A stretch of 62,128 bases of DNA from an uncultured bacterium. Its GTDB lineage: Bacteria; Verrucomicrobiota; Lentisphaeria; Oligosphaerales; Oligosphaeraceae. Under the pieces are notes generated by a model. That model worked only from the letters and a program-made list of their open reading frames with translations, made no database searches and was not told the DNA's origin. The position numbers and the translations under genes were made by a program. Where the stretch lies: assembly GCA_902776645.1 (NCBI GenBank), contig CACYQT010000011.1:1-62128 (forward strand). Direction: 5' to 3'. This document shows, piece after piece, positions 1 to 62,128 of the stretch (position 1 is its first letter; every line of letters begins with the position of its first letter).

Positions 1-579
1 GCCCCAGACCGTCTCCTCGGCCAGATCGACGAGCGACACGACGTTCGCGGGGCAGTCCGCCATGAACGCGCGAAGCTCGGGGTTCCTCACATCAACCATG
101 TCCTGCAGACGCGTCGGGCCGCTCCACGGCTCCTTGCCGAGATACAGCGCCAGCACGACGACCGGCGGCAGCAGCTCGCCGCGGCGAAGCCCCGAAAGGA
201 ACTCAGCGCCGTCCTTCAGCCTCCCCTCCGCTTGGTTCCTCTCCTCCTGCATTTCCCGGCAGACCTCCCACCGGCCCCCCGCCGAAAGCAGGTTCCTCAA
301 CGGCATGTCCAACGCCACTTCCGATTGATTTTCAAGACACATCAGCACGCAGTCGGTGCTTCCAAGGCGGCGCACGATCCCCTCGTTGACGAGATCATTC
401 ACGCGGCCCATCCACCCGCCGCGCCGCCAGCCAACCGGCACGACCGTCTCCGGGTTCCTCTCCACCAGGCTCCCCGCGTCCACGGAGAACCCCGCCCGCC
501 GGAACAGCGTGTTGAACGCGTCCGCGAATGCGTCGCTGCGCCTCATCAGCGCCTTCGCAGCCATGTCTTTTCTGCCCAT
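1..579 (-). CDS. Rpn-family recombination-promoting nuclease / PD-(D/E)XK transposase-like protein (partial, C-terminus outside the window)
   Basis: Reading leftward from ATG at 579 gives 193 codons that run off the window edge without a stop. The protein starts MGRKDMAAKALMRRSDAFAD. It carries a CLENQSEVALDMPLRNLL block (the ENQ segment of the family), then EFLSGLRRGELLPPVVVLAL and YLGKEPWSGPTRLQDM. These match the Rpn / transposase_31 pattern of IENQ, LSGF, LPPVITLVVYFG and WDGP. Known family members are PD-(D/E)XK-type DNA endonucleases that promote RecA-independent recombination in E. coli (RpnA-E) and have no transposon ends of their own. The start is supported by a good promoter about 20 bp upstream; the ribosome-binding site is weak (GGTGG). 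Family assignment is firm; activity is inferred. Confidence 0.8.
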   Translation of the reverse strand, partial: MGRKDMAAKALMRRSDAFADAFNTLFRRAGFSVDAGSLVERNPETVVPVGWRRGGWMGRVNDLVNEGIVRRLGSTDCVLMCLENQSEVALDMPLRNLLSAGGRWEVCREMQEERNQAEGRLKDGAEFLSGLRRGELLPPVVVLALYLGKEPWSGPTRLQDMVDVRNPELRAFMADCPANVVSLVDLAEETVWG

Positions 580-598
580 GAATCCACCGACTGTTTAT

Positions 599-626
599 AG
601 TATAATCCAGTTTTACAGAATAACAA
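599..626 (-). promoter_or_regulatory. Sigma-70-like promoter for the Rpn-type gene
   Basis: On the minus strand, TTGTTA (626-621), a 16-bp spacer and TATACT (604-599) lie just before the ATG at 579. The predicted transcript has a leader of only about a dozen bases. Confidence 0.5.
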
Positions 627-690
627 ACGAATCACTTGACAAAAACAGACTATAGCACGGCAAAATGAATATTCAAGAAAATTCCTTTCA

Positions 691-750
691 TTATCATATA
701 GAATCATATATTATCATAAAGAATCATAAGAAATCATGGAAAGTCATAGA
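691..750 (+). repeat. Decamer tandem array (NNATCATANN, six units) in an AT-rich spacer
   Basis: ATCATA, or a one-base variant, recurs at 693, 703, 713, 723, 733 and 743, exactly every 10 bp. The spacer 600-1063 holds no convincing gene. An open frame across this array is AT-rich, lacks a ribosome-binding site and matches no family I know. Confidence 0.65.
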
Positions 751-901
751 GGGAGCCTTCTTTATCTTCTTGATTTGCTGTTATATATACAATTTTGGCA
801 AGCAAAACAGCATTTCTGCAATAAATACCATAAGTTGTTTTTTTGGCGATTATTATAAGTCATAAGCCGCATGCCATAAATGCGGCATTCATGCGGGGCT
901 A

Positions 902-969
902 TTCTAGAAGCTATAGTAGTTCTAGAAGCTCTAGAAAATATAACCCATAGATTATAAATTATGGGTTAT
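902..969. repeat. TCTAGA-type 9-bp units followed by a perfect 10-bp inverted repeat
   Basis: Four 9-bp units (TTCTAGAAG, CTATAGTAG, TTCTAGAAG, CTCTAGAAA) fill 902-937. They adjoin ATAACCCATA (940-949) and its exact complement TATGGGTTAT (960-969) with a 10-nt loop. There is no T-run after the stem, so it is not a typical terminator; it may be an operator or part of the repeat family. Further along, 1009-1035 holds a GGCGAGGACGCC hairpin related to the GGGCGGGACGCCC family. Confidence 0.5.
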
Positions 970-1063
970 AAGTGCTGTCTTTGGCCGCTTCGCCACCGCC
1001 ACACTGACCGACGGCGAGGACGCCGCCGTTACCAAAAAAACTCAAAAAAAACACGTTTTTCGC

Positions 1064-1091
1064 TTGACTATGAAGAAATAAGCATTATTTG
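1064..1091 (+). promoter_or_regulatory. Possible promoter of the small lipoprotein gene
   Basis: TTGACT (1064-1069), a 16-bp spacer and TATTTG (1086-1091) lie about 60 bp before the start codon. The -35 box is good and the -10 box is weak. Confidence 0.35.
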
Positions 1092-1148
1092 TTTTCTTGT
1101 GCATGCGATTCGGCATGCATGAAACACAAACAACAACAGGAGAAAAAC

Positions 1149-1325
1149 ATGAAGAAATTCGCTCTTCTCGCCGCCGCCACCGCTCTCGTTCTCGCCCTCA
1201 CCAGCTGCGGTTCCATCCGCACGCCCAGCGGCGCCAACAACGGCAAAATCTGGTACAACACCCTGTTCGGCGTCTCCATCGAAAGCGCTGTCTACGGCGA
1301 CGGCATCATCGTCAACCAGAAGTAA
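1149..1325 (+). CDS. Small secreted lipoprotein (58 aa), function unknown
   Basis: The protein starts MKKFALLAAATALVLALTSC, a lipoprotein signal peptide whose lipobox (ALTSC) puts the lipidated Cys at residue 20. The mature part is only about 39 residues, Gly/Ser/Asn-rich, ending VNQK. An AGGAG ribosome-binding site sits 7 bp before the ATG. Longer starts upstream in the same frame have no such site. A strong hairpin terminator follows, so it is probably a one-gene transcript. It resembles TRL-like or YiaD-leader-like small lipoproteins only in size; I do not recognise a family. Confidence 0.75.
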   Translation: MKKFALLAAATALVLALTSCGSIRTPSGANNGKIWYNTLFGVSIESAVYGDGIIVNQK

Positions 1326-1388
1326 TGAAACCTTTGTGCCGTCAAGTCTCCTAGAGTCTTGACGACACGCAGTTTCCACAAAAAATTA

Positions 1389-1426
1389 GGCGGCCGCCCC
1401 TTTTTCGAAGGGCGGCCGCCTTTTTT
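1389..1426. terminator. Bidirectional rho-independent terminator
   Basis: GGCGGCCGCCC (1389-1399) pairs perfectly with GGGCGGCCGCC (1410-1420) and is followed by six T. The opposite strand also reads into a T-rich run. It sits between the convergent lipoprotein and M60 genes and can serve both. A second, weaker hairpin (CGTCAAG...CTTGACG) lies at about 1344-1368. Confidence 0.9.
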
Positions 1427-1453
1427 CATGCTTGAATCTTCTGTACCAACCGC

Positions 1454-3640
1454 TTAGCGCAGACCGGCGAAGATGGCCTCATTCGCCGCAGGATAGTTCG
1501 CGCAGGCCTTGCGGGCCTCTTCGCTGATCGGAACCTTCCATGCGTCGAAGACGGACGCGATGTTCGCGTTCGTGAACTTGGAGAAGCGGATGACCCACTG
1601 GTCGCGCTTCTGGTCGTCGTTCTTCGGACGTTCGGCATCAGCCAGCGTGCGATATTCCTTGAACATTTTCTCGAAGGGCTCCCATCCGTATGCAACCTGC
1701 AGACGGACAAACATTTCCAACGCGAGGAACGGGTCGCTCTTCCACTGCTGATACGTCTGGCCTTTTTCCTTCCAGCGCTTCACCAGATCTTCGCCCTGCT
1801 TGATGGTCATGCGCGTTTCGCGCGGCTTGAAGCCGCACATCTTCTCCATCACATACAGCGTGAAGAAGTTGACCGTCACTTCGCCCGTGCCGTCAAACGT
1901 CCAGTCGTAGTTCTGGTGGTTGTGGCCGATTTCGTGGAAGAAGCCCCAGTCGCCTTTCGTGCGGAGGAAATCGGCGTCCAGCAGTTCCTTGGCGGTATGG
2001 GACGGAAGCATGATCGGATAGCCGGCGTGCATGTAGCCCGCGCAGAGCTGGTCGTCCATGCAGAAGCGTTCGGGGGATTTGCGGACGAGCGGGATGTCCG
2101 TCAGCGTCGCGTCAAGATCCGCCACGGTGGCCCACACTTTCATCAGATCGTCCGGATTCTTGTCCTGGATGGCCAGAAGATCTTCCTTCTTGACGGCCAA
2201 GATCACTTTGTCGCTTTCGATTTCGCCACGGGGGGCGGGGCATTCCGCCAGCATGCGCTTCCAGTCGTCCAGATTGTCGCGGCCGACGACATACCAGACG
2301 GCCGCGCAGCCGTTCTTGAACGTCACGTCGATCTTGCCGTCCATCGTGGAGCCGGCGGGCGTCTTCGGCGCGGCCTTTTCAGCGGGAACGATGATGTAAA
2401 CGAGGCCGCCGAAGGGGCTTGTGACGGTCGTCGTCGTCTGTTCGAGCGGAATTTCCATATCGACGCGGGGCATGCGCTCCCAGTGGTCGTGGCGTGTGTT
2501 GTTGCAGGTCGTCGTGCCGATTCTCAGGCGGAGGCCCTTCTGGCCTTCCGGAATCGTCACCGTCAACGGCTCGCCGGCGACGGCGAACACGCCCGTGCTG
2601 TGCCAGCGGGGGACGGACAGATCGATCGTCACGATCTTTTCCGCAAGACGCGGGCTATCCTTCGGCGGCATGCCCGGATAGTTGCGGGCGCCCGGATGGG
2701 CCTTGTATTCGCCCAGCAGATTCGCCTGCCATTTCTTCGTAAAATCAACCGCCGCAAGGCGTTTTACCAAATCCACCGTTCTCCACGGCCTATCAAGGGT
2801 CGGTGCGCCACGATTGCCTCTCGCAATCAAGGCATCGAAATCCTTCGCCAGATCCGAACCGTCGTCCGCCATCACGGCACGAGCCGTCGTCAACGTCTTG
2901 TTCACGAGTTTCAATTTGGCGTCCATGTCTTTTGCGAACGCAAGCGCCTTGGCGACATTCAGCTCTTCGGGCAGTTCATCCGCCACGGGATATCCGTCCG
3001 AATTCGGGCGGTTGACAAAACTGTCGTCCGTCAACAGGCCGGCAGGGCCGAACAGTTTGTTGAAAAAGTTGTCCGTCTGAAGGTTTTTGCCCGTGATTTG
3101 TTTCCAGCCCCAGCCGATGCCGGCCGAAAGCACGCCGCCGCCGTCCAGAATAAACTGCCGCAGGACTTCCAGATCCTCCGCCTTCTTCATGCTGTCCGGA
3201 TAGACCACAAGCACCTGGCAGTCTTTGATTTCATCAAGGCTGTTGACGACTTTCACCGCCAAACCTTCCAACGTCGAAATCCCGTCAATGGCCTCTTTGT
3301 AGCTGTAGATGCCGATCTGTCCGCCGCCCAGCCATTGCAGGGCATTGCGAACGAATTTCGCCGTATCCGCAAGTTTCAGCGAATTAGCCGAATAGAACGA
3401 CGGATGACCGACCGCCACGATTTTGCCACGGCCATAACGCGCCGCGGACGCAACCGGCATCAACGCACCGTCCGCATTGCCCGCCACCAGCGGAAACGCC
3501 TCTTCCTTCACGCACAGCACGGAACCGGGCAGCGTGCCCTGCTGGGCGTTGATCAATTTGACGCCGTCCAGAATCTCCGATCGGTCGTCCGCCGCCAGAA
3601 TGCCGGCCACCAGGCACATCATCAACATGACTTTTTTCAT
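1454..3640 (-). CDS. Secreted M60-like (enhancin/mucinase-type) metallopeptidase
   Basis: This 728-residue protein starts MKKVMLMMCLVAGILAADD, a clean signal peptide. The start at 3640 is chosen because AAAGGAG lies 7 bp upstream; an ATG ten codons earlier has none. The N-terminal part (about 20-250) resembles a glutamine-amidotransferase-like Rossmann domain, with VAVGHPSFYS followed by a conserved-looking NALQWLGGG. The C-terminal part has HEIGH at 569-573 and a glutamate at 587, the HExxH...E zinc site of the M60/gluzincin family. M60-like enzymes of gut bacteria cut mucins and other O-glycoproteins, so a periplasmic or surface role in host-glycoprotein degradation fits. The family call is strong; the substrate is inferred. 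Confidence 0.85.
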   Translation of the reverse strand: MKKVMLMMCLVAGILAADDRSEILDGVKLINAQQGTLPGSVLCVKEEAFPLVAGNADGALMPVASAARYGRGKIVAVGHPSFYSANSLKLADTAKFVRNALQWLGGGQIGIYSYKEAIDGISTLEGLAVKVVNSLDEIKDCQVLVVYPDSMKKAEDLEVLRQFILDGGGVLSAGIGWGWKQITGKNLQTDNFFNKLFGPAGLLTDDSFVNRPNSDGYPVADELPEELNVAKALAFAKDMDAKLKLVNKTLTTARAVMADDGSDLAKDFDALIARGNRGAPTLDRPWRTVDLVKRLAAVDFTKKWQANLLGEYKAHPGARNYPGMPPKDSPRLAEKIVTIDLSVPRWHSTGVFAVAGEPLTVTIPEGQKGLRLRIGTTTCNNTRHDHWERMPRVDMEIPLEQTTTTVTSPFGGLVYIIVPAEKAAPKTPAGSTMDGKIDVTFKNGCAAVWYVVGRDNLDDWKRMLAECPAPRGEIESDKVILAVKKEDLLAIQDKNPDDLMKVWATVADLDATLTDIPLVRKSPERFCMDDQLCAGYMHAGYPIMLPSHTAKELLDADFLRTKGDWGFFHEIGHNHQNYDWTFDGTGEVTVNFFTLYVMEKMCGFKPRETRMTIKQGEDLVKRWKEKGQTYQQWKSDPFLALEMFVRLQVAYGWEPFEKMFKEYRTLADAERPKNDDQKRDQWVIRFSKFTNANIASVFDAWKVPISEEARKACANYPAANEAIFAGLR

Positions 3641-3740
3641 TCGTGTCTCCTTTTTACATGGTTTTTCCATCAGACAAACAGATTGTCGATTTTAAAACAT
3701 AATCCATGAAACGACAAATCCCAACTCGCACGATGTTTTC

Positions 3741-3768
3741 TTGTCTTTTTTTTACTTTATATTATAAT
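3741..3768 (+). promoter_or_regulatory. Sigma-70-like promoter for the TSCPD gene
   Basis: TTGTCT (3741-3746), a 16-bp spacer and a consensus TATAAT (3763-3768) lie about 48 bp before the ATG at 3817. Confidence 0.55.
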
Positions 3769-3816
3769 AAGTGTTTGACAATCGACTTTTTTTCACCTTT
3801 TTACGGAGACACCACC

Positions 3817-4065
3817 ATGAAAAAGATCCATTATGAGCCCACCGGCATCTGCGCCACCGCCATCGACGTCGTCCTCAACGACGACGATACCGTCGAATCC
3901 GTCGTCTTCACGGGCGGCTGCCCGGGCAACCACCTCGGCATCGCGTCGCTTGTCAAAGGCATGAAACGCGAAGACGTCGTCAAACGCCTCAGCGGCATCC
4001 TCTGCGGCAGCAAGTCGTCCTCCTGCCCGGACCAGCTGGCCAAGGCGCTCGCCACGGCTCGTTAA
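3817..4065 (+). CDS. TSCPD domain-containing protein (TIGR03905-type)
   Basis: The protein is 82 residues long. Four cysteines sit at 12, 35, 63 and 70 in the contexts TGICATAI, GGCPGN, ILCGSK and SSCPDQLAKAL, which is the small TSCPD family (named for TSCPD, here SSCPD). Members are often annotated as TIGR03905 proteins and resemble the C-terminal Cys domain of class II ribonucleotide reductases; a metal- or redox-binding role is suspected, not shown. The start is fixed by CGGAGACACC just before ATG 3817; the frame is open further upstream but without a ribosome-binding site. Confidence 0.8.
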   Translation: MKKIHYEPTGICATAIDVVLNDDDTVESVVFTGGCPGNHLGIASLVKGMKREDVVKRLSGILCGSKSSSCPDQLAKALATAR

Positions 4066-4087
4066 GCGTTTGTTTGGTTTGTCTTAA

Positions 4088-4187
4088 GCCAAGGGCGGGA
4101 CGCCCCCCTCGTTACAACCAAAATGCCAAGGGCGGGACGCCCTCGTTACAACCAAAATGCCAAGGGCGGGACGCCCTTGCTACCACC
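4088..4187 (+). repeat. Three tandem copies of a GGGCGGGACGCC hairpin unit
   Basis: GCCAAGGGCGGGACGCCC recurs at 4088, 4125 and 4159 with a 34-37 bp period. The first two units share a GTTACAACCAAAAT tail. The third copy contains the complete perfect hairpin CAAGGGCG-GGA-CGCCCTTG. The same unit occurs at 32048 and 32085. It lies between the TSCPD gene and the glycosyltransferase and may end transcription of the former. Confidence 0.8.
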
Positions 4188-4199
4188 CCCTAAAACATC

Positions 4200-5396
4200 A
4201 TGAAAATCTGCCATGTGATCACGCGGATGATTGTCGGCGGCGCGCAGGAGAACACGCTTCTGACGTGCCAAGGTCATCTTGAAAAAGGCCATGACGTCAC
4301 GCTTGTCACGGGACCGTCGCCGGGCCCGGAAGGGGAACTCCTCAAACAAGGAGTTCCCGACGGGCTGCGCGTGGTCACGTTCCCGGAGCTTGTCCGCCAG
4401 ATCAGCCCGTCCAACGACTTGAAGGCCAAGAAGAAACTCATCGAATTCTTCAAGCAGGAGAAATTCGACGTCGTTCACACGCATGCCTCCAAGGCGGGCA
4501 TCATCGGCCGCGTCGCCGCCAAGGCGGCGGACGTGCCATTCATCGTCCACACGGTCCATGGCCTCCCGTTCCATAAATACCAAAATCCTTTCTCCAACGC
4601 GATTTACATTCTCATGGAACGGTACGCGGCGAAGAAGTGCGACAAGATTTTCGCCGTCGCGAAAGCGATGGTCGAGCAATGCGTGAATGCGCACGTCGCG
4701 CCGGAAAACAAGTTCAAAGTCGTCTATTCCGGCATGCATCTGGAAGCGTTCATGAACGCCCAGCCGGAAGAGGAACTGCGCCAGAAACTAGGCATTCCGG
4801 AAGGGGCGCCAGTCGTCGGAAAAGTCGCGCGATTGTTCGAGCTGAAAGGCCATGACGACCTGCTGAAAGCCGCGCCGCAACTTGTCGCCGCCAATCCGGA
4901 AATCCGTTTTCTCATTGTCGGCGACGGCATCCTCCGCCCGAAATTCGAAGCGCAGATCGCCCAGATGGGCCTGCAGAAGAATTTCATCTTCACGGGGCTC
5001 GTCCCGCCGACGGAAGTCTGCCGCTATATCGCGCTGATGGACATACTTGTGCATCTCTCCTTGCGTGAGGGCTTGCCGCGCAGCGTCGTGCAAGGCATGG
5101 CCGCGGGCAAGCCCGTCATCGCGTATCCGCTCGACGGCACGCCGGAAGTCATTTCCAGCGGCACGACAGGCTATCTCATCGAACCGCATGACACGGAGAA
5201 TCTCGTCCAGAACATCAACATTCTCATCCGCAACGCTCAACGCCGCTATGAAGTCGGCCAGAAAGCGAAAGAACGCGTCACCGACCTCTTCGACTGGCGC
5301 CGCATGGCGGACATTCTCGAGAAGGAATACATCCACGGCCTCCGCCTCAAAGGCGTCCTGCCGCCCGAAGAAAATCATACTGTGAAAATCAAATAA
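4200..5396 (+). CDS. GT4 family glycosyltransferase
   Basis: This 398-residue protein has a GT-B fold. The N-terminal Rossmann domain starts [19 protein letters not shown], typical of GT4 acceptor domains. The C-terminal nucleotide-sugar domain has [24 protein letters not shown] and [20 protein letters not shown]. In that motif the usual second glutamate is a glutamine, a variation seen in other GT4 enzymes. It probably adds a sugar to lipopolysaccharide or another surface glycan in the cytoplasm. There is no clear ribosome-binding site before the ATG. leuS follows 17 bp later, so the two may be co-transcribed. Confidence 0.85.
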
Positions 5397-5413
5397 CCGA
5401 AAGAAAAAGAACC

Positions 5414-8005
5414 ATGACCACTCGTCCCAACACTTACTCCCCCGCTGAAATCGAACCGAAATGGCAGGCCTTCTGGAAGGAAAACAAGACCTTCAAGGCC
5501 GTGGACTGCGACAAGACGCGGGAAAAACTCTACGTTCTCGACATGTTCCCCTATCCATCCGGCGCCGGCCTGCATGTCGGCCATCCGGAAGGCTATACGG
5601 CGACGGATATCTGGTGCCGTTTCAAACGCATGAACGGCTACAACGTCCTGCACACGATGGGATGGGACGCCTTCGGCCTGCCCGCCGAACAATACGCCAT
5701 CAAGACGGGAACGCATCCCGCCATCACCACCGCCAAAAACGTTGCGACATTCAAGAAGCAGCTGGAGATGTTCGGCTTCTCCTTTGACTGGGATCGCGAA
5801 ATAAACACCACGGATCCAGGCTACTACAAATGGACGCAGTGGATCTTCTCCAAGCTCTATGAAAAAGGCCTCGCCTACGAATCCCACGAGCCTGTGAACT
5901 GGTGCCCCGCGCTCGGCACCGTGCTCGCCAACGAAGAGGTCATCAACGGCCGTTCCGAAGTCGGCAACTTCCCGGTCGTCCGCAAGCCGATCCGCCAGTG
6001 GGTCCTCAAGATCACGGACTACGCGCAGCAGCTTCTCGACGGCATCGACGGACTGGACTGGCCGGAAGGCACGAAGGAAATGCAGAAGAACTGGATCGGC
6101 CGCTCCACGGGCGCGGAAGTCGATTTCAAAGTCGCGGATTCCGACGAAACGATCCGCGTCTACACGACGCGTCCGGACACGCTGTTCGGCGCCACCTACA
6201 TGGTGCTCGCCCCCGAACACCCGCTCGTCTCCAAAATCACGACGCCGGACCGCAAGGCCGCTGTTGACAAATACATCGACATCACCCGCACGAAGTCCGA
6301 TCTCGCCCGCACGGAAGACACGAAGGAGAAGACCGGCGAATTCACGGGAGCCTACGCGATCAATCCCGTCAACCACGTGAAGATTCCGATCTGGATCTCC
6401 GACTACGTGCTCGTCAGCTACGGCACGGGCGCCATCATGGCCGTTCCCGCCCACGATACGCGCGACTTTGATTTCGCCACAAAATTCAACCTGCCGATCA
6501 TCTGCATCATGACGCCCGATCCGAAGGCCTGCGAAGCCGCCGGCATCAAGGTCGAAGACGTTCTCGCAGGCAAGGCCTGCTGGACGGAGGACGGCGTCCT
6601 CATGAACTCCTCCAACGACGAAATCTCCCTCGACGGCCTCCATGTCGCCGATTCGAAGAAAGCCATCACGGAATGGATGCACAAGAAAGGCATCGGCACG
6701 CCGACCGTCAATTTCAAACTGCGCGACTGGCTGTTCTCCCGCCAGCGCTACTGGGGCGAGCCCTTCCCGCTCGTCCACATGGAAGACGGCACCATCCATC
6801 TTGTGGATGAATCCGAACTGCCCGTCGTCCTGCCGGAAATGGAAAACTACAAGCCGACGGAAGACGGCGAGCCGCCGCTGGCCCGCGCCACGGAATGGCT
6901 CAACTACACGGATCCGAAGACCGGCAAGAAAGGCAAGCGTGAAACGAACACGATGCCGCAGTGGGCAGGTTCCTGCTGGTACTACCTCCGCTACATCGAT
7001 CCGCACAACGACAAGCAGGCGTGGGATCCCGAAAAAGAGAAGTATTGGATGCCCGTTGATCTGTACGTCGGCGGCGCGGAGCATGCCGTCCTCCATCTGC
7101 TCTATTCGCGCTTCTGGCACAAGGTCCTCTACGATCTGGGCCTCGTCTCCCATCCGGAGCCGTGGAAGCGCCTTATCCACCAGGGCATGATTCTCGGCCT
7201 TTCCTACAAAGACCAGCGCGGCGTGCTCGTGCCCAACGATCTCGTGGACGCACGCGACGGCAAGTACTTCCACAAGGAGACTGGCGAAGAGCTCACGCAG
7301 CTGCCCGCCAAGATGTCCAAATCCCTCAAGAACGTCGTCAATCCGGACGAAGTCATCAAGAAATACGGCGCGGACAGCTTCCGCCTCTATGAAATGTTCA
7401 TGGGGCCGCTACGCGAAGTCAAGCCGTGGAACACGGAAGGCGTCGACGGCGTCAACCGCTTCCTCAACCGCGTGTGGCGCATGATCATCGACGTCAACAC
7501 GGGCGACGTCCTGCCCGACATCAATGACGAGCCGATGTCGAAAGAAGCAGAACGCCTCCTCCACCAGACCATCAAGAAGGTCACGGAGGACATCGACTCC
7601 CTCAGCTACAACACCGCCATCAGCCAGCTGATGATCTTCCTCAACGAATTCTCCAAGATGCCAAAACGCAACCGCAAGGCCATGGAGACGTTCGTCCTCC
7701 TGCTCTCCCCCATGGCGCCGCACATCTCCGAAGAGCTCTGGCAGCGCCTCGGCCACAACGACACGCTCGCATACGCGCCGTGGCCGAAGTACGACGAAGC
7801 GAAGCTCAAGCTGGACGAAATCCAGATCGTCGTCCAGATCAACGGCAAGCCGCGCGCCCGCATCATGGTGCCCGCCGACGCGGACAAGGACGCCCTCCTC
7901 GCCATCGCGAAGGCCGCCGATGAAGTCAAGCCGCACATCGACGGCAAGACGATCGTGAAGGAAATCGCCGTTCCGGGCCGCTTAATCAATATCGTCGTCA
8001 AATAG
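5414..8005 (+). CDS. leuS: Leucyl-tRNA synthetase
   Basis: The protein is 863 residues, close to the usual bacterial length. Class I signatures are HVGH at 54-57 (after PYPSGAGL) and KMSKS at 633-637 followed by [17 protein letters not shown]. The editing-domain region contains [20 protein letters not shown], and the leucine-specific region and C-terminal anticodon domain are present. It charges tRNA-Leu with leucine in the cytoplasm. A hairpin terminator follows directly. Confidence 0.98.
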
Positions 8006-8033
8006 TTCTGATTAAACGTTCGTTTTAACATTG

Positions 8034-8080
8034 TCGCCTCCTTCGTGTCGTGACGACGCAAGGAGGCGATTCATTGTTTT
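8034..8080 (+). terminator. Rho-independent terminator after leuS
   Basis: TCGCCTCCTT (8034-8043) pairs perfectly with AAGGAGGCGA (8060-8069), with a small extra hairpin in the loop and a T-rich tail (TTCATTGTTTT). Confidence 0.85.
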
Positions 8081-8140
8081 CCTCCAACGGCCGCATGGCC
8101 GCCGCTCCTGATACGACAATCCATACCACCATAACAGCGG

Positions 8141-10720
8141 ATGACATCCCACATGATTCGCCATATCACAGTCTGCTTCGCTTTCCTGGCCCTGCTGCTT
8201 GCGGCCCAGGAAGCCGATGAATCATACAATATTACAAAACAGACCTTCCCCTACATCGTCATCATTCGTGTCAAGACGATGACGGAGAAGTCCGCCAAAA
8301 TCAACAATCCGGTCCGCTGGCTGCCGCTTAGCGAACTCATACCGGATGGCACATTGGTCAAAAAAGACCAGGTCATCGCCCGCTTCAATACGGAATATAC
8401 GCAATTCGATCTTGATTCACAGCTGCTTGAAGAAGCCGTCATCGACGCCAACCTGCAGCGCCGTCTCGCCAATATCGAAAACAACAACATCGACATGGAC
8501 GACCAGATGGGCGAACTCGACGACAAGCTCAAGACCGCCGAAGCCAAGCTCGCCCGCCTCCTCAGCGAACCGAATCCGGACGACGTCCGCATCGCCGAAG
8601 GCCGCCAGCGTATCGCCGCCCTGAATTTGAAAGCCGCCCAGAAGGACTACGACAAGGCGCAGGATCGTTTCAAACGCGGCATGATCTCTCGCGCGGAATT
8701 GGACGCGGATGAAGAGACGCTTCAGCAGAATCAGATCAAGAAGCTCTTCGCGGACCGCGAGCTGCAGACCACGAAAGAGCCATACGATCTGCCCGGAAGC
8801 ATCCATTCCACGCGTCTCGAAATCGAAAACTGCAAGCTGGAAATCGAAAAACTCGCCTTCGAAATTAAAGAGCAGAAGAAGATTTCCGAAATCCAGCGCG
8901 TCGGCGCATCCTCCCAGAAGAAGCATAAAGAACGTGAAATCAAGGAGAAAAGGGATGACATCCGGAAATCGGAAGTCAAAGCGCCCATCGATGGCTACGT
9001 CAGCCACAACCGCGTGGACAACGAAGAGCTGACCATCGGCACGAAAATGTGGCCCAATTTCGCCTTCATGGAAATTCCGGATTTGAGCACCATCGGCTTC
9101 CAGGGCGAACTCCACGAATCCGACCGCAAGTATTTCAACGACGGCGATGAAGTCATCGTCCGTCTCAACGGCCGCCTGCAGCAGCCGCTTGTCTGCAAGC
9201 TCCGCAGCATCAGCACGTTGTCCCATGACATCGCGGACAAGAAGAACGCCGGCTGGGGCGATGAGCAGAAGCTCGGCGTGAAGGTCTTCGATTTGATCAT
9301 CGAAAAGACGGAGGAAGCTCCATGGCTCCGCCCAGGCATGGTCGGAACCGCTGAACTGAAGGCCTCCAAGCCGCTTGAAGGCCCCACCGTCCCGCTGAAA
9401 TTCGTCCATTACATCGACGGCAAGCATTACATCTCCTTCGAAGGCGTCTACACGGAAGTTTCGGGAACGCCGGTCAACAGTTGGTTCGTTTTGGACGATG
9501 CCGTGTGGGAAGGCCGCACCGTCACGATGCACGGCAAGCTCGTCAACACAGTGATGGAAAACCAACAGGACGAAAAACGCTTCAGCGCGTCAGGCGAACT
9601 GGATCCAGTCCGCAAAACGGACGTCATCGTCCCGCCGATCGGCTGGTGGCCGTGGCCGAAAGTCGTATGGCTCGTTCCAGAAGAGACTTATGTCAAGAAA
9701 GGCGACGTCGTCGCCAAGTTGGATCCGCAGGAGCGGCAGAAGCAGATCGACCGTATCGAAACGAACGCCGCCAGCGTCCGCGCCTCCTGCGAAGAAGCGG
9801 AGAAGAACGTTGAAATCACCCGCATCAACGGCGAATTCAAGCTGAAAATGGCGAAGAACACGCTGGAAATCGCCAAGCAGACGGCGAAAAACACGTTGGA
9901 GATTTTCAATCCACTGCCCATCTACCGGGCGGAAATGAACCGCGATCTCGCGAAAGTCAATCTCATGTCCGCCAAACGAAAGGTCGATCGCGAAGAGGCC
10001 CGCGAAACGCCTACGATGTCGCCCGCGGAACTCCAGAAGCTCAAACGGAATCAACGCCGAATGGAGCTCAATCTCGAAAAGGCGCAGCTCAATCTGGACA
10101 AGGCCATCGAAGGCGCCACCCAAATCGCACGTAGCCGCGCAAGGCTGAATCTCAAATCCGCCGAAAACACCTACGAACTCGCCGTCAAAACCGTCCAGTT
10201 CGACAACGTATCCGCGCAGCGTGAATACGAACAGACGAAACAACGGCTGGAGGAAGTCGAACAGCGTCTCCGCCGCCGCAAGGAGGAACGGGACAACCAT
10301 ACCATCTATTCGCCTGCAGATGGCATCATCTGCTACAATAAAGTGCGAAACGGCAACGTCTTCGCAAAAATCGCCGTCGGCAACACCGTCGGTCCGCGCT
10401 TCAACATCATGTCCATTCCGGATCTCTCTGAAATGGAAATGAAAGTCGAAGTGCCCGAAAAATACTATTCGCAGATAAAGGAGGGCATGGAAGTGGAAGT
10501 GCGCGTTCCCTCCCTCACGAACGAACATCTGCCGGGCGTCGTCACAAGCGTCGATCTCCTGTTCATGAACAAGACGAAAAAGGACAGCCAGATCGGCCTG
10601 TATTCCTCCCACGAGCCGTTGGGAGAGGTCGTTTTCAACGTCCGTATCCGCATCCACAGCACGGATGTCAAACTCAAGCCAGGCCTTATCGGAGAAGTCT
10701 TCTTCCCGTTCACCAAGTAA
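8141..10720 (+). CDS. Double-length periplasmic adaptor (two HlyD/MacA-type modules in one chain)
   Basis: This 859-residue protein is about twice the usual adaptor length and seems to contain two complete modules. Module 1 has a lipoyl half (SELIPDGTLVKKDQVIARF), a long Lys/Glu-rich coiled coil (about 85-270) and a closing half with APIDGYV near 281. Module 2 repeats the pattern: VPEETYVKKGDVVAKLDP, a coiled coil, and SPADGIICYNKV at 724. The N-terminus is a signal peptide. ATG 8153 (MIRHITVCFAF) would give a cleaner one than the 8141 start, and neither has a clear ribosome-binding site. The next gene starts 6 bp after the stop, in a four-gene export operon. The role as a bridge between the ABC transporter and the TolC-like channel is inferred. 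Confidence 0.8.
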   Translation: MTSHMIRHITVCFAFLALLLAAQEADESYNITKQTFPYIVIIRVKTMTEKSAKINNPVRWLPLSELIPDGTLVKKDQVIARFNTEYTQFDLDSQLLEEAVIDANLQRRLANIENNNIDMDDQMGELDDKLKTAEAKLARLLSEPNPDDVRIAEGRQRIAALNLKAAQKDYDKAQDRFKRGMISRAELDADEETLQQNQIKKLFADRELQTTKEPYDLPGSIHSTRLEIENCKLEIEKLAFEIKEQKKISEIQRVGASSQKKHKEREIKEKRDDIRKSEVKAPIDGYVSHNRVDNEELTIGTKMWPNFAFMEIPDLSTIGFQGELHESDRKYFNDGDEVIVRLNGRLQQPLVCKLRSISTLSHDIADKKNAGWGDEQKLGVKVFDLIIEKTEEAPWLRPGMVGTAELKASKPLEGPTVPLKFVHYIDGKHYISFEGVYTEVSGTPVNSWFVLDDAVWEGRTVTMHGKLVNTVMENQQDEKRFSASGELDPVRKTDVIVPPIGWWPWPKVVWLVPEETYVKKGDVVAKLDPQERQKQIDRIETNAASVRASCEEAEKNVEITRINGEFKLKMAKNTLEIAKQTAKNTLEIFNPLPIYRAEMNRDLAKVNLMSAKRKVDREEARETPTMSPAELQKLKRNQRRMELNLEKAQLNLDKAIEGATQIARSRARLNLKSAENTYELAVKTVQFDNVSAQREYEQTKQRLEEVEQRLRRRKEERDNHTIYSPADGIICYNKVRNGNVFAKIAVGNTVGPRFNIMSIPDLSEMEMKVEVPEKYYSQIKEGMEVEVRVPSLTNEHLPGVVTSVDLLFMNKTKKDSQIGLYSSHEPLGEVVFNVRIRIHSTDVKLKPGLIGEVFFPFTK

Positions 10721-10726
10721 CTGATT

Positions 10727-12193
10727 ATGAAGAACTTAAAAATCACCATCTCGCTCATATTGCTTCTGGCCTTCCTGCTGTCCGCCGGCCTTTTGTACAT
10801 CAAAGGGCAGAAGACGGAGGAAACCATCGAATCCTATACCTATATTATAAAGCCTGTGGAAGGGGCCTCCCGCTCGATTCTGGCGCGCGGCATCCTCCAA
10901 TGCGCGGAAACCGTTCCGGCCGTCGTCGGAACGAACGGACGCATCACGGACATGATGCCGCAGGGCACCATCGTCAAGAAAGGCGACATTCTTTTCCAAA
11001 TCGATGACGCGTCCGCCAAGGAGAACATCGAAAATCAGGAGGCCAGCCTCCATACGTCCGAACTCTCTCTCGTCAAGCTAAATACGCAGTATGATCTGAT
11101 CGATTTCCAAGAGACGCAGACCATCGCCCTCCGCAAGGCGCAATTGGACCATGCCATTCTTGAGGAGGCGGAAGAACTTGCGGAACCCAAACCGCGCGAA
11201 CTCCGTCTCATGGAAATCGAAGAGGAGCTCGCCAAGCTGAATCTTGAAGACGCGCAGGACAACTACGACCGCGAACACCGCCTGTTCAAAAAGGACTACA
11301 TCAGCGCCTCCGCGTTGGAGCCCTATGAACAGAAGCTTGAAAATTCCAAAGCCACGCTCGAAGAACTTCTCCTGCAGAACAAACTGACACGCAAGGGGGC
11401 GACGGATGAACGCCGCGTCGAACTCAAAATGGCCGTCAAACGCGCGCGTTCCAACATGGAGCGCCGCGAAAAGCACAAGGAACGCCGCATCAACGACATC
11501 AAGGCGCAAATCGAAGCGGAGAAACTGAACAAGAAAGTCATCATCAACAATCTGGAACATTCCAAACTGGAATGCTCGCGCGCCGTCGTCAAGGCGACGA
11601 CGGACGGCGTCTTCAAAATCCGCACCTACCGCGATTGGCGGCAAGGCGGACAGCTCCGCGAAGTCGCCGTCGGTGAAGAAAAGAATCCGCAGGATGTCGT
11701 CGGCGACGTCATCGATCCGAAGCACATGGTCGTCAAACTCGTCGTCAACGAATCGGACTACCATTATTTAAAGGACGGCATGGAGGTCGAACTCGAAATG
11801 CCCGCCATTACGAACCACGTCTTCAAAGGGACGCTCCAACGGCTCGGAGCGATCGGTCGCGACCGCAATCACGTCGATCCAACCGCCATGGCCTCAGGCG
11901 ATTCCGAAGTCTCCATGTTCAGCGCGGCCATCGCGTTTGACGGCGAAGGCATCACCTTCCATCCGGGCATGTCATCCCTCATCAAAATCTTCATCCAGCG
12001 CGCACCGGAAGGCATTCTCATCCCCCGCGCCGCCGTCGATTACAATTCAGACGGCCAGTTCACCGTCCAGTTCGCGGACAAATCCGTCCAGGCCATCGAA
12101 GGCTCCTATTTCAACGAAAATTATTTCGAAGTCAAGAAGGGCGTGAACATAGGGGACTCGTTGCTCATCCAGACGACGCACGGCATGCTGTAA
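10727..12193 (+). CDS. Periplasmic adaptor (membrane fusion protein), MacA/HlyD type
   Basis: The protein is 488 residues and starts with an uncleaved membrane anchor (ISLILLLAFLLSAGLLYIKG). The first lipoyl half is GRITDMMPQGTIVKKGDILF, followed by a long charged coiled coil (about 95-285), the second half (AVVKATTDGVFKIR) and beta-barrel/membrane-proximal domains near the C-terminus. It sits between the double-length adaptor and the MacB-like transporter, with 6 and 27 bp gaps. In MacAB-TolC systems the adaptor forms a hexameric tunnel and stimulates the ATPase. Having two different adaptor genes beside one transporter is unusual. Confidence 0.88.
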   Translation: MKNLKITISLILLLAFLLSAGLLYIKGQKTEETIESYTYIIKPVEGASRSILARGILQCAETVPAVVGTNGRITDMMPQGTIVKKGDILFQIDDASAKENIENQEASLHTSELSLVKLNTQYDLIDFQETQTIALRKAQLDHAILEEAEELAEPKPRELRLMEIEEELAKLNLEDAQDNYDREHRLFKKDYISASALEPYEQKLENSKATLEELLLQNKLTRKGATDERRVELKMAVKRARSNMERREKHKERRINDIKAQIEAEKLNKKVIINNLEHSKLECSRAVVKATTDGVFKIRTYRDWRQGGQLREVAVGEEKNPQDVVGDVIDPKHMVVKLVVNESDYHYLKDGMEVELEMPAITNHVFKGTLQRLGAIGRDRNHVDPTAMASGDSEVSMFSAAIAFDGEGITFHPGMSSLIKIFIQRAPEGILIPRAAVDYNSDGQFTVQFADKSVQAIEGSYFNENYFEVKKGVNIGDSLLIQTTHGML

Positions 12194-12220
12194 TCAACTC
12201 CAATCACCGGATATACGATA

Positions 12221-14239
12221 ATGGATTCAGTCATTCACATTTCAGGGCTCGAACGGCACTACAAGATGGGCGACAACATCGTCGCCGCGCTTGACGGCGT
12301 CAATCTCGAAGTCCACCGCGGCGACTTCCTCATGGTCGTCGGCTCCTCCGGCTCCGGCAAGTCAACGCTGATGCATCTGCTTGGATTGCTTGATATTCCG
12401 ACGAACGGCGTCATGGAAATCAACGGCCAGAGCATGACGAACTGCTCGGACAAACGGCTCTCCTACCTCCGCAACGAACACATCGGCTTCGTCTTCCAGC
12501 AGTTCAATCTGCTCAACGACTTGAACGTCGTCGAAAACATCGCGCTGCCATTGGTCTACCGCGGCGTCCCGAAGGCCGTCCGTCTGGAGAAGGCGAAAGT
12601 TCTCGCCGAAAAGCTCGGCCTTGGAAAACGCCTCCGCCACCATCCGAAAGAGCTGTCCGGCGGACAGTTGCAGCGAATCGCCATCGCCCGCGCGTTGATT
12701 TCCGATCCGGACATCCTTCTCGCCGACGAACCGACCGGCAATCTTGACTCCGTGACATCCCGCGAAATCATGCAGATCCTCTATGACCTTAATGAGCAAG
12801 GACATACGATCATCATGGTCACCCATGACCCGAAGCTCGCGGATCAAGGCACGCGAAAAATCACCCTCTCCGACGGCAAGATCATCGAAGACGTCACGGG
12901 CTCCCGCAAATCCAATCCGAATCCCGTCGTCCATCAGGACAACGCCTCCCAGAGCGGCGGCCTCTCCATCTCCGACCTGCTCCGCATCGGCATCAAGGAA
13001 GGCCTTCTCGCCCACCAGATGCGCACATTCCTGACCATGCTCGGCATCATCATCGGCGTCTCCTCCGTCATCGCCATGTCGTCCTTCTCCCTCGGCAGCA
13101 AACAGAAACAGGCCGACCAGATCCGCGCCCTCGGCGCCAATCTCGTGCGAGTCGTCGACAAGCAGTTCGAAAACGAACGCCTTGTCGACACGCGAATCCA
13201 CGGCTCCCGCGGATTGAGCAGAAGCGATTTGGAGGCCATCCGTCAAGGCATTCCGAAGATCGGCAAGGCCGCCTGTCTCCGCGAAGTGAAACTTAACGCT
13301 CTTTACGATCATAACCCAATCAACGCGAGAATATTAGGCGTCGAAGGCGACTATCTCACCGTCAACAATCTCGCGCTTCAGACAGGCCGTTTCTTCGATT
13401 ACGGCGACAAACAGCACAGCAGTCTCTGCACGATTCTCGGCGGCGGCATCGCACGCGCCATTTTGAAGCATGCCATTGACAATGAAAAACTTCCGCAATC
13501 GGCGAAGCCGTCTGACTTACTCGGCGACATCGTCCTGCTCGGCGGCAATCCCTACCGCGTCGTCGGCATTCTTGCCGACAAGGCCATCGATCTGGACGAA
13601 CTGGAGGCCACTTCCGTCAGCGATCCGAACAATGACATTCTCATCCCGATGGAGACGCTTCTGACGCGTACCGCCTATCTGGACCTCCGCTCCGAACTCG
13701 ATGAAATCCAACTGCAATTGAACACGGAAGACGATCTGGCGGACGCGGGCCGCTCCATCAAAGCCATCCTCGGCATCACCCACGCGGGCGTCAGCGACTA
13801 CGATCTCGTCATTCCCATGGACCTCCTCAAGCAGAAGCAGCAGTCGCAACGATTGCTTGATATTTTAACCATCTGCATTTCATCCATTTCCATCATCGTC
13901 GGCGGTATCGGCATCATGAACATCATGCTCGCCTCCGTGACGGAGCGCATCCGTGAAATCGGCATCCGCCGCGCCATTGGCGCGACACGGGCGGACATCA
14001 TGCGGCAGTTCCTTTCCGAAGCGATGACCATCTCCGTGACGGGCGGCGTCTTCGGCGTCATTCTCGCCGCGGCCGTCGTCGTCATCACCTGCAGTCTTCT
14101 GAAACTGCCCGTCGTCTTCTCGTTGACGCTGCTGCTCGTCGCCGTCGCCGCATCAACCGCCACCGGATTGATTTTCGGCATCTATCCCGCCTACCAGGCC
14201 GCCAACAAGAATCCAGTCGAAGCCCTTCGCGCAGAATAA
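12221..14239 (+). CDS. MacB-type ABC transporter (fused ATPase and FtsX-like permease)
   Basis: This 672-residue protein has an ATPase domain with Walker [10 protein letters not shown] from residue 41, signature [15 protein letters not shown] and Walker [13 protein letters not shown]. It is followed by a transmembrane helix (about 265-290), a large periplasmic domain and three C-terminal helices with the FtsX-like [20 protein letters not shown] stretch. This is the MacB layout, slightly longer than E. coli MacB. MacB couples ATP hydrolysis to mechanical transfer of substrates from the periplasm through a TolC channel. It is the third gene of the operon; the substrate (antibiotic, peptide, lipoprotein or glycolipid) cannot be told. 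Confidence 0.92.
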
Positions 14240-14269
14240 TTTCCATCCCTTTGCAAAAGGATCGTCATA

Positions 14270-15589
14270 ATGAAAAAATCACTTCTGGCCTTATTCATCC
14301 TCCCTGTCCTGCTGCTCGCCGAAGAGACGCCGAAATGGACGCTGCAGCAATGCATCGACTACGCCCTGGAGCATTCGCCATCGCTTGAACGGCAGAAACT
14401 TTCGACCAATTCGCAGACGCTCCAGACCGTCATCGAAAAGGCCGCCTTCGACTGGTCGATCTCCGCATCCGACACCTACAACATCCAAAATCCCAACAGC
14501 AATTCCGCCACCATCGGCCTCCAGAAGGATTTCCAGAACGGTTTCAAATTCAGGACGACCGCAACTGGTTCACAGACAGAGCATAACGACTATAAAAGCA
14601 CGACGGTCGCCTTCCAGCTCTCCAAGCAGATTCTCGGCGGCGGCACCGCCTTGGAGACGAAATACAATCTCGAGGCGAGTCTTATCGACGAACTGATTTC
14701 GCAGAACACGCTGAAACGCGCCCAGCGGCAGCTGATCCTGAATGTGACGCTCGCCTACTACACGATCATCCGCGCCCAGCAGTCGCTGACCGTCAAACAG
14801 CGCGCTCTCGAAAACGCCAAGCAGAACTTGCTGATTACGAAGGAACGCGAAAAACCGCTGGACATCCTGACAGCCGAACTCCGTATCCCCAACAACGAAC
14901 TCTCCGTCAACTCCGCCAAACGGACCATCGCCAACGGTCTTGATTCGCTGAAGGAGCTCATGGGCTACGACGTCGCCAAACCGCTGGACATCACGGGCGA
15001 TTTCACCTACGAAGTCCAGACGATCATCCCTGAAAACGATTTGGAATTCGCCTCCGACAATCTGGAAAGCATCATCAACAACCGCCTTGAAAAGAGAAAG
15101 GTCGAATGGCTCGTCAAAATCCGTGAATCCAACAAACTTCCGGACGTGACGCTCTCCGCCACGCATCGCCAGCATGGCGACGGTGACAGCTACAATCTCG
15201 ACGGAAAGGACGACCAGGTCATCGGCGTCTCCCTCAACTGGACCATCGGCCGCAGGGCGGACATCGCGCGTTACGAAATCGCGCAGAACAACCTCGCCCG
15301 CAACAATTCCGAATATTTCACGCTCTGCCAGGAACTTAGCGCCAACATCAGCAGCTACAAACGCCGCCTGGACGAATACGCCCGCGCCGTCGAACTGCAG
15401 GAGCTTCAATGCAATCTCATCAGACGGCAGGAGGAACTCTACCGCGACAAGTGGGAAAACGGCGAAATCGACATCCTCGAGCTCGTCCGTACGCAGACCG
15501 ATCTGGAAAACTCCTACGTCGATCTCAGCGACTCGAAGATCAACTACCTTGAGCTTCTCGCGAACTACATGTTCCTCATCGGCAAGTAA
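14270..15589 (+). CDS. TolC-like outer membrane efflux protein
   Basis: This 439-residue protein starts MKKSLLALFILPVLLLAEET, a signal peptide, followed by WTLQQCIDYALEHSPSL, the typical first helix of outer membrane factors. The body is alternating coiled coil and beta segments in two repeats (second starting near residue 240), as in TolC. It should form the trimeric outer membrane channel for the adaptor and MacB proteins encoded upstream (30-bp gap). AAAAGGATC lies before the ATG. The stop codon lies in the loop of a perfect hairpin. Confidence 0.9.
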   Translation: MKKSLLALFILPVLLLAEETPKWTLQQCIDYALEHSPSLERQKLSTNSQTLQTVIEKAAFDWSISASDTYNIQNPNSNSATIGLQKDFQNGFKFRTTATGSQTEHNDYKSTTVAFQLSKQILGGGTALETKYNLEASLIDELISQNTLKRAQRQLILNVTLAYYTIIRAQQSLTVKQRALENAKQNLLITKEREKPLDILTAELRIPNNELSVNSAKRTIANGLDSLKELMGYDVAKPLDITGDFTYEVQTIIPENDLEFASDNLESIINNRLEKRKVEWLVKIRESNKLPDVTLSATHRQHGDGDSYNLDGKDDQVIGVSLNWTIGRRADIARYEIAQNNLARNNSEYFTLCQELSANISSYKRRLDEYARAVELQELQCNLIRRQEELYRDKWENGEIDILELVRTQTDLENSYVDLSDSKINYLELLANYMFLIGK

Positions 15590-15598
15590 TTGCCGATG
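15577..15598 (+). other. Perfect 9-bp hairpin enclosing the stop codon of the TolC-like gene
   Basis: CATCGGCAA (15577-15585) pairs with TTGCCGATG (15590-15598) around the tetraloop GTAA, which contains the TAA stop. No T-run follows. It could protect the 3' end or slow ribosomes, or be chance. Confidence 0.45.
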
Positions 15599-15613
15599 CA
15601 CTTACATCCCACT

Positions 15614-15640
15614 GTCCCTTTCGTCCCTTTTGTCCCTTTT
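15614..15640 (+). repeat. Nonamer array GTCCCTTTY (three units)
   Basis: GTCCCTTTC, GTCCCTTTT and GTCCCTTTT follow each other without a gap, ending six bases before the next ATG. Sister arrays lie at 24996 and 45295. Any ribosome-binding site for the next gene would have to lie in or beside this array; none is seen. Confidence 0.7.
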
Positions 15641-15645
15641 AGATA

Positions 15646-17583
15646 ATGAAACTTCTTCTGGCGCTTTTCAAATACTTTCCCAGCGGTGGCCTGCAAAAGG
15701 ACACGCTGCGCATCGCAGAAGAAGCAATCCGCCGCGGCCATGACGTCACCCTGCTGACGACATCGTGGGAAGGGCCGCCACCGCCGGACGGCCTCGAAAT
15801 CGCCATCTGCGACGTCTCCGGGCTGAACAACCACCGCAAGATGGACGATTTCGCGCGGAAGTTTCTGGAAACCAAGAATCAGCGTGATTTTGACGTCACG
15901 CTCGCCATGAACCGCATTCCAGGGGCGGACTTCTATTTCGTCGCCGATTCCTGCATGGCGACATGGATGCCGCAGAAGCATTCCAGACTCGCCCTGCGGC
16001 TGTTGCCACGATACAGGATCTACCTGGAGCATGAAGCCGCCATATGCGCTCCCGGCAGCCCCACGACGCTGCTCTATATCGCGCCATTCCAAAAGCGCGA
16101 CTATCAAACGGTTTACAATCTTCCGGACAGCCGTTTCACCTATCTCCCCCCCGCCATGGACGACCGCTGCCGCCGGCCGGACAACGCCGCGGAAATCCGC
16201 TCCCGCATGCGCTGCGAACTCGGTCTTCAAGACGGTGAAACCGCCGTCATCCAGATCGGCACGAATCTCTGGCGGAAAGGCGTGGATCGTGTCTGCGAGA
16301 CGATGCGCGCCCTGCTCGCACAAAAACGCGACGTCCGCTTCATTCTCGTCGGCGGAGACAAACAGGAAGACGTCACGAAACTTGTCTCCAAGTACGGTAT
16401 TGACAAGCATTTCACGTTCCTTGGCACACGAAGCGACGTGCCCGACCTGCTGCAGGCGGCGGATCTCATGATCCATCCCGCCCGCGAGGAAGGCGCGGGA
16501 AATGTGCTCATCGAAGCCATCGCCGCCGGCCTGCCCGTCGTTTGCACTGACGTCTGCGGCTTCTCCCATTTTGTCCATGACGCAGGCCTGCCGATCATCC
16601 CCGAACCGTTTTCGCAAGATGCGTTGGATAAATCTGCTGCAGATGTCATCGACCATCTGCCGCAACGTGCCGAACAAACGATTGCCTACGCCAAGACACA
16701 GACATTCAGCGGCCGTACGCAAGTCGCGTTGGACGCGATGGAGCGCTTCGCGCAGGAACGTGAAAAGGATTTGATGAAGGCCGTCTGCTCCCACAACCAG
16801 CCGCTGAAAATGCCGCGCGTCATCGTCCGTCTTGAAACGGCGGATGGCAAATGGCGTCTTCTCAACGGTTTCACCCTGCCGATGGCGCAGGAAGTCGTCA
16901 GCCGTCACAAACGGATCTGCGAAAGCGGAGAATGGCTGAAAAACGACATCAAACGCCGCGTGTCACGAGTCACAATCGGCGACAACTCGTTTATCGTCAA
17001 GGAGTTCTGCAAAGACCACGCCATCCCGTGGCTCAATCACGGCCACCGCACATGGATCTATTCACAGAAACTGACGGGCCTCACCGCCCCCTGCCTCGCA
17101 TGGCTCCATGAAAACACAGGACGAAGCTTTCTCATTTTCGCCGACCTCGGACAAATCAATCTTAATCGACCAGAGACAATCATAGGGACAGACCAATTGC
17201 CCGCCGCATACCATCGTGCAGGCGGCATTCTGGCGGAACTTCACACACACGGCATCTATCATGCCGACACGAAGACCGTCAATTTCGTCATCAACGACCG
17301 ATTGAAATGGCTGTCATCGCCCGTCTTGATCATTGATTGCGATGATGTCCATTTTCAGCATTCCATCTCCAAGAGCCACCAAATTAAAAACATCGCGCAG
17401 TTCCTCTGCACGATGGGCCATCTACAAAAGGAACTGCGCGAACAAATGGCAACCGAATTCCAAAACGGCTACCAGGCGACGTTGAAACTACCGGACACGG
17501 ACATGGCCACACTCATGGCGCAAGTCGCCGAACGCATGAAAAACGACAAATCGCTGGAAAACAATCTGCCTTCCAATGCTTAA
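15646..17583 (+). CDS. WaaG-like glycosyltransferase fused to a WaaP-like LPS core kinase
   Basis: The protein is 645 residues. The first ~375 residues match LPS core glucosyltransferase I (WaaG, GT4): FSGGLQ-like start (YFPSGGLQKDTLRIAEEAI), the AAICAPGSPTTLLYIAPFQ segment, YLPPAMDDRCRRP, and the donor-site EEGAGNVLIEAIAAGLPVV. Residues ~390-645 match the WaaP/RfaP kinase family: KEFCKDHAIPWLNHGHRTW, a catalytic loop HADTKTVNF (H539, D541, K543, N546) and a metal-binding DCDD from 564. In E. coli these are separate waa genes; here one chain could add a core sugar and phosphorylate the core. It lies 56 bp after the export operon. Its TAA stop belongs to a TTAATGC repeat array. Confidence 0.85.
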   Translation: MKLLLALFKYFPSGGLQKDTLRIAEEAIRRGHDVTLLTTSWEGPPPPDGLEIAICDVSGLNNHRKMDDFARKFLETKNQRDFDVTLAMNRIPGADFYFVADSCMATWMPQKHSRLALRLLPRYRIYLEHEAAICAPGSPTTLLYIAPFQKRDYQTVYNLPDSRFTYLPPAMDDRCRRPDNAAEIRSRMRCELGLQDGETAVIQIGTNLWRKGVDRVCETMRALLAQKRDVRFILVGGDKQEDVTKLVSKYGIDKHFTFLGTRSDVPDLLQAADLMIHPAREEGAGNVLIEAIAAGLPVVCTDVCGFSHFVHDAGLPIIPEPFSQDALDKSAADVIDHLPQRAEQTIAYAKTQTFSGRTQVALDAMERFAQEREKDLMKAVCSHNQPLKMPRVIVRLETADGKWRLLNGFTLPMAQEVVSRHKRICESGEWLKNDIKRRVSRVTIGDNSFIVKEFCKDHAIPWLNHGHRTWIYSQKLTGLTAPCLAWLHENTGRSFLIFADLGQINLNRPETIIGTDQLPAAYHRAGGILAELHTHGIYHADTKTVNFVINDRLKWLSSPVLIIDCDDVHFQHSISKSHQIKNIAQFLCTMGHLQKELREQMATEFQNGYQATLKLPDTDMATLMAQVAERMKNDKSLENNLPSNA

Positions 17584-17607
17584 TGCTTAATGCTTAATGC
17601 TTAATGA
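17575..17607 (+). repeat. Heptamer array TTAATGC
   Basis: AATGCTT-type 7-bp units run in phase through the last codons and stop of the WaaG-WaaP gene and beyond it. A shorter relative (AGAGCTTAATGCTTAA) follows the GNAT gene near 21687. Confidence 0.75.
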
Positions 17608-17671
17608 TAAGTCTTTTCTTTCAATACATTTATTAACAGGAAGGCTTTTCGCGGACAACTTCCGTCCTTTC

Positions 17672-17822
17672 AACAACCGCCGGAGCCGTTTGCATTATTC
17701 GTGATCAACATTTTGTTTTATCATTGAATCCTTCGGGTATTATCGGCCCGGCGGCGAGGCACTTCTGTTTGTTTTGCGTGTTTTGTGAAAAATCTGTGTA
17801 TTCAGTGTATTCTGTGGTTTCC
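17672..17822 (+). repeat. Composite structured repeat, copy A (type 1)
   Basis: The left arm CCGCCGGAGCCG (17677-17688) can pair with CGGCCCGGCGG (17744-17754), which runs into GCGAGGC. The loop is 55 nt. The left flank is shorter than in other copies. The tail (ATCTGTGTATTC, ATTCTGTGGTTTC) follows to 17822. No gene is seen in the surrounding 280-bp spacer. Confidence 0.7.
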
Positions 17823-17861
17823 TTAACAAAGATATGTGAGCAGTTTTGAAATTGCCTCAGA

Positions 17862-18527
17862 CTACTGCTCGGCTTTTTTCTCCTTCTTGTTCTTCCCCTT
17901 CTTGAGCTTCTTCACATCGATGCCTTCATCCGCAATGTTCTGCACCTTCTGCATTTCCGCATCCGCGATCGGCGTGAATTCATCGAAGAACAGGAAGGAG
18001 TTCAAAATGTTGATGGACGTCTCCAACGCCTGGATCTTGCCCGTGAATTTATCCGCGTCCTGCGAGAATTTCATGGCCTTGGCGTCATTGCCGGCCTTTT
18101 CCGCCTTGCTGGCCTTGTCCGTCAAATCATCGTACATGGCCTTCAGTTTTGCATAGTCCTTTTCCATGGGCTGCCGCATGCGGCGGGCCTCCTGGTAGAA
18201 CTTCTTGCGCATCTTCGGAATGCGTTTCTCAAGCGATTCGACTTTCGGCTTCAAATGGCGGATTTCCTTCGGATTCGTCTTGGAAAGACACAGTTCGCGT
18301 TCCTTGAAGAGCTTCTCCGTCTCGGTCCGCAGCATGAAGAACTTGTCATACTTCCGGTTCTTGCGGAACTCCGCCTTCTGCTCATCCGTGACATTCGGCT
18401 TCTCCATCGGCAACACAATGCCGATTTCATCTTCTATTTCCTTCTGCTGTTCCTTCAGCTGCCCGCTGGCGATGCCGCAGACCATGGCGCCAACTAGCAC
18501 ACACATCCATATTTTCCGCTGTTTCAT
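17862..18527 (-). CDS. Secreted lysine-rich coiled-coil protein, function unknown
   Basis: The protein is 221 residues and starts MKQRKIWMCVLVGAMVCGIASGQ, a signal peptide. The start at 18527 has AAGGAGC upstream; an earlier in-frame start has none. The mature protein is highly charged and helical, with heptad-like stretches from about residue 60 to 170 and a KKLKKGKNKKEKKAEQ tail. It has no cysteine pairs or recognisable catalytic motif. It is probably a periplasmic structural or scaffold protein. I do not recognise a family. Confidence 0.75.
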   Translation of the reverse strand: MKQRKIWMCVLVGAMVCGIASGQLKEQQKEIEDEIGIVLPMEKPNVTDEQKAEFRKNRKYDKFFMLRTETEKLFKERELCLSKTNPKEIRHLKPKVESLEKRIPKMRKKFYQEARRMRQPMEKDYAKLKAMYDDLTDKASKAEKAGNDAKAMKFSQDADKFTGKIQALETSINILNSFLFFDEFTPIADAEMQKVQNIADEGIDVKKLKKGKNKKEKKAEQ

Positions 18528-18721
18528 GAACTTGCTCCTTATTTTTGTGACCATTCTCAACAATACCCAAATCAATTATCTCTATAAACATATCATCATA
18601 ATAGAAAAAAAACAAACATTTAAGACTGGAAACATGTCAATGCTTGATTTGCATCATGTAACCCATATATTATATGCAACATGAATTTTTCATGACAAAA
18701 CTTTCGTTTTCAGGACAAAAT

Positions 18722-20053
18722 ATGACAAAAGACATGACCACAGGCAATCCGGTGAAATTGCTTCTGTGGTTTTCCATTCCCATGCTGGTCGGCAACATCT
18801 TCCAGCAGTTCTACAACATGGCGGACGCGGCGATCGTCGGGCGGACGCTTGGCTACCGCGCCCTGGCGGCCGTCGGCAGCACAGGCTGCATCATGTTTCT
18901 CGTGTTCGGCTTCTTCTTCGGGCTGACATCCGGCCTGTCCGTCATCACGGCGCAGCGTTTCGGCGCGAAGGACTACGACAACATGCGCCATTCCGTGGCC
19001 ATCGCCATCGTCATCTCCTTCATCTTCAGCTCGGTGACCACCATCGTCTGCTGCCTGTGCACGCCGTTCATCCTGCGCATGATGAACACGCCGAACGAAA
19101 TCTACCAGATGACCTACGACTACATGTTCGTCATGTTCGCGGGAACATTCACGCTGGTCGGCTACGGCTTGATTTCCAACATCATCCGCGCCTTAGGCGA
19201 CAGCGTCACCTCCGTCGTCTTCCTGATTGTCTCCTGCCTTCTGAACATCGGTCTCGACTACTGGTTCATTCTCGGCCTTGAGCAAGGCTGCGGCGGCGCG
19301 GCGTGGGCGACAGTCATTTCGCAAGGCGTCTCCGCCCTGCTCTGCCTGATCTACGTCATCTGGAAGTTCCCTATTCTCAAGCTTCAGCGAAAGGACTGGC
19401 GTTGGGACTTCCCGTTCTACAAGAACATGCTGCGGCTGTCGCTGCCCATGGCGCTGCAGTTCACGGTGACCGCCGTCGGCGTCGTCATCCTGCAAGCCGT
19501 CCTGAACAAATTCGGGCCAACCTACATGGCCGCCGTGACGACCGCCGCGAAGTTGGAAAGCATCGCCTCCATGCCGCTTTTCTCCTTCGGGCTGGCCATC
19601 GCGACCTTCGCCGCGCAGAACTACGGGGCCAACAACTACATACGTGTCCGCGACGGCGTCCGCTCCTGCGCATGGCTTGTGACCGCCATCGCAATCGTCG
19701 GCATGGTCGTCTCCATGGTGATCATCAAGCCTTTCGGCGGCTTTTTCATCAAGTCGCACGACAAGGAAATACTGGACGCCATGCAGCTCTACACGAACAT
19801 CTCGTCGTCGCAATACGTCATTCTCGCCCTGCTGCTAGTGTATCGCAACGCGTTGCAAGGCCTTGGGCATACGTTTGTTCCGCTCATGGGCGGCGCCGCC
19901 GAACTGGTCATGCGCGCCTTCGCCGCGCTGGTATTGGCGCGTTTCTTCGGCTTTGTCGGCGTCGCATGGTCCCATCCGCTGGCATGGCACGGCGCCTTCA
20001 TCCTGCTCATCATCGACTACCGCCGCGTCATCCGGAAGCTATTGGCTTCCTGA
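18722..20053 (+). CDS. MATE family multidrug/sodium antiporter
   Basis: The protein is 443 residues with about 12 hydrophobic segments. The N-terminal MTTGNPVKLLLWFSIPMLVGNIFQQFYNMADAAIVG is a classic MATE start, with a conserved N-terminal Pro/Asp pattern. The two halves repeat the fold (second starting near NMLRLSLPMALQF). It should export cationic compounds using Na+ or H+ gradients across the inner membrane. The start at 18722 follows a weak AGGA; two upstream in-frame ATGs (18674, 18692) lack one and would add an odd hydrophilic leader. Confidence 0.92.
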   Translation: MTKDMTTGNPVKLLLWFSIPMLVGNIFQQFYNMADAAIVGRTLGYRALAAVGSTGCIMFLVFGFFFGLTSGLSVITAQRFGAKDYDNMRHSVAIAIVISFIFSSVTTIVCCLCTPFILRMMNTPNEIYQMTYDYMFVMFAGTFTLVGYGLISNIIRALGDSVTSVVFLIVSCLLNIGLDYWFILGLEQGCGGAAWATVISQGVSALLCLIYVIWKFPILKLQRKDWRWDFPFYKNMLRLSLPMALQFTVTAVGVVILQAVLNKFGPTYMAAVTTAAKLESIASMPLFSFGLAIATFAAQNYGANNYIRVRDGVRSCAWLVTAIAIVGMVVSMVIIKPFGGFFIKSHDKEILDAMQLYTNISSSQYVILALLLVYRNALQGLGHTFVPLMGGAAELVMRAFAALVLARFFGFVGVAWSHPLAWHGAFILLIIDYRRVIRKLLAS

Positions 20054-20081
20054 TTGCAACAACCTTCTTCGGGCAAACTAT

Positions 20082-20110
20082 TTGTCAGACAACAACTGTT
20101 GTGTTATCTT
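20082..20110 (+). promoter_or_regulatory. Promoter with an internal inverted repeat, upstream of the Tat-type phosphoesterase
   Basis: TTGTCA (20082-20087), a 17-bp spacer and TATCTT (20105-20110). Between the boxes lies ACAACA-AC-TGTTGT, a small palindrome well placed for a repressor. The ATG at 20146 is about 30 bp after the predicted start and has AAGGAG before it. Confidence 0.5.
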
Positions 20111-20145
20111 ATTGATAAAAATGAAAACACAACCAAGGAGCAACA

Positions 20146-21144
20146 ATGGAAAGACGTGATTTCTTCAAGACAATGGGCCTCATCGCATGTGGAATGGCTT
20201 TGGGAAATCTGCAAGGAGCTGAGAATAAAAAGGATAAACCAATGGAACTGACAAGAAGCGCATTGAATATCGATGAAGAAACCGCCAAAAGGCTCGGACT
20301 GACCTTCGAGACGATCGAAATCAAAATCGACGGCCTGAAAAAAGACTACGCCTTCCTCTGGGTCGCGGATCTCCATGTCATCGCAAACGACCTTTCCGAA
20401 GTCGAAGAAAAGAGCATGAACATCGTCAAGTCCCGTATCGACAAGACGTTCCGCAATCCGAACAATGGTCTGACCTCCCTCGAAAACTGGCAGATGATGC
20501 CCGAAGTCTTCAACAAATCCGGAGCGGACGCCGTCCTCTTCGGCGGCGACATCTGCGATTTCAGCACGCTCGCCAGCATCCGCGCCTTGAAGGAAGGCAT
20601 GCACAAGCTGACCATCCCCTACATGTACGCCCGCGCGGACCATGACATCTCCTCATGGTGGCTCGCCACCCGCTACACAAAGGAAATCAACGAATTGGAG
20701 AAATCCATCGACGGCAACGAACCCGTCCAAGTTTTAGAATTCGACGATTTGGCGGTCGTTAGCTTCAACAACGCCACGAGCAACATGTCCGAAGCCGGCC
20801 TCAAGCGTTTTAAGGAAATCTACGCGAAACGCAAGCCCATCATCATCAACACCCATGTCCCCTTCAACTCGTTGGTTGACAAGGACTACGCGGAAATGTG
20901 CATGAGCAGGGACCTCCCCCAAAGACGCAATCTTTCCTGGGGAAAGGACTGCTACTACAAGCCCAACGCCTTCACGCAGGAATTTCTGAACATGGTCTGC
21001 GCGGCGGACAGCCCTGTCGTGACCGTTCTCGCCGGCCATCTCCACTTCCCGTATCACGGCATGTTGACGGACAAGATCAGCCAGCATCTCTTCGTTCCCG
21101 CCTTCAAAGGCAACATCGGCGTCATTCTTGTGAAGAAAAAGTAA
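20146..21144 (+). CDS. Tat-exported calcineurin-like metallophosphoesterase
   Basis: The 332-residue protein starts MERRDFFKTMGLIACGMALG; the RRDFF twin-arginine motif and hydrophobic stretch indicate Tat export. Metal-site motifs are in order: DLH (D75, H77), GGDICD (D135), ADHD in place of GNHD (H166), THVPF, and GHLHF (H298, H300). The usual GNHD asparagine is therefore replaced by Asp. Calcineurin-like enzymes use two metals to hydrolyse phosphate esters; the substrate is unknown. It is a single-gene unit with its own promoter and terminator. Confidence 0.85.
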   Translation: MERRDFFKTMGLIACGMALGNLQGAENKKDKPMELTRSALNIDEETAKRLGLTFETIEIKIDGLKKDYAFLWVADLHVIANDLSEVEEKSMNIVKSRIDKTFRNPNNGLTSLENWQMMPEVFNKSGADAVLFGGDICDFSTLASIRALKEGMHKLTIPYMYARADHDISSWWLATRYTKEINELEKSIDGNEPVQVLEFDDLAVVSFNNATSNMSEAGLKRFKEIYAKRKPIIINTHVPFNSLVDKDYAEMCMSRDLPQRRNLSWGKDCYYKPNAFTQEFLNMVCAADSPVVTVLAGHLHFPYHGMLTDKISQHLFVPAFKGNIGVILVKKK

Positions 21145-21169
21145 TCAGGAAAAGTAACTGCAAGAAACA

Positions 21170-21207
21170 ACAGGCGTGATGTAACCAGTTCACATCACGC
21201 CTGTTTT
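21170..21207 (+). terminator. Rho-independent terminator
   Basis: ACAGGCGTGATGT (21170-21182) pairs perfectly with ACATCACGCCTGT (21192-21204), followed by T residues. It closes the phosphoesterase gene; the GNAT gene starts about 20 bp later. Confidence 0.9.
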
Positions 21208-21227
21208 GCATATGAAAGGTATTGATC

Positions 21228-21683
21228 ATGGGCGATTATGACTATGTCACATTGCGGGAACGGCCCGAATTTCTGGACACGGCCGCAGGCTGGTTCCATG
21301 CCAAATGGGGCGTTCCCAAAGAAGCGTATCTCGCTTGCATGACGGCATATCTGAAAAACGAGACAGAATACGGATGGTATCTTTGCCTGAATGGAAACAA
21401 AATCATCGGCGGTCTCGGCGTCATCGAAAATGATTTCCATAACAGGAAGGATCTGTCTCCAAACGTATGCGCCGTATATACGGAGGAAGCCTTTCGGGGA
21501 CAGGGCATTGCAGGCCGTCTGCTGGCGATGGCCGTCGACGACATGGCGTCAAAAGGCATATCGCCGCTCTATCTAGTGACCGATCACACAGGATTTTATG
21601 AACGCTATGGCTGGCAATTTCTCTGCATGGTCCAAGGCGACGGCGAGCCGAACTTGTCACGAATGTATGTTCATAACAGCTAA
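21228..21683 (+). CDS. GNAT family N-acetyltransferase
   Basis: The 151-residue protein has the acetyl-CoA motif A region VYTEEAFRGQGIAGRLLAMAVDDMA (Q/RxxGxG/A form) and the C-terminal LVTDHTGFYERYGWQFL, a typical GNAT ending. ATG 21228 is preferred because GAAAGG lies 8 bp upstream; a TTG two codons earlier is possible. The acceptor substrate is unknown. Confidence 0.88.
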   Translation: MGDYDYVTLRERPEFLDTAAGWFHAKWGVPKEAYLACMTAYLKNETEYGWYLCLNGNKIIGGLGVIENDFHNRKDLSPNVCAVYTEEAFRGQGIAGRLLAMAVDDMASKGISPLYLVTDHTGFYERYGWQFLCMVQGDGEPNLSRMYVHNS

Positions 21684-21720
21684 GAGCTTAATGCTTAAAG
21701 CAATTGCTGAAGAACTAGTG

Positions 21721-22200
21721 CTATGGTTCATGGCGGATCATGTTCTCCGGCAACGCAGGACGATCTGAATCGCCGCTCCGGTCCTCCGGCTGCGGAGTGA
21801 ATCCGGACCGGTTGATTTCCGCCTGGAGCCGCACACGGCACAAAAGATCGTGCAAGGCAGACACGTATAATTCATTCTTTTGCTTCTCTTCATTGAAGCC
21901 TTGTTCCAAGTAGTTGGATTTGAACAAGGAGCCAAACTTTTCAGCAAGGCTGTCGGCATTGCTTATGGCCGACACTTTCGCCTCACGGCTGGCCGACGGG
22001 TCATCGTACAAGGCACGAAGTCCGTCCAACGCCGCCAGATAGTCGGCATGCGCCTTGGCAGTTGCGCTGTCGAAACGGCTGGTGTCCAGATCATGGATGA
22101 AATTATAAACTTTTTCCCGTTTTTGCCGGGTGCGTTCTTCAAACTCCGCCGTTCTCGCCCGGAAGCCCGGTGTGTTCAGCTTGACCATCCTGGCAGCCAT
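21721..22200 (-). CDS. Helical cytoplasmic protein of unknown function
   Basis: The protein is 159 residues with no signal peptide or membrane segment. It is predicted almost wholly helical and charged (TAEFEERTRQKREKVYNFI, AKAHADYLAALDGLRALYDD), with a polar, Pro-rich tail. The start could also be ATG 22188 (MVKLNTPGF); neither has a strong ribosome-binding site. I do not recognise the family. Codon usage and GC match the neighbours, which supports a real gene. Confidence 0.6.
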   Translation of the reverse strand: MAARMVKLNTPGFRARTAEFEERTRQKREKVYNFIHDLDTSRFDSATAKAHADYLAALDGLRALYDDPSASREAKVSAISNADSLAEKFGSLFKSNYLEQGFNEEKQKNELYVSALHDLLCRVRLQAEINRSGFTPQPEDRSGDSDRPALPENMIRHEP

Positions 22201-22312
22201 CTTATATGGCCATGCAAAAATTAATTAAATATTAATCTTTTATTTTCACCCCATCGCCCCCCGTCCGGGATCTCCTGTCACATGCCATGAAACATGAAGT
22301 GCTTGGCCATGT

Positions 22313-22942
22313 TCACTCCGCCAATTCCGGCAGAACCTCCACGCTGTCGCGTTTGAGCAATTGCGGATTCCATTGCGGATCCAGCCATTGCAGGCTCGCC
22401 TCACGGTCCAGCAGCAATGGCATGCGGTCGTGGATGCCGCTGACGGACGACGCTGCAGGGCGCGTAATCACCGTGTATTCGACGCCCAGCTGCGGATGCC
22501 GCCGCCCCAGCCCCGCCATGAACAGCATCCCCCCTTCTTTCGCACGGATTCTGTATTTGCGGCCGCGCTTGCCGCCCGGCCCGTGCTCCCATTCGAAATA
22601 GGCCGTCGCGGGAACAAGACACCGCCCGCGCAGGATGTGCGGCGAAAAGAACGAACTCGTCGTCAACGATTCGCAGCGCGCGTTGAAGACCAGCCCCTTG
22701 CCGTCCCACTTCGCGAAGCCCCACTTGCCCGGAATCATGATGCCCGTCGGCCTGTCGGCGGCATCTTTGCCGTCGAATCCGCGTCCGATGACGATGATCG
22801 GCGCCGTCACGCCCGGGCCGACTTCCGGATTCTTTCTCGCCACCAATTCCTCCTGCGGCACACGAATCGACACAGTTCCCAGCGTATCAATGATTTGCTG
22901 CACTTCCTCCATTTTGTCCGGTGTCAAATATCGCACGCACAT
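22313..22942 (-). CDS. SRAP domain protein (YedK/HMCES-type abasic-site DNA-protein crosslinker)
   Basis: The protein is 209 residues (E. coli YedK is about 222). The start MCVRYL gives the catalytic Cys2 after Met removal. Other signatures are WGFAKWDGKGLVFNARCES, CLVPATAYFEWE and GIHDRMPLLL, covering the conserved Asn, Glu and His of the site. SRAP proteins bind abasic sites in single-stranded DNA through a thiazolidine link and shield them during replication. It diverges from dxs across a 133-bp spacer. Confidence 0.93.
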   Translation of the reverse strand: MCVRYLTPDKMEEVQQIIDTLGTVSIRVPQEELVARKNPEVGPGVTAPIIVIGRGFDGKDAADRPTGIMIPGKWGFAKWDGKGLVFNARCESLTTSSFFSPHILRGRCLVPATAYFEWEHGPGGKRGRKYRIRAKEGGMLFMAGLGRRHPQLGVEYTVITRPAASSVSGIHDRMPLLLDREASLQWLDPQWNPQLLKRDSVEVLPELAE

Positions 22943-22974
22943 GATTTTCTTTTTGCCTGCTTGAGTTTCATTTT

Positions 22975-23002
22975 TTGAGAAAAACTGTACATTAAAGATA
23001 AT
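22975..23002 (+). promoter_or_regulatory. Possible promoter of dxs
   Basis: TTGAGA (22975-22980), a 16-bp spacer and GATAAT (22997-23002), about 70 bp before the dxs ATG. Confidence 0.4.
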
Positions 23003-23075
23003 CGATCATTCGTTATCCGTCTGAAAACAGCCGCGCAAAACGGCCATCCGCCAGTCTCCTATAAAATAATCCTTC

Positions 23076-24926
23076 ATGCCGTCATTTCCCACTCATCAGG
23101 AACTCAAAAACTATTCCGTTGACGAACTCCGCGACCTGTGCGCGAAGCTCCGTCAGCGGATTCTGGAGACGACCGCCCGTCAAGGCGGCCATCTCGCCTC
23201 CAGCCTCGGCGCCGTCGAATTGACGGTCGCCCTCCATAAGTATTTTGACTTCAATGGAAACGACCGTCTGTTTCTCGATGTCGGCCATCAGTCCTACGCC
23301 CACAAGCTGTTGACGGGACGGGAGGAATCCTTTGAAAAACTGCGTTCCATCGACGGTTGTTCGGGCTTCACACGTCCGGAAGAATCACCCGCCGATGTCG
23401 TTTACGCCGGCCATGCGGGCGTCGCCGTCTCGCAGGCGCTGGGCGCCGCGCAGGCGAAGGCATTGAAAAACGAGCCCGGCCGTTCCATCGCCGTCATCGG
23501 CGACGGCTCCCTCGGCTGCGGCATCATCTGGGAGGCCCTCAACAACATCCCGCCGTCCTGCAAACAGCTGCTGATCATCTTGAACGACAACCAGATGTCG
23601 ATTTCGCCGAACATCGGCGCCTTCCGCAAATGCCTCAACCGCATCCTTTCCGGCCGTTTCTACAACCGTGTCCGCCGCGCCATCCGTTCCCGTGGTGAAC
23701 GCTTCGCGACATTCAAACGCCTCCTCCGCCGCGCAGAACATACCCTCAAAGGCTTCTTCATGTCCGATGGCGTTCTCTTCCAGGAACTTGGGCTTCGCTA
23801 TTTCGGTCCGATCGACGGCAACGACATCGGCGAACTCTGCCGCATCCTGCCCAAACTGCCTTCGGACCGCCCCGTCCTGCTCCATCTGCTGACCGTCAAA
23901 GGAAAAGGCTACAAGCCCGCCGAAACGAAACCGGACGACTACCATGGCATCGCCCCCTTCGACATCGCCACCGGCGAACCGCTGAAAAAATCCACATGCC
24001 CTTCCTTCTCCGACTCCTTCGCGCAAGCCGTCACATCGTTGGCGGAAGAGCATCCGGAAGTGGCCGTCATTTCCCCGGCCATGCTCCAAGGAACTGGTTT
24101 CAAAGAATTTGTCGACAAATATCCGGAACGTTGTTTCGACACAGGCATCGCGGAATCCCACGCCATCGCCTTCGCATCCGGCCTCGCCAGCCAAGGCCTC
24201 CGCCCCGTCGTCGCCATTTATTCGACATTCCTGCAACGCGCGTTGGACAACGTCTTCCATGATGTCTGCCTGAATAACCTCCCTGTCATCATCGGCATCG
24301 ACCGCGCAGGAGCCGTTCCAGATGGCCCCACCCATCACGGCCTCTATTCATTTTCATTTTTGCGCCAAATGCCAAATCTGACGATTCTTGAGCCGTCCTG
24401 TTGCAAAGAGATGCGTAGCATGCTGCAATATGCGTGGTCGCTAAAATCGCCTGTCGCCATTTGCTATCCTCGCGCCGCATGTCCTTCGGAACAAACGGCT
24501 TCCATGCAACCGCCATTGGAATCACGCAAGGCGTGGATCATGCAGAATCCGTCCGATGCGAATCTGACGATTTGGGCAAGCGGCGGCGAAGTCGCCCGCG
24601 CCTTCGAACTGGTCAAACGGCTGCAGGACGCGAAACCGTCCATCCGGCCGCGAATCGTCAACCCGCGTTTCCTCCTGCCCTTCGATGACGCGACGGCCGT
24701 AGAATTGGCGGACACGCCGCAAGTCATTCTGGACGACTATTCAGCGGACGGCTTGACGCACAGCGTCCGCAACGCCCTTTCCATGGCTGGCAAACAAGCG
24801 GAAATACTTTCCTTCTGCTGGCCGGACAACGCCATCGTCCCCCATGGCTCGTTGTGCGAACTACGTGAAGCCTATGGCCTTACATTGCCGCAAATTGCCA
24901 AAGCCATTCTGGCAAAACTGCCTTAA
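23076..24926 (+). CDS. dxs: 1-deoxy-D-xylulose-5-phosphate synthase
   Basis: This 616-residue protein has the DXS order of motifs: GGHLASSLGAVELTVALH, DVGHQSYAHKLLTGR, the thiamine-diphosphate site GDGSLGCGIIWEALNN (from 142) with NDNQMSISPNIG, GPIDGND, and the pyrimidine-domain block DTGIAESHAIAFASGLA. It condenses pyruvate and glyceraldehyde 3-phosphate in the first step of the MEP isoprenoid pathway. The standard YGHQ-type linkers and length are normal. It seems to be a single-gene unit. A nonamer repeat pair lies between it and the convergent next gene. Confidence 0.95.
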   Translation: MPSFPTHQELKNYSVDELRDLCAKLRQRILETTARQGGHLASSLGAVELTVALHKYFDFNGNDRLFLDVGHQSYAHKLLTGREESFEKLRSIDGCSGFTRPEESPADVVYAGHAGVAVSQALGAAQAKALKNEPGRSIAVIGDGSLGCGIIWEALNNIPPSCKQLLIILNDNQMSISPNIGAFRKCLNRILSGRFYNRVRRAIRSRGERFATFKRLLRRAEHTLKGFFMSDGVLFQELGLRYFGPIDGNDIGELCRILPKLPSDRPVLLHLLTVKGKGYKPAETKPDDYHGIAPFDIATGEPLKKSTCPSFSDSFAQAVTSLAEEHPEVAVISPAMLQGTGFKEFVDKYPERCFDTGIAESHAIAFASGLASQGLRPVVAIYSTFLQRALDNVFHDVCLNNLPVIIGIDRAGAVPDGPTHHGLYSFSFLRQMPNLTILEPSCCKEMRSMLQYAWSLKSPVAICYPRAACPSEQTASMQPPLESRKAWIMQNPSDANLTIWASGGEVARAFELVKRLQDAKPSIRPRIVNPRFLLPFDDATAVELADTPQVILDDYSADGLTHSVRNALSMAGKQAEILSFCWPDNAIVPHGSLCELREAYGLTLPQIAKAILAKLP

Positions 24927-24930
24927 AAGC

Positions 24931-25031
24931 GACATAAGCGACATAAGGGACTAAAGCGACATAAGCGACCATCTAAATTCCGCATTCCTATGCCTGTCCC
25001 TTTCGTCCTTTATGTCCCTTATGTCCCTCTA
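24931..25031. repeat. Two opposing nonamer arrays forming a hairpin between convergent genes
   Basis: The left array holds GACATAAGC, GACATAAGG, GACTAAAGC and GACATAAGC (24931-24966). The right array holds GTCCCTTTC, GTCCTTTAT, GTCCCTTAT and GTCCCTCTA (24996-25031). GACATAAGGGAC (24940-24951) is the exact complement of GTCCCTTATGTC (25014-25025), so the two arrays can fold together and may act as a terminator for both dxs and the leftward gene ending at 25034. Confidence 0.75.
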
Positions 25032-25033
25032 TT

Positions 25034-26248
25034 TCAGCAGTATGCCGCTATGGCCTCCCGTGCCAGTTGCACCCATTCCTTCGCGCGGTTTTCATCGTTT
25101 TCCAGCGTCTCCACATCCTTCAGGGTGATATCAAAACTCGTCCCTTTCAGCGTCTCGATACCCTGTTGCAAGTCATTCCGCGCTACTTCTTTCCAATTTT
25201 CGCCGACCAAATGCGCAGGCCGTGGACGGAAACTCAACACATATTTTCCGTTGGACGCCTCCGCGCATTTTTCCACGTTGGCGAACGGGCTGACGGAAAT
25301 CCGCCGCAGCTTCGGAATCTGTTTCAGCATGTCGATCTTACGTGTCAAATCTTCGCAGCAGCCGTAGGCCACGAGACCGAATTCCTTCAGAATCGGCAAC
25401 TGGTATTGCAACAAAAATTCATCATGGTGTTCCGGCGAAATCAACGCGAATTCCTGCGCCGCCATGAAGCCCCATAACTGCTTGCGTTTGACTGGCTTGT
25501 CCATAGCTGGCCACGGCAATTCCTCCGCATACGGCATCGCTTGGTTGCGATGCGACAGCAACGACCAGTCGCCCGCCGCCTCTGCTTGTTCATGGACGGA
25601 TAGCACGCCGCGCCCCATGCGGTCGCAAAGCCGTTTCAGTTCGTCCGGCGTATCCATAATGTCCAACATAAAATTTTCCATGCCACGAAGATAGCCAAGA
25701 TCCGTCGCGATGTCGCCATGCCACATCGTGTAGAACGGCGTGCGGTCGATCGCCACAGGCAGAATGTCGCCGACGGCGTCATTCGCCGCCTCGAACATCT
25801 GCAATGTCTTCTCTTCGTTGATCTTGTGAACAGGATCCACAAAACCGGAGAGATCGTTCAAATCCTTTATCGGATAGTCCGCTTTGAAGGAACCGCCTTC
25901 CACATCGACACGCGTCAGTTTGACGTTATACCCCCAGCCGACATGCGCAAACACCGCCGGCAGCGTGATATACGGTTCGAAAATCGAATCATCCCCCAAA
26001 CCGAACCACGCCAGTTGATAGCGGAAAAAATGCTCCATCCGCCGCGCCAGCGGATCTTGTGTTACCAATCGACAGTCCGCCCGTTCACGGAAGGCGAAAG
26101 CGCGCACATAGATCAGCGGCTTGCGGTCCAAAAGGCTGTTCAGGCGGCTCCATGCGCGACGACGCGGCATCTGGATGGAATCATCAGATACTTTTCTGTA
26201 TTGCTCGGCCAGGCCGCGCAGAATGGTTTTGTCAGCGGAATTGATCAT
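25034..26248 (-). CDS. Uroporphyrinogen decarboxylase-like (URO-D superfamily) protein
   Basis: The 404-residue cytoplasmic protein has a TIM-barrel URO-D-like pattern: MWHGDIATDLGYLRGMENFMLDIMDTPDELKRLCDRM, then EEFALISPEHHDEFLLQYQLPILKEFGLVAYGCCEDLTRKIDMLKQ and a Ser-Pro-Phe ending strand. The GCCEDL region resembles the methyl-transferring UroD-like proteins rather than heme-pathway HemE. Such paralogues are numerous in Lentisphaerota and are thought to act on corrinoid-bound methyl groups or small metabolites; the substrate here is unknown. There is no clear ribosome-binding site. Confidence 0.75.
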   Translation of the reverse strand: MINSADKTILRGLAEQYRKVSDDSIQMPRRRAWSRLNSLLDRKPLIYVRAFAFRERADCRLVTQDPLARRMEHFFRYQLAWFGLGDDSIFEPYITLPAVFAHVGWGYNVKLTRVDVEGGSFKADYPIKDLNDLSGFVDPVHKINEEKTLQMFEAANDAVGDILPVAIDRTPFYTMWHGDIATDLGYLRGMENFMLDIMDTPDELKRLCDRMGRGVLSVHEQAEAAGDWSLLSHRNQAMPYAEELPWPAMDKPVKRKQLWGFMAAQEFALISPEHHDEFLLQYQLPILKEFGLVAYGCCEDLTRKIDMLKQIPKLRRISVSPFANVEKCAEASNGKYVLSFRPRPAHLVGENWKEVARNDLQQGIETLKGTSFDITLKDVETLENDENRAKEWVQLAREAIAAYC

Positions 26249-26424
26249 AGAAACATGCTTTGAAACAAAATAAGAACGAATATCATAATTTTATTGAAAA
26301 AAATTGTTTTTCAAGCATTCTGCGCACAATTCATCCATAGATTCGCAGAAACGTGTCTTTGCCTTTCCGCTTGCCGCCACTATATTTATTTTCTACTAGA
26401 ATCAACCCACAAAGCAGGATGAAC

Positions 26425-27198
26425 ATGGACAGCATCAACAATCTGGAAAAGTTTCTCGCCAAAATCCACAACGGGCAGACATGCCTCGGTATGGTCGTAT
26501 CCCTTTCGGACTCAACCGTCAGCGAACTCGCAGGCGATATCGGCTTCGATTTCACATGGATCGACGCGGAGCATGGGCCGTTCACGATCGACCAGATCAA
26601 ACAGCACATCATGGCCTGCCGCGGCACTGATTGCGCGCCGTTTGTCCGTGTCCCGTGGAACGAACACGGCATCATCAAACCCGTTCTTGATTTGGCTCCC
26701 GCAGGCGTCATCATTCCGATGATCTGCACGGCGGAACAGGCCCGCTATGCCGTCGCCGCCTGCAAATATCCGCCCGTCGGCAACCGCGGCTGTGGCGTCC
26801 GCCGCGGCTCGCGCTACGGCAGCATCCCGTGGGACGAATACGAAGAGGCCGCCAAACACACGCCGTTCATCATTCTGCAAATTGAACATATTGAAGCGGT
26901 TAGGAATCTAGACGAAATTCTCGAAGTGCCCGGCATCGACAGCATCTGCATCGGCCCGTGCGATCTTTCCGGAACGATGGGCAAGCTCACGAAAACGACC
27001 GATCCCGAAGTCGCCGCCGTCATCGACGAAATCGCCGCGAAAGTCCATAAAAAAGGCATCATTCTCGGCACGGCGGATGCCGTCGACGCGAAGGCCCGTG
27101 AACGCGGCATGCAGTGGATCGCCTGCGCAGGCGACTGGGGCGGCATCGCCAGCGCAGGCCGCGCAGCCATCAAGCATGCGCGGCAGGTTTTCGGTTGA
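26425..27198 (+). CDS. HpcH/HpaI family aldolase
   Basis: From ATG 26425 the protein is 257 residues, the usual size. AAGCAGGA lies just upstream. An ATG two codons earlier is also possible, and the frame is open further upstream. Signature features: FDFTWIDAEHGPFTIDQI, PFVRVPWNEHGIIKPVLDLAPAGVIIPMI, the GVRRGSRYG segment, and LQIEHIEAVRNLDEILEVPGIDSICIGPCDLSGTMG with the metal-binding Glu and Asp. These class II aldolases cleave 4-hydroxy-2-oxo acids to pyruvate and an aldehyde. With the nearby 2-hydroxyacid dehydrogenase it may serve a sugar-acid catabolic route. Confidence 0.9.
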   Translation: MDSINNLEKFLAKIHNGQTCLGMVVSLSDSTVSELAGDIGFDFTWIDAEHGPFTIDQIKQHIMACRGTDCAPFVRVPWNEHGIIKPVLDLAPAGVIIPMICTAEQARYAVAACKYPPVGNRGCGVRRGSRYGSIPWDEYEEAAKHTPFIILQIEHIEAVRNLDEILEVPGIDSICIGPCDLSGTMGKLTKTTDPEVAAVIDEIAAKVHKKGIILGTADAVDAKARERGMQWIACAGDWGGIASAGRAAIKHARQVFG

Positions 27199-27316
27199 CA
27201 ACCACATGATGGTTCAAGAATGTCGCTGAATCATCATAAATGACTTTTGCTTTATATTATCGTCTCTGCCAGAAAGACAGGCAGGAAACCATTGAAAAAT
27301 AGGAACTTGAGGAAAC

Positions 27317-27499
27317 ATGAACATCATTTGTCCGAATCCGAATTGCGGCTACCAAGGTCCTGGCAAGGAAGTCGGCGGCAGCAATTGCCTGCTTCTGGTT
27401 ATTTTGTTTGCTTTAGGAATCTTGCCTGGTATCCTGTATCTTCTATGGTGTCCTAAAAAAGGCGTGATCTGTCCAAAATGCGGAGCACGAATCAATTGA
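27317..27499 (+). CDS. Small zinc-ribbon membrane protein
   Basis: The protein is 60 residues. Two Cys pairs (C5/C10 and C52/C55) flank one transmembrane helix at about 22-44, so the two half-ribbons could be joined at the membrane face. TTGAGGAAAC supplies a ribosome-binding site. The layout resembles LITAF-like or 'zinc ribbon plus TM' proteins; the function is unknown. Confidence 0.7.
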   Translation: MNIICPNPNCGYQGPGKEVGGSNCLLLVILFALGILPGILYLLWCPKKGVICPKCGARIN

Positions 27500-27564
27500 A
27501 TAGCCAAAATGGAATGCTCTGGCCTTCATAATGGAATGAATGATAGTCGCACAAGAGACTGAAT

Positions 27565-28545
27565 ATGAACAACAAATTCATCGTCGCCATGATCGCGGAT
27601 GATCGCAACCAGTTGCCCGCATGGGTGACACAACGGCTGGATGCTATCCCCAATCTGGAAGTCCGTTATGCACGTTGCAAAACGGAAGAGCAACTGCTTG
27701 CCATCGCGGCGGATGCGGACATGATCTGGACACGTCATCTTAATTTCGTCCTCACGCCGGAAGTCCTGCCGAAACTGACCCGTTGCAAGGCCATCTTCCG
27801 CAGCGGCAGCGGCATGGACGGCTATCCCGTCGAAGCGGCCGCCAAGCTCGGCATCCACTGCTGCAATTCGCCTGAATCAATCTCCGAATCCGTCGCCGAA
27901 CACGCCGTCTCGCTTCTCTTCTCCTTCATCCGCCAAATTCCGCAGGCCAACGATGCGTTGCATACGCACAAGACGTTCCAATTGAGCGACATGAGGTGGC
28001 ACATCAGCGGACGGACACTCGGTCTCATCGGCTTCGGCCGCATCGCGCGTCGCGTCACGGAAATGATGGCAGGCTTCCGCATGCGCATTCTCTGCTTCGA
28101 TCCCTTCGCGAATCCACAGGCCATGCGGGACATGAATGTCCAACCCGCTTCTTTGGAGGAACTTCTGAAGGAATCCGACTACGTCTCCCTCCACTGCCCG
28201 TTGACGGAAGAGACGTTCCATCTCATCGGTGAAAAGCAGTTCGCCATGATGAAACCGAACGCCGTTCTCGTCAACACGTCGCGCGGCGATGTCGTTGATG
28301 AAGAGGCACTTGTCGTGGCTCTTCGCGAAAAACGCATCGGCGGCGCCGCCATCGATGTGACGCATATCGAACCGTTGCCGCCGGACAGCCCGCTGCTGGA
28401 GCTGCCGAATCTCATCGTCACGCCCCACGACGCCGCATTCTCCAGCGATTTCGAGAAGAATTTCTATGAACTTTCCATACAGGTCATCCTGGAATGCCAG
28501 CGCGGTGACTACCGCCATTCCATGAACAGCCATTTGATGAAATAA
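27565..28545 (+). CDS. D-isomer-specific 2-hydroxyacid dehydrogenase
   Basis: The 326-residue protein has the NAD site GLIGFGRIARRV (GxGxxxxxV type) and the catalytic triad region: VNTSRGDVVDEEAL (Arg), IEPLPPDSPL (Glu) and TPHDAAFSSD (His). It reduces a 2-keto acid to a D-2-hydroxyacid or the reverse; phosphoglycerate dehydrogenase-like and glyoxylate reductase-like substrates are all possible. It lies 18 bp before the PHP gene, suggesting co-transcription. Confidence 0.9.
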   Translation: MNNKFIVAMIADDRNQLPAWVTQRLDAIPNLEVRYARCKTEEQLLAIAADADMIWTRHLNFVLTPEVLPKLTRCKAIFRSGSGMDGYPVEAAAKLGIHCCNSPESISESVAEHAVSLLFSFIRQIPQANDALHTHKTFQLSDMRWHISGRTLGLIGFGRIARRVTEMMAGFRMRILCFDPFANPQAMRDMNVQPASLEELLKESDYVSLHCPLTEETFHLIGEKQFAMMKPNAVLVNTSRGDVVDEEALVVALREKRIGGAAIDVTHIEPLPPDSPLLELPNLIVTPHDAAFSSDFEKNFYELSIQVILECQRGDYRHSMNSHLMK

Positions 28546-28563
28546 CGACCATAAAAAACAACC

Positions 28564-29907
28564 ATGAGCGCCACCATCCCATCCGAAAACTACCTGCCGT
28601 TTGAAGAAGAAGCCGCCATCGCCATCCCCTATTCCGACGTCACCCCCTATACGGAGCCTGCCGACGGAAAACATTGGTACAGAGGCAATACCCATATCCA
28701 TACGTTCGTCTCCGACGGACAGGCCACGACGATGGAATCCGCCCTCCTCTTCAAGAAGATCGGCTGGAATTTCATCTATCTGACCGACCACAACGCCGCC
28801 CATGTCAATCTTGACTTCTGGGTCAATTCGGCCAAACGCCCTTCCGCCCCCAAATACATCCAGCGGTTCATCGGCGCCTATCCGGACTACGCCCCCGAAC
28901 AGCGCACGGAGGAGGACGGATCCGTCTCCTATCGCATGGACACTATCGGCGAAGTCGCCAACAAGCTTGACGAAACGGACAAATTCATGATCCTGCCAGG
29001 CTGCGAAATCGGCGTCAATTCATTGAATGGCGACGACATCCACTGCAACCTCCTCAACGCCAACATCGCCTGCAAGACCAAACCGCAGGCGGACGTGCCC
29101 GGCAACCTCAACTACGCCCTCGGCCTGCGCGACACGATGGTCGGCCGCGTCAATCCTGAAGTGATCTTCTCCGTCAACCATCCCATCTGGAAATACTATG
29201 ACGTTCTGCCGGAATTCGTCATCGCGCATCCCTCCATCCGCTTCTTCGAAATCGCCAACACAGGCGCCAGCCCGATTTTCAAAGTCGTTGAAAATGAACC
29301 CGTTGTCACCACCGACCAGTGGTGGGACGTCGTGAACGCCGTCCGCGCCACCAACGGCCAGCCGCTCCTCTACGGCGTCGCGGGCGACGACATCCACAAC
29401 TACGACCGTTTCTACAACGGTATGGATCTCCATGGAAGGCTCAGCTACATCATGGTGAACGCATGCCATCTGCAGCCCGCCAAACTGATAGAGGAAATGT
29501 ACAAGGGCAATTTCTATTCTGCGCGTGGCGCAGAATTCAAGTCGATTTCATTTGATAAATCAACCAAGACGCTTTCCGTGGAAGTCCTTCCGCAGGAAGG
29601 ATATGACGTGACCATTCAGTTCATAGGCACGAAGCGCGGTACGGATTGCAGTTGCCAGCGATTTGTCGAGAAGAACGTGACGGACGAACTGCCCGAATGG
29701 CTGAAGAAACGTCCCTTCAACCGCGACCGCAAGATTCCTGTTTATTCGCCGAAAGTCGGTGAAACCATGTTGGAAAGCCATTCATTGCAAGCCTCCTACG
29801 CCATGAAGAGCGATGATCTCTACATCCGCGCGAAAGTCATCATGACGGCCAAAGAAGGCGCAAAACAGACATTGTATGCTTGGTCGCAACCAATTGCAAA
29901 TGCGTAA
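28564..29907 (+). CDS. PHP domain metal-dependent phosphoesterase (CehA/McbA-like)
   Basis: The 447-residue protein has no signal peptide. PHP motifs are in order: RGNTHIHTFVSDGQ (motif 1), YLTDHNAAH (motif 2), LPGCEIGVN with a metal-binding Glu, FSVNHPIW, and GVAGDDIHNYDRF. A C-terminal beta-rich region follows from about 330. CehA-like members of this family hydrolyse esters or phosphoesters with a metal cluster; the substrate is unknown. It is probably in an operon with the upstream dehydrogenase. The stop is adjacent to a TCTAGA octamer array. Confidence 0.87.
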   Translation: MSATIPSENYLPFEEEAAIAIPYSDVTPYTEPADGKHWYRGNTHIHTFVSDGQATTMESALLFKKIGWNFIYLTDHNAAHVNLDFWVNSAKRPSAPKYIQRFIGAYPDYAPEQRTEEDGSVSYRMDTIGEVANKLDETDKFMILPGCEIGVNSLNGDDIHCNLLNANIACKTKPQADVPGNLNYALGLRDTMVGRVNPEVIFSVNHPIWKYYDVLPEFVIAHPSIRFFEIANTGASPIFKVVENEPVVTTDQWWDVVNAVRATNGQPLLYGVAGDDIHNYDRFYNGMDLHGRLSYIMVNACHLQPAKLIEEMYKGNFYSARGAEFKSISFDKSTKTLSVEVLPQEGYDVTIQFIGTKRGTDCSCQRFVEKNVTDELPEWLKKRPFNRDRKIPVYSPKVGETMLESHSLQASYAMKSDDLYIRAKVIMTAKEGAKQTLYAWSQPIANA

Positions 29908-29908
29908 A

Positions 29909-29950
29909 TCTAGAATTCTAGGCTTCTAGCATTCTAGAAATCTAGAAGCC
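29909..29950. repeat. Octamer array TCTAGAAT with a 9-bp hairpin between convergent genes
   Basis: Five 8-bp units (TCTAGAAT, TCTAGGCT, TCTAGCAT, TCTAGAAA, TCTAGAAG) occupy 29909-29948. GGCTTCTAG (29921-29929) pairs perfectly with CTAGAAGCC (29942-29950). The array touches the stop of the PHP gene and supplies the TAG stop of the leftward gene. Confidence 0.8.
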
Positions 29951-30733
29951 TTGATATTCCTCAAAAAACCGCGGATGCTCCTCCAGCCATTCTTTGTTGA
30001 ACGCCGCAGGATACTTCGCCAGCATCTCCATCGTGTAGTAGGCGATTTTCGGCGCGTCCAGAATGATGCAGTGCGCGTCGCCGAAACGGCCCTCCCGCAA
30101 CGCGCCGATGCGGCGGAAATGCGGCTCCATGCGGTCGTAGAAGTTCGAATGGTTGCCGCGATGGCGGCGCGACGGCACGGCATGCGCCTTGCCGTCGTAG
30201 TCGATGGAGACGAGATTCTGCTTTTCCTCCGTCAGCACGTTGGCGGCATGGCCCCATTCCTCCACGCCGTGCAGGAAGGTGTTGTGCGCGATGCTCGCGC
30301 CTAAAAACAATATCTGCGCCTTGTAGCCGACGAGACGACGCCACGGCGAAAATTCGCAGGCGGGCGAATCGAACCGCTCATGGCCTTCCGTGAACGCCGC
30401 CGCTTCGCGCCCCCATGCCGCCAGCGAATGCGTCGGATGCAACGAGCGGATGACGCCCGGCCGCTGACGGAACAGCTGCGGCAGGATGCCGACGACCGAC
30501 GGCGTTTCGCGAACATTGAAAACAGGCTGGTCGGCGTTGACATTGCTCCATGTCAGCGTCGGAAACACCAGCAGCCCAGCCTCTTGGAAATAATCCATGA
30601 AAACATCCAAGACGGTGTCCGCTCGCCCTTCCACATCGCCGATGGATTTCATGGACGAATGGATCAGCAGCGTCCCGTCCTGCGGAATGCCCAGATTCTC
30701 AAGATCTTTTCTTAAAGATACGTAGGTATGCAT
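29942..30733 (-). CDS. AAC(3)-family (aminoglycoside 3-N-acetyltransferase-like) protein
   Basis: This 263-residue protein has LLIHSSMKSIGDVEGRADTVLDVF at the N-terminus, FPTLTWSN, and SLHPTHSLAAWG (the conserved HPxHS block), followed by LFLGASIAHNTFLHGVEEW. These define the antibiotic acetyltransferase (AAC(3)) fold. True resistance enzymes acetylate the 3-amino group of aminoglycosides, but many chromosomal relatives act on other amines, so resistance should not be assumed. The stop codon is provided by the TCTAGA repeat. Confidence 0.85.
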   Translation of the reverse strand: MHTYVSLRKDLENLGIPQDGTLLIHSSMKSIGDVEGRADTVLDVFMDYFQEAGLLVFPTLTWSNVNADQPVFNVRETPSVVGILPQLFRQRPGVIRSLHPTHSLAAWGREAAAFTEGHERFDSPACEFSPWRRLVGYKAQILFLGASIAHNTFLHGVEEWGHAANVLTEEKQNLVSIDYDGKAHAVPSRRHRGNHSNFYDRMEPHFRRIGALREGRFGDAHCIILDAPKIAYYTMEMLAKYPAAFNKEWLEEHPRFFEEYQGF

Positions 30734-30759
30734 AAATTTACTTCATGTAAGAGGATAAT

Positions 30760-30828
30760 GGGACATCTGGGATATCTGGGACATAAGTATTTACTTTTAG
30801 CTTTAAGCTTTGGGCTTTAAGCTTTTAA
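30760..30828. repeat. Nonamer array (GGGACATCT) plus heptamer array (CTTTAAG)
   Basis: GGGACATCT, GGGATATCT and GGGACATAA (30760-30786) are the reverse-complement form of the GTCCCATCT family. CTTTTAG, CTTTAAG, CTTTGGG, CTTTAAG and CTTTTAA follow (30794-30828). Confidence 0.75.
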
Positions 30829-30848
30829 GCCGCTTTAGCGGCTTAAAA
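30823..30848 (-). terminator. Palindromic terminator that includes a stop codon
   Basis: TTTTAAGCCGC and GCGGCTTAAAA pair perfectly around TTTA. On the minus strand the TAA of the right half is the stop codon of the Eis-like gene, and the stem ends in T residues. Confidence 0.75.
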
Positions 30849-31997
30849 ATGATCCGCGATATAGATCGGCTTTCTCACGAAGACGCGCCGCAGCGTCTCT
30901 TCGTTGCCATTGATTTCCACGTCGTTGCGCAAAACGGCTTCCTGGAGGCCGATCGCGCCGATGGCCAGAATGGAAAACGCGCGTTCGGAGAGCGTGATGT
31001 CCGGCTGCGCATCCGTCGGCGTCGCTTCATCGCCGCGAACAAGCCATGTGGCGTTGTTTTCGGGAATCATCTCATCGTTGATTTTCACCGTAAACGACAC
31101 GCCCTCAGGCTTTTTCAACAACGACAACGCTTTCTCCGCGTTAATGACGCGCGCCATGAAATTGCGGTGCGGCGACGCCGTGACGGAATATGGATTGTCC
31201 ATAAACGACATCAAATCGATGTCGGAAGGCACCGGCAGGACGACAGTGCTGTAGTCCGCGCTGAAGCGAGAGAGGAAATTCAGCAACGCCGTAAAGCCGC
31301 GGCGGCCGTTCCACGCATAATCCTTCACGCTCAGTTTCGGGGCGGAATCCTGAAACGCCACATAGGCGGACGGGCCTTCCGAATCACCCAGCAAGTAGCA
31401 GAAATAACGGTCTTTGTAACAGTCGCCTTTGATATGGACGCTCGCCATCCGCGCGTCGTCGCGGAAAATGGCCGTGTTGTAACGGCAGGCGAACGGCGCG
31501 TAGAGCGCCGTGTATTGCTCCGTTGGATCGCCCGGCCGCCACATCTTGATCCAACCGTCGTGGCGGATGCGCGGCAGGGCGTTCGTCGGAATCTCGTAGT
31601 TCGTTCCGTAGCAAGTCGTTTCATAGCCGAACTTCCGGTAGAAGGAATGGCGGAACGGAAACAGCGTCGAAAGGACTTCGCCGTTCCGCCTGGCCTCTGG
31701 CAGCAAGCTCGCGAAAATCGCGCGGATGGCCCCGCTTTCGCGGTATTCAGGCAGGGCCGACACGCCGCCGATGCCGCCGCATTCGACGACATGGCCGTCG
31801 AAATAGCACTGGAAGCGGTTGTTGACGATATGGCCCATCATGGTGCCGTCGTCGTCGAAGGCCCCCCAGTTCTCCGTCGTGTCCGCCTCCCAGCGGGCGA
31901 CGCGTTCGTCCATGTTGTCGATGCGTCCATGGAACGAAACGGTCGAGATGAGCCCCGCCTCCGGTCTTTCCTTCTGTGTCAGCTTGCGTACTTGCAT
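30843..31997 (-). CDS. Eis-like GNAT acetyltransferase
   Basis: The 384-residue protein has an N-terminal GNAT with VVECGGIGGVSALPEYRESGAIRAIFASLL (acetyl-CoA loop) and STLFPFRHSFYRKFGYE, which is the Eis hallmark. A second degenerate GNAT and an SCP2-like C-terminal domain follow. Eis acetylates several amines of aminoglycosides and lysines in proteins. The start at 31997 has AGGATAGGATA upstream; an ATG eleven codons earlier lacks a site. The C-terminus ends within a terminator hairpin. Confidence 0.87.
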   Translation of the reverse strand: MQVRKLTQKERPEAGLISTVSFHGRIDNMDERVARWEADTTENWGAFDDDGTMMGHIVNNRFQCYFDGHVVECGGIGGVSALPEYRESGAIRAIFASLLPEARRNGEVLSTLFPFRHSFYRKFGYETTCYGTNYEIPTNALPRIRHDGWIKMWRPGDPTEQYTALYAPFACRYNTAIFRDDARMASVHIKGDCYKDRYFCYLLGDSEGPSAYVAFQDSAPKLSVKDYAWNGRRGFTALLNFLSRFSADYSTVVLPVPSDIDLMSFMDNPYSVTASPHRNFMARVINAEKALSLLKKPEGVSFTVKINDEMIPENNATWLVRGDEATPTDAQPDITLSERAFSILAIGAIGLQEAVLRNDVEINGNEETLRRVFVRKPIYIADHF

Positions 31998-32027
31998 TAT
32001 CCTATCCTGCTGCGAATCAATGGGTAG

Positions 32028-32103
32028 CAAGGCCGTCTCGGCCTTGTCAAGGGCGGGACGCCCTTGCTACCTCCTGTTTTTAGCCAAGGGCGGGACGCCC
32101 TTG
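32028..32103. repeat. Three perfect 19-nt hairpins in a row (8-bp stem, 3-nt loop)
   Basis: CAAGGCCG-TCT-CGGCCTTG (32028-32046), then CAAGGGCG-GGA-CGCCCTTG twice (32048-32066 and 32085-32103). Each is flanked by GCTACC-like sequence, and the last two are followed by TTTTT or a T-rich run. The first hairpin has a different stem that is still perfectly paired. They lie between two leftward genes and may end porin transcription. Confidence 0.85.
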
Positions 32104-32116
32104 CTACCTCCAGTTT

Positions 32117-33454
32117 TTAAAATGCGACATTCAATTCCAGACGGAACCAGTAGCTGTCATGGCCGTTCGCGAAATAATCGCCCGCCATGAAGTGCGAAAC
32201 ATAGCCCAGAATGGACATGTTGTCCATGATTTTGTACGACGCGATGGCGCTCAGGAGCAGGCCGACGTGGTCGCCGCCGCCCGTCGGGGCCATGCCCGCG
32301 ACGGCGCTGTTCTTTTCATCCGCCAGATAATCCGTGGCGGAAAGCGTGAACTTCAAGTCGTTGATGACATTGAAGGACACGAACGTGCGCAGCGATTCCA
32401 GATTGCTCCACATGCCGTTGAGCATGATGGGCATCAGTTCCTCGCCCCACAGCGGGCACTGCGTCATCAGCGGATTCCATCCTTCCAAGCGTCCCGTTCC
32501 GGGATCGTCGCCGCTGAAATGCGTGTAGTTGAAGCCAAGAATCGGCTTGAAATCGGAATCATCGTACAGATGGATGTTCAACCGCGCATCGATCATGTCC
32601 GCGTCCAGATGCTCGCCGTATGCGCCGCGGCCGAACTGATGGGCCCCTTCCAAACTGTAGTCCACGATGGAATATTTGCCGAAGAAACGCAATCCGGCCG
32701 TGTGCAGGCTGGTGGACGCGTCCGCAAAATGCGCGCGCTCAGCGCTTTCGGGCTGCTTGTCATCGACGTCGTTGAACATGTAGTAGACATCGACGTTGAA
32801 GGTCGGATCAAATTTGTGCGTCCAATAGACGCCCTGCGTGAAGATGTTGGCGGAACGGAGACGGCGGTTGCGGTCGTTGATGAAGACGGTGCGGTCCTTC
32901 CATTCATCATACAGCGTGAAGATCGTCACCGTGTCGTTTTCCGTCTTGAATTTCAGCGTGATACCGTCCGTAAAGACGGAACGGCCTTGATCGAACGGCG
33001 TGCCTTCCGCGAAAAGCATGCCATTGCCGAACTTAAGGTCCTGCCGGCCCAATTTGATCGTCAGCAAACCGTCCAACAGATTGCGGATTTCGACGTTGGC
33101 GGCGTCGACATAGACTTCATCGGGAAATTCCCATGTGGATTTGCCGTTGTTGTTATCGCGGTTCGGGCTGGTTGTCACATAATGGAAACGGTTGGCAAGA
33201 CGGAGGTTGAACGTCACATCCTGCCCGAAGTCGAACGCGCCCCACAACCGTGTGCGGATGCGGAAGTATTCCGTCGAATGGCGACCGTCCTTATCGACAT
33301 CCGGTGCGGCCACATTGAACGTGTAGCCTTCATATCGCGCGCGAATGTCGCCGCCAAGGCGGATTTTCATATCATCCTGCAGCTCAATGGTGTATTCCGC
33401 CATGGCCACAGCGGCCAGGCACATCACCAGCATCGTCATAATCTTCTTCTTCAT
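32117..33454 (-). CDS. Outer membrane porin, alginate-export (AlgE-like) type
   Basis: The 445-residue protein starts MKKKIMTMLVMCLAAVAMAE, a signal peptide. The rest is a series of alternating amphipathic strands with aromatic ends, including RLGGDIRARYEGY, EYFRIRTRLWGAFDFG and LTIKLGRQDLKFGNGML, typical of the alginate export/18-stranded porin family. It ends with Phe (RLELNVAF), the beta-barrel assembly signal. It should pass an anionic oligosaccharide or similar solute through the outer membrane. AGGAG lies 10 bp before ATG 33454; an earlier in-frame ATG uses that site as coding sequence. Confidence 0.88.
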   Translation of the reverse strand: MKKKIMTMLVMCLAAVAMAEYTIELQDDMKIRLGGDIRARYEGYTFNVAAPDVDKDGRHSTEYFRIRTRLWGAFDFGQDVTFNLRLANRFHYVTTSPNRDNNNGKSTWEFPDEVYVDAANVEIRNLLDGLLTIKLGRQDLKFGNGMLFAEGTPFDQGRSVFTDGITLKFKTENDTVTIFTLYDEWKDRTVFINDRNRRLRSANIFTQGVYWTHKFDPTFNVDVYYMFNDVDDKQPESAERAHFADASTSLHTAGLRFFGKYSIVDYSLEGAHQFGRGAYGEHLDADMIDARLNIHLYDDSDFKPILGFNYTHFSGDDPGTGRLEGWNPLMTQCPLWGEELMPIMLNGMWSNLESLRTFVSFNVINDLKFTLSATDYLADEKNSAVAGMAPTGGGDHVGLLLSAIASYKIMDNMSILGYVSHFMAGDYFANGHDSYWFRLELNVAF

Positions 33455-33490
33455 CGTCAAATAACTCCTGGGCAATTTCTTTTAGACAGA

Positions 33491-33508
33491 CGCCTTCAAA
33501 AGAAGGCG
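33491..33508 (-). promoter_or_regulatory. Leader hairpin upstream of the porin gene
   Basis: CGCCTTC (33491-33497), a 4-nt loop of A, and GAAGGCG (33502-33508) lie about 37 bp upstream of the porin start codon, in its expected leader. It could be a regulatory or stabilising hairpin. Confidence 0.4.
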
Positions 33509-33586
33509 CTTCTCTCTGCCATCATCATGAAAAAAATATATCACGGCAACTGTATAAATCCATTTAAGGCATCGGAAAAAACAGCC

Positions 33587-33618
33587 TCCAGAATTCTTGA
33601 ATTCCAGTATTCTAGATA
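33587..33618. repeat. Octamer array TCYAGAAT (four units)
   Basis: TCCAGAAT, TCTTGAAT, TCCAGTAT and TCTAGATA follow in phase. They belong to the same family as 29909-29948. The rest of the 33455-33711 spacer is AT-rich and holds the divergent promoter regions; no clear boxes were fixed. Confidence 0.65.
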
Positions 33619-33711
33619 TCATACTTGCAATTTGGTTAAAAAAAGATATTGTGTGATATGCGTTTTCATTGTTTCATGCATTGAGCCATTGATTCTACCA
33701 GCTGCAACACC

Positions 33712-36588
33712 ATGTACCACAACTGCCTAACTTCTGCAATTCTCTCCATGGCGCTGGCCGTCGGCGCCATGGCCGCCCAGCCTGAATGGGAGCATAAGCC
33801 CATCGAAATCATCCGCGGCCATCTGCCCCGTCCGCATTGTCCAACTGTCTGGACCGCACAGGACAACGGCTTCAACGGATGGCAGATCGAAGGGGACGTC
33901 AAGCTTGAGGCAAGCGGCGATTTCTGCCTGTGGAACGATCAATCCGCCAAACTCACTTTCAATTCCACGCCATGCCGCGCCGTGCTCAAGCCCGCAAACA
34001 TCGTGTTCAACGACAAAATCGACGGTCTTGAAATATGGGTCTACGGACTCAAAAGCGGCAAGACGCAAAACAGTTTCGTCATCGAAGACGCCAACGGCCG
34101 GAGCTTTACCCTTAAGACAGTCGGCAACAGCAGTTTCTGGGCGCGGACGCCTTGGTGGGGGGCGTCGCTTTGCCGCTTCCCGAAAGACGCCGTGTTTCCC
34201 GTAAAACTGACGCAGATCGTCTTCGAAGCCTCCGAGAAAATCAAGGGCGGAGACGCCACCTATCTCGATTTTCTCGGCGCATACAAATTCACGGGCAAAA
34301 CATTGCCGGACACCGCCAAATGGAACATCCCGTTCCCCTATAAAAAAGAGTCCATCCTCCCCACGCCAACGGCTTCCAATGTGAAAAACAGTCTCCGCCA
34401 GGAGCAGGACGACACCGTCTTCACATTTGACGGGAGCGACGGCAACCTCGCCTTCCACTACACGCCTAAAACCGGTACGCTGAACGACTTGTCTGTTTCC
34501 GTCAACGGCCAGGCCGCGTTCCGCCCCATGGCGGACGGCGGCGTCATGGCGACCGTCGGCGGCGTGAAAATCCATCCGTCGGACAACGATATCCAAGCCG
34601 TGCTTCTGAAGAAGGAAATCGACGGCGACACGTTGAAAACCGCCTGGAGATGGACAAAAGACGACAAAACCGTCGAATTCACGCTCGGCCTTTCCGTCAA
34701 AGGCCGTTCGCTCGTCATCACGGCGGATTCGACCTCCACGGACATCACGGCCTTCAGCTGCGGCCATACGCAAGGCACTCCCAATCCGAGACTTGTCAAA
34801 CTGACCTATCTGAACTACCGTTGGGACTACCCGCGCATGCTCGTCACCGACGACTATTTCATTTCGCTCTTTCCGGACTGGTATGTCAGCCAGGCCACGG
34901 AGGTCGTGGACGGCGCGAACCGCCATGGTTTGCAGGGGGCGAAAGTCATCAGTGAAGATTCCGCCATCATTCTCGGCGGTTCGCTCTATCTGCCGAAGGC
35001 CGGAAGCACACGCAACCCGTTGTACGAACGTTTCTTCCTGACGATCTCACCGGATCTGGAATCGGCCCTGCCGAACATCCCGAACCCGCGATCAAAATAT
35101 TTCGATGAAACGAAAACGCTCGTCTACAGCACGCGGATGTATGATTCCATCAAGACGGAGCATTGCCCGCAGGAGGTCGATTTCTGGCGGCTGATGGCGG
35201 ACTACGGCGTGAAGGACATGTTCGTCCGCTTCCACATGAACCAATGGCGCACGCCGTTACGCAACAACCACTTCACGCATTACGGATACGCCTATGAAGA
35301 CGTCACGGACGCAGGCTACCAGCTGATCGCACGCGACCTGAAGACGATCGTCAGACGCGTCGGCCCGTATGAAGACAACCGCGTCATGCACGCCTTGGGG
35401 CCTGAATTCAACTACGACATCCTTTCGCAGAACAGCGAAGGCCTTTTCAACGAAGGATGGGACGCCTCCTTCCAGCCCTCCCCCGCCGCGCAGCACAAGC
35501 TGGAGGCCGACTACGCGCCGTTCCTTGTGAAGAAATTCGGCTGGAACGGCTGCTATTTCGACGAAGTGACGAACACGCCGCCATGGGGCCTCGTCGATTT
35601 CAATCCGAACATTCCCGGCGGCGCGACGTATCTCAACGTGCTGCGGAACTACGCGTTCGTCTCGCGCAAGATGTCGGACTACTACAACGGCCCGATCTGG
35701 AGCGAAGGCAACGCCGCCATGTTCTGGGCAGGATATCTCGACACGGACTACGCCCAGACAAACGACGCCGACGCCATGCCCGTCGTCGATTACAAGTTAC
35801 GCAAGATGAATCCGTTGGAGAATCTGAACGGCTATGATCTGGGCAAGGTCGGCAACGCCACCGTCGATTACATGCTGAGCGCGCAGATCGTCAACGGCAA
35901 CATGGGCCATTTGTGGTCCAGCAATTCCTCCATCCCCTACCATGGGCAGTGCCTGCTGAAATCAGCCAAGCCCGAACAGATCCGCGACATCTGCCGTTCC
36001 TATTTCATGATGCGCCAATTGCAGGAGTTCTACGCTGGCGTTCCCGTCAAGCAAATCCGTTATGAATGCGGCGGCCAACTGTTCACCGCCACCGAGATGT
36101 TCAGAGGCCGCAAGTCCAACGAAGGCAAGGTCTTCACGCAATATGAAAACGGCCTTGACGTATGGGTCAACCGCAATCCGCAGGACAGCTGGACAATCAC
36201 CGTCGACGGTCAGAAAATGGTCCTGCCGCCCTACGGCTATGCCGCATGCCTGCCCGGCAAGCTGCTGGAATATTCCGCCGTAATCGACGGACATCGCGTC
36301 GATTACTCCCGCGGCCCGCTCTACACGTATGTCGACGGCCGCGGCAACAACACGGCCTTCCCGGAAATCACCGCCGCCAACGCCTACGTCATCCTCCATG
36401 ACGGCCAACAGCGAACCCTCACGCCCGTGCCTTTCATCGAAGCGGAAACCATCACCGTCCATGCCGCGGCCATGCTGCCATTAGCACGCGACGGAGGGGC
36501 GCTCTCCGCCACCGCCAAATTTGGCAATGCAAACGGAACCATCTCATTCACAACGAGCAAGGATGTTTTCAAATACGGAATCCAGTAA
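33712..36588 (+). CDS. Large secreted protein, candidate glycoside hydrolase (paralogue of 41383-45273)
   Basis: The 958-residue protein starts with a signal peptide (MYHNCLTSAILSMALAVGAMAAQ). The N-terminal region (about 40-210) is a beta-rich, CBM-like domain (LEIWVYGLKSGKTQNSFVIED). It is followed by a beta-sandwich with FDGSDGNLAFHYTPKTGTL, and then a likely TIM barrel with YERFFLTISPDLESALPNIP, YFDEVTNTPPWG (D617, E618) and GPIWSEGN (E665). The 1296-residue protein encoded further right has the same order and the same 48-residue Asp-to-Glu spacing. I do not recognise a named GH family; the layout recalls large alpha-glycosidases such as GH101. Substrate unknown. No ribosome-binding site is evident. 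Confidence 0.75.
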   Translation: MYHNCLTSAILSMALAVGAMAAQPEWEHKPIEIIRGHLPRPHCPTVWTAQDNGFNGWQIEGDVKLEASGDFCLWNDQSAKLTFNSTPCRAVLKPANIVFNDKIDGLEIWVYGLKSGKTQNSFVIEDANGRSFTLKTVGNSSFWARTPWWGASLCRFPKDAVFPVKLTQIVFEASEKIKGGDATYLDFLGAYKFTGKTLPDTAKWNIPFPYKKESILPTPTASNVKNSLRQEQDDTVFTFDGSDGNLAFHYTPKTGTLNDLSVSVNGQAAFRPMADGGVMATVGGVKIHPSDNDIQAVLLKKEIDGDTLKTAWRWTKDDKTVEFTLGLSVKGRSLVITADSTSTDITAFSCGHTQGTPNPRLVKLTYLNYRWDYPRMLVTDDYFISLFPDWYVSQATEVVDGANRHGLQGAKVISEDSAIILGGSLYLPKAGSTRNPLYERFFLTISPDLESALPNIPNPRSKYFDETKTLVYSTRMYDSIKTEHCPQEVDFWRLMADYGVKDMFVRFHMNQWRTPLRNNHFTHYGYAYEDVTDAGYQLIARDLKTIVRRVGPYEDNRVMHALGPEFNYDILSQNSEGLFNEGWDASFQPSPAAQHKLEADYAPFLVKKFGWNGCYFDEVTNTPPWGLVDFNPNIPGGATYLNVLRNYAFVSRKMSDYYNGPIWSEGNAAMFWAGYLDTDYAQTNDADAMPVVDYKLRKMNPLENLNGYDLGKVGNATVDYMLSAQIVNGNMGHLWSSNSSIPYHGQCLLKSAKPEQIRDICRSYFMMRQLQEFYAGVPVKQIRYECGGQLFTATEMFRGRKSNEGKVFTQYENGLDVWVNRNPQDSWTITVDGQKMVLPPYGYAACLPGKLLEYSAVIDGHRVDYSRGPLYTYVDGRGNNTAFPEITAANAYVILHDGQQRTLTPVPFIEAETITVHAAAMLPLARDGGALSATAKFGNANGTISFTTSKDVFKYGIQ

Positions 36589-36599
36589 ACAACATCCCG

Positions 36600-37211
36600 T
36601 CACGCCGCCGCCGTCCACAGCGCATGGACGCCGGTGATGATCATGCTCACGGCGATGGCGCTGAGAATCAATCCTGTGATCTTGCCGAGCATGGCGATGA
36701 TCGTGCGGCCGAGAACCCGCACAATGACGCCGGAGAAGAAAAGCATCAAACCGATGGTCCAGCAGGCCAAGACCATGGCCGCCGCCGTCGCAAGCTTTTC
36801 ATTCCAAGCGTTTTTCTCAAGTCCCATGACGATGAGCGTACCGAGCGTGGCAGGCCCTGCGGTGATCGGCACCGCCAACGGGACGACCGCATCCCTGAGC
36901 AGTTCCGCGCTGGTCTTATGTCGTTGCTGTTCAACGGAATCCTCTCCATAGACAAGCTTGATCGCGACTAATAATAGCAGCACGCCGGATCCCGCGCGGA
37001 AGGCGTCCACCGTGATGCCGAACAATTTCATCAGCCATGCGCCGCCGAAGAAAATGGTGATGCAGACGCATGACGCCCCCAAGGCGATTCGGACTGCCAG
37101 CGAATGGCGCGTCTTCATGTCCGATTCCTCCGTCATGGAGATAAACACGCTGAGAACGAAAAACGGCGTCAGCAGGAAGAAGAATGTCAAATACTGTTGT
37201 AGCAGTTGCAT
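36600..37211 (-). CDS. MarC family membrane protein
   Basis: The 203-residue protein has six hydrophobic segments. The start LTFFFLLTPFFVLSVFISMT and the loop VVPLAVPITAGPATLGTLIV, with the conserved Pro-Xaa-Ala-Gly-Pro region, are typical of MarC/UPF0056. It is an inner membrane protein of unknown transport role; MarC is not required for multiple antibiotic resistance in E. coli. It converges with the large secreted gene, 11 bp apart. Confidence 0.9.
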   Translation of the reverse strand: MQLLQQYLTFFFLLTPFFVLSVFISMTEESDMKTRHSLAVRIALGASCVCITIFFGGAWLMKLFGITVDAFRAGSGVLLLLVAIKLVYGEDSVEQQRHKTSAELLRDAVVPLAVPITAGPATLGTLIVMGLEKNAWNEKLATAAAMVLACWTIGLMLFFSGVIVRVLGRTIIAMLGKITGLILSAIAVSMIITGVHALWTAAA

Positions 37212-37323
37212 AGGTTATCAGATGCCTTTTGCGAAAAAGAATTGCCGATCCGAAGACAATTTTCATCCGCCAAATAATATACAAGGAACTGAACCATCAT
37301 GCAATATCGGACACATGAACAAA

Positions 37324-37361
37324 ACGTCTTGTCGTCTGACGTCTTTCGCTCGCGTCTCACA
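37324..37361 (+). repeat. Degenerate GTCTCRC heptamer array
   Basis: CGTCTTGTCGTCTGACGTC... continues to GCGTCTCAC. It is a decayed member of the GTCTCGC/GTCTCAC family that is perfect at 52417 and 53554. Confidence 0.5.
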
Positions 37362-37363
37362 TC

Positions 37364-37400
37364 AAACATGGCGCGATGACATCGCCATCGCGCCATGTTT
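37364..37400. terminator. Perfect 15-bp hairpin after the SDR gene
   Basis: AAACATGGCGCGATG (37364-37378) pairs with CATCGCGCCATGTTT (37386-37400) around a 7-nt loop. It lies just beyond the stop of the leftward transketolase/SDR operon. Confidence 0.8.
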
Positions 37401-37414
37401 GAAAACAAAACAAC

Positions 37415-38182
37415 TTATTTGTCCGGATAGGACAAGTCGCCGTTGATCGTGATGCCGCCGTCCGCCACGACGATGGCGCCGTTGAGATAGCTTGCGTCGT
37501 CCGACGCGAGGAAACGCGCCACCTGCGCGATTTCCTCCGGCGTGCCGTAACGGCGCAGCGGCGTGCGCAGATTCAGGAAGCTGTTTTCGTCGAACGTGGA
37601 ATTTTCCGGATTGCTCTGCCGCATCATCGGCGTCATGATGGCGGCGGGGGCGATGCAGTTCACGCGGATCTTGTAGCGGCCGTATTCGGCCGCCATCGAT
37701 TTCGTCAGCTGGACGATCGCGCCCTTCGTCGCCGTATAGGCGTCGCAGTCCGGAATGCCGATCATGCCCGCGCTGGACGCCGTGTTGATGATCGCGCCGC
37801 CATGTTCCATCATCAACGGAATGGCGTACTTGCAGAACAGAAACACGCTCCGCAGATTGATGGCGATGACCTTCTCCCATATCGCCTCGTCGATGTCCGT
37901 CACACGGCCGTCACGGCCGTTCAGATAGACGCCCGCGTTGTTGTACAGGATGTCCAATTTCCCGTTGGCGGCCGCGACCGCATGCTGCACGTCCGCACTG
38001 TTGGAGACGTCGCATTTCACGAATGTCGAACCCGTTTCGGCGGCGGCCCTGCGGCCCGCCTCTTCGTTGATGTCCGCGATGATGACATCCGCCCCCGCCT
38101 CGCGGAAGCATTTCACGCCGGCCAGACCGATGCCGCCCGCGCCGCCCGTCACGATCGCCTTCTTGCCTTGCAATGAAATCAT
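37415..38182 (-). CDS. Short-chain dehydrogenase/reductase
   Basis: The 255-residue protein has the NAD(P) site TGGAGGIG, the NNAG block (LYNNAGVYLNG), active-site Ser and Tyr-x-x-x-Lys (NTASSAG, YTATKGA), and an AAIMTPM segment. The C-terminus has YLNGAIVVADGGI. The acidic DINEEAGRR after the second strand favours NAD. It lies 8 bp after the transketolase C-subunit in one operon, so it probably reduces or oxidises a sugar or polyol in the same pathway. Confidence 0.93.
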   Translation of the reverse strand: MISLQGKKAIVTGGAGGIGLAGVKCFREAGADVIIADINEEAGRRAAAETGSTFVKCDVSNSADVQHAVAAANGKLDILYNNAGVYLNGRDGRVTDIDEAIWEKVIAINLRSVFLFCKYAIPLMMEHGGAIINTASSAGMIGIPDCDAYTATKGAIVQLTKSMAAEYGRYKIRVNCIAPAAIMTPMMRQSNPENSTFDENSFLNLRTPLRRYGTPEEIAQVARFLASDDASYLNGAIVVADGGITINGDLSYPDK

Positions 38183-38190
38183 GGTTCACC

Positions 38191-39111
38191 TCACTTCAGA
38201 AGAGACTTCACGGCGTTTTTCACATCGTTCACGCCAAGACCGTACTGCTCGCGCATCCACGCCTGGCAGCCGACCTTCGTCGCGTTCACGTCCGGCATCG
38301 CCAGACGCTTGAACGGCACGTCGCCAACGCCTTCGTCCATAAGGACTTCCGCCACGGCACTACCGACGCCGCCGCAGATGTTGTGCTCTTCCAGCGTCAC
38401 AATGGCCTTCGTCTCCTTCGCGGCGCGGACGATGGCCGCCTTGTCGATGGGCTTGATGGAATACAGGCTCACCAGACGGCAGTCGATGCCCTCCGCCGCC
38501 AGTTCTTCAACGGCCTTTTTCGCGTTGACGCCGACCGTTCCCGCGAGGAAAACGGTGGCCGCCTTGCCGTCGCGCAATTGCGCGGAGCCGCCGATTTTCG
38601 CTTCGATTGGACCGTTGTGCAAGTCAGGCTCGCCCTTGTATCCGCAACGAAAATAGACAGGGCCGTTGTAGGCCATCATCGCGTCCGTCAACGCGACCGT
38701 TTCCGCCTTGTCGCAAGGCGCGAGAACGACCATGTTCGGCAGAGCACGCATGATGGCGATGTCCTCCGTCGAATGATGGGAGATGCCCAGTTCGCCGTAG
38801 GCCATGCCGCCGCCGATGATGACGATTTTCACGTTGGCGTCATGATAGCAGACATCGTTGCGAATCTGCTCCAAACAACGCAGTGTCGGGAAGTTGGCGA
38901 TGGAATACGTGACGGCGATGTTGCCCTCCATGGCGACGCCGCAGGCGACGCCCGTCATGTTCTGCTCCGCCACGCCGCAGTTGATGAAACGGTCCGGAAA
39001 CGTCTCCGCGAACTCTTCAATTTCGCCGTAGCCGATGTCCGCCAGAATCATGAATACGCGGGGATCCCGCTTCGCGATGCTCAACAATTCCTTATTGAAT
39101 GCCTTTCTCAT
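38191..39111 (-). CDS. Transketolase, C-terminal subunit
   Basis: The 306-residue protein corresponds to the pyrimidine-binding and C-terminal domains: DRFINCGVAEQNMTGVACGVAMEGNIAVTYSIANF with the conserved AEQN glutamate, then GELGISHHSTEDIAIMRALPNMVVLAPCD and a typical transketolase C-terminal fold (VSLYSIKPIDKAAI). Split transketolases assemble from N and C subunits and move two-carbon units between sugar phosphates. Its ATG overlaps the stop of the N-subunit by four bases (ATGA), indicating coupling. Confidence 0.94.
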   Translation of the reverse strand: MRKAFNKELLSIAKRDPRVFMILADIGYGEIEEFAETFPDRFINCGVAEQNMTGVACGVAMEGNIAVTYSIANFPTLRCLEQIRNDVCYHDANVKIVIIGGGMAYGELGISHHSTEDIAIMRALPNMVVLAPCDKAETVALTDAMMAYNGPVYFRCGYKGEPDLHNGPIEAKIGGSAQLRDGKAATVFLAGTVGVNAKKAVEELAAEGIDCRLVSLYSIKPIDKAAIVRAAKETKAIVTLEEHNICGGVGSAVAEVLMDEGVGDVPFKRLAMPDVNATKVGCQAWMREQYGLGVNDVKNAVKSLLK

Positions 39112-39932
39112 TTTGCTTCCTCCACTTCTTTCAACGCCTGGGCCAGAAGTTCATCCGTCAAACCGCCGTAATGCCAGCGGTAGTCGTTCTCCATGAACGA
39201 CACGCCTTTGCCTTTCACCGTGCGGAAAATCACGGCCGACGGCTTGCAGTCGCACAACGGCAGATCCCGCAGGGATTCATAGACGGCCTTTTGGTCATGG
39301 CCGTCCACTTCCCGCGCCGCCCAGCCGAATATCTCAAGCTTCTGCTTCAGCGATTCCAAATCAATGATGTCACGTGACTTGCCAAGAGCCTGCAAGCGGT
39401 TGTAGTCCACCAGCATGACGAGATTGTCCCAATGATGCTGCGCCGCCAGCATGATGGCCTCCCACGTGGAGCCTTCGTTCAAATCGCCGTCGCTGCACAG
39501 GCAGAAAACACGATGCTTTTTGCCCGCCTGCTTCGCCGCCATCGCCATGCCGCAGGCCACCGGCAGCCCATGCCCCAACGATCCCGTGGAGAATTCCACG
39601 CCCGGAATATGATGCGAAATATGGCCGCTCAATTTGCCGTTGTCGCAATAGTATTCATCAAGCCATTCCAGCGGGAAGAAGCCGAGCTCCGCCAGCGTGG
39701 CCAGCAGCGCCGCGCCGCCGTGCCCTTTGCTCAGAATGAAACGGTCGCGGTCGTTCTTCTTGACGTTTTTCGGATCCACGTTCAGGATCTGCGTGTAGAG
39801 CACGGGCAGGATGTCCGCCATGGACAGCATGCTGCCGATATGCCCGCTCTTCCCTTTGTGGACCATTTTCAGACAATGGATCCGCACTTTTCTCGCCAGT
39901 TCGTGGCATTTGGTCAATTCAGCTTCGTTCAT
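39108..39932 (-). CDS. Transketolase, N-terminal subunit
   Basis: The 274-residue protein carries the thiamine-diphosphate domain: HKGKSGHIGSMLSMADILPVLY, FILSKGHGGAALLATLAELG, GSLGHGLPVACGMAMAAK and CSDGDLNEGSTWEA...MLVDYNRLQALG, the GDG-N diphosphate motif. GGAGAAAAACA precedes the ATG at 39932; the frame stays open upstream but without a site. First gene of a three-gene operon (N, C, SDR), divergent from a ROK regulator. Confidence 0.95.
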   Translation of the reverse strand: MNEAELTKCHELARKVRIHCLKMVHKGKSGHIGSMLSMADILPVLYTQILNVDPKNVKKNDRDRFILSKGHGGAALLATLAELGFFPLEWLDEYYCDNGKLSGHISHHIPGVEFSTGSLGHGLPVACGMAMAAKQAGKKHRVFCLCSDGDLNEGSTWEAIMLAAQHHWDNLVMLVDYNRLQALGKSRDIIDLESLKQKLEIFGWAAREVDGHDQKAVYESLRDLPLCDCKPSAVIFRTVKGKGVSFMENDYRWHYGGLTDELLAQALKEVEEAK

Positions 39933-40055
39933 TGTTTTTCTCCAGTCGTTTCCAGATGGTACAAGACGATTCAGGATATTTATTTTCACTTGGCAAATAA
40001 ATTTACAGCATTTCAGTGACTTGTCAAATAAGTCTCTTGTCCGACATGGCAAAAA

Positions 40056-40106
40056 GTCGCGAAGCGACACCGCCCGCAAGGGTGCCACAATTCACCCGAA
40101 GGGTGA
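40056..40106. promoter_or_regulatory. Two GAA-loop hairpins in the transketolase/ROK divergent spacer
   Basis: GTCGC-GAA-GCGAC (40056-40068) and TCACCC-GAA-GGGTGA (40092-40106), with an extra GGGTG at about 40080-40085. They could be operators for the divergent ROK protein or members of the wider family of GAA-loop hairpins seen in the composite repeats. Confidence 0.4.
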
Positions 40107-40183
40107 TACATTTTCGTTATTTTCTTGCTTTTACATTCATTATATTTGCATTTCCACAGCAAATCACCTATCTTATAATTATC

Positions 40184-41353
40184 ATGAAAGAGAAAATACT
40201 TAAACTGAACGACATCAAGAGCACCAACCTCCAGGCCGTGCTTGACGTCCTCCTGCAGACGGACGGACTGTCCCGCATCGAAATCGCACGCAGGATCGGA
40301 TGCGACAACACGACGGTGACCCGCGCCGTCGGCGCCTTGATCGAGCAAGGCATCGTCGTGCAAGGCGAAAAGACGGAGCAGGCTCTCGGCCGCCCGCGCG
40401 TCATCCTGCGCATTAATCCGGACGGTCCGTTGCTGCTAGGCCTGTCCCTTGAGGCGGAACGCATTACGGGTGTTCTGACCGATTTGCGCGGCATCCCGCA
40501 GGAGCATTGCCAGATCGATTTCAAAGGACTGCCGTCCAAGACGGATTTTCTGGACGCCGTGGCGGATGTCATCCATCTTTTAAAGGAAAAGGCGAACGAC
40601 CGCCTCCGCGGCATCGGCGCCGCCGTGTTCGGCATTTATTCAGGAGACGACTTCAAGCTGGAGAACGCGGCCGCCCTGCCCGCTCTCAACGGCACGGAAC
40701 TGCGGCCGTTCTTCGAAAAGGCGGCTGATTCACATGTCACGATATGCGACCATCTTGTGGCGAAAATGTCGTTTTTCTCCAGACAACTCCCGCAGCTGAA
40801 TTCGGGGACGGTCATGCTCGTCTCAGCGGGAAACGGCATCGGCTCGCTCATGGCGGAGGACGGACGGCTTGTGTTCTCCCGCAACAACCACGGTGGCGAA
40901 CTCGGCCACACCATCTGCCAGCCGGACGGCATGCCTTGCTCCTGCGGACGGCGCGGCTGTCTGGAGACCGTCGCCTCCATTCCCGCGCTTCTGCGCAGAT
41001 GCCGTGACAAGCTCGCCATGCCGCAACTGGATTTCGAAAAAGTCCGCCAGTTGTACGGCGAAGGCGACCAGACCGTCCTCCTCGAAGTGGAAACCGTCGT
41101 GGATTTTTTAGGGATCGCCATCGCCAACTTGTTGAACAACAATCCTGTGCAACAGCTGGTCGTCACAGGCGGAATCCTCCGTCTCGGGCAGGATTTCCAG
41201 GCTTCTCTGGAGGCGAAGATCAATTCGATTCTCTTCGCCTCCGTGAAATCCGACATGACGACGCATTTCCTCCTGCCGGAGCAGGAGGATTCACTCGCCT
41301 GCGGCGCCGCGATTTTCGCGGAAAGAAATGCTAATGTCATCCACAATGCCTAA
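40184..41353 (+). CDS. ROK family transcriptional regulator
   Basis: The 389-residue protein has an N-terminal winged helix-turn-helix (LQTDGLSRIEIARRIGCDNTTVTRAVGALIEQGIV) and a ROK sugar-kinase-like domain with GNGIGSLM and the zinc site GELGHTICQPDGMPCSCGRRGCLE. NagC/XylR-type ROK proteins bind a sugar or sugar phosphate and control nearby catabolic genes, so the divergent transketolase/SDR operon is the likely target. The start is set by the HTH; the frame is open further upstream through hairpin repeats. A TATAAT sits only four bases before ATG, so transcription may start elsewhere. Confidence 0.9.
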   Translation: MKEKILKLNDIKSTNLQAVLDVLLQTDGLSRIEIARRIGCDNTTVTRAVGALIEQGIVVQGEKTEQALGRPRVILRINPDGPLLLGLSLEAERITGVLTDLRGIPQEHCQIDFKGLPSKTDFLDAVADVIHLLKEKANDRLRGIGAAVFGIYSGDDFKLENAAALPALNGTELRPFFEKAADSHVTICDHLVAKMSFFSRQLPQLNSGTVMLVSAGNGIGSLMAEDGRLVFSRNNHGGELGHTICQPDGMPCSCGRRGCLETVASIPALLRRCRDKLAMPQLDFEKVRQLYGEGDQTVLLEVETVVDFLGIAIANLLNNNPVQQLVVTGGILRLGQDFQASLEAKINSILFASVKSDMTTHFLLPEQEDSLACGAAIFAERNANVIHNA

Positions 41354-41387
41354 ACTAGCCACTAGCCACTAGCCACTAACCACTAAA
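41354..41387 (+). repeat. Heptamer array CTAGCCA/CTAACCA
   Basis: ACTAGCC-type units in exact 7-bp phase fill the gap between two convergent genes. The array begins right after the ROK stop and supplies the TAG stop of the leftward gene (41383-41385). Confidence 0.8.
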
Positions 41388-44300
41388 TAAGCTTATAAAT
41401 AAGCCTCTTCTCCTTATTGCGAATCAACAGTTCCGCCCATGCGGCATGGTCGCCCTGCGTGTTGCCTGCCAGGCCGGCATCCGACACAAGCCGCAAAACG
41501 ACTTTCTTCCCGCGCCATTTGGACAAATCCGCCGTGAACGGAATCCATTGGTGATCCGCATGCGTCACTTCGCCCGCAAGCACTTCCGGCTGACCGACTT
41601 CCGACACGAACAACATGAAGCGGATGCCGTCGCCGCGATCCGTGCCGTCCCGCTTGCCGAGCATCGCCTGGAAGACGATTCCGTCTTCGTCGGGCAGCGT
41701 CGTCTCGACGCGCGCGTACGAACAGCCGGTCTTGCCATTCAGCCATGGCGGATGCATGAAGAAGGCGGTCTTGTTGACGCCGCCGCAGGTCATGGTGGAC
41801 ACGTCGCAGCTCGCGCCGACATCCCCCATGTCGTTGGCTTCCGTTTCAACGCCCGCGACGCGGACTCTCGCGCCACGTTTGAAGTCCTTCATGAAGCCGT
41901 CGTAAAACACGTTATACTGCAGTTCGCAGCCCAGCGTGCCCTTCCATGCGCATTCCGCCTTGCCCGAACGGAACGTCACGACCAGTTCCTGATTGCCTTC
42001 CGCCGTCGGTTTCGGCAACTCGAAACTCACGTCCGCGGAACCATTTGCAGCGACGGAAACAGCCTTTTCGCCGCCGAGATTGAGCATCGCCGTGGCGTTG
42101 ACGTCATGCGGGAACGGATTGCGCAGATGGCATGTCAGACGGTTGCCGTCCAGCGTCGTCGTCACGTCCAGCAGATCGGCGATGACGAAGCAGATGGCGT
42201 CGTCGCCATGCCTGAACCAGACGCGTTCGCCAGGCTTTCCGCTAAACTGCTGCGTGACAGGGCCTTCCGGCGTTTGGATGACAACGTCTTCGCCAGACGC
42301 GATGAGATATTTGTCCGATGTCAGACACGTCTCCCGCGTGCTGAACGTCCGGTCGATACGGTAGCTGAACGCGCCTTTGACGGGTTCGACGTAGAGCAAG
42401 CCGCGGCAACGGCGTAACTTGGCGGGCCCCAAGTCCTTATTGTCGTAGTCGAACGCATGGGCGTCGCCGCCGTCGACGGCGAAACCGCAGTCCGCGCCAT
42501 TCAGCGGGATGATCTCCCATGTGTTGCCTTTTTCGACACGGCAGACCGCCGCGCCGCTGCCGTCCGCCTTCGGGAAGGCGTGGAACTTGTCGCGACCGTC
42601 GATGTAGATGTAATCGTCCGAATCCGCGTAGTCCGCGCGCGTCCCATTCTGCACGTTGCAGAAGACGGTGTTGCGGCCGTCGTCCGTCCAGCATTCGAAC
42701 GCGTTGGGAACCAAGTGGAAACGACGGCCCAGATGGGTGACGTCCATGTCGTCGTCCATGTTGCCGTTGGCGACGACATGCGTTCCGTCCGCGTAGTCGA
42801 CCACCAGTTGGCTGCGGTAGGCGGCGCCGTTCCGCAACGCCGCCGTGATGTCGTGCAGCGTACCGTCGGCGGCCGCATAGAGGATGCTTGTGGCAGGGGC
42901 CTGCGTGTAGCGCGACTGGATCTGCTGCATGAGGAAGTACCCCTTGAAGCCTGTGCGCATGTCATTCGGATTGCCGAGCAGGTAGCCCGGATGGCCGAAT
43001 GCCACGGTCGCCGTCAGGAAGCGGTCCGTCTGGGCGGCGGGATCCTTCGCCAGGCGGGCGGCCGCCGCCGATCTGCCGAAGAACATGCCCGTGTCGCCCA
43101 TGCCGAAATTGCATTCCAGATCATGGATTTTCCGCAAATCGAAATCGACGAGCCACGGACGGTCCGCGAACTTGTAGTGGTTGTCCTGCGCGTAGTTGCC
43201 GTCCGTCAGACCGCTGTAGAAGCAGAAGTAGCCGCCTTCGGAATAGACGGGGCCTTCCCACGCCTTCTTCTGCAGCAGCATGATTTCGCCGAACGCGTAG
43301 AAGACCTGCGCGAACGTCCCGCCGCCGGGCACACGCCAGTCGTAGTCACAACGGCTCCAAGGTGTTACGCATGTATGGACATCGCAGTACGCCGTGCTGA
43401 AATGGAATTTCTTCTGGATGATCGGCGACAATTTCTCGCAGTATTCGACGCCCCGCAGCGGCTTCGGCGCGTAGCAGCGGGCCCACGCGGGACCGAATTG
43501 GTTGTCCGGCGTGCGCGACACCATGTCCATGCTCCAATATTCGTTCACAGGCGCGAAATCCGTGAAATTGTTGTACGGCCCGTAGATGAAGCCCAGCGTG
43601 TCCTGCATGTAGCGCGAATAGTCGTAGAACCCTTTGTCGCCGCCTTTCTTCGGGGCGGCCAACGTCCTGAACGTGTAGCTTTCGCCGCCGTCGCGCCAGC
43701 AGTCTTCATGGTCGCGCACAAGGCAGTGGCGCAGGCCGTGCCGCCAGAACGAATACCAGTATTTTTTGTCCGCCTCACGGTTGCCCGCCGCGTAGCATCT
43801 CCATAACACCTTGCCCGTCACATGTTTCCATGGCGATTTCGGATTCGGGATGTTCGGCAGATGCTCTTCGAATTTCGGGCCGATTGTCACGAAGAAACGT
43901 TCATAGACGTCGTTGCGTTCGCCGTTCGTTTTCGGAATATAAAGGGCGGAGCCGTTCACCCACGCCGCGTCTTTCCGGGCGGAGGGCGCGCCTTTCACCG
44001 TGCTTCCGTTGGAGAGATACCAGTCCGTATGGCCAGACACGAATATCGGCGATTGGCCCGTCTTCGCCATGACGACAAGCGGGGCCGAATCCCACGCATA
44101 CGCATAGTACGGGATGCACACGCTCGACATGTCCGAAAGGCCTGTCACGCAACCATATGTCACGCCGCCGATCTTGCCGCCTCTCGCGATCGTGTCGATG
44201 ACCAGCGTCTTGCCGCGCAGCGAGAACGTGTAGGCGACATCCGCCTCCGCATCGCCTTTCACGACATGCCACTGCGCCGTGATTTTGTTTCCAACCTGCT

Positions 44301-45273
44301 GGATTCCTTTGAGTTCCGCCTTGTCGGGAAGTTCACCGTCGCCCTGCCCGGGGAAGAGGACGCCGCCGTCCTGCAACGGCTTGAAAGGCGGTTCGTTGTT
44401 CCATTGCGCCGTGAAATCCGTCCAGCGGCCCGTCTTCGGCTCATACGTAATCGACAATTTTCCGTCGCTGCCGTCATAGCTGAAAACCGCCGTCTGGCCG
44501 TTCAGCGCGACGGTGTTTTTGGAACCGTCCGTGGCGCTGTCCGGCAGGATCGTATCTTCGCGGTTCGGGAACGGCAAGACTTTGTCCTGCAACGTGTTGA
44601 CGCCTGGATCCTGCCCGGGGAACAGCGGGATGCCACGCCGCGCGCGCGGCGCGAACGACAGCGGCTTGAACTCCTCCTTGAAAAGCGTCAGGCTGTTGAA
44701 GAAGAGCGCGCGGTTGTATTTGTTGCCCGCATTCGTGATTTTAATGCCGGAGAACATGGTGCCAGGCTGATGCAGAAGTTCCTGCTGTTCAGGCGTTAGC
44801 CGCTTATGGCAGAAGAACCATTCCTTCCAGTTGCATGTGCAGAGATAGACCGCCGTCTCCTTTCCGTCGGGCGTCTTGAACAGGACGTGAAGACCAACGC
44901 GCGGCGTGGATGTGTCGTTCTCCCACAGCCAGTTGTTGCCATAGACCCACAGGCCGATGGCGTCGAAATCCGCCGGCACTTCCTTCTTGACGGGCGGACG
45001 GATGACGACGGTCGGCGAATCGCCGACGGCGCGGTATGTCAGTTTCAGGACGTAGTCGCCGAACAGCTGCTGTTCGCGCGTCCGCTCCGTCTCCGCGACC
45101 GTGCCGTTGCCCTCCACCTGCCATGGCGCGTCGCTTTGGAAATCTTCAAACGGCGGATGTTCGTCCTTCGTACGCCCCGCCAGTTCCATTTCATACGGCC
45201 GCTTGCCGACGGGCTGCGCGCTGACGCAGACGCTCGTCAACAGCATGAACGCCAATGGCATCACATTTCTCAT
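41383..45273 (-). CDS. Very large secreted protein (1296 aa), candidate glycoside hydrolase (paralogue of 33712-36588)
   Basis: The protein starts with a signal peptide (MRNVMPLAFMLLTSVCVSAQ). AGGAGACATTGA precedes the ATG. N-terminal CBM-like domain (about 40-230: IGLWVYGNNWLWENDTS), then FSYDGSDGKLSITYEPKTGR, a barrel with YERFFVTIGPKFEEHLPNIPNPKS, AYCDVHTCVTPWS (D631) and GPVYSEGG (E679). After about 1130 comes a further beta domain (HADHQWIPFTADLSKWRGKKVVLRLVSD) that looks like a carbohydrate-binding module. Order, PKTG and PNIPNPKS landmarks and the Asp/Glu spacing match the 958-residue protein at 33712. No family recognised; activity inferred. Confidence 0.75.
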   Translation of the reverse strand: MRNVMPLAFMLLTSVCVSAQPVGKRPYEMELAGRTKDEHPPFEDFQSDAPWQVEGNGTVAETERTREQQLFGDYVLKLTYRAVGDSPTVVIRPPVKKEVPADFDAIGLWVYGNNWLWENDTSTPRVGLHVLFKTPDGKETAVYLCTCNWKEWFFCHKRLTPEQQELLHQPGTMFSGIKITNAGNKYNRALFFNSLTLFKEEFKPLSFAPRARRGIPLFPGQDPGVNTLQDKVLPFPNREDTILPDSATDGSKNTVALNGQTAVFSYDGSDGKLSITYEPKTGRWTDFTAQWNNEPPFKPLQDGGVLFPGQGDGELPDKAELKGIQQVGNKITAQWHVVKGDAEADVAYTFSLRGKTLVIDTIARGGKIGGVTYGCVTGLSDMSSVCIPYYAYAWDSAPLVVMAKTGQSPIFVSGHTDWYLSNGSTVKGAPSARKDAAWVNGSALYIPKTNGERNDVYERFFVTIGPKFEEHLPNIPNPKSPWKHVTGKVLWRCYAAGNREADKKYWYSFWRHGLRHCLVRDHEDCWRDGGESYTFRTLAAPKKGGDKGFYDYSRYMQDTLGFIYGPYNNFTDFAPVNEYWSMDMVSRTPDNQFGPAWARCYAPKPLRGVEYCEKLSPIIQKKFHFSTAYCDVHTCVTPWSRCDYDWRVPGGGTFAQVFYAFGEIMLLQKKAWEGPVYSEGGYFCFYSGLTDGNYAQDNHYKFADRPWLVDFDLRKIHDLECNFGMGDTGMFFGRSAAAARLAKDPAAQTDRFLTATVAFGHPGYLLGNPNDMRTGFKGYFLMQQIQSRYTQAPATSILYAAADGTLHDITAALRNGAAYRSQLVVDYADGTHVVANGNMDDDMDVTHLGRRFHLVPNAFECWTDDGRNTVFCNVQNGTRADYADSDDYIYIDGRDKFHAFPKADGSGAAVCRVEKGNTWEIIPLNGADCGFAVDGGDAHAFDYDNKDLGPAKLRRCRGLLYVEPVKGAFSYRIDRTFSTRETCLTSDKYLIASGEDVVIQTPEGPVTQQFSGKPGERVWFRHGDDAICFVIADLLDVTTTLDGNRLTCHLRNPFPHDVNATAMLNLGGEKAVSVAANGSADVSFELPKPTAEGNQELVVTFRSGKAECAWKGTLGCELQYNVFYDGFMKDFKRGARVRVAGVETEANDMGDVGASCDVSTMTCGGVNKTAFFMHPPWLNGKTGCSYARVETTLPDEDGIVFQAMLGKRDGTDRGDGIRFMLFVSEVGQPEVLAGEVTHADHQWIPFTADLSKWRGKKVVLRLVSDAGLAGNTQGDHAAWAELLIRNKEKRLIYKLI

Positions 45274-45294
45274 TCAATGTCTCCTATAAAAACT

Positions 45295-45330
45295 GTCCCT
45301 TTTGTCCTTTTTGTCGCTTATGTCTCTTTT
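45295..45330 (+). repeat. Nonamer array GTCCCTTTT (four units)
   Basis: GTCCCTTTT, GTCCTTTTT, GTCGCTTAT and GTCTCTTTT follow in phase between two leftward genes. Confidence 0.65.
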
Positions 45331-45355
45331 ACTTAATCATTCAGCATTAGGCCGT

Positions 45356-46990
45356 TTATCGGCCTTCATGCCCGTAGTAGGCCTGCAGCATCCAGGCCGT
45401 CTTGTCATAGACGGCCGCCCAGAAGTCGCGGGCTTCCTGCGTCGTGGCGTCGCCGTAGGCCGTCAACGCCTGGAAACGCAGGCACTTGCCGACGTGGCGC
45501 ATGTGCGCCGCCAGATTGTCCTGTCCGCCGCCGATCGTACGGATGGCGCGGCCCAACGCCTTCGCCTTCTCTTCCTTTTCTTCGTCATCAATGTCGGACG
45601 TCGCAAGAGCGACCATTTCAGCGCTCATCTTGATGACTTCCGGCGGATACTGGATGCGCGGCAAAGCTTTTTCATAAAGGCGTTCGACTTCCGCCAGCGT
45701 CGTCTTCAACGCGGCGGCTTCGGGAGCCAGCGAGGGAACGGCCTTCACTTCACGATCCGCGAACGCCGCGATCTCCTGCGCGTTCACACGGGCGTTCTCG
45801 ACGCGCGCGCGGATGGATTCGACAAAAAACTGCATGGCCGCCAGGCGGTTGCGGATTTCGTTGACCTTCTCCTTCGCTTCATCCTTGCGGAAAAGCGCCT
45901 CCACATGGTTCGTCGTCGCGCAGGTGGCGGGGCTGCGGCCGTAGTTGCTCGTCAGGCACAATTGGTTGTTGGACACCCACTTGGGGATATAGTCCGACGG
46001 CAAAATCACGCCTTCCGGCAGATCCTTTCCGCCGCCGAACGCGTACACATAGACGTTCTTCGTGAAGGAATGGAGGAAGCGGTCGCGGTTGCCGAAGCGC
46101 GGCGCGCAGAGCAGCAGCTTGCCGTCGGCGATTTCCACAGGATAATGGAACGTGCTTTCAAAACCGCTCGTCCACGTGTTGCGACTGGCGACATCCAGCA
46201 GCGACATGCGCGGCATCGACGTCACAAGGCGTTCCTTTCCTTTGTCGTTCTTCTCGAAACGCGCCACGTTCCAGCTCGTGTGGATGCCGTCGCCGGCCGG
46301 AATGAAATCTTTGTCAACAGGCAGAGAGGCCTGCCATTCCGCGACGAACGGCATCGTCCAGCCTTCGACGGCCACAGGCTTGTTCAGCTCCTCCGACATC
46401 TTCGTCGCATGCCATACCTGCTTTGCGGCTGTGATGACGAACGTGTAGTCGTCCGTGTTCCGCTGGTTCAGCGTCAACGTTTTAAGATCGCCCGAAAGCA
46501 CGGCGTGCTGCCCCGCCTTGACGGGAATGCAGCTCACCATCGCGTCGCCGTTCTGCGTCAGCGCCGCGTACATCGGCACGAAATACGGCAGCGTGAACGG
46601 CTTCTCCCGCGGCTCGATGACGAAATTTTCAGCATACACGTCCGGAATAATGACCGCTTGCGCGTTCCATTCCACGATGACGGGGCTCGCGCCGCGATTC
46701 AGCGACATCGTGAAATCCGGCATCGTCCAGCCCATTCTGAACGTGACGGACGATGTCGCCGTCCGCAACGACAAGATCTTGTAGTTGCTGTCCGGATGGG
46801 TGACCGTGTCCGCCACGACGTCACCTTCCATCGTCGGTTTGATGGTCAGAATCGGCGTTTCGGCCCCCTTCAAAAAGACGCGGACGACACCGTTCTCGAC
46901 CTTCAGATCCATCGTCTTGTTGCCCGTGACATATTCGTCCGCGAACAGTCCGGCGGCTAAAAACAGCATGCACAATACCAGTTGTTTCAT
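45356..46990 (-). CDS. Secreted protein of unknown function (544 aa)
   Basis: The protein starts MKQLVLCMLFLAAGLFADEY, a signal peptide; ACAGGAGATT lies before the ATG. The first ~370 residues are beta-rich with sugar-enzyme-like stretches (FTLPYFVPMYAALTQNG, AGDGIHTSWNVARF). The last ~170 are helical (EALFRKDEAKEKVNEIRNRLAAMQFF), ending near YYGHEGR. It lies upstream of the giant secreted gene on the same strand, and may be co-expressed with it for polysaccharide use. I do not recognise a family. Confidence 0.75.
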   Translation of the reverse strand: MKQLVLCMLFLAAGLFADEYVTGNKTMDLKVENGVVRVFLKGAETPILTIKPTMEGDVVADTVTHPDSNYKILSLRTATSSVTFRMGWTMPDFTMSLNRGASPVIVEWNAQAVIIPDVYAENFVIEPREKPFTLPYFVPMYAALTQNGDAMVSCIPVKAGQHAVLSGDLKTLTLNQRNTDDYTFVITAAKQVWHATKMSEELNKPVAVEGWTMPFVAEWQASLPVDKDFIPAGDGIHTSWNVARFEKNDKGKERLVTSMPRMSLLDVASRNTWTSGFESTFHYPVEIADGKLLLCAPRFGNRDRFLHSFTKNVYVYAFGGGKDLPEGVILPSDYIPKWVSNNQLCLTSNYGRSPATCATTNHVEALFRKDEAKEKVNEIRNRLAAMQFFVESIRARVENARVNAQEIAAFADREVKAVPSLAPEAAALKTTLAEVERLYEKALPRIQYPPEVIKMSAEMVALATSDIDDEEKEEKAKALGRAIRTIGGGQDNLAAHMRHVGKCLRFQALTAYGDATTQEARDFWAAVYDKTAWMLQAYYGHEGR

Positions 46991-47061
46991 TTCTAATCTC
47001 CTGTCATTTACTTAGTTATTATGACTAATACTAATTTTTCTTGTTATTTTTCCAGTTCTCT

Positions 47062-47096
47062 TTCGCGAAGCGAACACAACCGCCGAGCCGCCGGAG
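47062..47096 (+). repeat. Left-half fragment of the composite repeat (B0)
   Basis: TTCGC-GAA-GCGAA (47062-47074) is followed by ACAACCGCCGAGCCGCCGGAG, broken here by position 47096. No right half follows; the sequence runs into a GTCTC array. Confidence 0.7.
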
Positions 47097-47113
47097 ATTT
47101 TGCCAATCTCATC

Positions 47114-47194
47114 GTCTGGTGTCATCCGTCTAACGTCTTATCATCTATCGTCTCCGCTCGTCTCATGTCTCACGTCTCTCGTCTCATGTCCCCT
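47114..47194 (+). repeat. GTCTCAC/GTCTCAT heptamer array, partly decayed
   Basis: GTCTGGT, GTCATCC and GTCTAAC (decayed) lead to a cleaner run GTCTCAT, GTCTCAC, GTCTCTC, GTCTCAT, GTCCCCT (47160-47194). Confidence 0.7.
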
Positions 47195-47214
47195 ACCTTC
47201 CTCCAGAGGCAGCG

Positions 47215-47415
47215 CAATGGCTTCGAGCTTCCGCATGATGCTGTTCCCGCCTCGCGAAGCGATGACAACCGCCGAGCAGACGGAGCCGTTGTTTTTTCAG
47301 CATATAGAATTCATCATATGCAAACAAATTCTTCTGCTGATCGACGGTCGGCGGCGAGGCTTTCTGTATAATCCGTGTATTCTGTGGTTTCTAATTTTCG
47401 TGTCCTTTCATACTA
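47215..47415 (+). repeat. Composite structured repeat, copy B (chimaeric)
   Basis: GCCTCGC (47249-47255) and GCGAGGC (47354-47360) keep the outer stem. The inner left arm AGACGGAGCCG begins like type 2 and ends like type 1; the right arm CGGTCGGCGG (from 47345) is type-1-like. The loop is 56 nt. The tail (CCGTGTATTC, TCTGTGGTTTC) runs to about 47415. Confidence 0.75.
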
Positions 47416-47424
47416 CTATTATAG

Positions 47425-47686
47425 TTCATTTTCTTGTTTTTCTGAAAAGATTTTCTCCAAGGCATAGAGCTTCCGCATGATGCTGTTCCCGCCTCGCGAA
47501 GCGATGACAACCGCCGAGCAGACGGAGGACAACTTGATCTTCATCAATCCATCATGTCATACCAAAATAAACTCCTCAGCACCATGTCCGACGTCTGCGA
47601 GGCATTGATTGTCTTTTCAGTGTAATCTGTGTATTCTGTGGTTTCTAAAATTTCGTGTCTATTCGTGTCCATTCGTGGTTTGTCAA
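47425..47686 (+). repeat. Composite structured repeat, copy C (type 2, most complete)
   Basis: GCCTCGC (47491-47497) pairs with GCGAGGC (47597-47603). AGACGGAGGAC (47520-47530) pairs with GTCCGACGTCT (47586-47596) as AGACG/CGTCT and GGAC/GTCC around facing GA/GA; the loop is 55 nt. In this copy CTGAAAAGA (47442-47450) could also pair with TCTTTTCAG (47612-47620). The decamer-like tail (CGTGTCCATT type) runs to 47686 and overlaps the 3' end of the next gene. Confidence 0.85.
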
Positions 47687-48760
47687 TTGATGCTTTTTCA
47701 TCATGAATTCCGCCAGCCGTTCGTAGCCCGCCGCCAGCGGATGGCTTGCGTCGCCATATTCCTCCGACGGCAGTTCGGGCAGATCAACCGTCTTGTAACC
47801 ATTGTCTTTCAAACGCTTCAACGCGTCCGCCCGCAACGCGCGGTACTTCTCCAGACTGGCCGCCGTCTGCATGGACGGATTGACCGTTCCAACGACCGCC
47901 ACGACGGTGTTGCCGCGCTTTTTCAGCAGCTCCAACGTGGCCAGATAGCTCTTCCATTGCCGTGATTCGTCCAACGTCACCCACAGCCAATCCTGCTCCG
48001 CGATGCTTGCGTCCTCCCACGTGATCTTGCTGTCGCTCGGATGGCCTGTCTCCAGCGGTTCGATGTTGAGCGACAACTGTTTGTGCAACGGCTTATCGGG
48101 CTGTTTCGCCAAATGGTTCTTGACATCCTTATTGTCCAGAAACGCGACACGCACATGGTGGAGCAACGCCTCGAAATCGATGAAACGCTCCCAGACGGCC
48201 TTGCAGCGGTCTTCAAGACTCGCGTGGTAGCAGGGCGGCTTGCCGATGAACTGCGGCAGCAGCCGCGGATGGTTGATGACCAGTTCGCCGTCGCCGCTCA
48301 AATCATACAGCGGCGACGTCATCCACAGCGGATTCAGATAGACGTAGACGACGCGGTCGCGGACGGCTTTTCCATATTCGCGCATCAGCGTCTCCATGAC
48401 GACGGGATGCAATCCGTCGACCGCCAAATTGCCGATCTCCTCGCCGCCGAGCTTCGCGTTGAGAATCGCCGGAAGCGTGTGGTCGTTGCGGACATACATG
48501 CCCCACACGACGGAATCGCCGATGAACAGCGCGGGATGCGTCTCGACGACTTTCGCCGCGACGCTTCTATACAATAAATAATCGTCCCGTAGCTTGTAGG
48601 ACAACCGGAAATCCTTCGGCAGTTCAATTTGCAGACGCCGCGCATGCCACCGTGGCAACGCGAGCCACAGCACGGCGATCGTGACGCAGAGCACCGCCGC
48701 CCATTCCAGCGGCTTCAGCCACAACCCATTGGTATGTTCTATCTTAAGAATGCTTTTCAT
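47645..48760 (-). CDS. Membrane-anchored SGNH-hydrolase-like protein (O-acetylation partner)
   Basis: The 371-residue protein has one N-terminal transmembrane helix (about 16-34), a GDS block (LFIGDSVVWGMYVRND) and a catalytic Asp-x-x-His (GDASHPLAAGY), as in AlgX/AlgJ/DltD-type partners of MBOAT proteins. It starts 4 bp after the MBOAT stop, so the two are translationally linked and probably O-acetylate an exported polysaccharide. Its last residues (NHEWTRIDTKF) are encoded by the tail of composite repeat C, so the natural C-terminus has been extended or replaced by the repeat. Confidence 0.82.
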   Translation of the reverse strand: MKSILKIEHTNGLWLKPLEWAAVLCVTIAVLWLALPRWHARRLQIELPKDFRLSYKLRDDYLLYRSVAAKVVETHPALFIGDSVVWGMYVRNDHTLPAILNAKLGGEEIGNLAVDGLHPVVMETLMREYGKAVRDRVVYVYLNPLWMTSPLYDLSGDGELVINHPRLLPQFIGKPPCYHASLEDRCKAVWERFIDFEALLHHVRVAFLDNKDVKNHLAKQPDKPLHKQLSLNIEPLETGHPSDSKITWEDASIAEQDWLWVTLDESRQWKSYLATLELLKKRGNTVVAVVGTVNPSMQTAASLEKYRALRADALKRLKDNGYKTVDLPELPSEEYGDASHPLAAGYERLAEFMMKKHQLTNHEWTRIDTKF

Positions 48761-48764
48761 GGTG

Positions 48765-50084
48765 TCAGAACTGCTGGTAGATGAACTGTGAATTGGCGCC
48801 GCCGCCCAGAAGCAGGACGCAGACGAGCACGAAGACGGCCGCCGCGATGCGCGCCGCCCGCGTCTCCAGAATCCAGCGGAAACGGGAGGCCCACGTCAAT
48901 TCGTAGATCCACACGAGGCCGATCAAAACGAACGGCACAGGCGGGAAGGAGAAGTCGCCCTCCTCCCATGTCACGATGCCGCGGATCACGTCGAACGCGT
49001 CTTCGAAGCTCTCCGCCCGGAAGAAGATCCACGTCAGCGTCATGAAATGGAACACGGCGATCTGCTTGATGATTTTCGGAATCTTCCCGTACCATCCGCT
49101 CTTGTCGAACCAGCTGGAGACGACGCTGCCCACGCCATGCAGGCCGCCCCATGCGACGAACGTCCATGTCGCCCCGTGCCACGCGCCTGAAACCAGCATC
49201 GTGACGATCACGTTGAACCAGTTGCGCAGTTTCCCGCAGCGGCTACCGCCCATGGGGATGTAGACGTAGTCGCGGAACCATGTGGAGAGGCTGATGTGCC
49301 ACCGCCGCCAGAAGTCGCGGACATCGACGGATACGTACGGATTGTTGAAATTCAGCATGCAGCGGAAGCCCATGCAGCGCGCTACGCCGCAGGCCATGTC
49401 GCTGTAGCCTGAGAAGTCGAAATAGATCTGCCATGCGTAGGCGTATGCCGCCAACAGCCGCATCGCGCCGCTATACGACGTCACATCTTCATAGACGACA
49501 TTGACATAGACGGCCAGCATGTCCGCCATGACGGCCTTTTTGAAAAGCCCTGTCACGAACAGCGAGAAGCCTTCGGAGATGTCGTCGATGCGCAACGGGA
49601 CGTTGTGGTGCAACTGCGGCAGCAGCGTCGTCGCGCGATCAATCGGCCCCGCCACAAGTTGCGGGAAGAACGCCACATATGCGGCATAGGCCAGCAGGTT
49701 GCGCTCCACGGCAATTTTGCCGCGATAGACGTCGATGACATAGCTGATGGATTTGAACGTAAAGAACGACAGCCCGACGGGCAGCACCCAGTCGAAATCC
49801 GTCACCCGCGGGATGTATTTGAAGGAGCAAAGCATGCCCAGATCGACCAGCAGGCTGACGCATACCAGCCAACGGCTCCGATGTCTTGACAATTGCAGCG
49901 CAACGAGATAATCGACGATCGTCACAACGCCCAGGCAGATGAGAAAATACACGTTGAAACTGGCGTAGAAGACATATGACGCCGCCAGCAGCACAGGTAT
50001 GCGCAGCCTTGTCCCGCGCACCGCCCAATAGAGCAGCAGCACGGGAATGAAGAAAAGAAGAAACGTCCAGCTTTGAAATTGCAT
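48765..50084 (-). CDS. MBOAT family O-acyltransferase (AlgI-like)
   Basis: The 439-residue protein has many transmembrane helices. Key motifs are LPVGLSFFTFKSISYVIDVYRGKI, the RCMGFRCMLNFNNPYVSVDVRDFWRRWHISLSTWFRDYVYIP block and SGAWHGATWTFVAWGGLHG with the MBOAT histidine. AlgI-like proteins move acetyl groups across the inner membrane to a periplasmic transferase acting on a polysaccharide. The SGNH-like gene follows directly. No polymer synthase is seen in the window. Confidence 0.93.
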   Translation of the reverse strand: MQFQSWTFLLFFIPVLLLYWAVRGTRLRIPVLLAASYVFYASFNVYFLICLGVVTIVDYLVALQLSRHRSRWLVCVSLLVDLGMLCSFKYIPRVTDFDWVLPVGLSFFTFKSISYVIDVYRGKIAVERNLLAYAAYVAFFPQLVAGPIDRATTLLPQLHHNVPLRIDDISEGFSLFVTGLFKKAVMADMLAVYVNVVYEDVTSYSGAMRLLAAYAYAWQIYFDFSGYSDMACGVARCMGFRCMLNFNNPYVSVDVRDFWRRWHISLSTWFRDYVYIPMGGSRCGKLRNWFNVIVTMLVSGAWHGATWTFVAWGGLHGVGSVVSSWFDKSGWYGKIPKIIKQIAVFHFMTLTWIFFRAESFEDAFDVIRGIVTWEEGDFSFPPVPFVLIGLVWIYELTWASRFRWILETRAARIAAAVFVLVCVLLLGGGANSQFIYQQF

Positions 50085-50124
50085 TTTTTATAAAAATCGG
50101 CGGGAGGGTCGCTTCAGCAATAGC

Positions 50125-50229
50125 AGTGGCTAGTGGCTAGTGGTTAGTGATTAGTGGCTAGTGATTAGTGGCCTTTGCTTTCAGCTTTCAGCTTTTAGCT
50201 CTGCGAAGCAGCTGGCCCGGCGGCGAGGC
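50125..50229. repeat. Heptamer arrays AGTGGCT and GCTTTCA, then a right-half composite fragment
   Basis: Seven units AGTGGCT/AGTGATT (50125-50173), the reverse complement of the CTAGCCA/CTAACCA family, run into GCTTTCA, GCTTTCA and GCTTTTA, ending with CTGC-GAA-GCAG. GGCCCGGCGGCGAGGC (50214-50229) is a solitary right half of a type-1 composite repeat. Confidence 0.8.
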
Positions 50230-50245
50230 TTTTCATACTATTATC

Positions 50246-50495
50246 GTTCATTTTCCTGTTTTTCTGAAAAGATTTTCTCCATGACTGTGAGCTTCCGCAT
50301 GATGTCGTTCTCGACTTTGCGAAGCGATGACAACCGCCGAGCCGCCGGAGCCGTTGACTCTTCAGCTTTCAGAAGTCATTATGTACAAACATAATCCATA
50401 GGAGCTTGTCGGCCCGGCGGCGAGGCTTCTGTTTATTCTGTGTAATCTGTGGTTTCTAAAATTTTCGTGTTCATTCGTGTCGATTCGTGGTTCTA
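50246..50495 (+). repeat. Composite structured repeat, copy D (type 1)
   Basis: CCGCCGGAGCCG (50342-50353) pairs with CGGCCCGGCGG (50410-50420), with a 56-nt loop. The outer left arm is ACTTTGC instead of GCCTCGC; both C-to-T changes inside the stem still allow G-U pairs with GCGAGGC. The tail ends at the stop codon of the leftward SUMF-like gene. Confidence 0.8.
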
Positions 50496-51251
50496 TTTAT
50501 TTCTCACGCAACGGAATCCGTAGGTCTCGTAGCCCTGGCAGATGTCCGCCGTCGCGGGATCGTCCGCCTTGCGGGCGGAGCTGGAGACGTTCTTCGGGCG
50601 TTCCTGCCACGAGCCGCCGCGGAGAACGCGTTTCGCGCCGCTCTTCGGACCGCGCGGATCCTTCCCGCCTTCGGGATTCTCCGTGTAGAAATCGTTGCAC
50701 CATTCCGCGACATTGCCGTACATGTCGTACAGCCCGAACGCGTTGGGCTTCTTCTTGCCAACCGCCTGCGTGGAGTCGTTGGCGTTGTTGCGCGTCCACG
50801 CATGGGCGGCGAGCTGCTTTTCATTGCCGTCGAAATTCAGCTTGCCAGTAGTGCCTGCGCGGCAGGCGTACTCCCATTCGGCCTCCGTCGGCAGACGGTA
50901 GCCGTTGGCGGTGAAATCGCATTCCCACGTGCGGGGCGTGTAGCACGGCGTCAAGCCTTCGGCCTTGGAGCGGAGGTTGCAGAACAGCGCGGCGTCCGTC
51001 CAGCGGATGCGTTCGACGGGATGGTCGTCATGCTGGAATTTCGCGGGATTCTGGCCCATGATTTTCGTGTATTCCGCCTGCGTGATTTCGTATTTATCCA
51101 TGTAGAAGGAAGATACGGTGACGGAATGCGGCTTTTCGTCCGGCTTCCCCTTCGCGTCGCCCATCGTGAACGTCCCGCCGTTGATCAACACCATTTCGCC
51201 GGCAAACGCCGCCGACATCGTCAATGCAAATAAAAAGCCTGTGAGTTTCAT
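50493..51251 (-). CDS. SUMF1/FGE-like (sulfatase-modifying factor) domain protein, active cysteines missing
   Basis: The 252-residue protein starts MKLTGFLFALTMSAAFAG, a signal peptide. The domain is typical: MVLINGGTFTMGDAKG, YRLPTEAEWEYACRAG, YGNVAEWC and VLRGGSW...GFRCVR. The true formylglycine-generating enzyme has a Cys pair soon after RGGSW; here the segment reads QERPKNVSSSARK without Cys. It is therefore more likely a C-lectin-like binding or EgtB-type relative than a sulfatase activator. AAGGAATAAC precedes ATG 51251; the upstream in-frame extension is repeat sequence. Confidence 0.85.
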   Translation of the reverse strand: MKLTGFLFALTMSAAFAGEMVLINGGTFTMGDAKGKPDEKPHSVTVSSFYMDKYEITQAEYTKIMGQNPAKFQHDDHPVERIRWTDAALFCNLRSKAEGLTPCYTPRTWECDFTANGYRLPTEAEWEYACRAGTTGKLNFDGNEKQLAAHAWTRNNANDSTQAVGKKKPNAFGLYDMYGNVAEWCNDFYTENPEGGKDPRGPKSGAKRVLRGGSWQERPKNVSSSARKADDPATADICQGYETYGFRCVRNK

Positions 51252-51430
51252 GTTATTCCTTATATAATAATGACCGTGTATCTGTGATTTAATGTGCCAC
51301 ATGCCGCCGATTACGCAAGTATTTTTTGATGAATCCCGTGTTTTCTTCCATAAAAAGTTTTTTACCGCTGATTCATGATGAATGCATTCCGTCTCGCATC
51401 CACCTTTTCTCAACTTAATTTCAAATGAAA

Positions 51431-51510
51431 AGATACGAGACGTGAGACATGAGACGTGAGACATGAAAGTTGTGCCATAAAACATCAGTCTCGTATCTCG
51501 CGTCCCCTCT
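51431..51510. repeat. GTCTCRC-family arrays in opposite orientation, upstream of the four-helix gene
   Basis: AGATACGAGAC (51431-51441) is followed by GTGAGAC/ATGAGAC units, the reverse complement of GTCTCAC/GTCTCAT. GTCTCGTATCT (51488-51498) is its exact complement, followed by CGCGTCCCC in forward orientation. The two can fold as a hairpin with a ~46-nt loop. The rest of 51252-51652 is AT-rich with no clear gene. Confidence 0.75.
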
Positions 51511-51652
51511 TTTTCACGATATTTGGGCAAGTTTTTTCAAAATAACTTTTCTCAAACTACATTTGATAATTAGTAATTATCAATTATAATAATGTTGGAA
51601 AATAAGATACTCATCATCTGTCTTTCCCTTTTCCCAAACAATAGTTTCCCTC

Positions 51653-52402
51653 ATGACTGAAATCATTGGCACATATGGCGGCTACCGAAGGACTATGTCA
51701 TTTGGTTTCATATGTCTAATCTATCATGCGACGGAGATTTTCTGTCGTCGCAATTATTCGTATCAAAACGATGCGCTTGGAAAAACAGTTGGCCAGATGA
51801 TTGGCGCGGCAAGGTCGGCACGGCAAAATATCGTTGAAGGTTCCTCACGTTCAGGAACGAGCAAGGAAACAGAATTACGCCTCTATGATGTCGCAAAAGG
51901 TTCACTTGAAGAACTGGCAGGTGATTATGAGGCATTTTTAGTCGGACACGGTGAAATTCCATGGGCGGAAAACACACCTCCGACCACAAGTCTTAAATCT
52001 CTCGTTCTTGACCGTTATACCGGTCCGCTTACCCGTCATGACTATGGGGCATATATTGTTGAAATGCGCCATCGTTTCAAATCATTTCTTGAAGCGGAGG
52101 ATCCAGTTGTTGCGGCGAATTCCATTCTGATTGTGATCGATCAGGCATGCAAGTTGCTGCATCGGCAAATGGAAAGCATTGCAGCCGCATTCCGCGAAGA
52201 GGGAGGCTTCACTGAACGCATGAGCAAGGCGCGGCTTGAAACTCGAGACACGCAGATAGCGTCTCTGGACACGCCGATCTGCCCGAAATGCGGTAAACCG
52301 ATGCGAAAAATGATCGCACATAAAGGACGTAATGCAGGCAATCCATTCTGGAGCTGCACAGGCTACCCGAATTGCAATGGCACACGAAATTTCATTGGGT
52401 AA
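51653..52402 (+). CDS. Four-helix-bundle protein (TIGR02436/S23-IVS type) fused to a topoisomerase-type zinc ribbon
   Basis: The 249-residue protein has an N-terminal four-helix bundle (about 20-170), including KTVGQMIGAARSARQNIVEG and GTSKETELRLYDVAKGSLEELAGDYEAFL, characteristic of the TIGR02436 family. That family includes proteins found in 23S rRNA intervening sequences and is related to Avd, the accessory protein of diversity-generating retroelements. A C-terminal zinc ribbon (C210, C213, C235, C241; FWSCTGYPNCNGT) is the type found at the end of DNA topoisomerase I. NCBI calls this layout 'four helix bundle suffix domain'. No reverse transcriptase is visible nearby. GTCTCRC arrays flank the gene on both sides. 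Nucleic-acid binding is likely; the precise role is unknown. Confidence 0.82.
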   Translation: MTEIIGTYGGYRRTMSFGFICLIYHATEIFCRRNYSYQNDALGKTVGQMIGAARSARQNIVEGSSRSGTSKETELRLYDVAKGSLEELAGDYEAFLVGHGEIPWAENTPPTTSLKSLVLDRYTGPLTRHDYGAYIVEMRHRFKSFLEAEDPVVAANSILIVIDQACKLLHRQMESIAAAFREEGGFTERMSKARLETRDTQIASLDTPICPKCGKPMRKMIAHKGRNAGNPFWSCTGYPNCNGTRNFIG

Positions 52403-52416
52403 ATAGCTTCTTTATC

Positions 52417-52507
52417 GTCCCACGTCTCGCGTCCCACGTCTCGCGTCCCACGTCTCGCGTCCCACGTCTCGCGTCTCATGTCTCGCGTCTCATGTCTCGC
52501 GTCCCGC
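52417..52507 (+). repeat. GTCCCAC/GTCTCGC heptamer array (13 units)
   Basis: Alternating GTCCCAC and GTCTCGC, then GTCTCAT/GTCTCGC, without any indel over 91 bp. It begins 14 bp after the stop of the four-helix gene. Confidence 0.95.
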
Positions 52508-52526
52508 GCCATTCCATTATCATGAC

Positions 52527-52573
52527 AAACAAACGGCGCGACTTCCAAGAGAAAATCGCGCCGTTTGTTTTTA
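52527..52573. terminator. Bidirectional terminator between convergent genes
   Basis: AAACAAACGGCGCGA (52527-52541) pairs perfectly with TCGCGCCGTTTGTTT (52556-52570), with a T-run after it on the + strand and A-rich sequence on the left. Confidence 0.9.
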
Positions 52574-52592
52574 AATGTTCAGCTTAAGTGAA

Positions 52593-53363
52593 TTAACGGA
52601 ATTTAGATTCCGAAAGCGTGAAAATAAATACATTGGTATCAAAATCAGCCTGGAACTTGGCCATCGTCCCGGAACCGCAATGTCCGTCACCAAATCCGAT
52701 ATTGCACGCTCCGTTATGGCAGAAGACTTTCTCAGGATACCAATTGGTCCCCGTGAACTGGGTCTTCTGGCAAGGATCGACGCGGTAGTTGTCCGTCAGC
52801 AAAATGGTGGCGGAAGGATAGTTGAGTTTCCCAACGCAGGGGGCTTTGCTATTGCCAAAATCAGAATAGGACTGCCAGTTGCCGCTTTGATACCAGCCCA
52901 TGAAACGGTTCCAGGCGTATGTCGTCACGTTGATTGTTTTGCCGTCGACCTTGACAGCCTGGTTCGAATAGTCGCCGTTTGACCAATGCATGGTGCATGA
53001 GGAATCAGGGCACATAAGCGAATTATCTGTTTTGTAGGTGGACATGTCAGATGGGAAATTGCCGCCATTCGTATTGCCGCCGCCGCCCAGATAGGGATTC
53101 ATGCATTCCACCCACAGCTTCCAGCCATCGGCCCAATTGCCGCCGCCATTATCGCCGCCATTTTTTATCTCGCAGGGGACGAACTTCTCGTAATCGCCTG
53201 CGTACATGTTGTTGGCCAGAAGAATTTGCTTCTGGTTGTTCGTGCACGAAATGGCACGCGCCTTGTCACGTGCCTTGGACAGGGCGGGCAGCAGCATGGC
53301 CGCAAGAATCGCGATAATCGCGATGACCACCAGCAATTCAATCAATGTAAAATGCTTTTTCAT
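52593..53363 (-). CDS. Pseudopilin-like protein with type IV prepilin N-terminus
   Basis: The 256-residue protein starts [18 protein letters not shown], a prepilin signal with mature F1 and E5; the residue before the cleavage site is His, not Gly. The body ([23 protein letters not shown]..., [22 protein letters not shown]) is of the large pseudopilin type expanded in Lentisphaerota and Planctomycetota, where each genome has many. Their role (surface structure or substrate capture) is unclear. AAGGAGCCCCGA precedes the ATG and a good promoter lies upstream. Confidence 0.9.
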
Positions 53364-53435
53364 TCGGGGCTCCTTTGGGTTTGTTTTTTGTTATAACTTG
53401 TAAGGGGTGGGCATTTACAACAACAACATTTGCCC

Positions 53436-53465
53436 TTAATATGCACCCCAAAGAAACCATGTCAA
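53436..53465 (-). promoter_or_regulatory. Promoter of the pseudopilin gene
   Basis: On the minus strand, a perfect TTGACA (53465-53460), an 18-bp spacer and TATTAA (53441-53436). The predicted leader is about 65 nt. An A/T-only tract lies just upstream (53470-53500). Confidence 0.6.
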
Positions 53466-53553
53466 CAACTTTTTTAATTTTTTTTTAATTTTTTTACCAC
53501 CATGCCAACAATTGCCCTATGGGCAGGGCATATGGCTCATAACGTTTCATCTA

Positions 53554-53630
53554 TCGTCTCGCGTCCCACGTCCCACGTCTCGCGTCCCACGTCTCGCGTC
53601 CCACGTCTCGCGTCCCACGTCTCGCGTCTC
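53554..53630 (+). repeat. GTCTCGC/GTCCCAC heptamer array (11 units)
   Basis: The units alternate as in the 52417 array, again without indels. It is followed by TCGACGGCGAGGACGCC, whose GCTAC end provides the TAG stop of the next gene. Confidence 0.95.
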
Positions 53631-53661
53631 ACCCTCCCCCTCGACGGCGAGGACGCCATCG

Positions 53662-54858
53662 CTACTTGAATTCAATAACGTCTTCGCCATTAATTTTCAA
53701 CGTGCTATGGACAAAATGGATGGCGGCTTTCCGCGCGCTCAGCTCGATGGCGGTTCCCGTGTAGTCGTCCATGGATCCGCCTGGCCGCGAGCCGATGACG
53801 ACGGGGCACGGCTCGCCGAGATTGTCCCATGCGTGCCCAGGCCTGACGACGCGGATCGTGTGGAAGTGCCCGCAGAGCATCAGCTGCGGCTTGACATTCT
53901 CGCGCAACAACTTGCACCATTCTCGATAGATGTCCAGTTCGATGTCGAACGGCTTGTTGTTGATGTGCATGAACGGCACGTGGCAGACGATCAGGCGGTA
54001 TTTCACATCGGCCGCGTCGTATTCGTTGGCGGCGTTCGCGATGACTCGCTTCAGATAGTCCGTCTCCTTCACGCGGAAGTCGTGGCATGCGACGGCGTGG
54101 CCGTATTCGGCATGCCCGTCGTCTTTGTCTTCGCCGCAGTCGAGAACAATCCCCCAGACGGGGCCGAGGCGGAATGTGTAGTAGAAATAGCCGTCGCGAA
54201 CAGGCGCGTATAACGGGAGCTGTTCCGCCATGGCGCCGCGCAGTTCATGGTTGCCGCGGGCATAGACAACTGGTATTTCGCCATTTGTGACGCCGCCCGC
54301 GATTTTGTAGATCTGCGCGATGTTGTTGTAGCCGCTCAGCCCTTCCGAAATGTCGCCGTTGAGGATGAGCAAATCCAGTTCCTTGCCGAAATACTGCGCG
54401 GCGGCGATGGACGCCTTGACGTGGTCATGGGTGTCCGGCAGCATGAATATCTTGATGTTCTCCGTCTTTTCAAGCGGACGGAACGCATAGGTCTTTTTCT
54501 GGAGAGGTTCCGTCTTGGTGTAATACTCTGCGCGTTTTTTTACGACACGGCAGCATAGCGTGTATTCCTTCGCGGCGTTGAGTTCGGCCTGCGGGACGGT
54601 CATTCGCCGGACACGCGTGGCGGTGTTGATGACGCCGTTGTTCGCGTCATAGTACGTCTTGCCGTTGATTTCGCACGAAATCATGGCTTCGGTCACGACG
54701 GGAACCATGATCTGGTAGTCGTGGCCGACGGCGAAGACGACGGGCGGCGTCTGCAAAACGTCCTCTGGAAACTTCTTTGGCCCAGGCTGTTGCGCGGCAG
54801 GCTCCTGGGCATGGCAAAGGCTGATCAGGCAGATGACAAGGCAGATGACTTTCTTCAT
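53662..54858 (-). CDS. Secreted calcineurin-like metallophosphoesterase, paralogue 1
   Basis: The 398-residue protein has a signal peptide (MKKVICLVICLISLCHAQ) and then a beta domain with MTVPQAELNAAKEYTLCC. Metal motifs: LPDTHDH, LLILNGDISE, YARGNHELRG, VCHVPF and CGHFH (full GHxH). It is closely similar along its length to the protein encoded at 58844-60163, sharing PEDxLQTPPVV, LQKKTY and VIANAANEY. Likely cleaves a phosphate ester or a nucleotide/phospholipid head group in the periplasm. Stop codon lies in a repeat. Confidence 0.88.
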   Translation of the reverse strand: MKKVICLVICLISLCHAQEPAAQQPGPKKFPEDVLQTPPVVFAVGHDYQIMVPVVTEAMISCEINGKTYYDANNGVINTATRVRRMTVPQAELNAAKEYTLCCRVVKKRAEYYTKTEPLQKKTYAFRPLEKTENIKIFMLPDTHDHVKASIAAAQYFGKELDLLILNGDISEGLSGYNNIAQIYKIAGGVTNGEIPVVYARGNHELRGAMAEQLPLYAPVRDGYFYYTFRLGPVWGIVLDCGEDKDDGHAEYGHAVACHDFRVKETDYLKRVIANAANEYDAADVKYRLIVCHVPFMHINNKPFDIELDIYREWCKLLRENVKPQLMLCGHFHTIRVVRPGHAWDNLGEPCPVVIGSRPGGSMDDYTGTAIELSARKAAIHFVHSTLKINGEDVIEFK

Positions 54859-54920
54859 AATGGTTGTATTCTTATCCTTTATTTTCTGGTTTTCTTACAT
54901 AGTTTTCTGTCTGTCTAATC

Positions 54921-54962
54921 GTCCACCGTCTCGCGTCTCATGTCTCACGTCTCATGTCCCCT
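54921..54962 (+). repeat. GTCTCRC heptamer array (six units)
   Basis: GTCCACC, GTCTCGC, GTCTCAT, GTCTCAC, GTCTCAT and GTCCCCT, in the spacer between divergent genes. Confidence 0.85.
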
Positions 54963-55090
54963 CCCACAACATTTTATTGTAAAATAGCCTTCGGAAAGCG
55001 AATGGCAAATGGAAAAACACGGTTTGCCATGAAAAAGCCGCGGGAGCGTCTATATTACTTGTCACACAAAAAAACAGAAAGGCGGTGCAT

Positions 55091-56701
55091 ATGCGAAAAA
55101 CGGTCTTTGTTCTCTTGGTCATAATGGCTTCAATCGCGGAGGCAATGCAAATGGAAATCGTGAAAACTGGTAGATTCAGCCCTGAAAATGCTTCTGACAA
55201 ACTTGCGGCGCAGTCATTTGCGGATGCGTTGCTGCCTGTGCGGCGAACATTCGAAGACGGACAGGTCTTCTGGAACGGCTTCGCAAGACAGTTCATCTAC
55301 GCGCCGTATTTCGAATTCAAGAAGCTGGAACATGCTGTAAAATACCGCTTTACGGTTATTGGAAGCGACAAGGCGGAGCTTGTGTTCGACGCGGATTCGC
55401 CCTACGCGGCCTTGACGCCTGTCTGGGGTGCCGTGCCCGAAGGCGACACGACCGTGAAAGCCGTCGGTCTGGACGCGGATGGAAAGGAACTAGGCGTCAG
55501 CGGCGAACGCAAATTCTATCGGATGCAGCCCTTCGACAACGCGTACGCCCCGAAGGCGAAACCGTATCTGGAGGTCGCGAAGGGCGTTTATCATTACTTG
55601 TTGACCATGAACGCGATCCAATATTTAAAAAGCGGCAGGACGGATCCGGACTACACGCATTACTGCTATCCAAGCAAGATGCATGCGTCGATCATTGAAG
55701 GCTTGCTGGAATATGCGGAACTGGAGCCTTCCGTGAAGGCGGAGGCCGTCGAAATCGCGACGCAATGCGCGGACTATCTCATGCGGACGGCCGTGGCGGC
55801 TGGCGAACCGCTGGAATATCTTCCGCTGACGTATCTTGTGCCGACGACGGAAGATGGCAAACGGCTGGTCGCCGCATCAAAGGTCGGCACGATCATGATG
55901 ATCTATCCGGCGGTTGTCGGCAACGCGATGATCCGTCTGTACAAGGAGACGAAGGAGCAGAAATATCTGGACTACGCGGTGAAGATCGGCGAGCAGTATC
56001 TCCGCCTGCAACGGGAGGACGGCACATGGGCGCTGATTCTGAAAATCGCCGACGGCTCGGTCGTGGCGCCGAACAGTTGCGAACCGGTCGACATCCTGCC
56101 GTTTTTGGGGAATCTCGGCGAAACGACGGGCCGCAATGCTTTTTTGAAGGCGGCGGAACGCGGCATGCTCATTGTGTATGAACGCATTAGGACGCTCCAT
56201 TGGGAAGGCCAGTTCGAAGACATCAACGCGCAGGTGGCCCCCTACAGCAACCTCTCGAAGCATCCCGCCACGAGCAGTTTCCTATTCCTTTATAATATTC
56301 TGAAGAAGAAAGGCGCTGCGCCGAGGCCGGAATTCGTTTCGCATGCACGTGAAGTGCAGCGGTTTGCGGAAGACCAGTTCGTCGTGTGGCGGCGTCAGGG
56401 AGCGGAATGGCGGATGGCCCCCGCCGCGTTGGAGCAGTACAACTGCTACGCCATTGTGGACGCATCCGTCGCGAAGATGGTCCGCTACTATCTGCTGATG
56501 TACGATCTGGAGAAGAATCCGCTGGATTTGGCGAAGGCGCGTGCATTGGGCGATTCGCTGACGCGCGCCCAGTTGCCCAACGGCCGGATTCCGACATGGT
56601 ACTATGAAGACAAGATCATCCCCGGCGGCGACTGGATCAACTGCATGTTCGCCAGCGCCTATGCGCTGAAACTGCTGGCGAAATACGACGACATCCAGTA
56701 A
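55091..56701 (+). CDS. Secreted (alpha/alpha)6-barrel-type protein, candidate glycoside hydrolase or lyase
   Basis: The 536-residue protein has a signal peptide (MRKTVFVLLVIMASIAEAMQ), a short beta domain (to about 150), then a helical domain with regularly spaced helices and loops (YLEVAKGVYHYLLTMNAIQYL, RLYKETKEQKYLDYAVKIGEQYLRLQREDGTW, DILPFLGNLGETTGRNAF, ALGDSLTRAQLPNGRIPTWYYED). This looks like a six-hairpin glycosidase/uronyl-hydrolase fold. The catalytic residues cannot be fixed. ATG 55091 follows GAAAGG; a GTG two codons earlier is possible. Confidence 0.7.
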   Translation: MRKTVFVLLVIMASIAEAMQMEIVKTGRFSPENASDKLAAQSFADALLPVRRTFEDGQVFWNGFARQFIYAPYFEFKKLEHAVKYRFTVIGSDKAELVFDADSPYAALTPVWGAVPEGDTTVKAVGLDADGKELGVSGERKFYRMQPFDNAYAPKAKPYLEVAKGVYHYLLTMNAIQYLKSGRTDPDYTHYCYPSKMHASIIEGLLEYAELEPSVKAEAVEIATQCADYLMRTAVAAGEPLEYLPLTYLVPTTEDGKRLVAASKVGTIMMIYPAVVGNAMIRLYKETKEQKYLDYAVKIGEQYLRLQREDGTWALILKIADGSVVAPNSCEPVDILPFLGNLGETTGRNAFLKAAERGMLIVYERIRTLHWEGQFEDINAQVAPYSNLSKHPATSSFLFLYNILKKKGAAPRPEFVSHAREVQRFAEDQFVVWRRQGAEWRMAPAALEQYNCYAIVDASVAKMVRYYLLMYDLEKNPLDLAKARALGDSLTRAQLPNGRIPTWYYEDKIIPGGDWINCMFASAYALKLLAKYDDIQ

Positions 56702-56743
56702 AGGAGACGCCATCGGCATCCCGCCGTTGGCCACTTCAGGCAA

Positions 56744-56995
56744 GATTCTGTTTTTCCTGTTTTTCGCAAAGATTTTCTCCATGGCTTCGAGCTGCCGCAT
56801 GAGGTCGTTCCCGCCTCGCGAAGCGATGACAACCGCCGAGCCGCCGGAGCCGTTAATCCTTCAACATTCGGATTCCATTATAAACAAACAAAACCTTCAG
56901 GAGATTGTCGGCCCGGCGGCGAGGCATTCAGTGTAATCTGTGTTTTCTGTGGTGCCTAAAATCAAATAATTCGTGTCCATTCATGGTTAAATCTC
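56744..56995 (+). repeat. Composite structured repeat, copy E (type 1)
   Basis: GCCTCGC (56813-56819) with GCGAGGC (56919-56925). CCGCCGGAGCCG (56841-56852) with CGGCCCGGCGG (56909-56919). The loop is 56 nt. The tail reads AGTGTAATCTGTG then TTCGTGTCCATTC. Part of the 582-bp spacer 56702-57283, which has no gene. Confidence 0.85.
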
Positions 56996-57003
56996 TTGCA
57001 TTA

Positions 57004-57223
57004 AGAGCTGCCGCATGATGTCGTTCCCGCCTCGCGAAGCGATGACAACCGCCGAGCAGACGGAGGACAACTTGATGCTTCTTCACTCAAAATCCCATGC
57101 TGATAAAAAACTCTTCACCACCATGTCCGACGACTGCGAGGCATTGATTGTCTTTTCAGTGAATCTGTGTATTCTGTGGTTTCTAAAAATTTCGTGTCCT
57201 TTCGTGTCCTTTCGTGGTTCCAT
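57004..57223 (+). repeat. Composite structured repeat, copy F (type 2)
   Basis: GCCTCGC (57029-57035) with GCGAGGC (57136-57142). AGACGGAGGAC (57058-57068) with GTCCGACGACT (57125-57135), one mismatch. The loop is 56 nt. Tandem with copy E. The tail ends about 60 bp before the next start codon. Confidence 0.85.
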
Positions 57224-57283
57224 ATCAATAACTTAACATCATTCATCCGCTCCAGTTTTTCCCATCGTACCCACCATCACACC

Positions 57284-58534
57284 ATGAAAAATCATCCGGC
57301 CATCCTGTTCATTTTCGCCCTGTTTGCGTCCGTCGTCGCCGCCGCCCAGCCGAACGGCCATCCCGTCGGCCAGATCCTCTATGAAACGCCAGACGACACG
57401 ATGGGCTCCTTCGCAAACGGCATCCTCTTCAAAGACGATCTCGAAAAGCCAATCGTCGATTTCGCCAAGCCTGGCGACAAAATGGTCCATGTCTCCACGT
57501 TCTGCATCATCGACGACATCGTCTATTGCACCTACTACGCCAACACCGTCGGCAAGCAAGAGACTCCCGCCGAACAACTTGCACGATTCGTCACCTGCCC
57601 GCTCGCCAACCCGCAGGACAAGACCTACCACGACCTCTGCTGGACGCAGACCGTCGCCAAGGCCGAAAACCGCGAGGAGATTCTCATCGACGGCAAGCAT
57701 ATCACCCACCTCTACGACATCGTCCTCCTTCGGAAGGATGACAAGACGCTCTATCTCGCCTGGACACTCGCCCTCGACGGCGAATACTACCGTGTCTACC
57801 GCACGTACGACGTGCCGTCCAAAACCTTCGGCGACATCAAGATAAACGATTTCACCGTCAACGGCAGGACCGTCCCCTTCCGCACGTCCTCCGTCACGAA
57901 TCTGCTGAAGCAGGAGGGCGTCGCCTTCAAGCCGATGCAGGGCGACATCGGCATCATGCAGAAGCTCTCCAAACGCGTGGAGAACGGCATCGACTACTAC
58001 TACACAGGTTGCTACTGCGGCCCCTTCAACTGCCTCATGAAGAGCCAAGACCTTGTCAATTGGGAATTTGTGTCCGTTCCGGATTTTCCGAACGACTCCC
58101 AGTGGGAGAACGCCGTCTATGTGAAGGGCGACCGCGCCTACTATTTCTGCCGCCAGTACTCCCGCAACAACACGGCCTTCCTTACTTATTATGATTTGGC
58201 GAAAAAGACGTGGCACGAGCCCGTCTGGGTCCATGAGGCCCAGTCCCGCTACGATTTCATCGAATGGCAGGGCAATCTCTACATGGTCCATTCGCCGAAA
58301 GACCGTTGGCATCTCGCCATCATGAAAATCGACCAGAGCGAAATCTCCCGCAGCTACGACGTGCAGTGCGCATGGGTAGTCGATTCGTTCTACCCGTTCA
58401 TGCAGGAGTACAAAGGAAAGCTGTACATGAGCTTCACGCAGAGCCGCAAGCACATCTGGCTGTCCAACTTCCGCATCCGCCCGCTCACCACCGCGCAGGT
58501 CGTCGACAAGTTCCGCAAGCTTCTCGAAGACTGA
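57284..58534 (+). CDS. Secreted beta-propeller-like protein, possibly sialidase/GH43-like
   Basis: The 416-residue protein starts MKNHPAILFIFALFASVVAAAQ, a signal peptide. Then come repeated short beta blocks with aromatic/Asp loops, e.g. DDIVYCTYYANTVG, DKTLYLAWTLALDGEYYRVY, GIDYYYTGCYCGPFNCLMKSQDLVNWEFVSVPDFP and GDRAYYFCRQYSRNNTAFL, consistent with a five- or six-bladed propeller. 'SQDLVNWE' is a BNR/GH43-like phrase. No catalytic set can be assigned. The frame is open upstream through the repeat tail, but the signal peptide sets the start. No ribosome-binding site. Confidence 0.7.
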   Translation: MKNHPAILFIFALFASVVAAAQPNGHPVGQILYETPDDTMGSFANGILFKDDLEKPIVDFAKPGDKMVHVSTFCIIDDIVYCTYYANTVGKQETPAEQLARFVTCPLANPQDKTYHDLCWTQTVAKAENREEILIDGKHITHLYDIVLLRKDDKTLYLAWTLALDGEYYRVYRTYDVPSKTFGDIKINDFTVNGRTVPFRTSSVTNLLKQEGVAFKPMQGDIGIMQKLSKRVENGIDYYYTGCYCGPFNCLMKSQDLVNWEFVSVPDFPNDSQWENAVYVKGDRAYYFCRQYSRNNTAFLTYYDLAKKTWHEPVWVHEAQSRYDFIEWQGNLYMVHSPKDRWHLAIMKIDQSEISRSYDVQCAWVVDSFYPFMQEYKGKLYMSFTQSRKHIWLSNFRIRPLTTAQVVDKFRKLLED

Positions 58535-58664
58535 TCTTCTCTTCTTGTTTTTCTGCAAAAGACGTATATCTTTAAAAAAAAACACCAACCATCGTTCCCG
58601 CAGGAGCGGGCCGGTTGAGTCCATAAGCTTTACACTGGCGAAAGATGCGCTTCCAACTCTCCAC

Positions 58665-58841
58665 ATCCCATTCGTCCCAGCTGTCCCATTCGTCCCATCT
58701 GTCCCATTCGTCCCAGCTGATATACTAACCACTAACCACTAACCACTAACCCTAACCCCTAACCCCTAACCACTAACCACTTAATTATGCATTATGCATT
58801 ATGCATTATGCATTGAACTAACCCCTAACCACTAACCACTC
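58665..58841 (+). repeat. Nonamer, CTAACCA and ATGCATT arrays in series
   Basis: Six nonamers of the GTCCCATTC/GTCCCAGCT type (58665-58718), CTAACCA/CTAACCC heptamers (58725-58782), ATGCATT heptamers (58784-58815), then CTAACCA-type again to 58841, ending three bases before the next ATG. They fill most of the spacer 58535-58843; a leader-like TTCTTGTTTTTCTG precedes them. Confidence 0.9.
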
Positions 58842-58843
58842 AA

Positions 58844-60163
58844 ATGAAAAAACTCCTCCTCCTCTTCCTCTGCATCTTCTGCCTCACCCACGCCCAGCAA
58901 CAGCCCGCCCCCGCGGCTCCGCCCGCTCCGCCCGCTCCGCCTGCACCGCCCGCCGTCCAGAAACCTGCCGAACCGCAACAGCCTGCCGCCCAGAAACCAG
59001 CGGAACAGAAACCCGCCGTCGAAGCGGCAAAACCCGCCGAACCGCCTAAGCCCGAGCCCAAGAAACTGCCGGAAGACATCCTTCAAACGCCGCCCGTCGT
59101 CTATGCCGTCGGCAACGAATACCAGATCATGGCCCTCGTCAAGCAGGATCTGCCCGTCGTCATGTGGGTGGAAGTCAACGGAAAATCCTACTACGATGCG
59201 TCGAACGGCATCCTCCGCTCCGCCAGAAGCTCTCATCGCATGACCGTCCCGCAGTCGGAACTGAACGCCGCGAAGGAATACACGCTTTGCTGCCACGTCC
59301 TCACGAAGCGCAAGGCCTATTTCACCCAGACGGAGCCGCTTCAGAAGAAGACCTACAAATTCCGCCCGATTGAAAAGACCGAGAACATCAAGTTTTTCAT
59401 GCTGGGCGACTGCCACAACCGCGTCAAGGCCCCCATCGCGGTCACGCAATACTACGGAAAGGATCTCGACCTGCTCATCCTCAACGGCGACATTCTGGAC
59501 CGCTCCGAAAAATACAGCGATCTCATCAATCTCTTCAAAGTCGCCGGCGGCGCCACGAACGGTGAAATTCCCGTCGTCTATGCCCGCGGCAACCATGAAC
59601 CGCGCGGCGTCATGGCGGAGGAGCTCGAATACTACTCGCCGCTCCGCAACGGCTATTCATACTTCACGTTCCGCGTCGGCCCGATCTGGGGCATTGTGCT
59701 CGATTGCGGCGAAGACAAACCCGACGGCCATGACGCATACGGCCACACGATCGCCTGCCATCCCTTCCGCCTGGAGGAGACGGAATATCTGAAGAGCGTC
59801 ATCGCGAACGCCGCCAACGAATACAACGCGCCCGACGTGAAATACCGCCTGGTCGTCTGCCACATCCCGTTCATTCGCGGCACGTTCGAAGCCGACATCT
59901 ACCGCGAATGGTGTACGCTTCTCCGCGAAAATGTCAAACCGAACCTGATGTTCTCCGCCCACTACCATCGTCTGAAGGTCGTCCGTCCCGGTGACGATTG
60001 GGACAAGAACGGCATCCCCTGCACCGTCGTCATCGGCTCCCGTACGGGCAAAGGCGACGACTATACGGGAACCGCCGTCGAGCTGACCGAAAAGAACGCC
60101 GCCGTCCGTTTCGTCAACTTCACCCAGAAAGTCGAAGGCGAAGACATCATCGAGTTCAAGTAA
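58844..60163 (+). CDS. Secreted calcineurin-like metallophosphoesterase, paralogue 2 (Pro/Ala-rich linker)
   Basis: The 439-residue protein has a signal peptide (MKKLLLLFLCIFCLTHAQ), then a Pro/Ala/Lys-rich linker (about 20-72, APPAPP repeats) that the paralogue at 53662-54858 lacks. Metal motifs: LGDCHNR, LLILNGDILD, YARGNHEPRG, VCHIPF and SAHYH, where the Gly of GHxH is Ala. The body is highly similar to paralogue 1. The linker could span peptidoglycan or tether the enzyme. No ribosome-binding site; the ATG follows directly on CTAACCA repeats. Confidence 0.88.
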   Translation: MKKLLLLFLCIFCLTHAQQQPAPAAPPAPPAPPAPPAVQKPAEPQQPAAQKPAEQKPAVEAAKPAEPPKPEPKKLPEDILQTPPVVYAVGNEYQIMALVKQDLPVVMWVEVNGKSYYDASNGILRSARSSHRMTVPQSELNAAKEYTLCCHVLTKRKAYFTQTEPLQKKTYKFRPIEKTENIKFFMLGDCHNRVKAPIAVTQYYGKDLDLLILNGDILDRSEKYSDLINLFKVAGGATNGEIPVVYARGNHEPRGVMAEELEYYSPLRNGYSYFTFRVGPIWGIVLDCGEDKPDGHDAYGHTIACHPFRLEETEYLKSVIANAANEYNAPDVKYRLVVCHIPFIRGTFEADIYREWCTLLRENVKPNLMFSAHYHRLKVVRPGDDWDKNGIPCTVVIGSRTGKGDDYTGTAVELTEKNAAVRFVNFTQKVEGEDIIEFK

Positions 60164-60168
60164 CGACG

Positions 60169-60334
60169 GCGTCCCGCCAATACTCCTAACTTAAGCCCCT
60201 TAGGGGCGGCAGGAATTTAGCCGTGGGTGAAGCGAACGCCAGAGGCGTGAACGTAACCCACGGTAAAACAGGAAAACAAATGGAACCGCGTTAGCGGTGG
60301 CAGGAACAAAAGTCAGGAGTATTAGCGTCCCGCC
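60169..60334 (+). mobile_element. Putative 145-bp MITE-like element with TIRs and direct repeats, rich in hairpins
   Basis: AATACTCCT (60179-60187) and AGGAGTATT (60315-60323) are perfect inverted repeats. GCGTCCCGCC lies outside them on both sides (60169-60178 and 60325-60334). Inside are GCCCC-TTA-GGGGC (60195-60207), CCGTGGGT...ACCCACGG (60221-60228/60256-60263) enclosing ACGCC-AGA-GGCGT, and ACCGC-GTTA-GCGGT (60285-60298). GGCAGGAA follows two of the hairpins. No coding frame. The outer direct repeats may instead be two members of the GGGCGGGACGCC family. Confidence 0.55.
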
Positions 60335-60344
60335 GTTGGCTCTT

Positions 60345-60630
60345 CGGCTTTCAGCTTTCGGCTTTCGGCTTTCGGCTTTCGGCTTTCGGCTTTCGGCTTT
60401 CGGCTTTCGGCTTTTAGCTTTCGGCTTTTAGCTTTCGGCTTTTAGCTTTCAGCTCTGCCAAGCATCCGTCCCATCCGTCCCAGCCGTCCCATCTGTCCCA
60501 TCTGTCCCATCCGTCCCATCTGTCCCATCCGTCCCATCTGTCCCATCTGTCCCATCTGTCCCATCTGTCCCAGTACCCACTAAACACTAATCACTAACCA
60601 CTTAATTATGCATTATGCATTATGCATTAA
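60345..60630 (+). repeat. Heptamer CGGCTTT, nonamer GTCCCATCT, CACTAAC and ATGCATT arrays in series
   Basis: Sixteen heptamers (60345-60456), twelve nonamers (60468-60575), four CACTAAC-type heptamers (60578-60605) and TTATGCA units to 60630. The order nonamer, CTAACCA, ATGCATT and the junction CCACTTAATTATGCATT are the same as at 58665-58815. Confidence 0.95.
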
Positions 60631-60634
60631 AAAA

Positions 60635-60722
60635 GTCTGCGAGGCACTGATTGTCTTTTCAGTGTAATCCGTGTATTCTGTGGTTTCTAAAAATTTCGTG
60701 TTTTTTCGTGTCCATTCGTGGT
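60635..60722 (+). repeat. Right-half fragment of a type-2 composite repeat with tail (G0)
   Basis: GTCTGCGAGGCACTGATTGTC and the complete tail, without a left half. It adjoins copy G. Confidence 0.8.
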
Positions 60723-60940
60723 AGAGCTTCCGCATGACATCCTTTGCATCTCGCGAAGCGATGAACAACCGCCGAGCAGACGGAGGACAACTTGATCTTC
60801 AGCAATCCATCATGTCATACCCCAATACCCCCTCAGCACCATGTCCGACGTCTGCGAGGCACTGATTGTCTTTTCAGTGTAATCCGTGTATTCTGTGGTT
60901 TCTAAAAATTTCGTGTTTTTTCGTGTCCATTCGTGGTTCC
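60723..60940 (+). repeat. Composite structured repeat, copy G (type 2)
   Basis: CTCGC (60750-60754) with GCGAG (60854-60858). AGACGGAGGAC (60778-60788) with GTCCGACGTCT (60843-60853). The loop is 54 nt. The tail ends seven bases before the next ATG. Confidence 0.85.
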
Positions 60941-60946
60941 TAAAAA

Positions 60947-62128
60947 ATGAAAATCAATTTCACCAACATCATCGGCCCCGTCAAGCCGCTCCACGGCGTC
61001 TGCAACTCCCCCGTCGCCTACGGCGACGTGATCCCCTCCTTCAAGGAGGCCGGCATCCCCTATGTCCGCCTCCACGACACGGGCGGCGCATACGGCGGCT
61101 TCCGCTTCGTCGATGTCCCCAACATCTTCCGCGACTTCAACGCCGATGAAAACAATCCCGCATCCTACGATTTCGCCTTCACCGACGCCTATCTGACCTC
61201 CCTCCATAAGTCCGGTTGCGACATCATCTACCGTCTCGGCGTCACCATCGAGAACCAGTTCCGAATCAAGGCCTATCGCATCGACCCGCCCGCCGATTTC
61301 GCCAAATGGGCCCGCATCTGCGCGAACATCGTCCGCCACTACAACGACGGCTGGGCGAACGGCCTCCATCTGAACATAACGTATTGGGAGATCTGGAACG
61401 AGCCGGAAAATCCGCCCATGTGGACGGGCACCCGCGAGCAGTATTTCGAACTCTACCGCGTCGCCGCCAATTATTTGAAGCAGCAATTTCCGGACATAAA
61501 AGTCGGCGGCTACGCAGGTTGCGGCTTCTATGCAATCAACCGCCCGAACATGAGCGATTTCTACAAAGGTTTCGTCACGTGGTTCAACGATTTCCTGCAA
61601 TTCTGCAAAAATCCCGCCACGGCCGCCCCGCTCGATTTCTATTCATGGCATCTCTACACGGCCGATCCCGACGAAATCATCCTCCATGCGAACTACGTCC
61701 GCAAGCAACTGGACGACGCGGGCTTCCGTGACACGATCAGCGTGTTCGACGAATGGAACCGCATCGACGGCTCCGCCGACCAGTTCGATCTCATGAAGGA
61801 AATGCCTGGCGCCACGTTTGTTGCGGAAGCCTTCTGCAAAATGCAGAACGGCCCGATCAACATTGCCAACTACTACGATGCCCTCCCCACCCGCTCCTAC
61901 GGCGGCCTGTTCTACTTCCCCTCCCAGAAACCGTCGAAGACCTACTATCCGTTCAAGGCCTTCAACGAGTTATACAAGCTTGGGAAGCAGGTGGTTGTGG
62001 AAAACGATACGCCGCATGTCCATGCCATCGCCGCCACCGATGGCAACGGCCGTCACGCCGTTTTCATGGTCAACACAGGCGACACGCAGGCCCTCTTAAA
62101 ATTGGAAACCGACGTCATCTTCACCCAG
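60947..62128 (+). CDS. GH39-type glycoside hydrolase (partial, C-terminus outside the window)
   Basis: From ATG 60947, 394 codons run to the window edge without a stop. There is no signal peptide. The TIM-barrel signatures are GVCNSPVAYGDVIPSF, RLHDTGGAYGGFRFVDVP, the acid/base motif YWEIWNEPENPP (E152) and a nucleophile motif VFDEWN (E269), as in GH39 beta-xylosidases and alpha-L-iduronidases. The missing part should be a short C-terminal beta domain. Probably hydrolyses xylosides or related sugars in the cytoplasm. No ribosome-binding site; the composite repeat tail ends just upstream. Confidence 0.85.
   Translation, partial: MKINFTNIIGPVKPLHGVCNSPVAYGDVIPSFKEAGIPYVRLHDTGGAYGGFRFVDVPNIFRDFNADENNPASYDFAFTDAYLTSLHKSGCDIIYRLGVTIENQFRIKAYRIDPPADFAKWARICANIVRHYNDGWANGLHLNITYWEIWNEPENPPMWTGTREQYFELYRVAANYLKQQFPDIKVGGYAGCGFYAINRPNMSDFYKGFVTWFNDFLQFCKNPATAAPLDFYSWHLYTADPDEIILHANYVRKQLDDAGFRDTISVFDEWNRIDGSADQFDLMKEMPGATFVAEAFCKMQNGPINIANYYDALPTRSYGGLFYFPSQKPSKTYYPFKAFNELYKLGKQVVVENDTPHVHAIAATDGNGRHAVFMVNTGDTQALLKLETDVIFTQ

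Follow-up and report, generated by a model that had tools for sequence, protein, structure and literature searches.

Several described kinds of bacterial repeat can be set beside the one analysed here. MITEs are small, non-coding and of high copy number, and are probably moved in trans. Repeats built of 7-10 nt units go by the name of short tandemly repeated repetitive (STRR) sequences, and KOPS and Chi are signals kept on one strand by selection. REPs are 20-40 bp long and carry a GTAG or CGTC tag, those with GTAG being thought to be moved by RAYTs (PMC3733652, PMC6006769). The orientation of IS200/IS605 elements is described as following replication (PMC5371812). The GxxExxY genes that enter the argument below are named in a paper whose passage on them does not treat repeats (PMC8934634), and the literature searched, as far as its accessible parts go, yielded no paper giving these genes a role in moving flanking repeats.

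The window, the whole stretch of 62,128 nucleotides that was analysed, belongs to a rumen bacterium. The hairpin repeat in it is non-coding and folded. An earlier note made from the sequence had listed seven copies, A to G, all on the + strand; covariance model R1 finds every one of them on that strand, and three fragments can be added to the list.

17644..17760, + strand: copy A, a weak match (R1 42.9 bits, E = 1.4e-7) with a diverged core and a degenerate left part
47062..47096, + strand: left fragment made up of mini-hairpin and left arm, with no right arm to match (repeat search, sequence)
47223..47414, + strand: copy B, core 47247-47360, R1 108.1 bits, with hybrid arms and right-end repeats
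47415..47680, + strand: copy C, full-length, type 2, core 47489-47603 (R1 and sequence)
50202..50229, + strand: right-arm fragment TGCGAAGCAGCTGGCCCGGCGGCGAGGC, preceded by a GCTTTCAGC tandem repeat (sequence)
50237..50492, + strand: copy D, full-length, type 1, core 50312-50426, R1 125.7 bits
56740..56988, + strand: copy E, type 1, core 56811-56925, R1 132.8 bits, the two right-end repeat blocks both present; left limit placed by eye
57003..57219, + strand: copy F, type 2, left end truncated, core 57027-57142, R1 74.8 bits
60635..60722, + strand: right end alone (GTCTGCGAGGC and TGTG repeats), preceded by ATGCATT tandem repeats (repeat search, sequence)
60723..60938, + strand: copy G, type 2, with right end, core 60746-60860, R1 69.8 bits

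Copy number and distribution

The seven copies belong to a real family, far beyond what chance would give. R1 has 127 matches in the host genome (G000), few of them in the window, and 120 and 92 in two congeners (G023 and G024, respectively), as against 0 in the other 26 of 29 family genomes searched; 128 candidates were scored per genome in this search. When as many as 3 mismatches are allowed, the 21-nt core is found at 78 places in the host genome versus 0 for the reversed control. Elements measure about 165-300 nt.

Architecture and fold

Reading from its left end (ACTACTATCGTTCATTTTCTTG...), the full element has first a mini-hairpin whose triloop is GNA, then a long stem, rich in GC, that contains tandem G.A pairs and has a loop mostly of 50-58 nt, and last a right end made of repeats with a period of 9-10 nt (TTCTGTGTATTCTGTGG, TTCGTGTCCATTCGTGGTT). 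Copy C, which directly abuts copy B, has both ends, with ACTATTATAGTTCATTTTCTTG at 47415 on the left and TTCGTGTCCATTCGTGGTT at 47662-47680 on the right. A reading of the left module as an antisense coding remnant (MRKLYALEKIFSEKQENER* in one frame) was rejected, there being no clear codon periodicity and a stop in 31 of 64 copies.

The inner stem comes in two types, and the arms are as previously described for A, D and E (CCGCCGGAGCCG / CGGCCCGGCGG, type 1) and for C and G (AGACGGAGGAC / GTCCGACGTCT, type 2). That the two arms change together so as to keep pairing is mostly true, although copy B combines both types and copy F, with GTCCGACGACT, carries one mismatch. The spacing of 54-56 nt claimed for the arms needs loosening to a near-constant loop length, which ranges from 53 to 56 nt in the window (55 nt in copy A, between arms at 17677-17688 and 17744-17754) and from 50 to 58 nt in 97 of 108 full matches in the fetched host sequence, where one locus is double-counted. 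Type 1 accounts for 73 and type 2 for 20 of 113 matches, and one stem block can replace another between shared ends, mostly with pairing kept.

In each of three alignments the inner stem covaries more than shuffled and slid controls do, with 22 double-change cells versus 4.3 ± 1.8 shuffled in the first, 56 versus 14 ± 3 in the second, and 30 versus 8.3 ± 2 in that of the relatives. The earlier note had itself named two ancestral sequences, copied without change, as an outcome that would undo its reading, and much of the apparent covariation is indeed a swap of the stem block; covarying changes that include some outside the switch between types, at single pairs, and the relatives partly rescue the claim. 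An outer stem, GCCTCGC/GCGAGGC, is rejected, being paired in 79% with zero changes on both sides, and with it falls the argument from G-U pairs in copy D. The partner of the invariant right boundary is GCCGAG, next to the stem, and the two pair by way of tandem G.A mismatches (kept in 60 of 61 copies). Of the proposed selected fold, then, the inner stem and the near-constant loop stand and the outer stem does not, and template switching, without any selection, can likewise give rise to paired changes in a palindrome of DNA.

Since the stem covaries, a selected structured RNA element or gene, spread between genes and acting after transcription (e.g. on transcript ends or stability), has to be weighed. 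It would fit with the placement of the matches, which are mostly intergenic, 99 of 110 overlapping no ORF of at least 120 aa by more than 60 nt, and with RNA folding of three window copies, which gives the same stem and mini-hairpin each time (z from -2.3 to -2.9), the folding energies of the two strands being comparable so that a functional strand is not distinguished. Against it, no Rfam family matches the window at gathering scores, which speaks against a known RNA family, and no long T run follows the stem in the listed copies. The orientation and distribution of the copies, taken up below, make an RNA role improbable.

Orientation and replication

The C-rich strand carries 75 of 87 R1 matches at |skew| ≥ 0.05 (p = 2.7e-12) and 62 of 69 at |skew| ≥ 0.1, the 12 of 87 on the opposite strand lying on contigs C7, C8, C16, C21, C70, C77, C112, C115 and C125. 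Orientation is uniform on 26 of the 32 contigs with multiple copies and mixed on six, and 15 of 16 copies in the relatives, among the matches listed, are biased likewise. Two tandem-repeat families are also biased (ACTAACC, 29/34; TTATGCATT, 17/22, p = 0.017), and REP families on the same stretches are not (17/32 and 5/9). With the upstream neighbour gene there is no association (49 to 50), which is a further point against the RNA role, orientation tracking GC skew and not the gene. Because it does so genome-wide, the placement of all window copies on the + strand, which had been put forward as a feature in its own right, needs no separate explanation.

Hence the hairpin element lies mostly one way relative to a replication direction that is inferred from GC skew, the equation of G-rich with leading resting on one ribosomal-protein gene. 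If that equation is true, the strand that folds has the sequence of the lagging strand itself and not that of its template. With such a bias, the repeat could serve to mark replication direction in unfinished genomes.

Empty sites

Neither of the sister species, G023 and G024, has the stretch 47004-47694 that holds copies B and C. The copy D site is empty in G024, where the right-arm fragment next to it is missing as well, and holds other copies in G023; at the copy G site, copies are present in G024. The site C70:3223 is filled in the host and empty in G024, and one site on C46 is the reverse, filled in G024 and empty in the host. From sites that are empty in a sister species it follows that the element moves. 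No target duplication of at least 5 nt is seen at readable junctions: copy D has none, at C46 there is a repeat of 4 nt, perhaps by chance, and C70:3223 is ambiguous.

Strong strand bias would also be expected of a replication-orientation signal that selection holds on one strand and that is not mobile. We regard this as very improbable, as only three of the 29 family genomes, those of sister species, give matches, as a site filled in one species can be empty in another, and as copies occur in tandem and nested. The same restriction to three of 29 genomes, with sites that differ between sister species, counts against the RNA role, and it is the strand bias and the empty sites together that favour mobile DNA over it. 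The hairpin repeats are a family of non-coding DNA elements that likely spreads as a single strand, folded while exposed at the replication fork. On this account GC skew would report replication direction, and transfer of the single strand would take place at the fork.

Candidate enzymes

Another reading of its movement would derive the element, as a non-autonomous form, from an IS200/IS605-type or RAYT Y1 transposase and see in it a large REP-like palindrome moved by a Y1 enzyme at the lagging-strand template. Replication-linked orientation is described for IS200/IS605 (PMC5371812, PMC6006769), the genome has Y1 genes, and the readable junctions with no target duplication of that length are in keeping with it. 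Yet no transposase with the hairpin element's ends was found by pattern search and eye, and the five Y1 genes have other flanks, four of them sitting among other palindromes; pattern search of their 3-kb loci finds no hairpin element in any, in a genome that is 89% complete, so that a Y1/RAYT partner gene could be missed. The Y1 transposases were accordingly set aside as direct partners. An IS200-like (by eye) TnpA at C48, in this incomplete assembly, likewise has different flanks. The foot of the hairpin is preceded in the consensus by ACAACC and not by GTAG/GTGG or CGTC (alignment A1), the REP families of the same genome are unbiased by strand, and, if G-rich is leading, the lagging template is not the strand that folds. 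We consider a Y1 origin unlikely. Four-helix-bundle (TIGR02436) genes, of which the genome has six, were also rejected as partners: R1 finds only window copy D in their loci, more than 1 kb from the gene (in L322), and several of these loci hold other tandem repeats.

The GxxExxY gene

The sole GxxExxY (PD-(D/E)XK) gene of the host genome, whose protein matches PDDEXK_3 with E = 2.2e-41, lies between two divergent copies at C30. This unit is missing from the corresponding site in G023 and G024. A homologue in G023 is found at another site, also between two divergent copies, which are of different types and one of which is without the usual right end, and for that reason the G023 unit is not a simple copied composite. 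In G024, despite its many hairpin elements, there is no DNA match over the gene. GxxExxY genes are present in 163 of 288 genomes sampled in the phylum, and inverted repeats flank 23 of 28 such loci versus 0 of 56 control windows, a count that supersedes 17 of 26 loci from an earlier arm test with an ORF finder.

The GxxExxY protein is perhaps a helper of hairpin element movement. In the single-strand mechanism proposed above, it or a lost relative would be the helper, and solo elements would be non-autonomous derivatives of a GxxExxY-driven element. More tentatively, there may be an unnamed class of mobile DNA in which the GxxExxY nuclease drives elements with inverted ends of 9-10 nt period, and non-autonomous hairpins invade forks as folded single strands, swapping stem blocks with the fold kept. 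If true, the ends of this class would be AACCAC.GAGG.CAC.GAGG repeats, and scattered intergenic AACCACGAATGGACACGAAT-type repeats across the phylum would be explained; were GxxExxY to move the repeats that flank it, both these genes and a widespread class of short intergenic repeats would be accounted for. An odd repeat can in this way be treated as a family of mobile elements open to test, one that folds, has defined ends, is oriented in step with replication and comes with a candidate helper gene.

Comparison with known systems

With REP/BIME and RAYT systems, for which movement by an enzyme acting on single-stranded DNA has been proposed, the hairpin element shares being a short, palindromic, non-coding, intergenic and mosaic repeat of many copies. 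It differs in its greater size, in having no GTAG/CGTC tag and no flanking RAYT found, and in being strand-biased where the REPs of the same genome are not. IS200/IS605 elements resemble it in an orientation that follows replication, in folding, and in that no clear target duplication is seen at the readable junctions, whereas no TnpA with its ends was found, its right end consists of tandem repeats of 9-10 nt, and, if G-rich is leading, its folded strand and the IS200/IS605 transposed strand, which is on the lagging template, lie on opposite sides of the fork. Like MITEs, it is small, non-coding, of high copy number and probably moved in trans, but in solo elements the two ends differ from each other (by eye), no clear target duplication is seen at the readable junctions, and an inverted arrangement is seen only in pairs around GxxExxY. 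STRR sequences are without the conserved stem and ends, although such 7-10 nt intergenic units are abundant in the host and present in some loops. As to GxxExxY/PDDEXK_3 loci, the other genomes looked at show short arms and not the long stem (by eye, not via the model), and yet their arms share the AACCAC.GAGG.CAC.GAGG pattern with the right end of the hairpin element.

Copies and their ends

It is well supported that the element is mobile, non-coding and folded, with an orientation that tracks GC skew. All seven copies that the earlier note had placed in the window are there, every one on the + strand. The window is contig C11 of a 164-contig, 5.01 Mb assembly, in which the 21-nt core GAAGCGATGACAACCGCCGAG has 78 matches at up to 3 mismatches (44 forward, 34 reverse), the reversed pattern giving 0. 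In the named collection searched, two rumen Victivallales assemblies (RGIG7794 and RGIG7578) and two Corynebacterium contigs also have the exact core. The loci surrounding core matches yielded 75 distinct copies, and 61 distinct copies make up alignment A1, which required a right boundary no more than 112 nt away and 9 nt of left flank and, by these entry criteria, is free of long-loop copies and copies cut by contig ends. Tandem arrangements are also seen. An open reading frame of at least 120 aa is overlapped by 11 of 110 covariance model hits.

Beside the stem, the left end begins ACTACTATCGTTCATTTTCTTG (43 places at up to 3 mismatches) and the right end consists of repeats with a 9-10 nt period; the left module is absent from some copies. 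At loci L167, L170, L190 and L193, the left end joins another body, of CGTCTCA repeats in inverted pairs, which at L170 and L193 is followed by the right-end repeats. Because some left ends lead into this other body, the ends and the stem body are separable parts.

The same heptamer occurs around a gene in the window, and several further four-helix-bundle genes of the host genome adjoin tandem repeats:
51430-51466 and 52413-52510, inverted TGAGACG/CGTCTCA runs enclosing the gene
51653-52402, four-helix-bundle gene with a zinc ribbon, its product having a weak 23S_rRNA_IVP match below Pfam's cut-off

Fold

The stem, obtained with RNAalifold and completed by eye, is unlike the one first proposed. 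Pairing joins the right boundary, an invariant CGAGGC, to the GCCGAG immediately 5' of the inner arm, in the order GCC/GGC, two tandem G.A mismatches (GA/GA in 60 of the 61 A1 copies), G/C, and then the inner stem. Across A1, 93.7% of cells are paired and double-side changes fall in 22 cells, versus 4.3 ± 1.8 after shuffling; the outer stem of the earlier note, with 79% paired and 0 double-side changes, is not upheld. The inner stem has two alternative arm pairs, type 1 in 73 and type 2 in 20 of 113 model hits, with 3 clear hybrids. This type 1/type 2 difference explains much of the covariation; further double changes are seen at other pairs. In relatives, the same model gives 30 double-change cells versus 8.3 ± 2 (44 distinct rows), one pair being A-U in four rows. 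Alignments A2 and A3, fitted as they were to the structure of the model, lean towards it.

The loop of the 5' mini-hairpin is GNA, a triloop of great stability in DNA; of 61 copies, 50 have GCGAAGC, 3 GCGCAGC and 2 GCGTAGC. Of 108 full hits, 97 have a main loop of 50-58 nt, and several of the longer loops in the copy lists contain tandem repeats such as GCTAAAAGC.

Filled and empty sites

At the site of copies B and C, the same flanking genes are kept in both sister species, G024 and G023, and the spacer between aligned flanks is about 30 nt and 26 nt respectively, against about 690 in the window. The copy D site is a short spacer in G024 and is occupied by other copies in G023. Position C70:3223 is filled in the host and empty in G024; a site on C46 is the opposite case, filled in G024 and empty in the host. 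Not all comparisons are this clear: besides the G023 copies at the D site, the copy G site in G024 holds copies, and gene order around copies E and F is not the same there. Gene order in G024 also differs around two window genes that resemble each other (53662-54858 and 58844-60163, in opposite orientation), whose inverted repeats I1-I4 are 74-83% alike.

Strand bias

As a proxy for replication direction we use strand-corrected third-position GC skew. A first count, with whole-stretch skew over 1.53 Mb and excluding C79:16783 and C83:11385, which have no right boundary, puts 48 of 58 collapsed copies on the C-rich strand (|skew| at least 0.05). A second, with local skew over 1.92 Mb, uses 110 of the 113 model hits, two end fragments of 28 bits and a duplicate having been dropped (Table).

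Table. Model hits on the C-rich strand, local skew
|skew| at least 0.05: 75 of 87 (p = 2.7e-12)
|skew| at least 0.1: 62 of 69
Clustered within 5 kb: 56 of 66
No skew cut-off: 86 of 110

Orientation is uniform on 26 of 32 multi-copy host contigs, and on 15 of 16 in G023 and G024 among the matches listed. The six mixed contigs are C32, with near-neutral skew; C5, on which skew is positive at two minus copies and weak at two plus copies close to the contig end (locally +0.04, formally discordant, although the last 20-kb block is at -0.018); and C7, C8, C77 and C125, which hold copies against the rule. The upstream neighbour gene has no orientation preference relative to the element (49 versus 50); of 99 downstream neighbours, 67 are antisense.

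In the same stretches, most of them selected for containing element copies, REP (short palindromic repeat) families show no strand bias (17/32 and 5/9); AGCTTTC, CGTCTC and TGTCCC repeats give 35/58, 16/27 and 9/13. Two further families are biased, ACTAACC (29/34) and TTATGCATT (17/22, p = 0.017). Tandem ACTAACC repeats lie in the window at 41354-41387, 50125-50171, 58725-58843 and 60570-60605. The gene for ribosomal protein L2 is carried by the locally G-rich strand, which supports the G-rich strand as leading.

A candidate helper gene

The host genome has a single GxxExxY gene, on C30, encoding a PDDEXK_3 protein (E = 2.2e-41) of the PD-(D/E)XK nuclease family. It sits between one reverse and one forward element copy, right ends outward; all 18 other host copy pairs less than 1.2 kb apart in the fetched sequence have the same orientation, and G024 has one divergent pair without a gene. 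The unit is absent at the matching sites, where G024 has 202 nt and G023 136 nt of other sequence. A homologue in G023, at 69% DNA identity and a different site, is likewise flanked by reverse and forward copies, although their types differ and one usual right end is missing.

GxxExxY genes are present in 163 of 288 genomes drawn from the phylum. The best 30 loci by score plus L324 gave 31, of which three were too short; inverted arms scoring at least 14 occur in 23 of the remaining 28 versus none of 56 shifted control windows. On visual inspection, 18 of these 23 armed loci follow AACCAC.GAGG.CAC.GAGG, the element's right-end pattern, which is found in 34 of 194 phylum genomes at no more than 1 mismatch, sometimes as close inverted pairs. 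At L306, L313 and L325-L354, GxxExxY genes from across the phylum are often flanked by short inverted repeats that share a general pattern. From these positions we infer that GxxExxY may be the helper of the element.

Mode of transfer

Five Y1 transposase genes are present in the host genome; a pattern search finds the element in 0 of the 5 loci, and other palindromes surround four of them. REP-like GGGCGGGACGCCC palindromes lie in the window at 4080-4195 and 32048-32119, and the related GGCGGGACGCC family flanks one Y1 gene, at C126.

Three features, the strand bias, the fold and junctions with no clear target duplication, suggest that the element would be transferred as a single strand. If the G-rich strand leads, the folded strand carries the sequence of the lagging strand itself; an IS200/IS605-like route would use the complement of that sequence.
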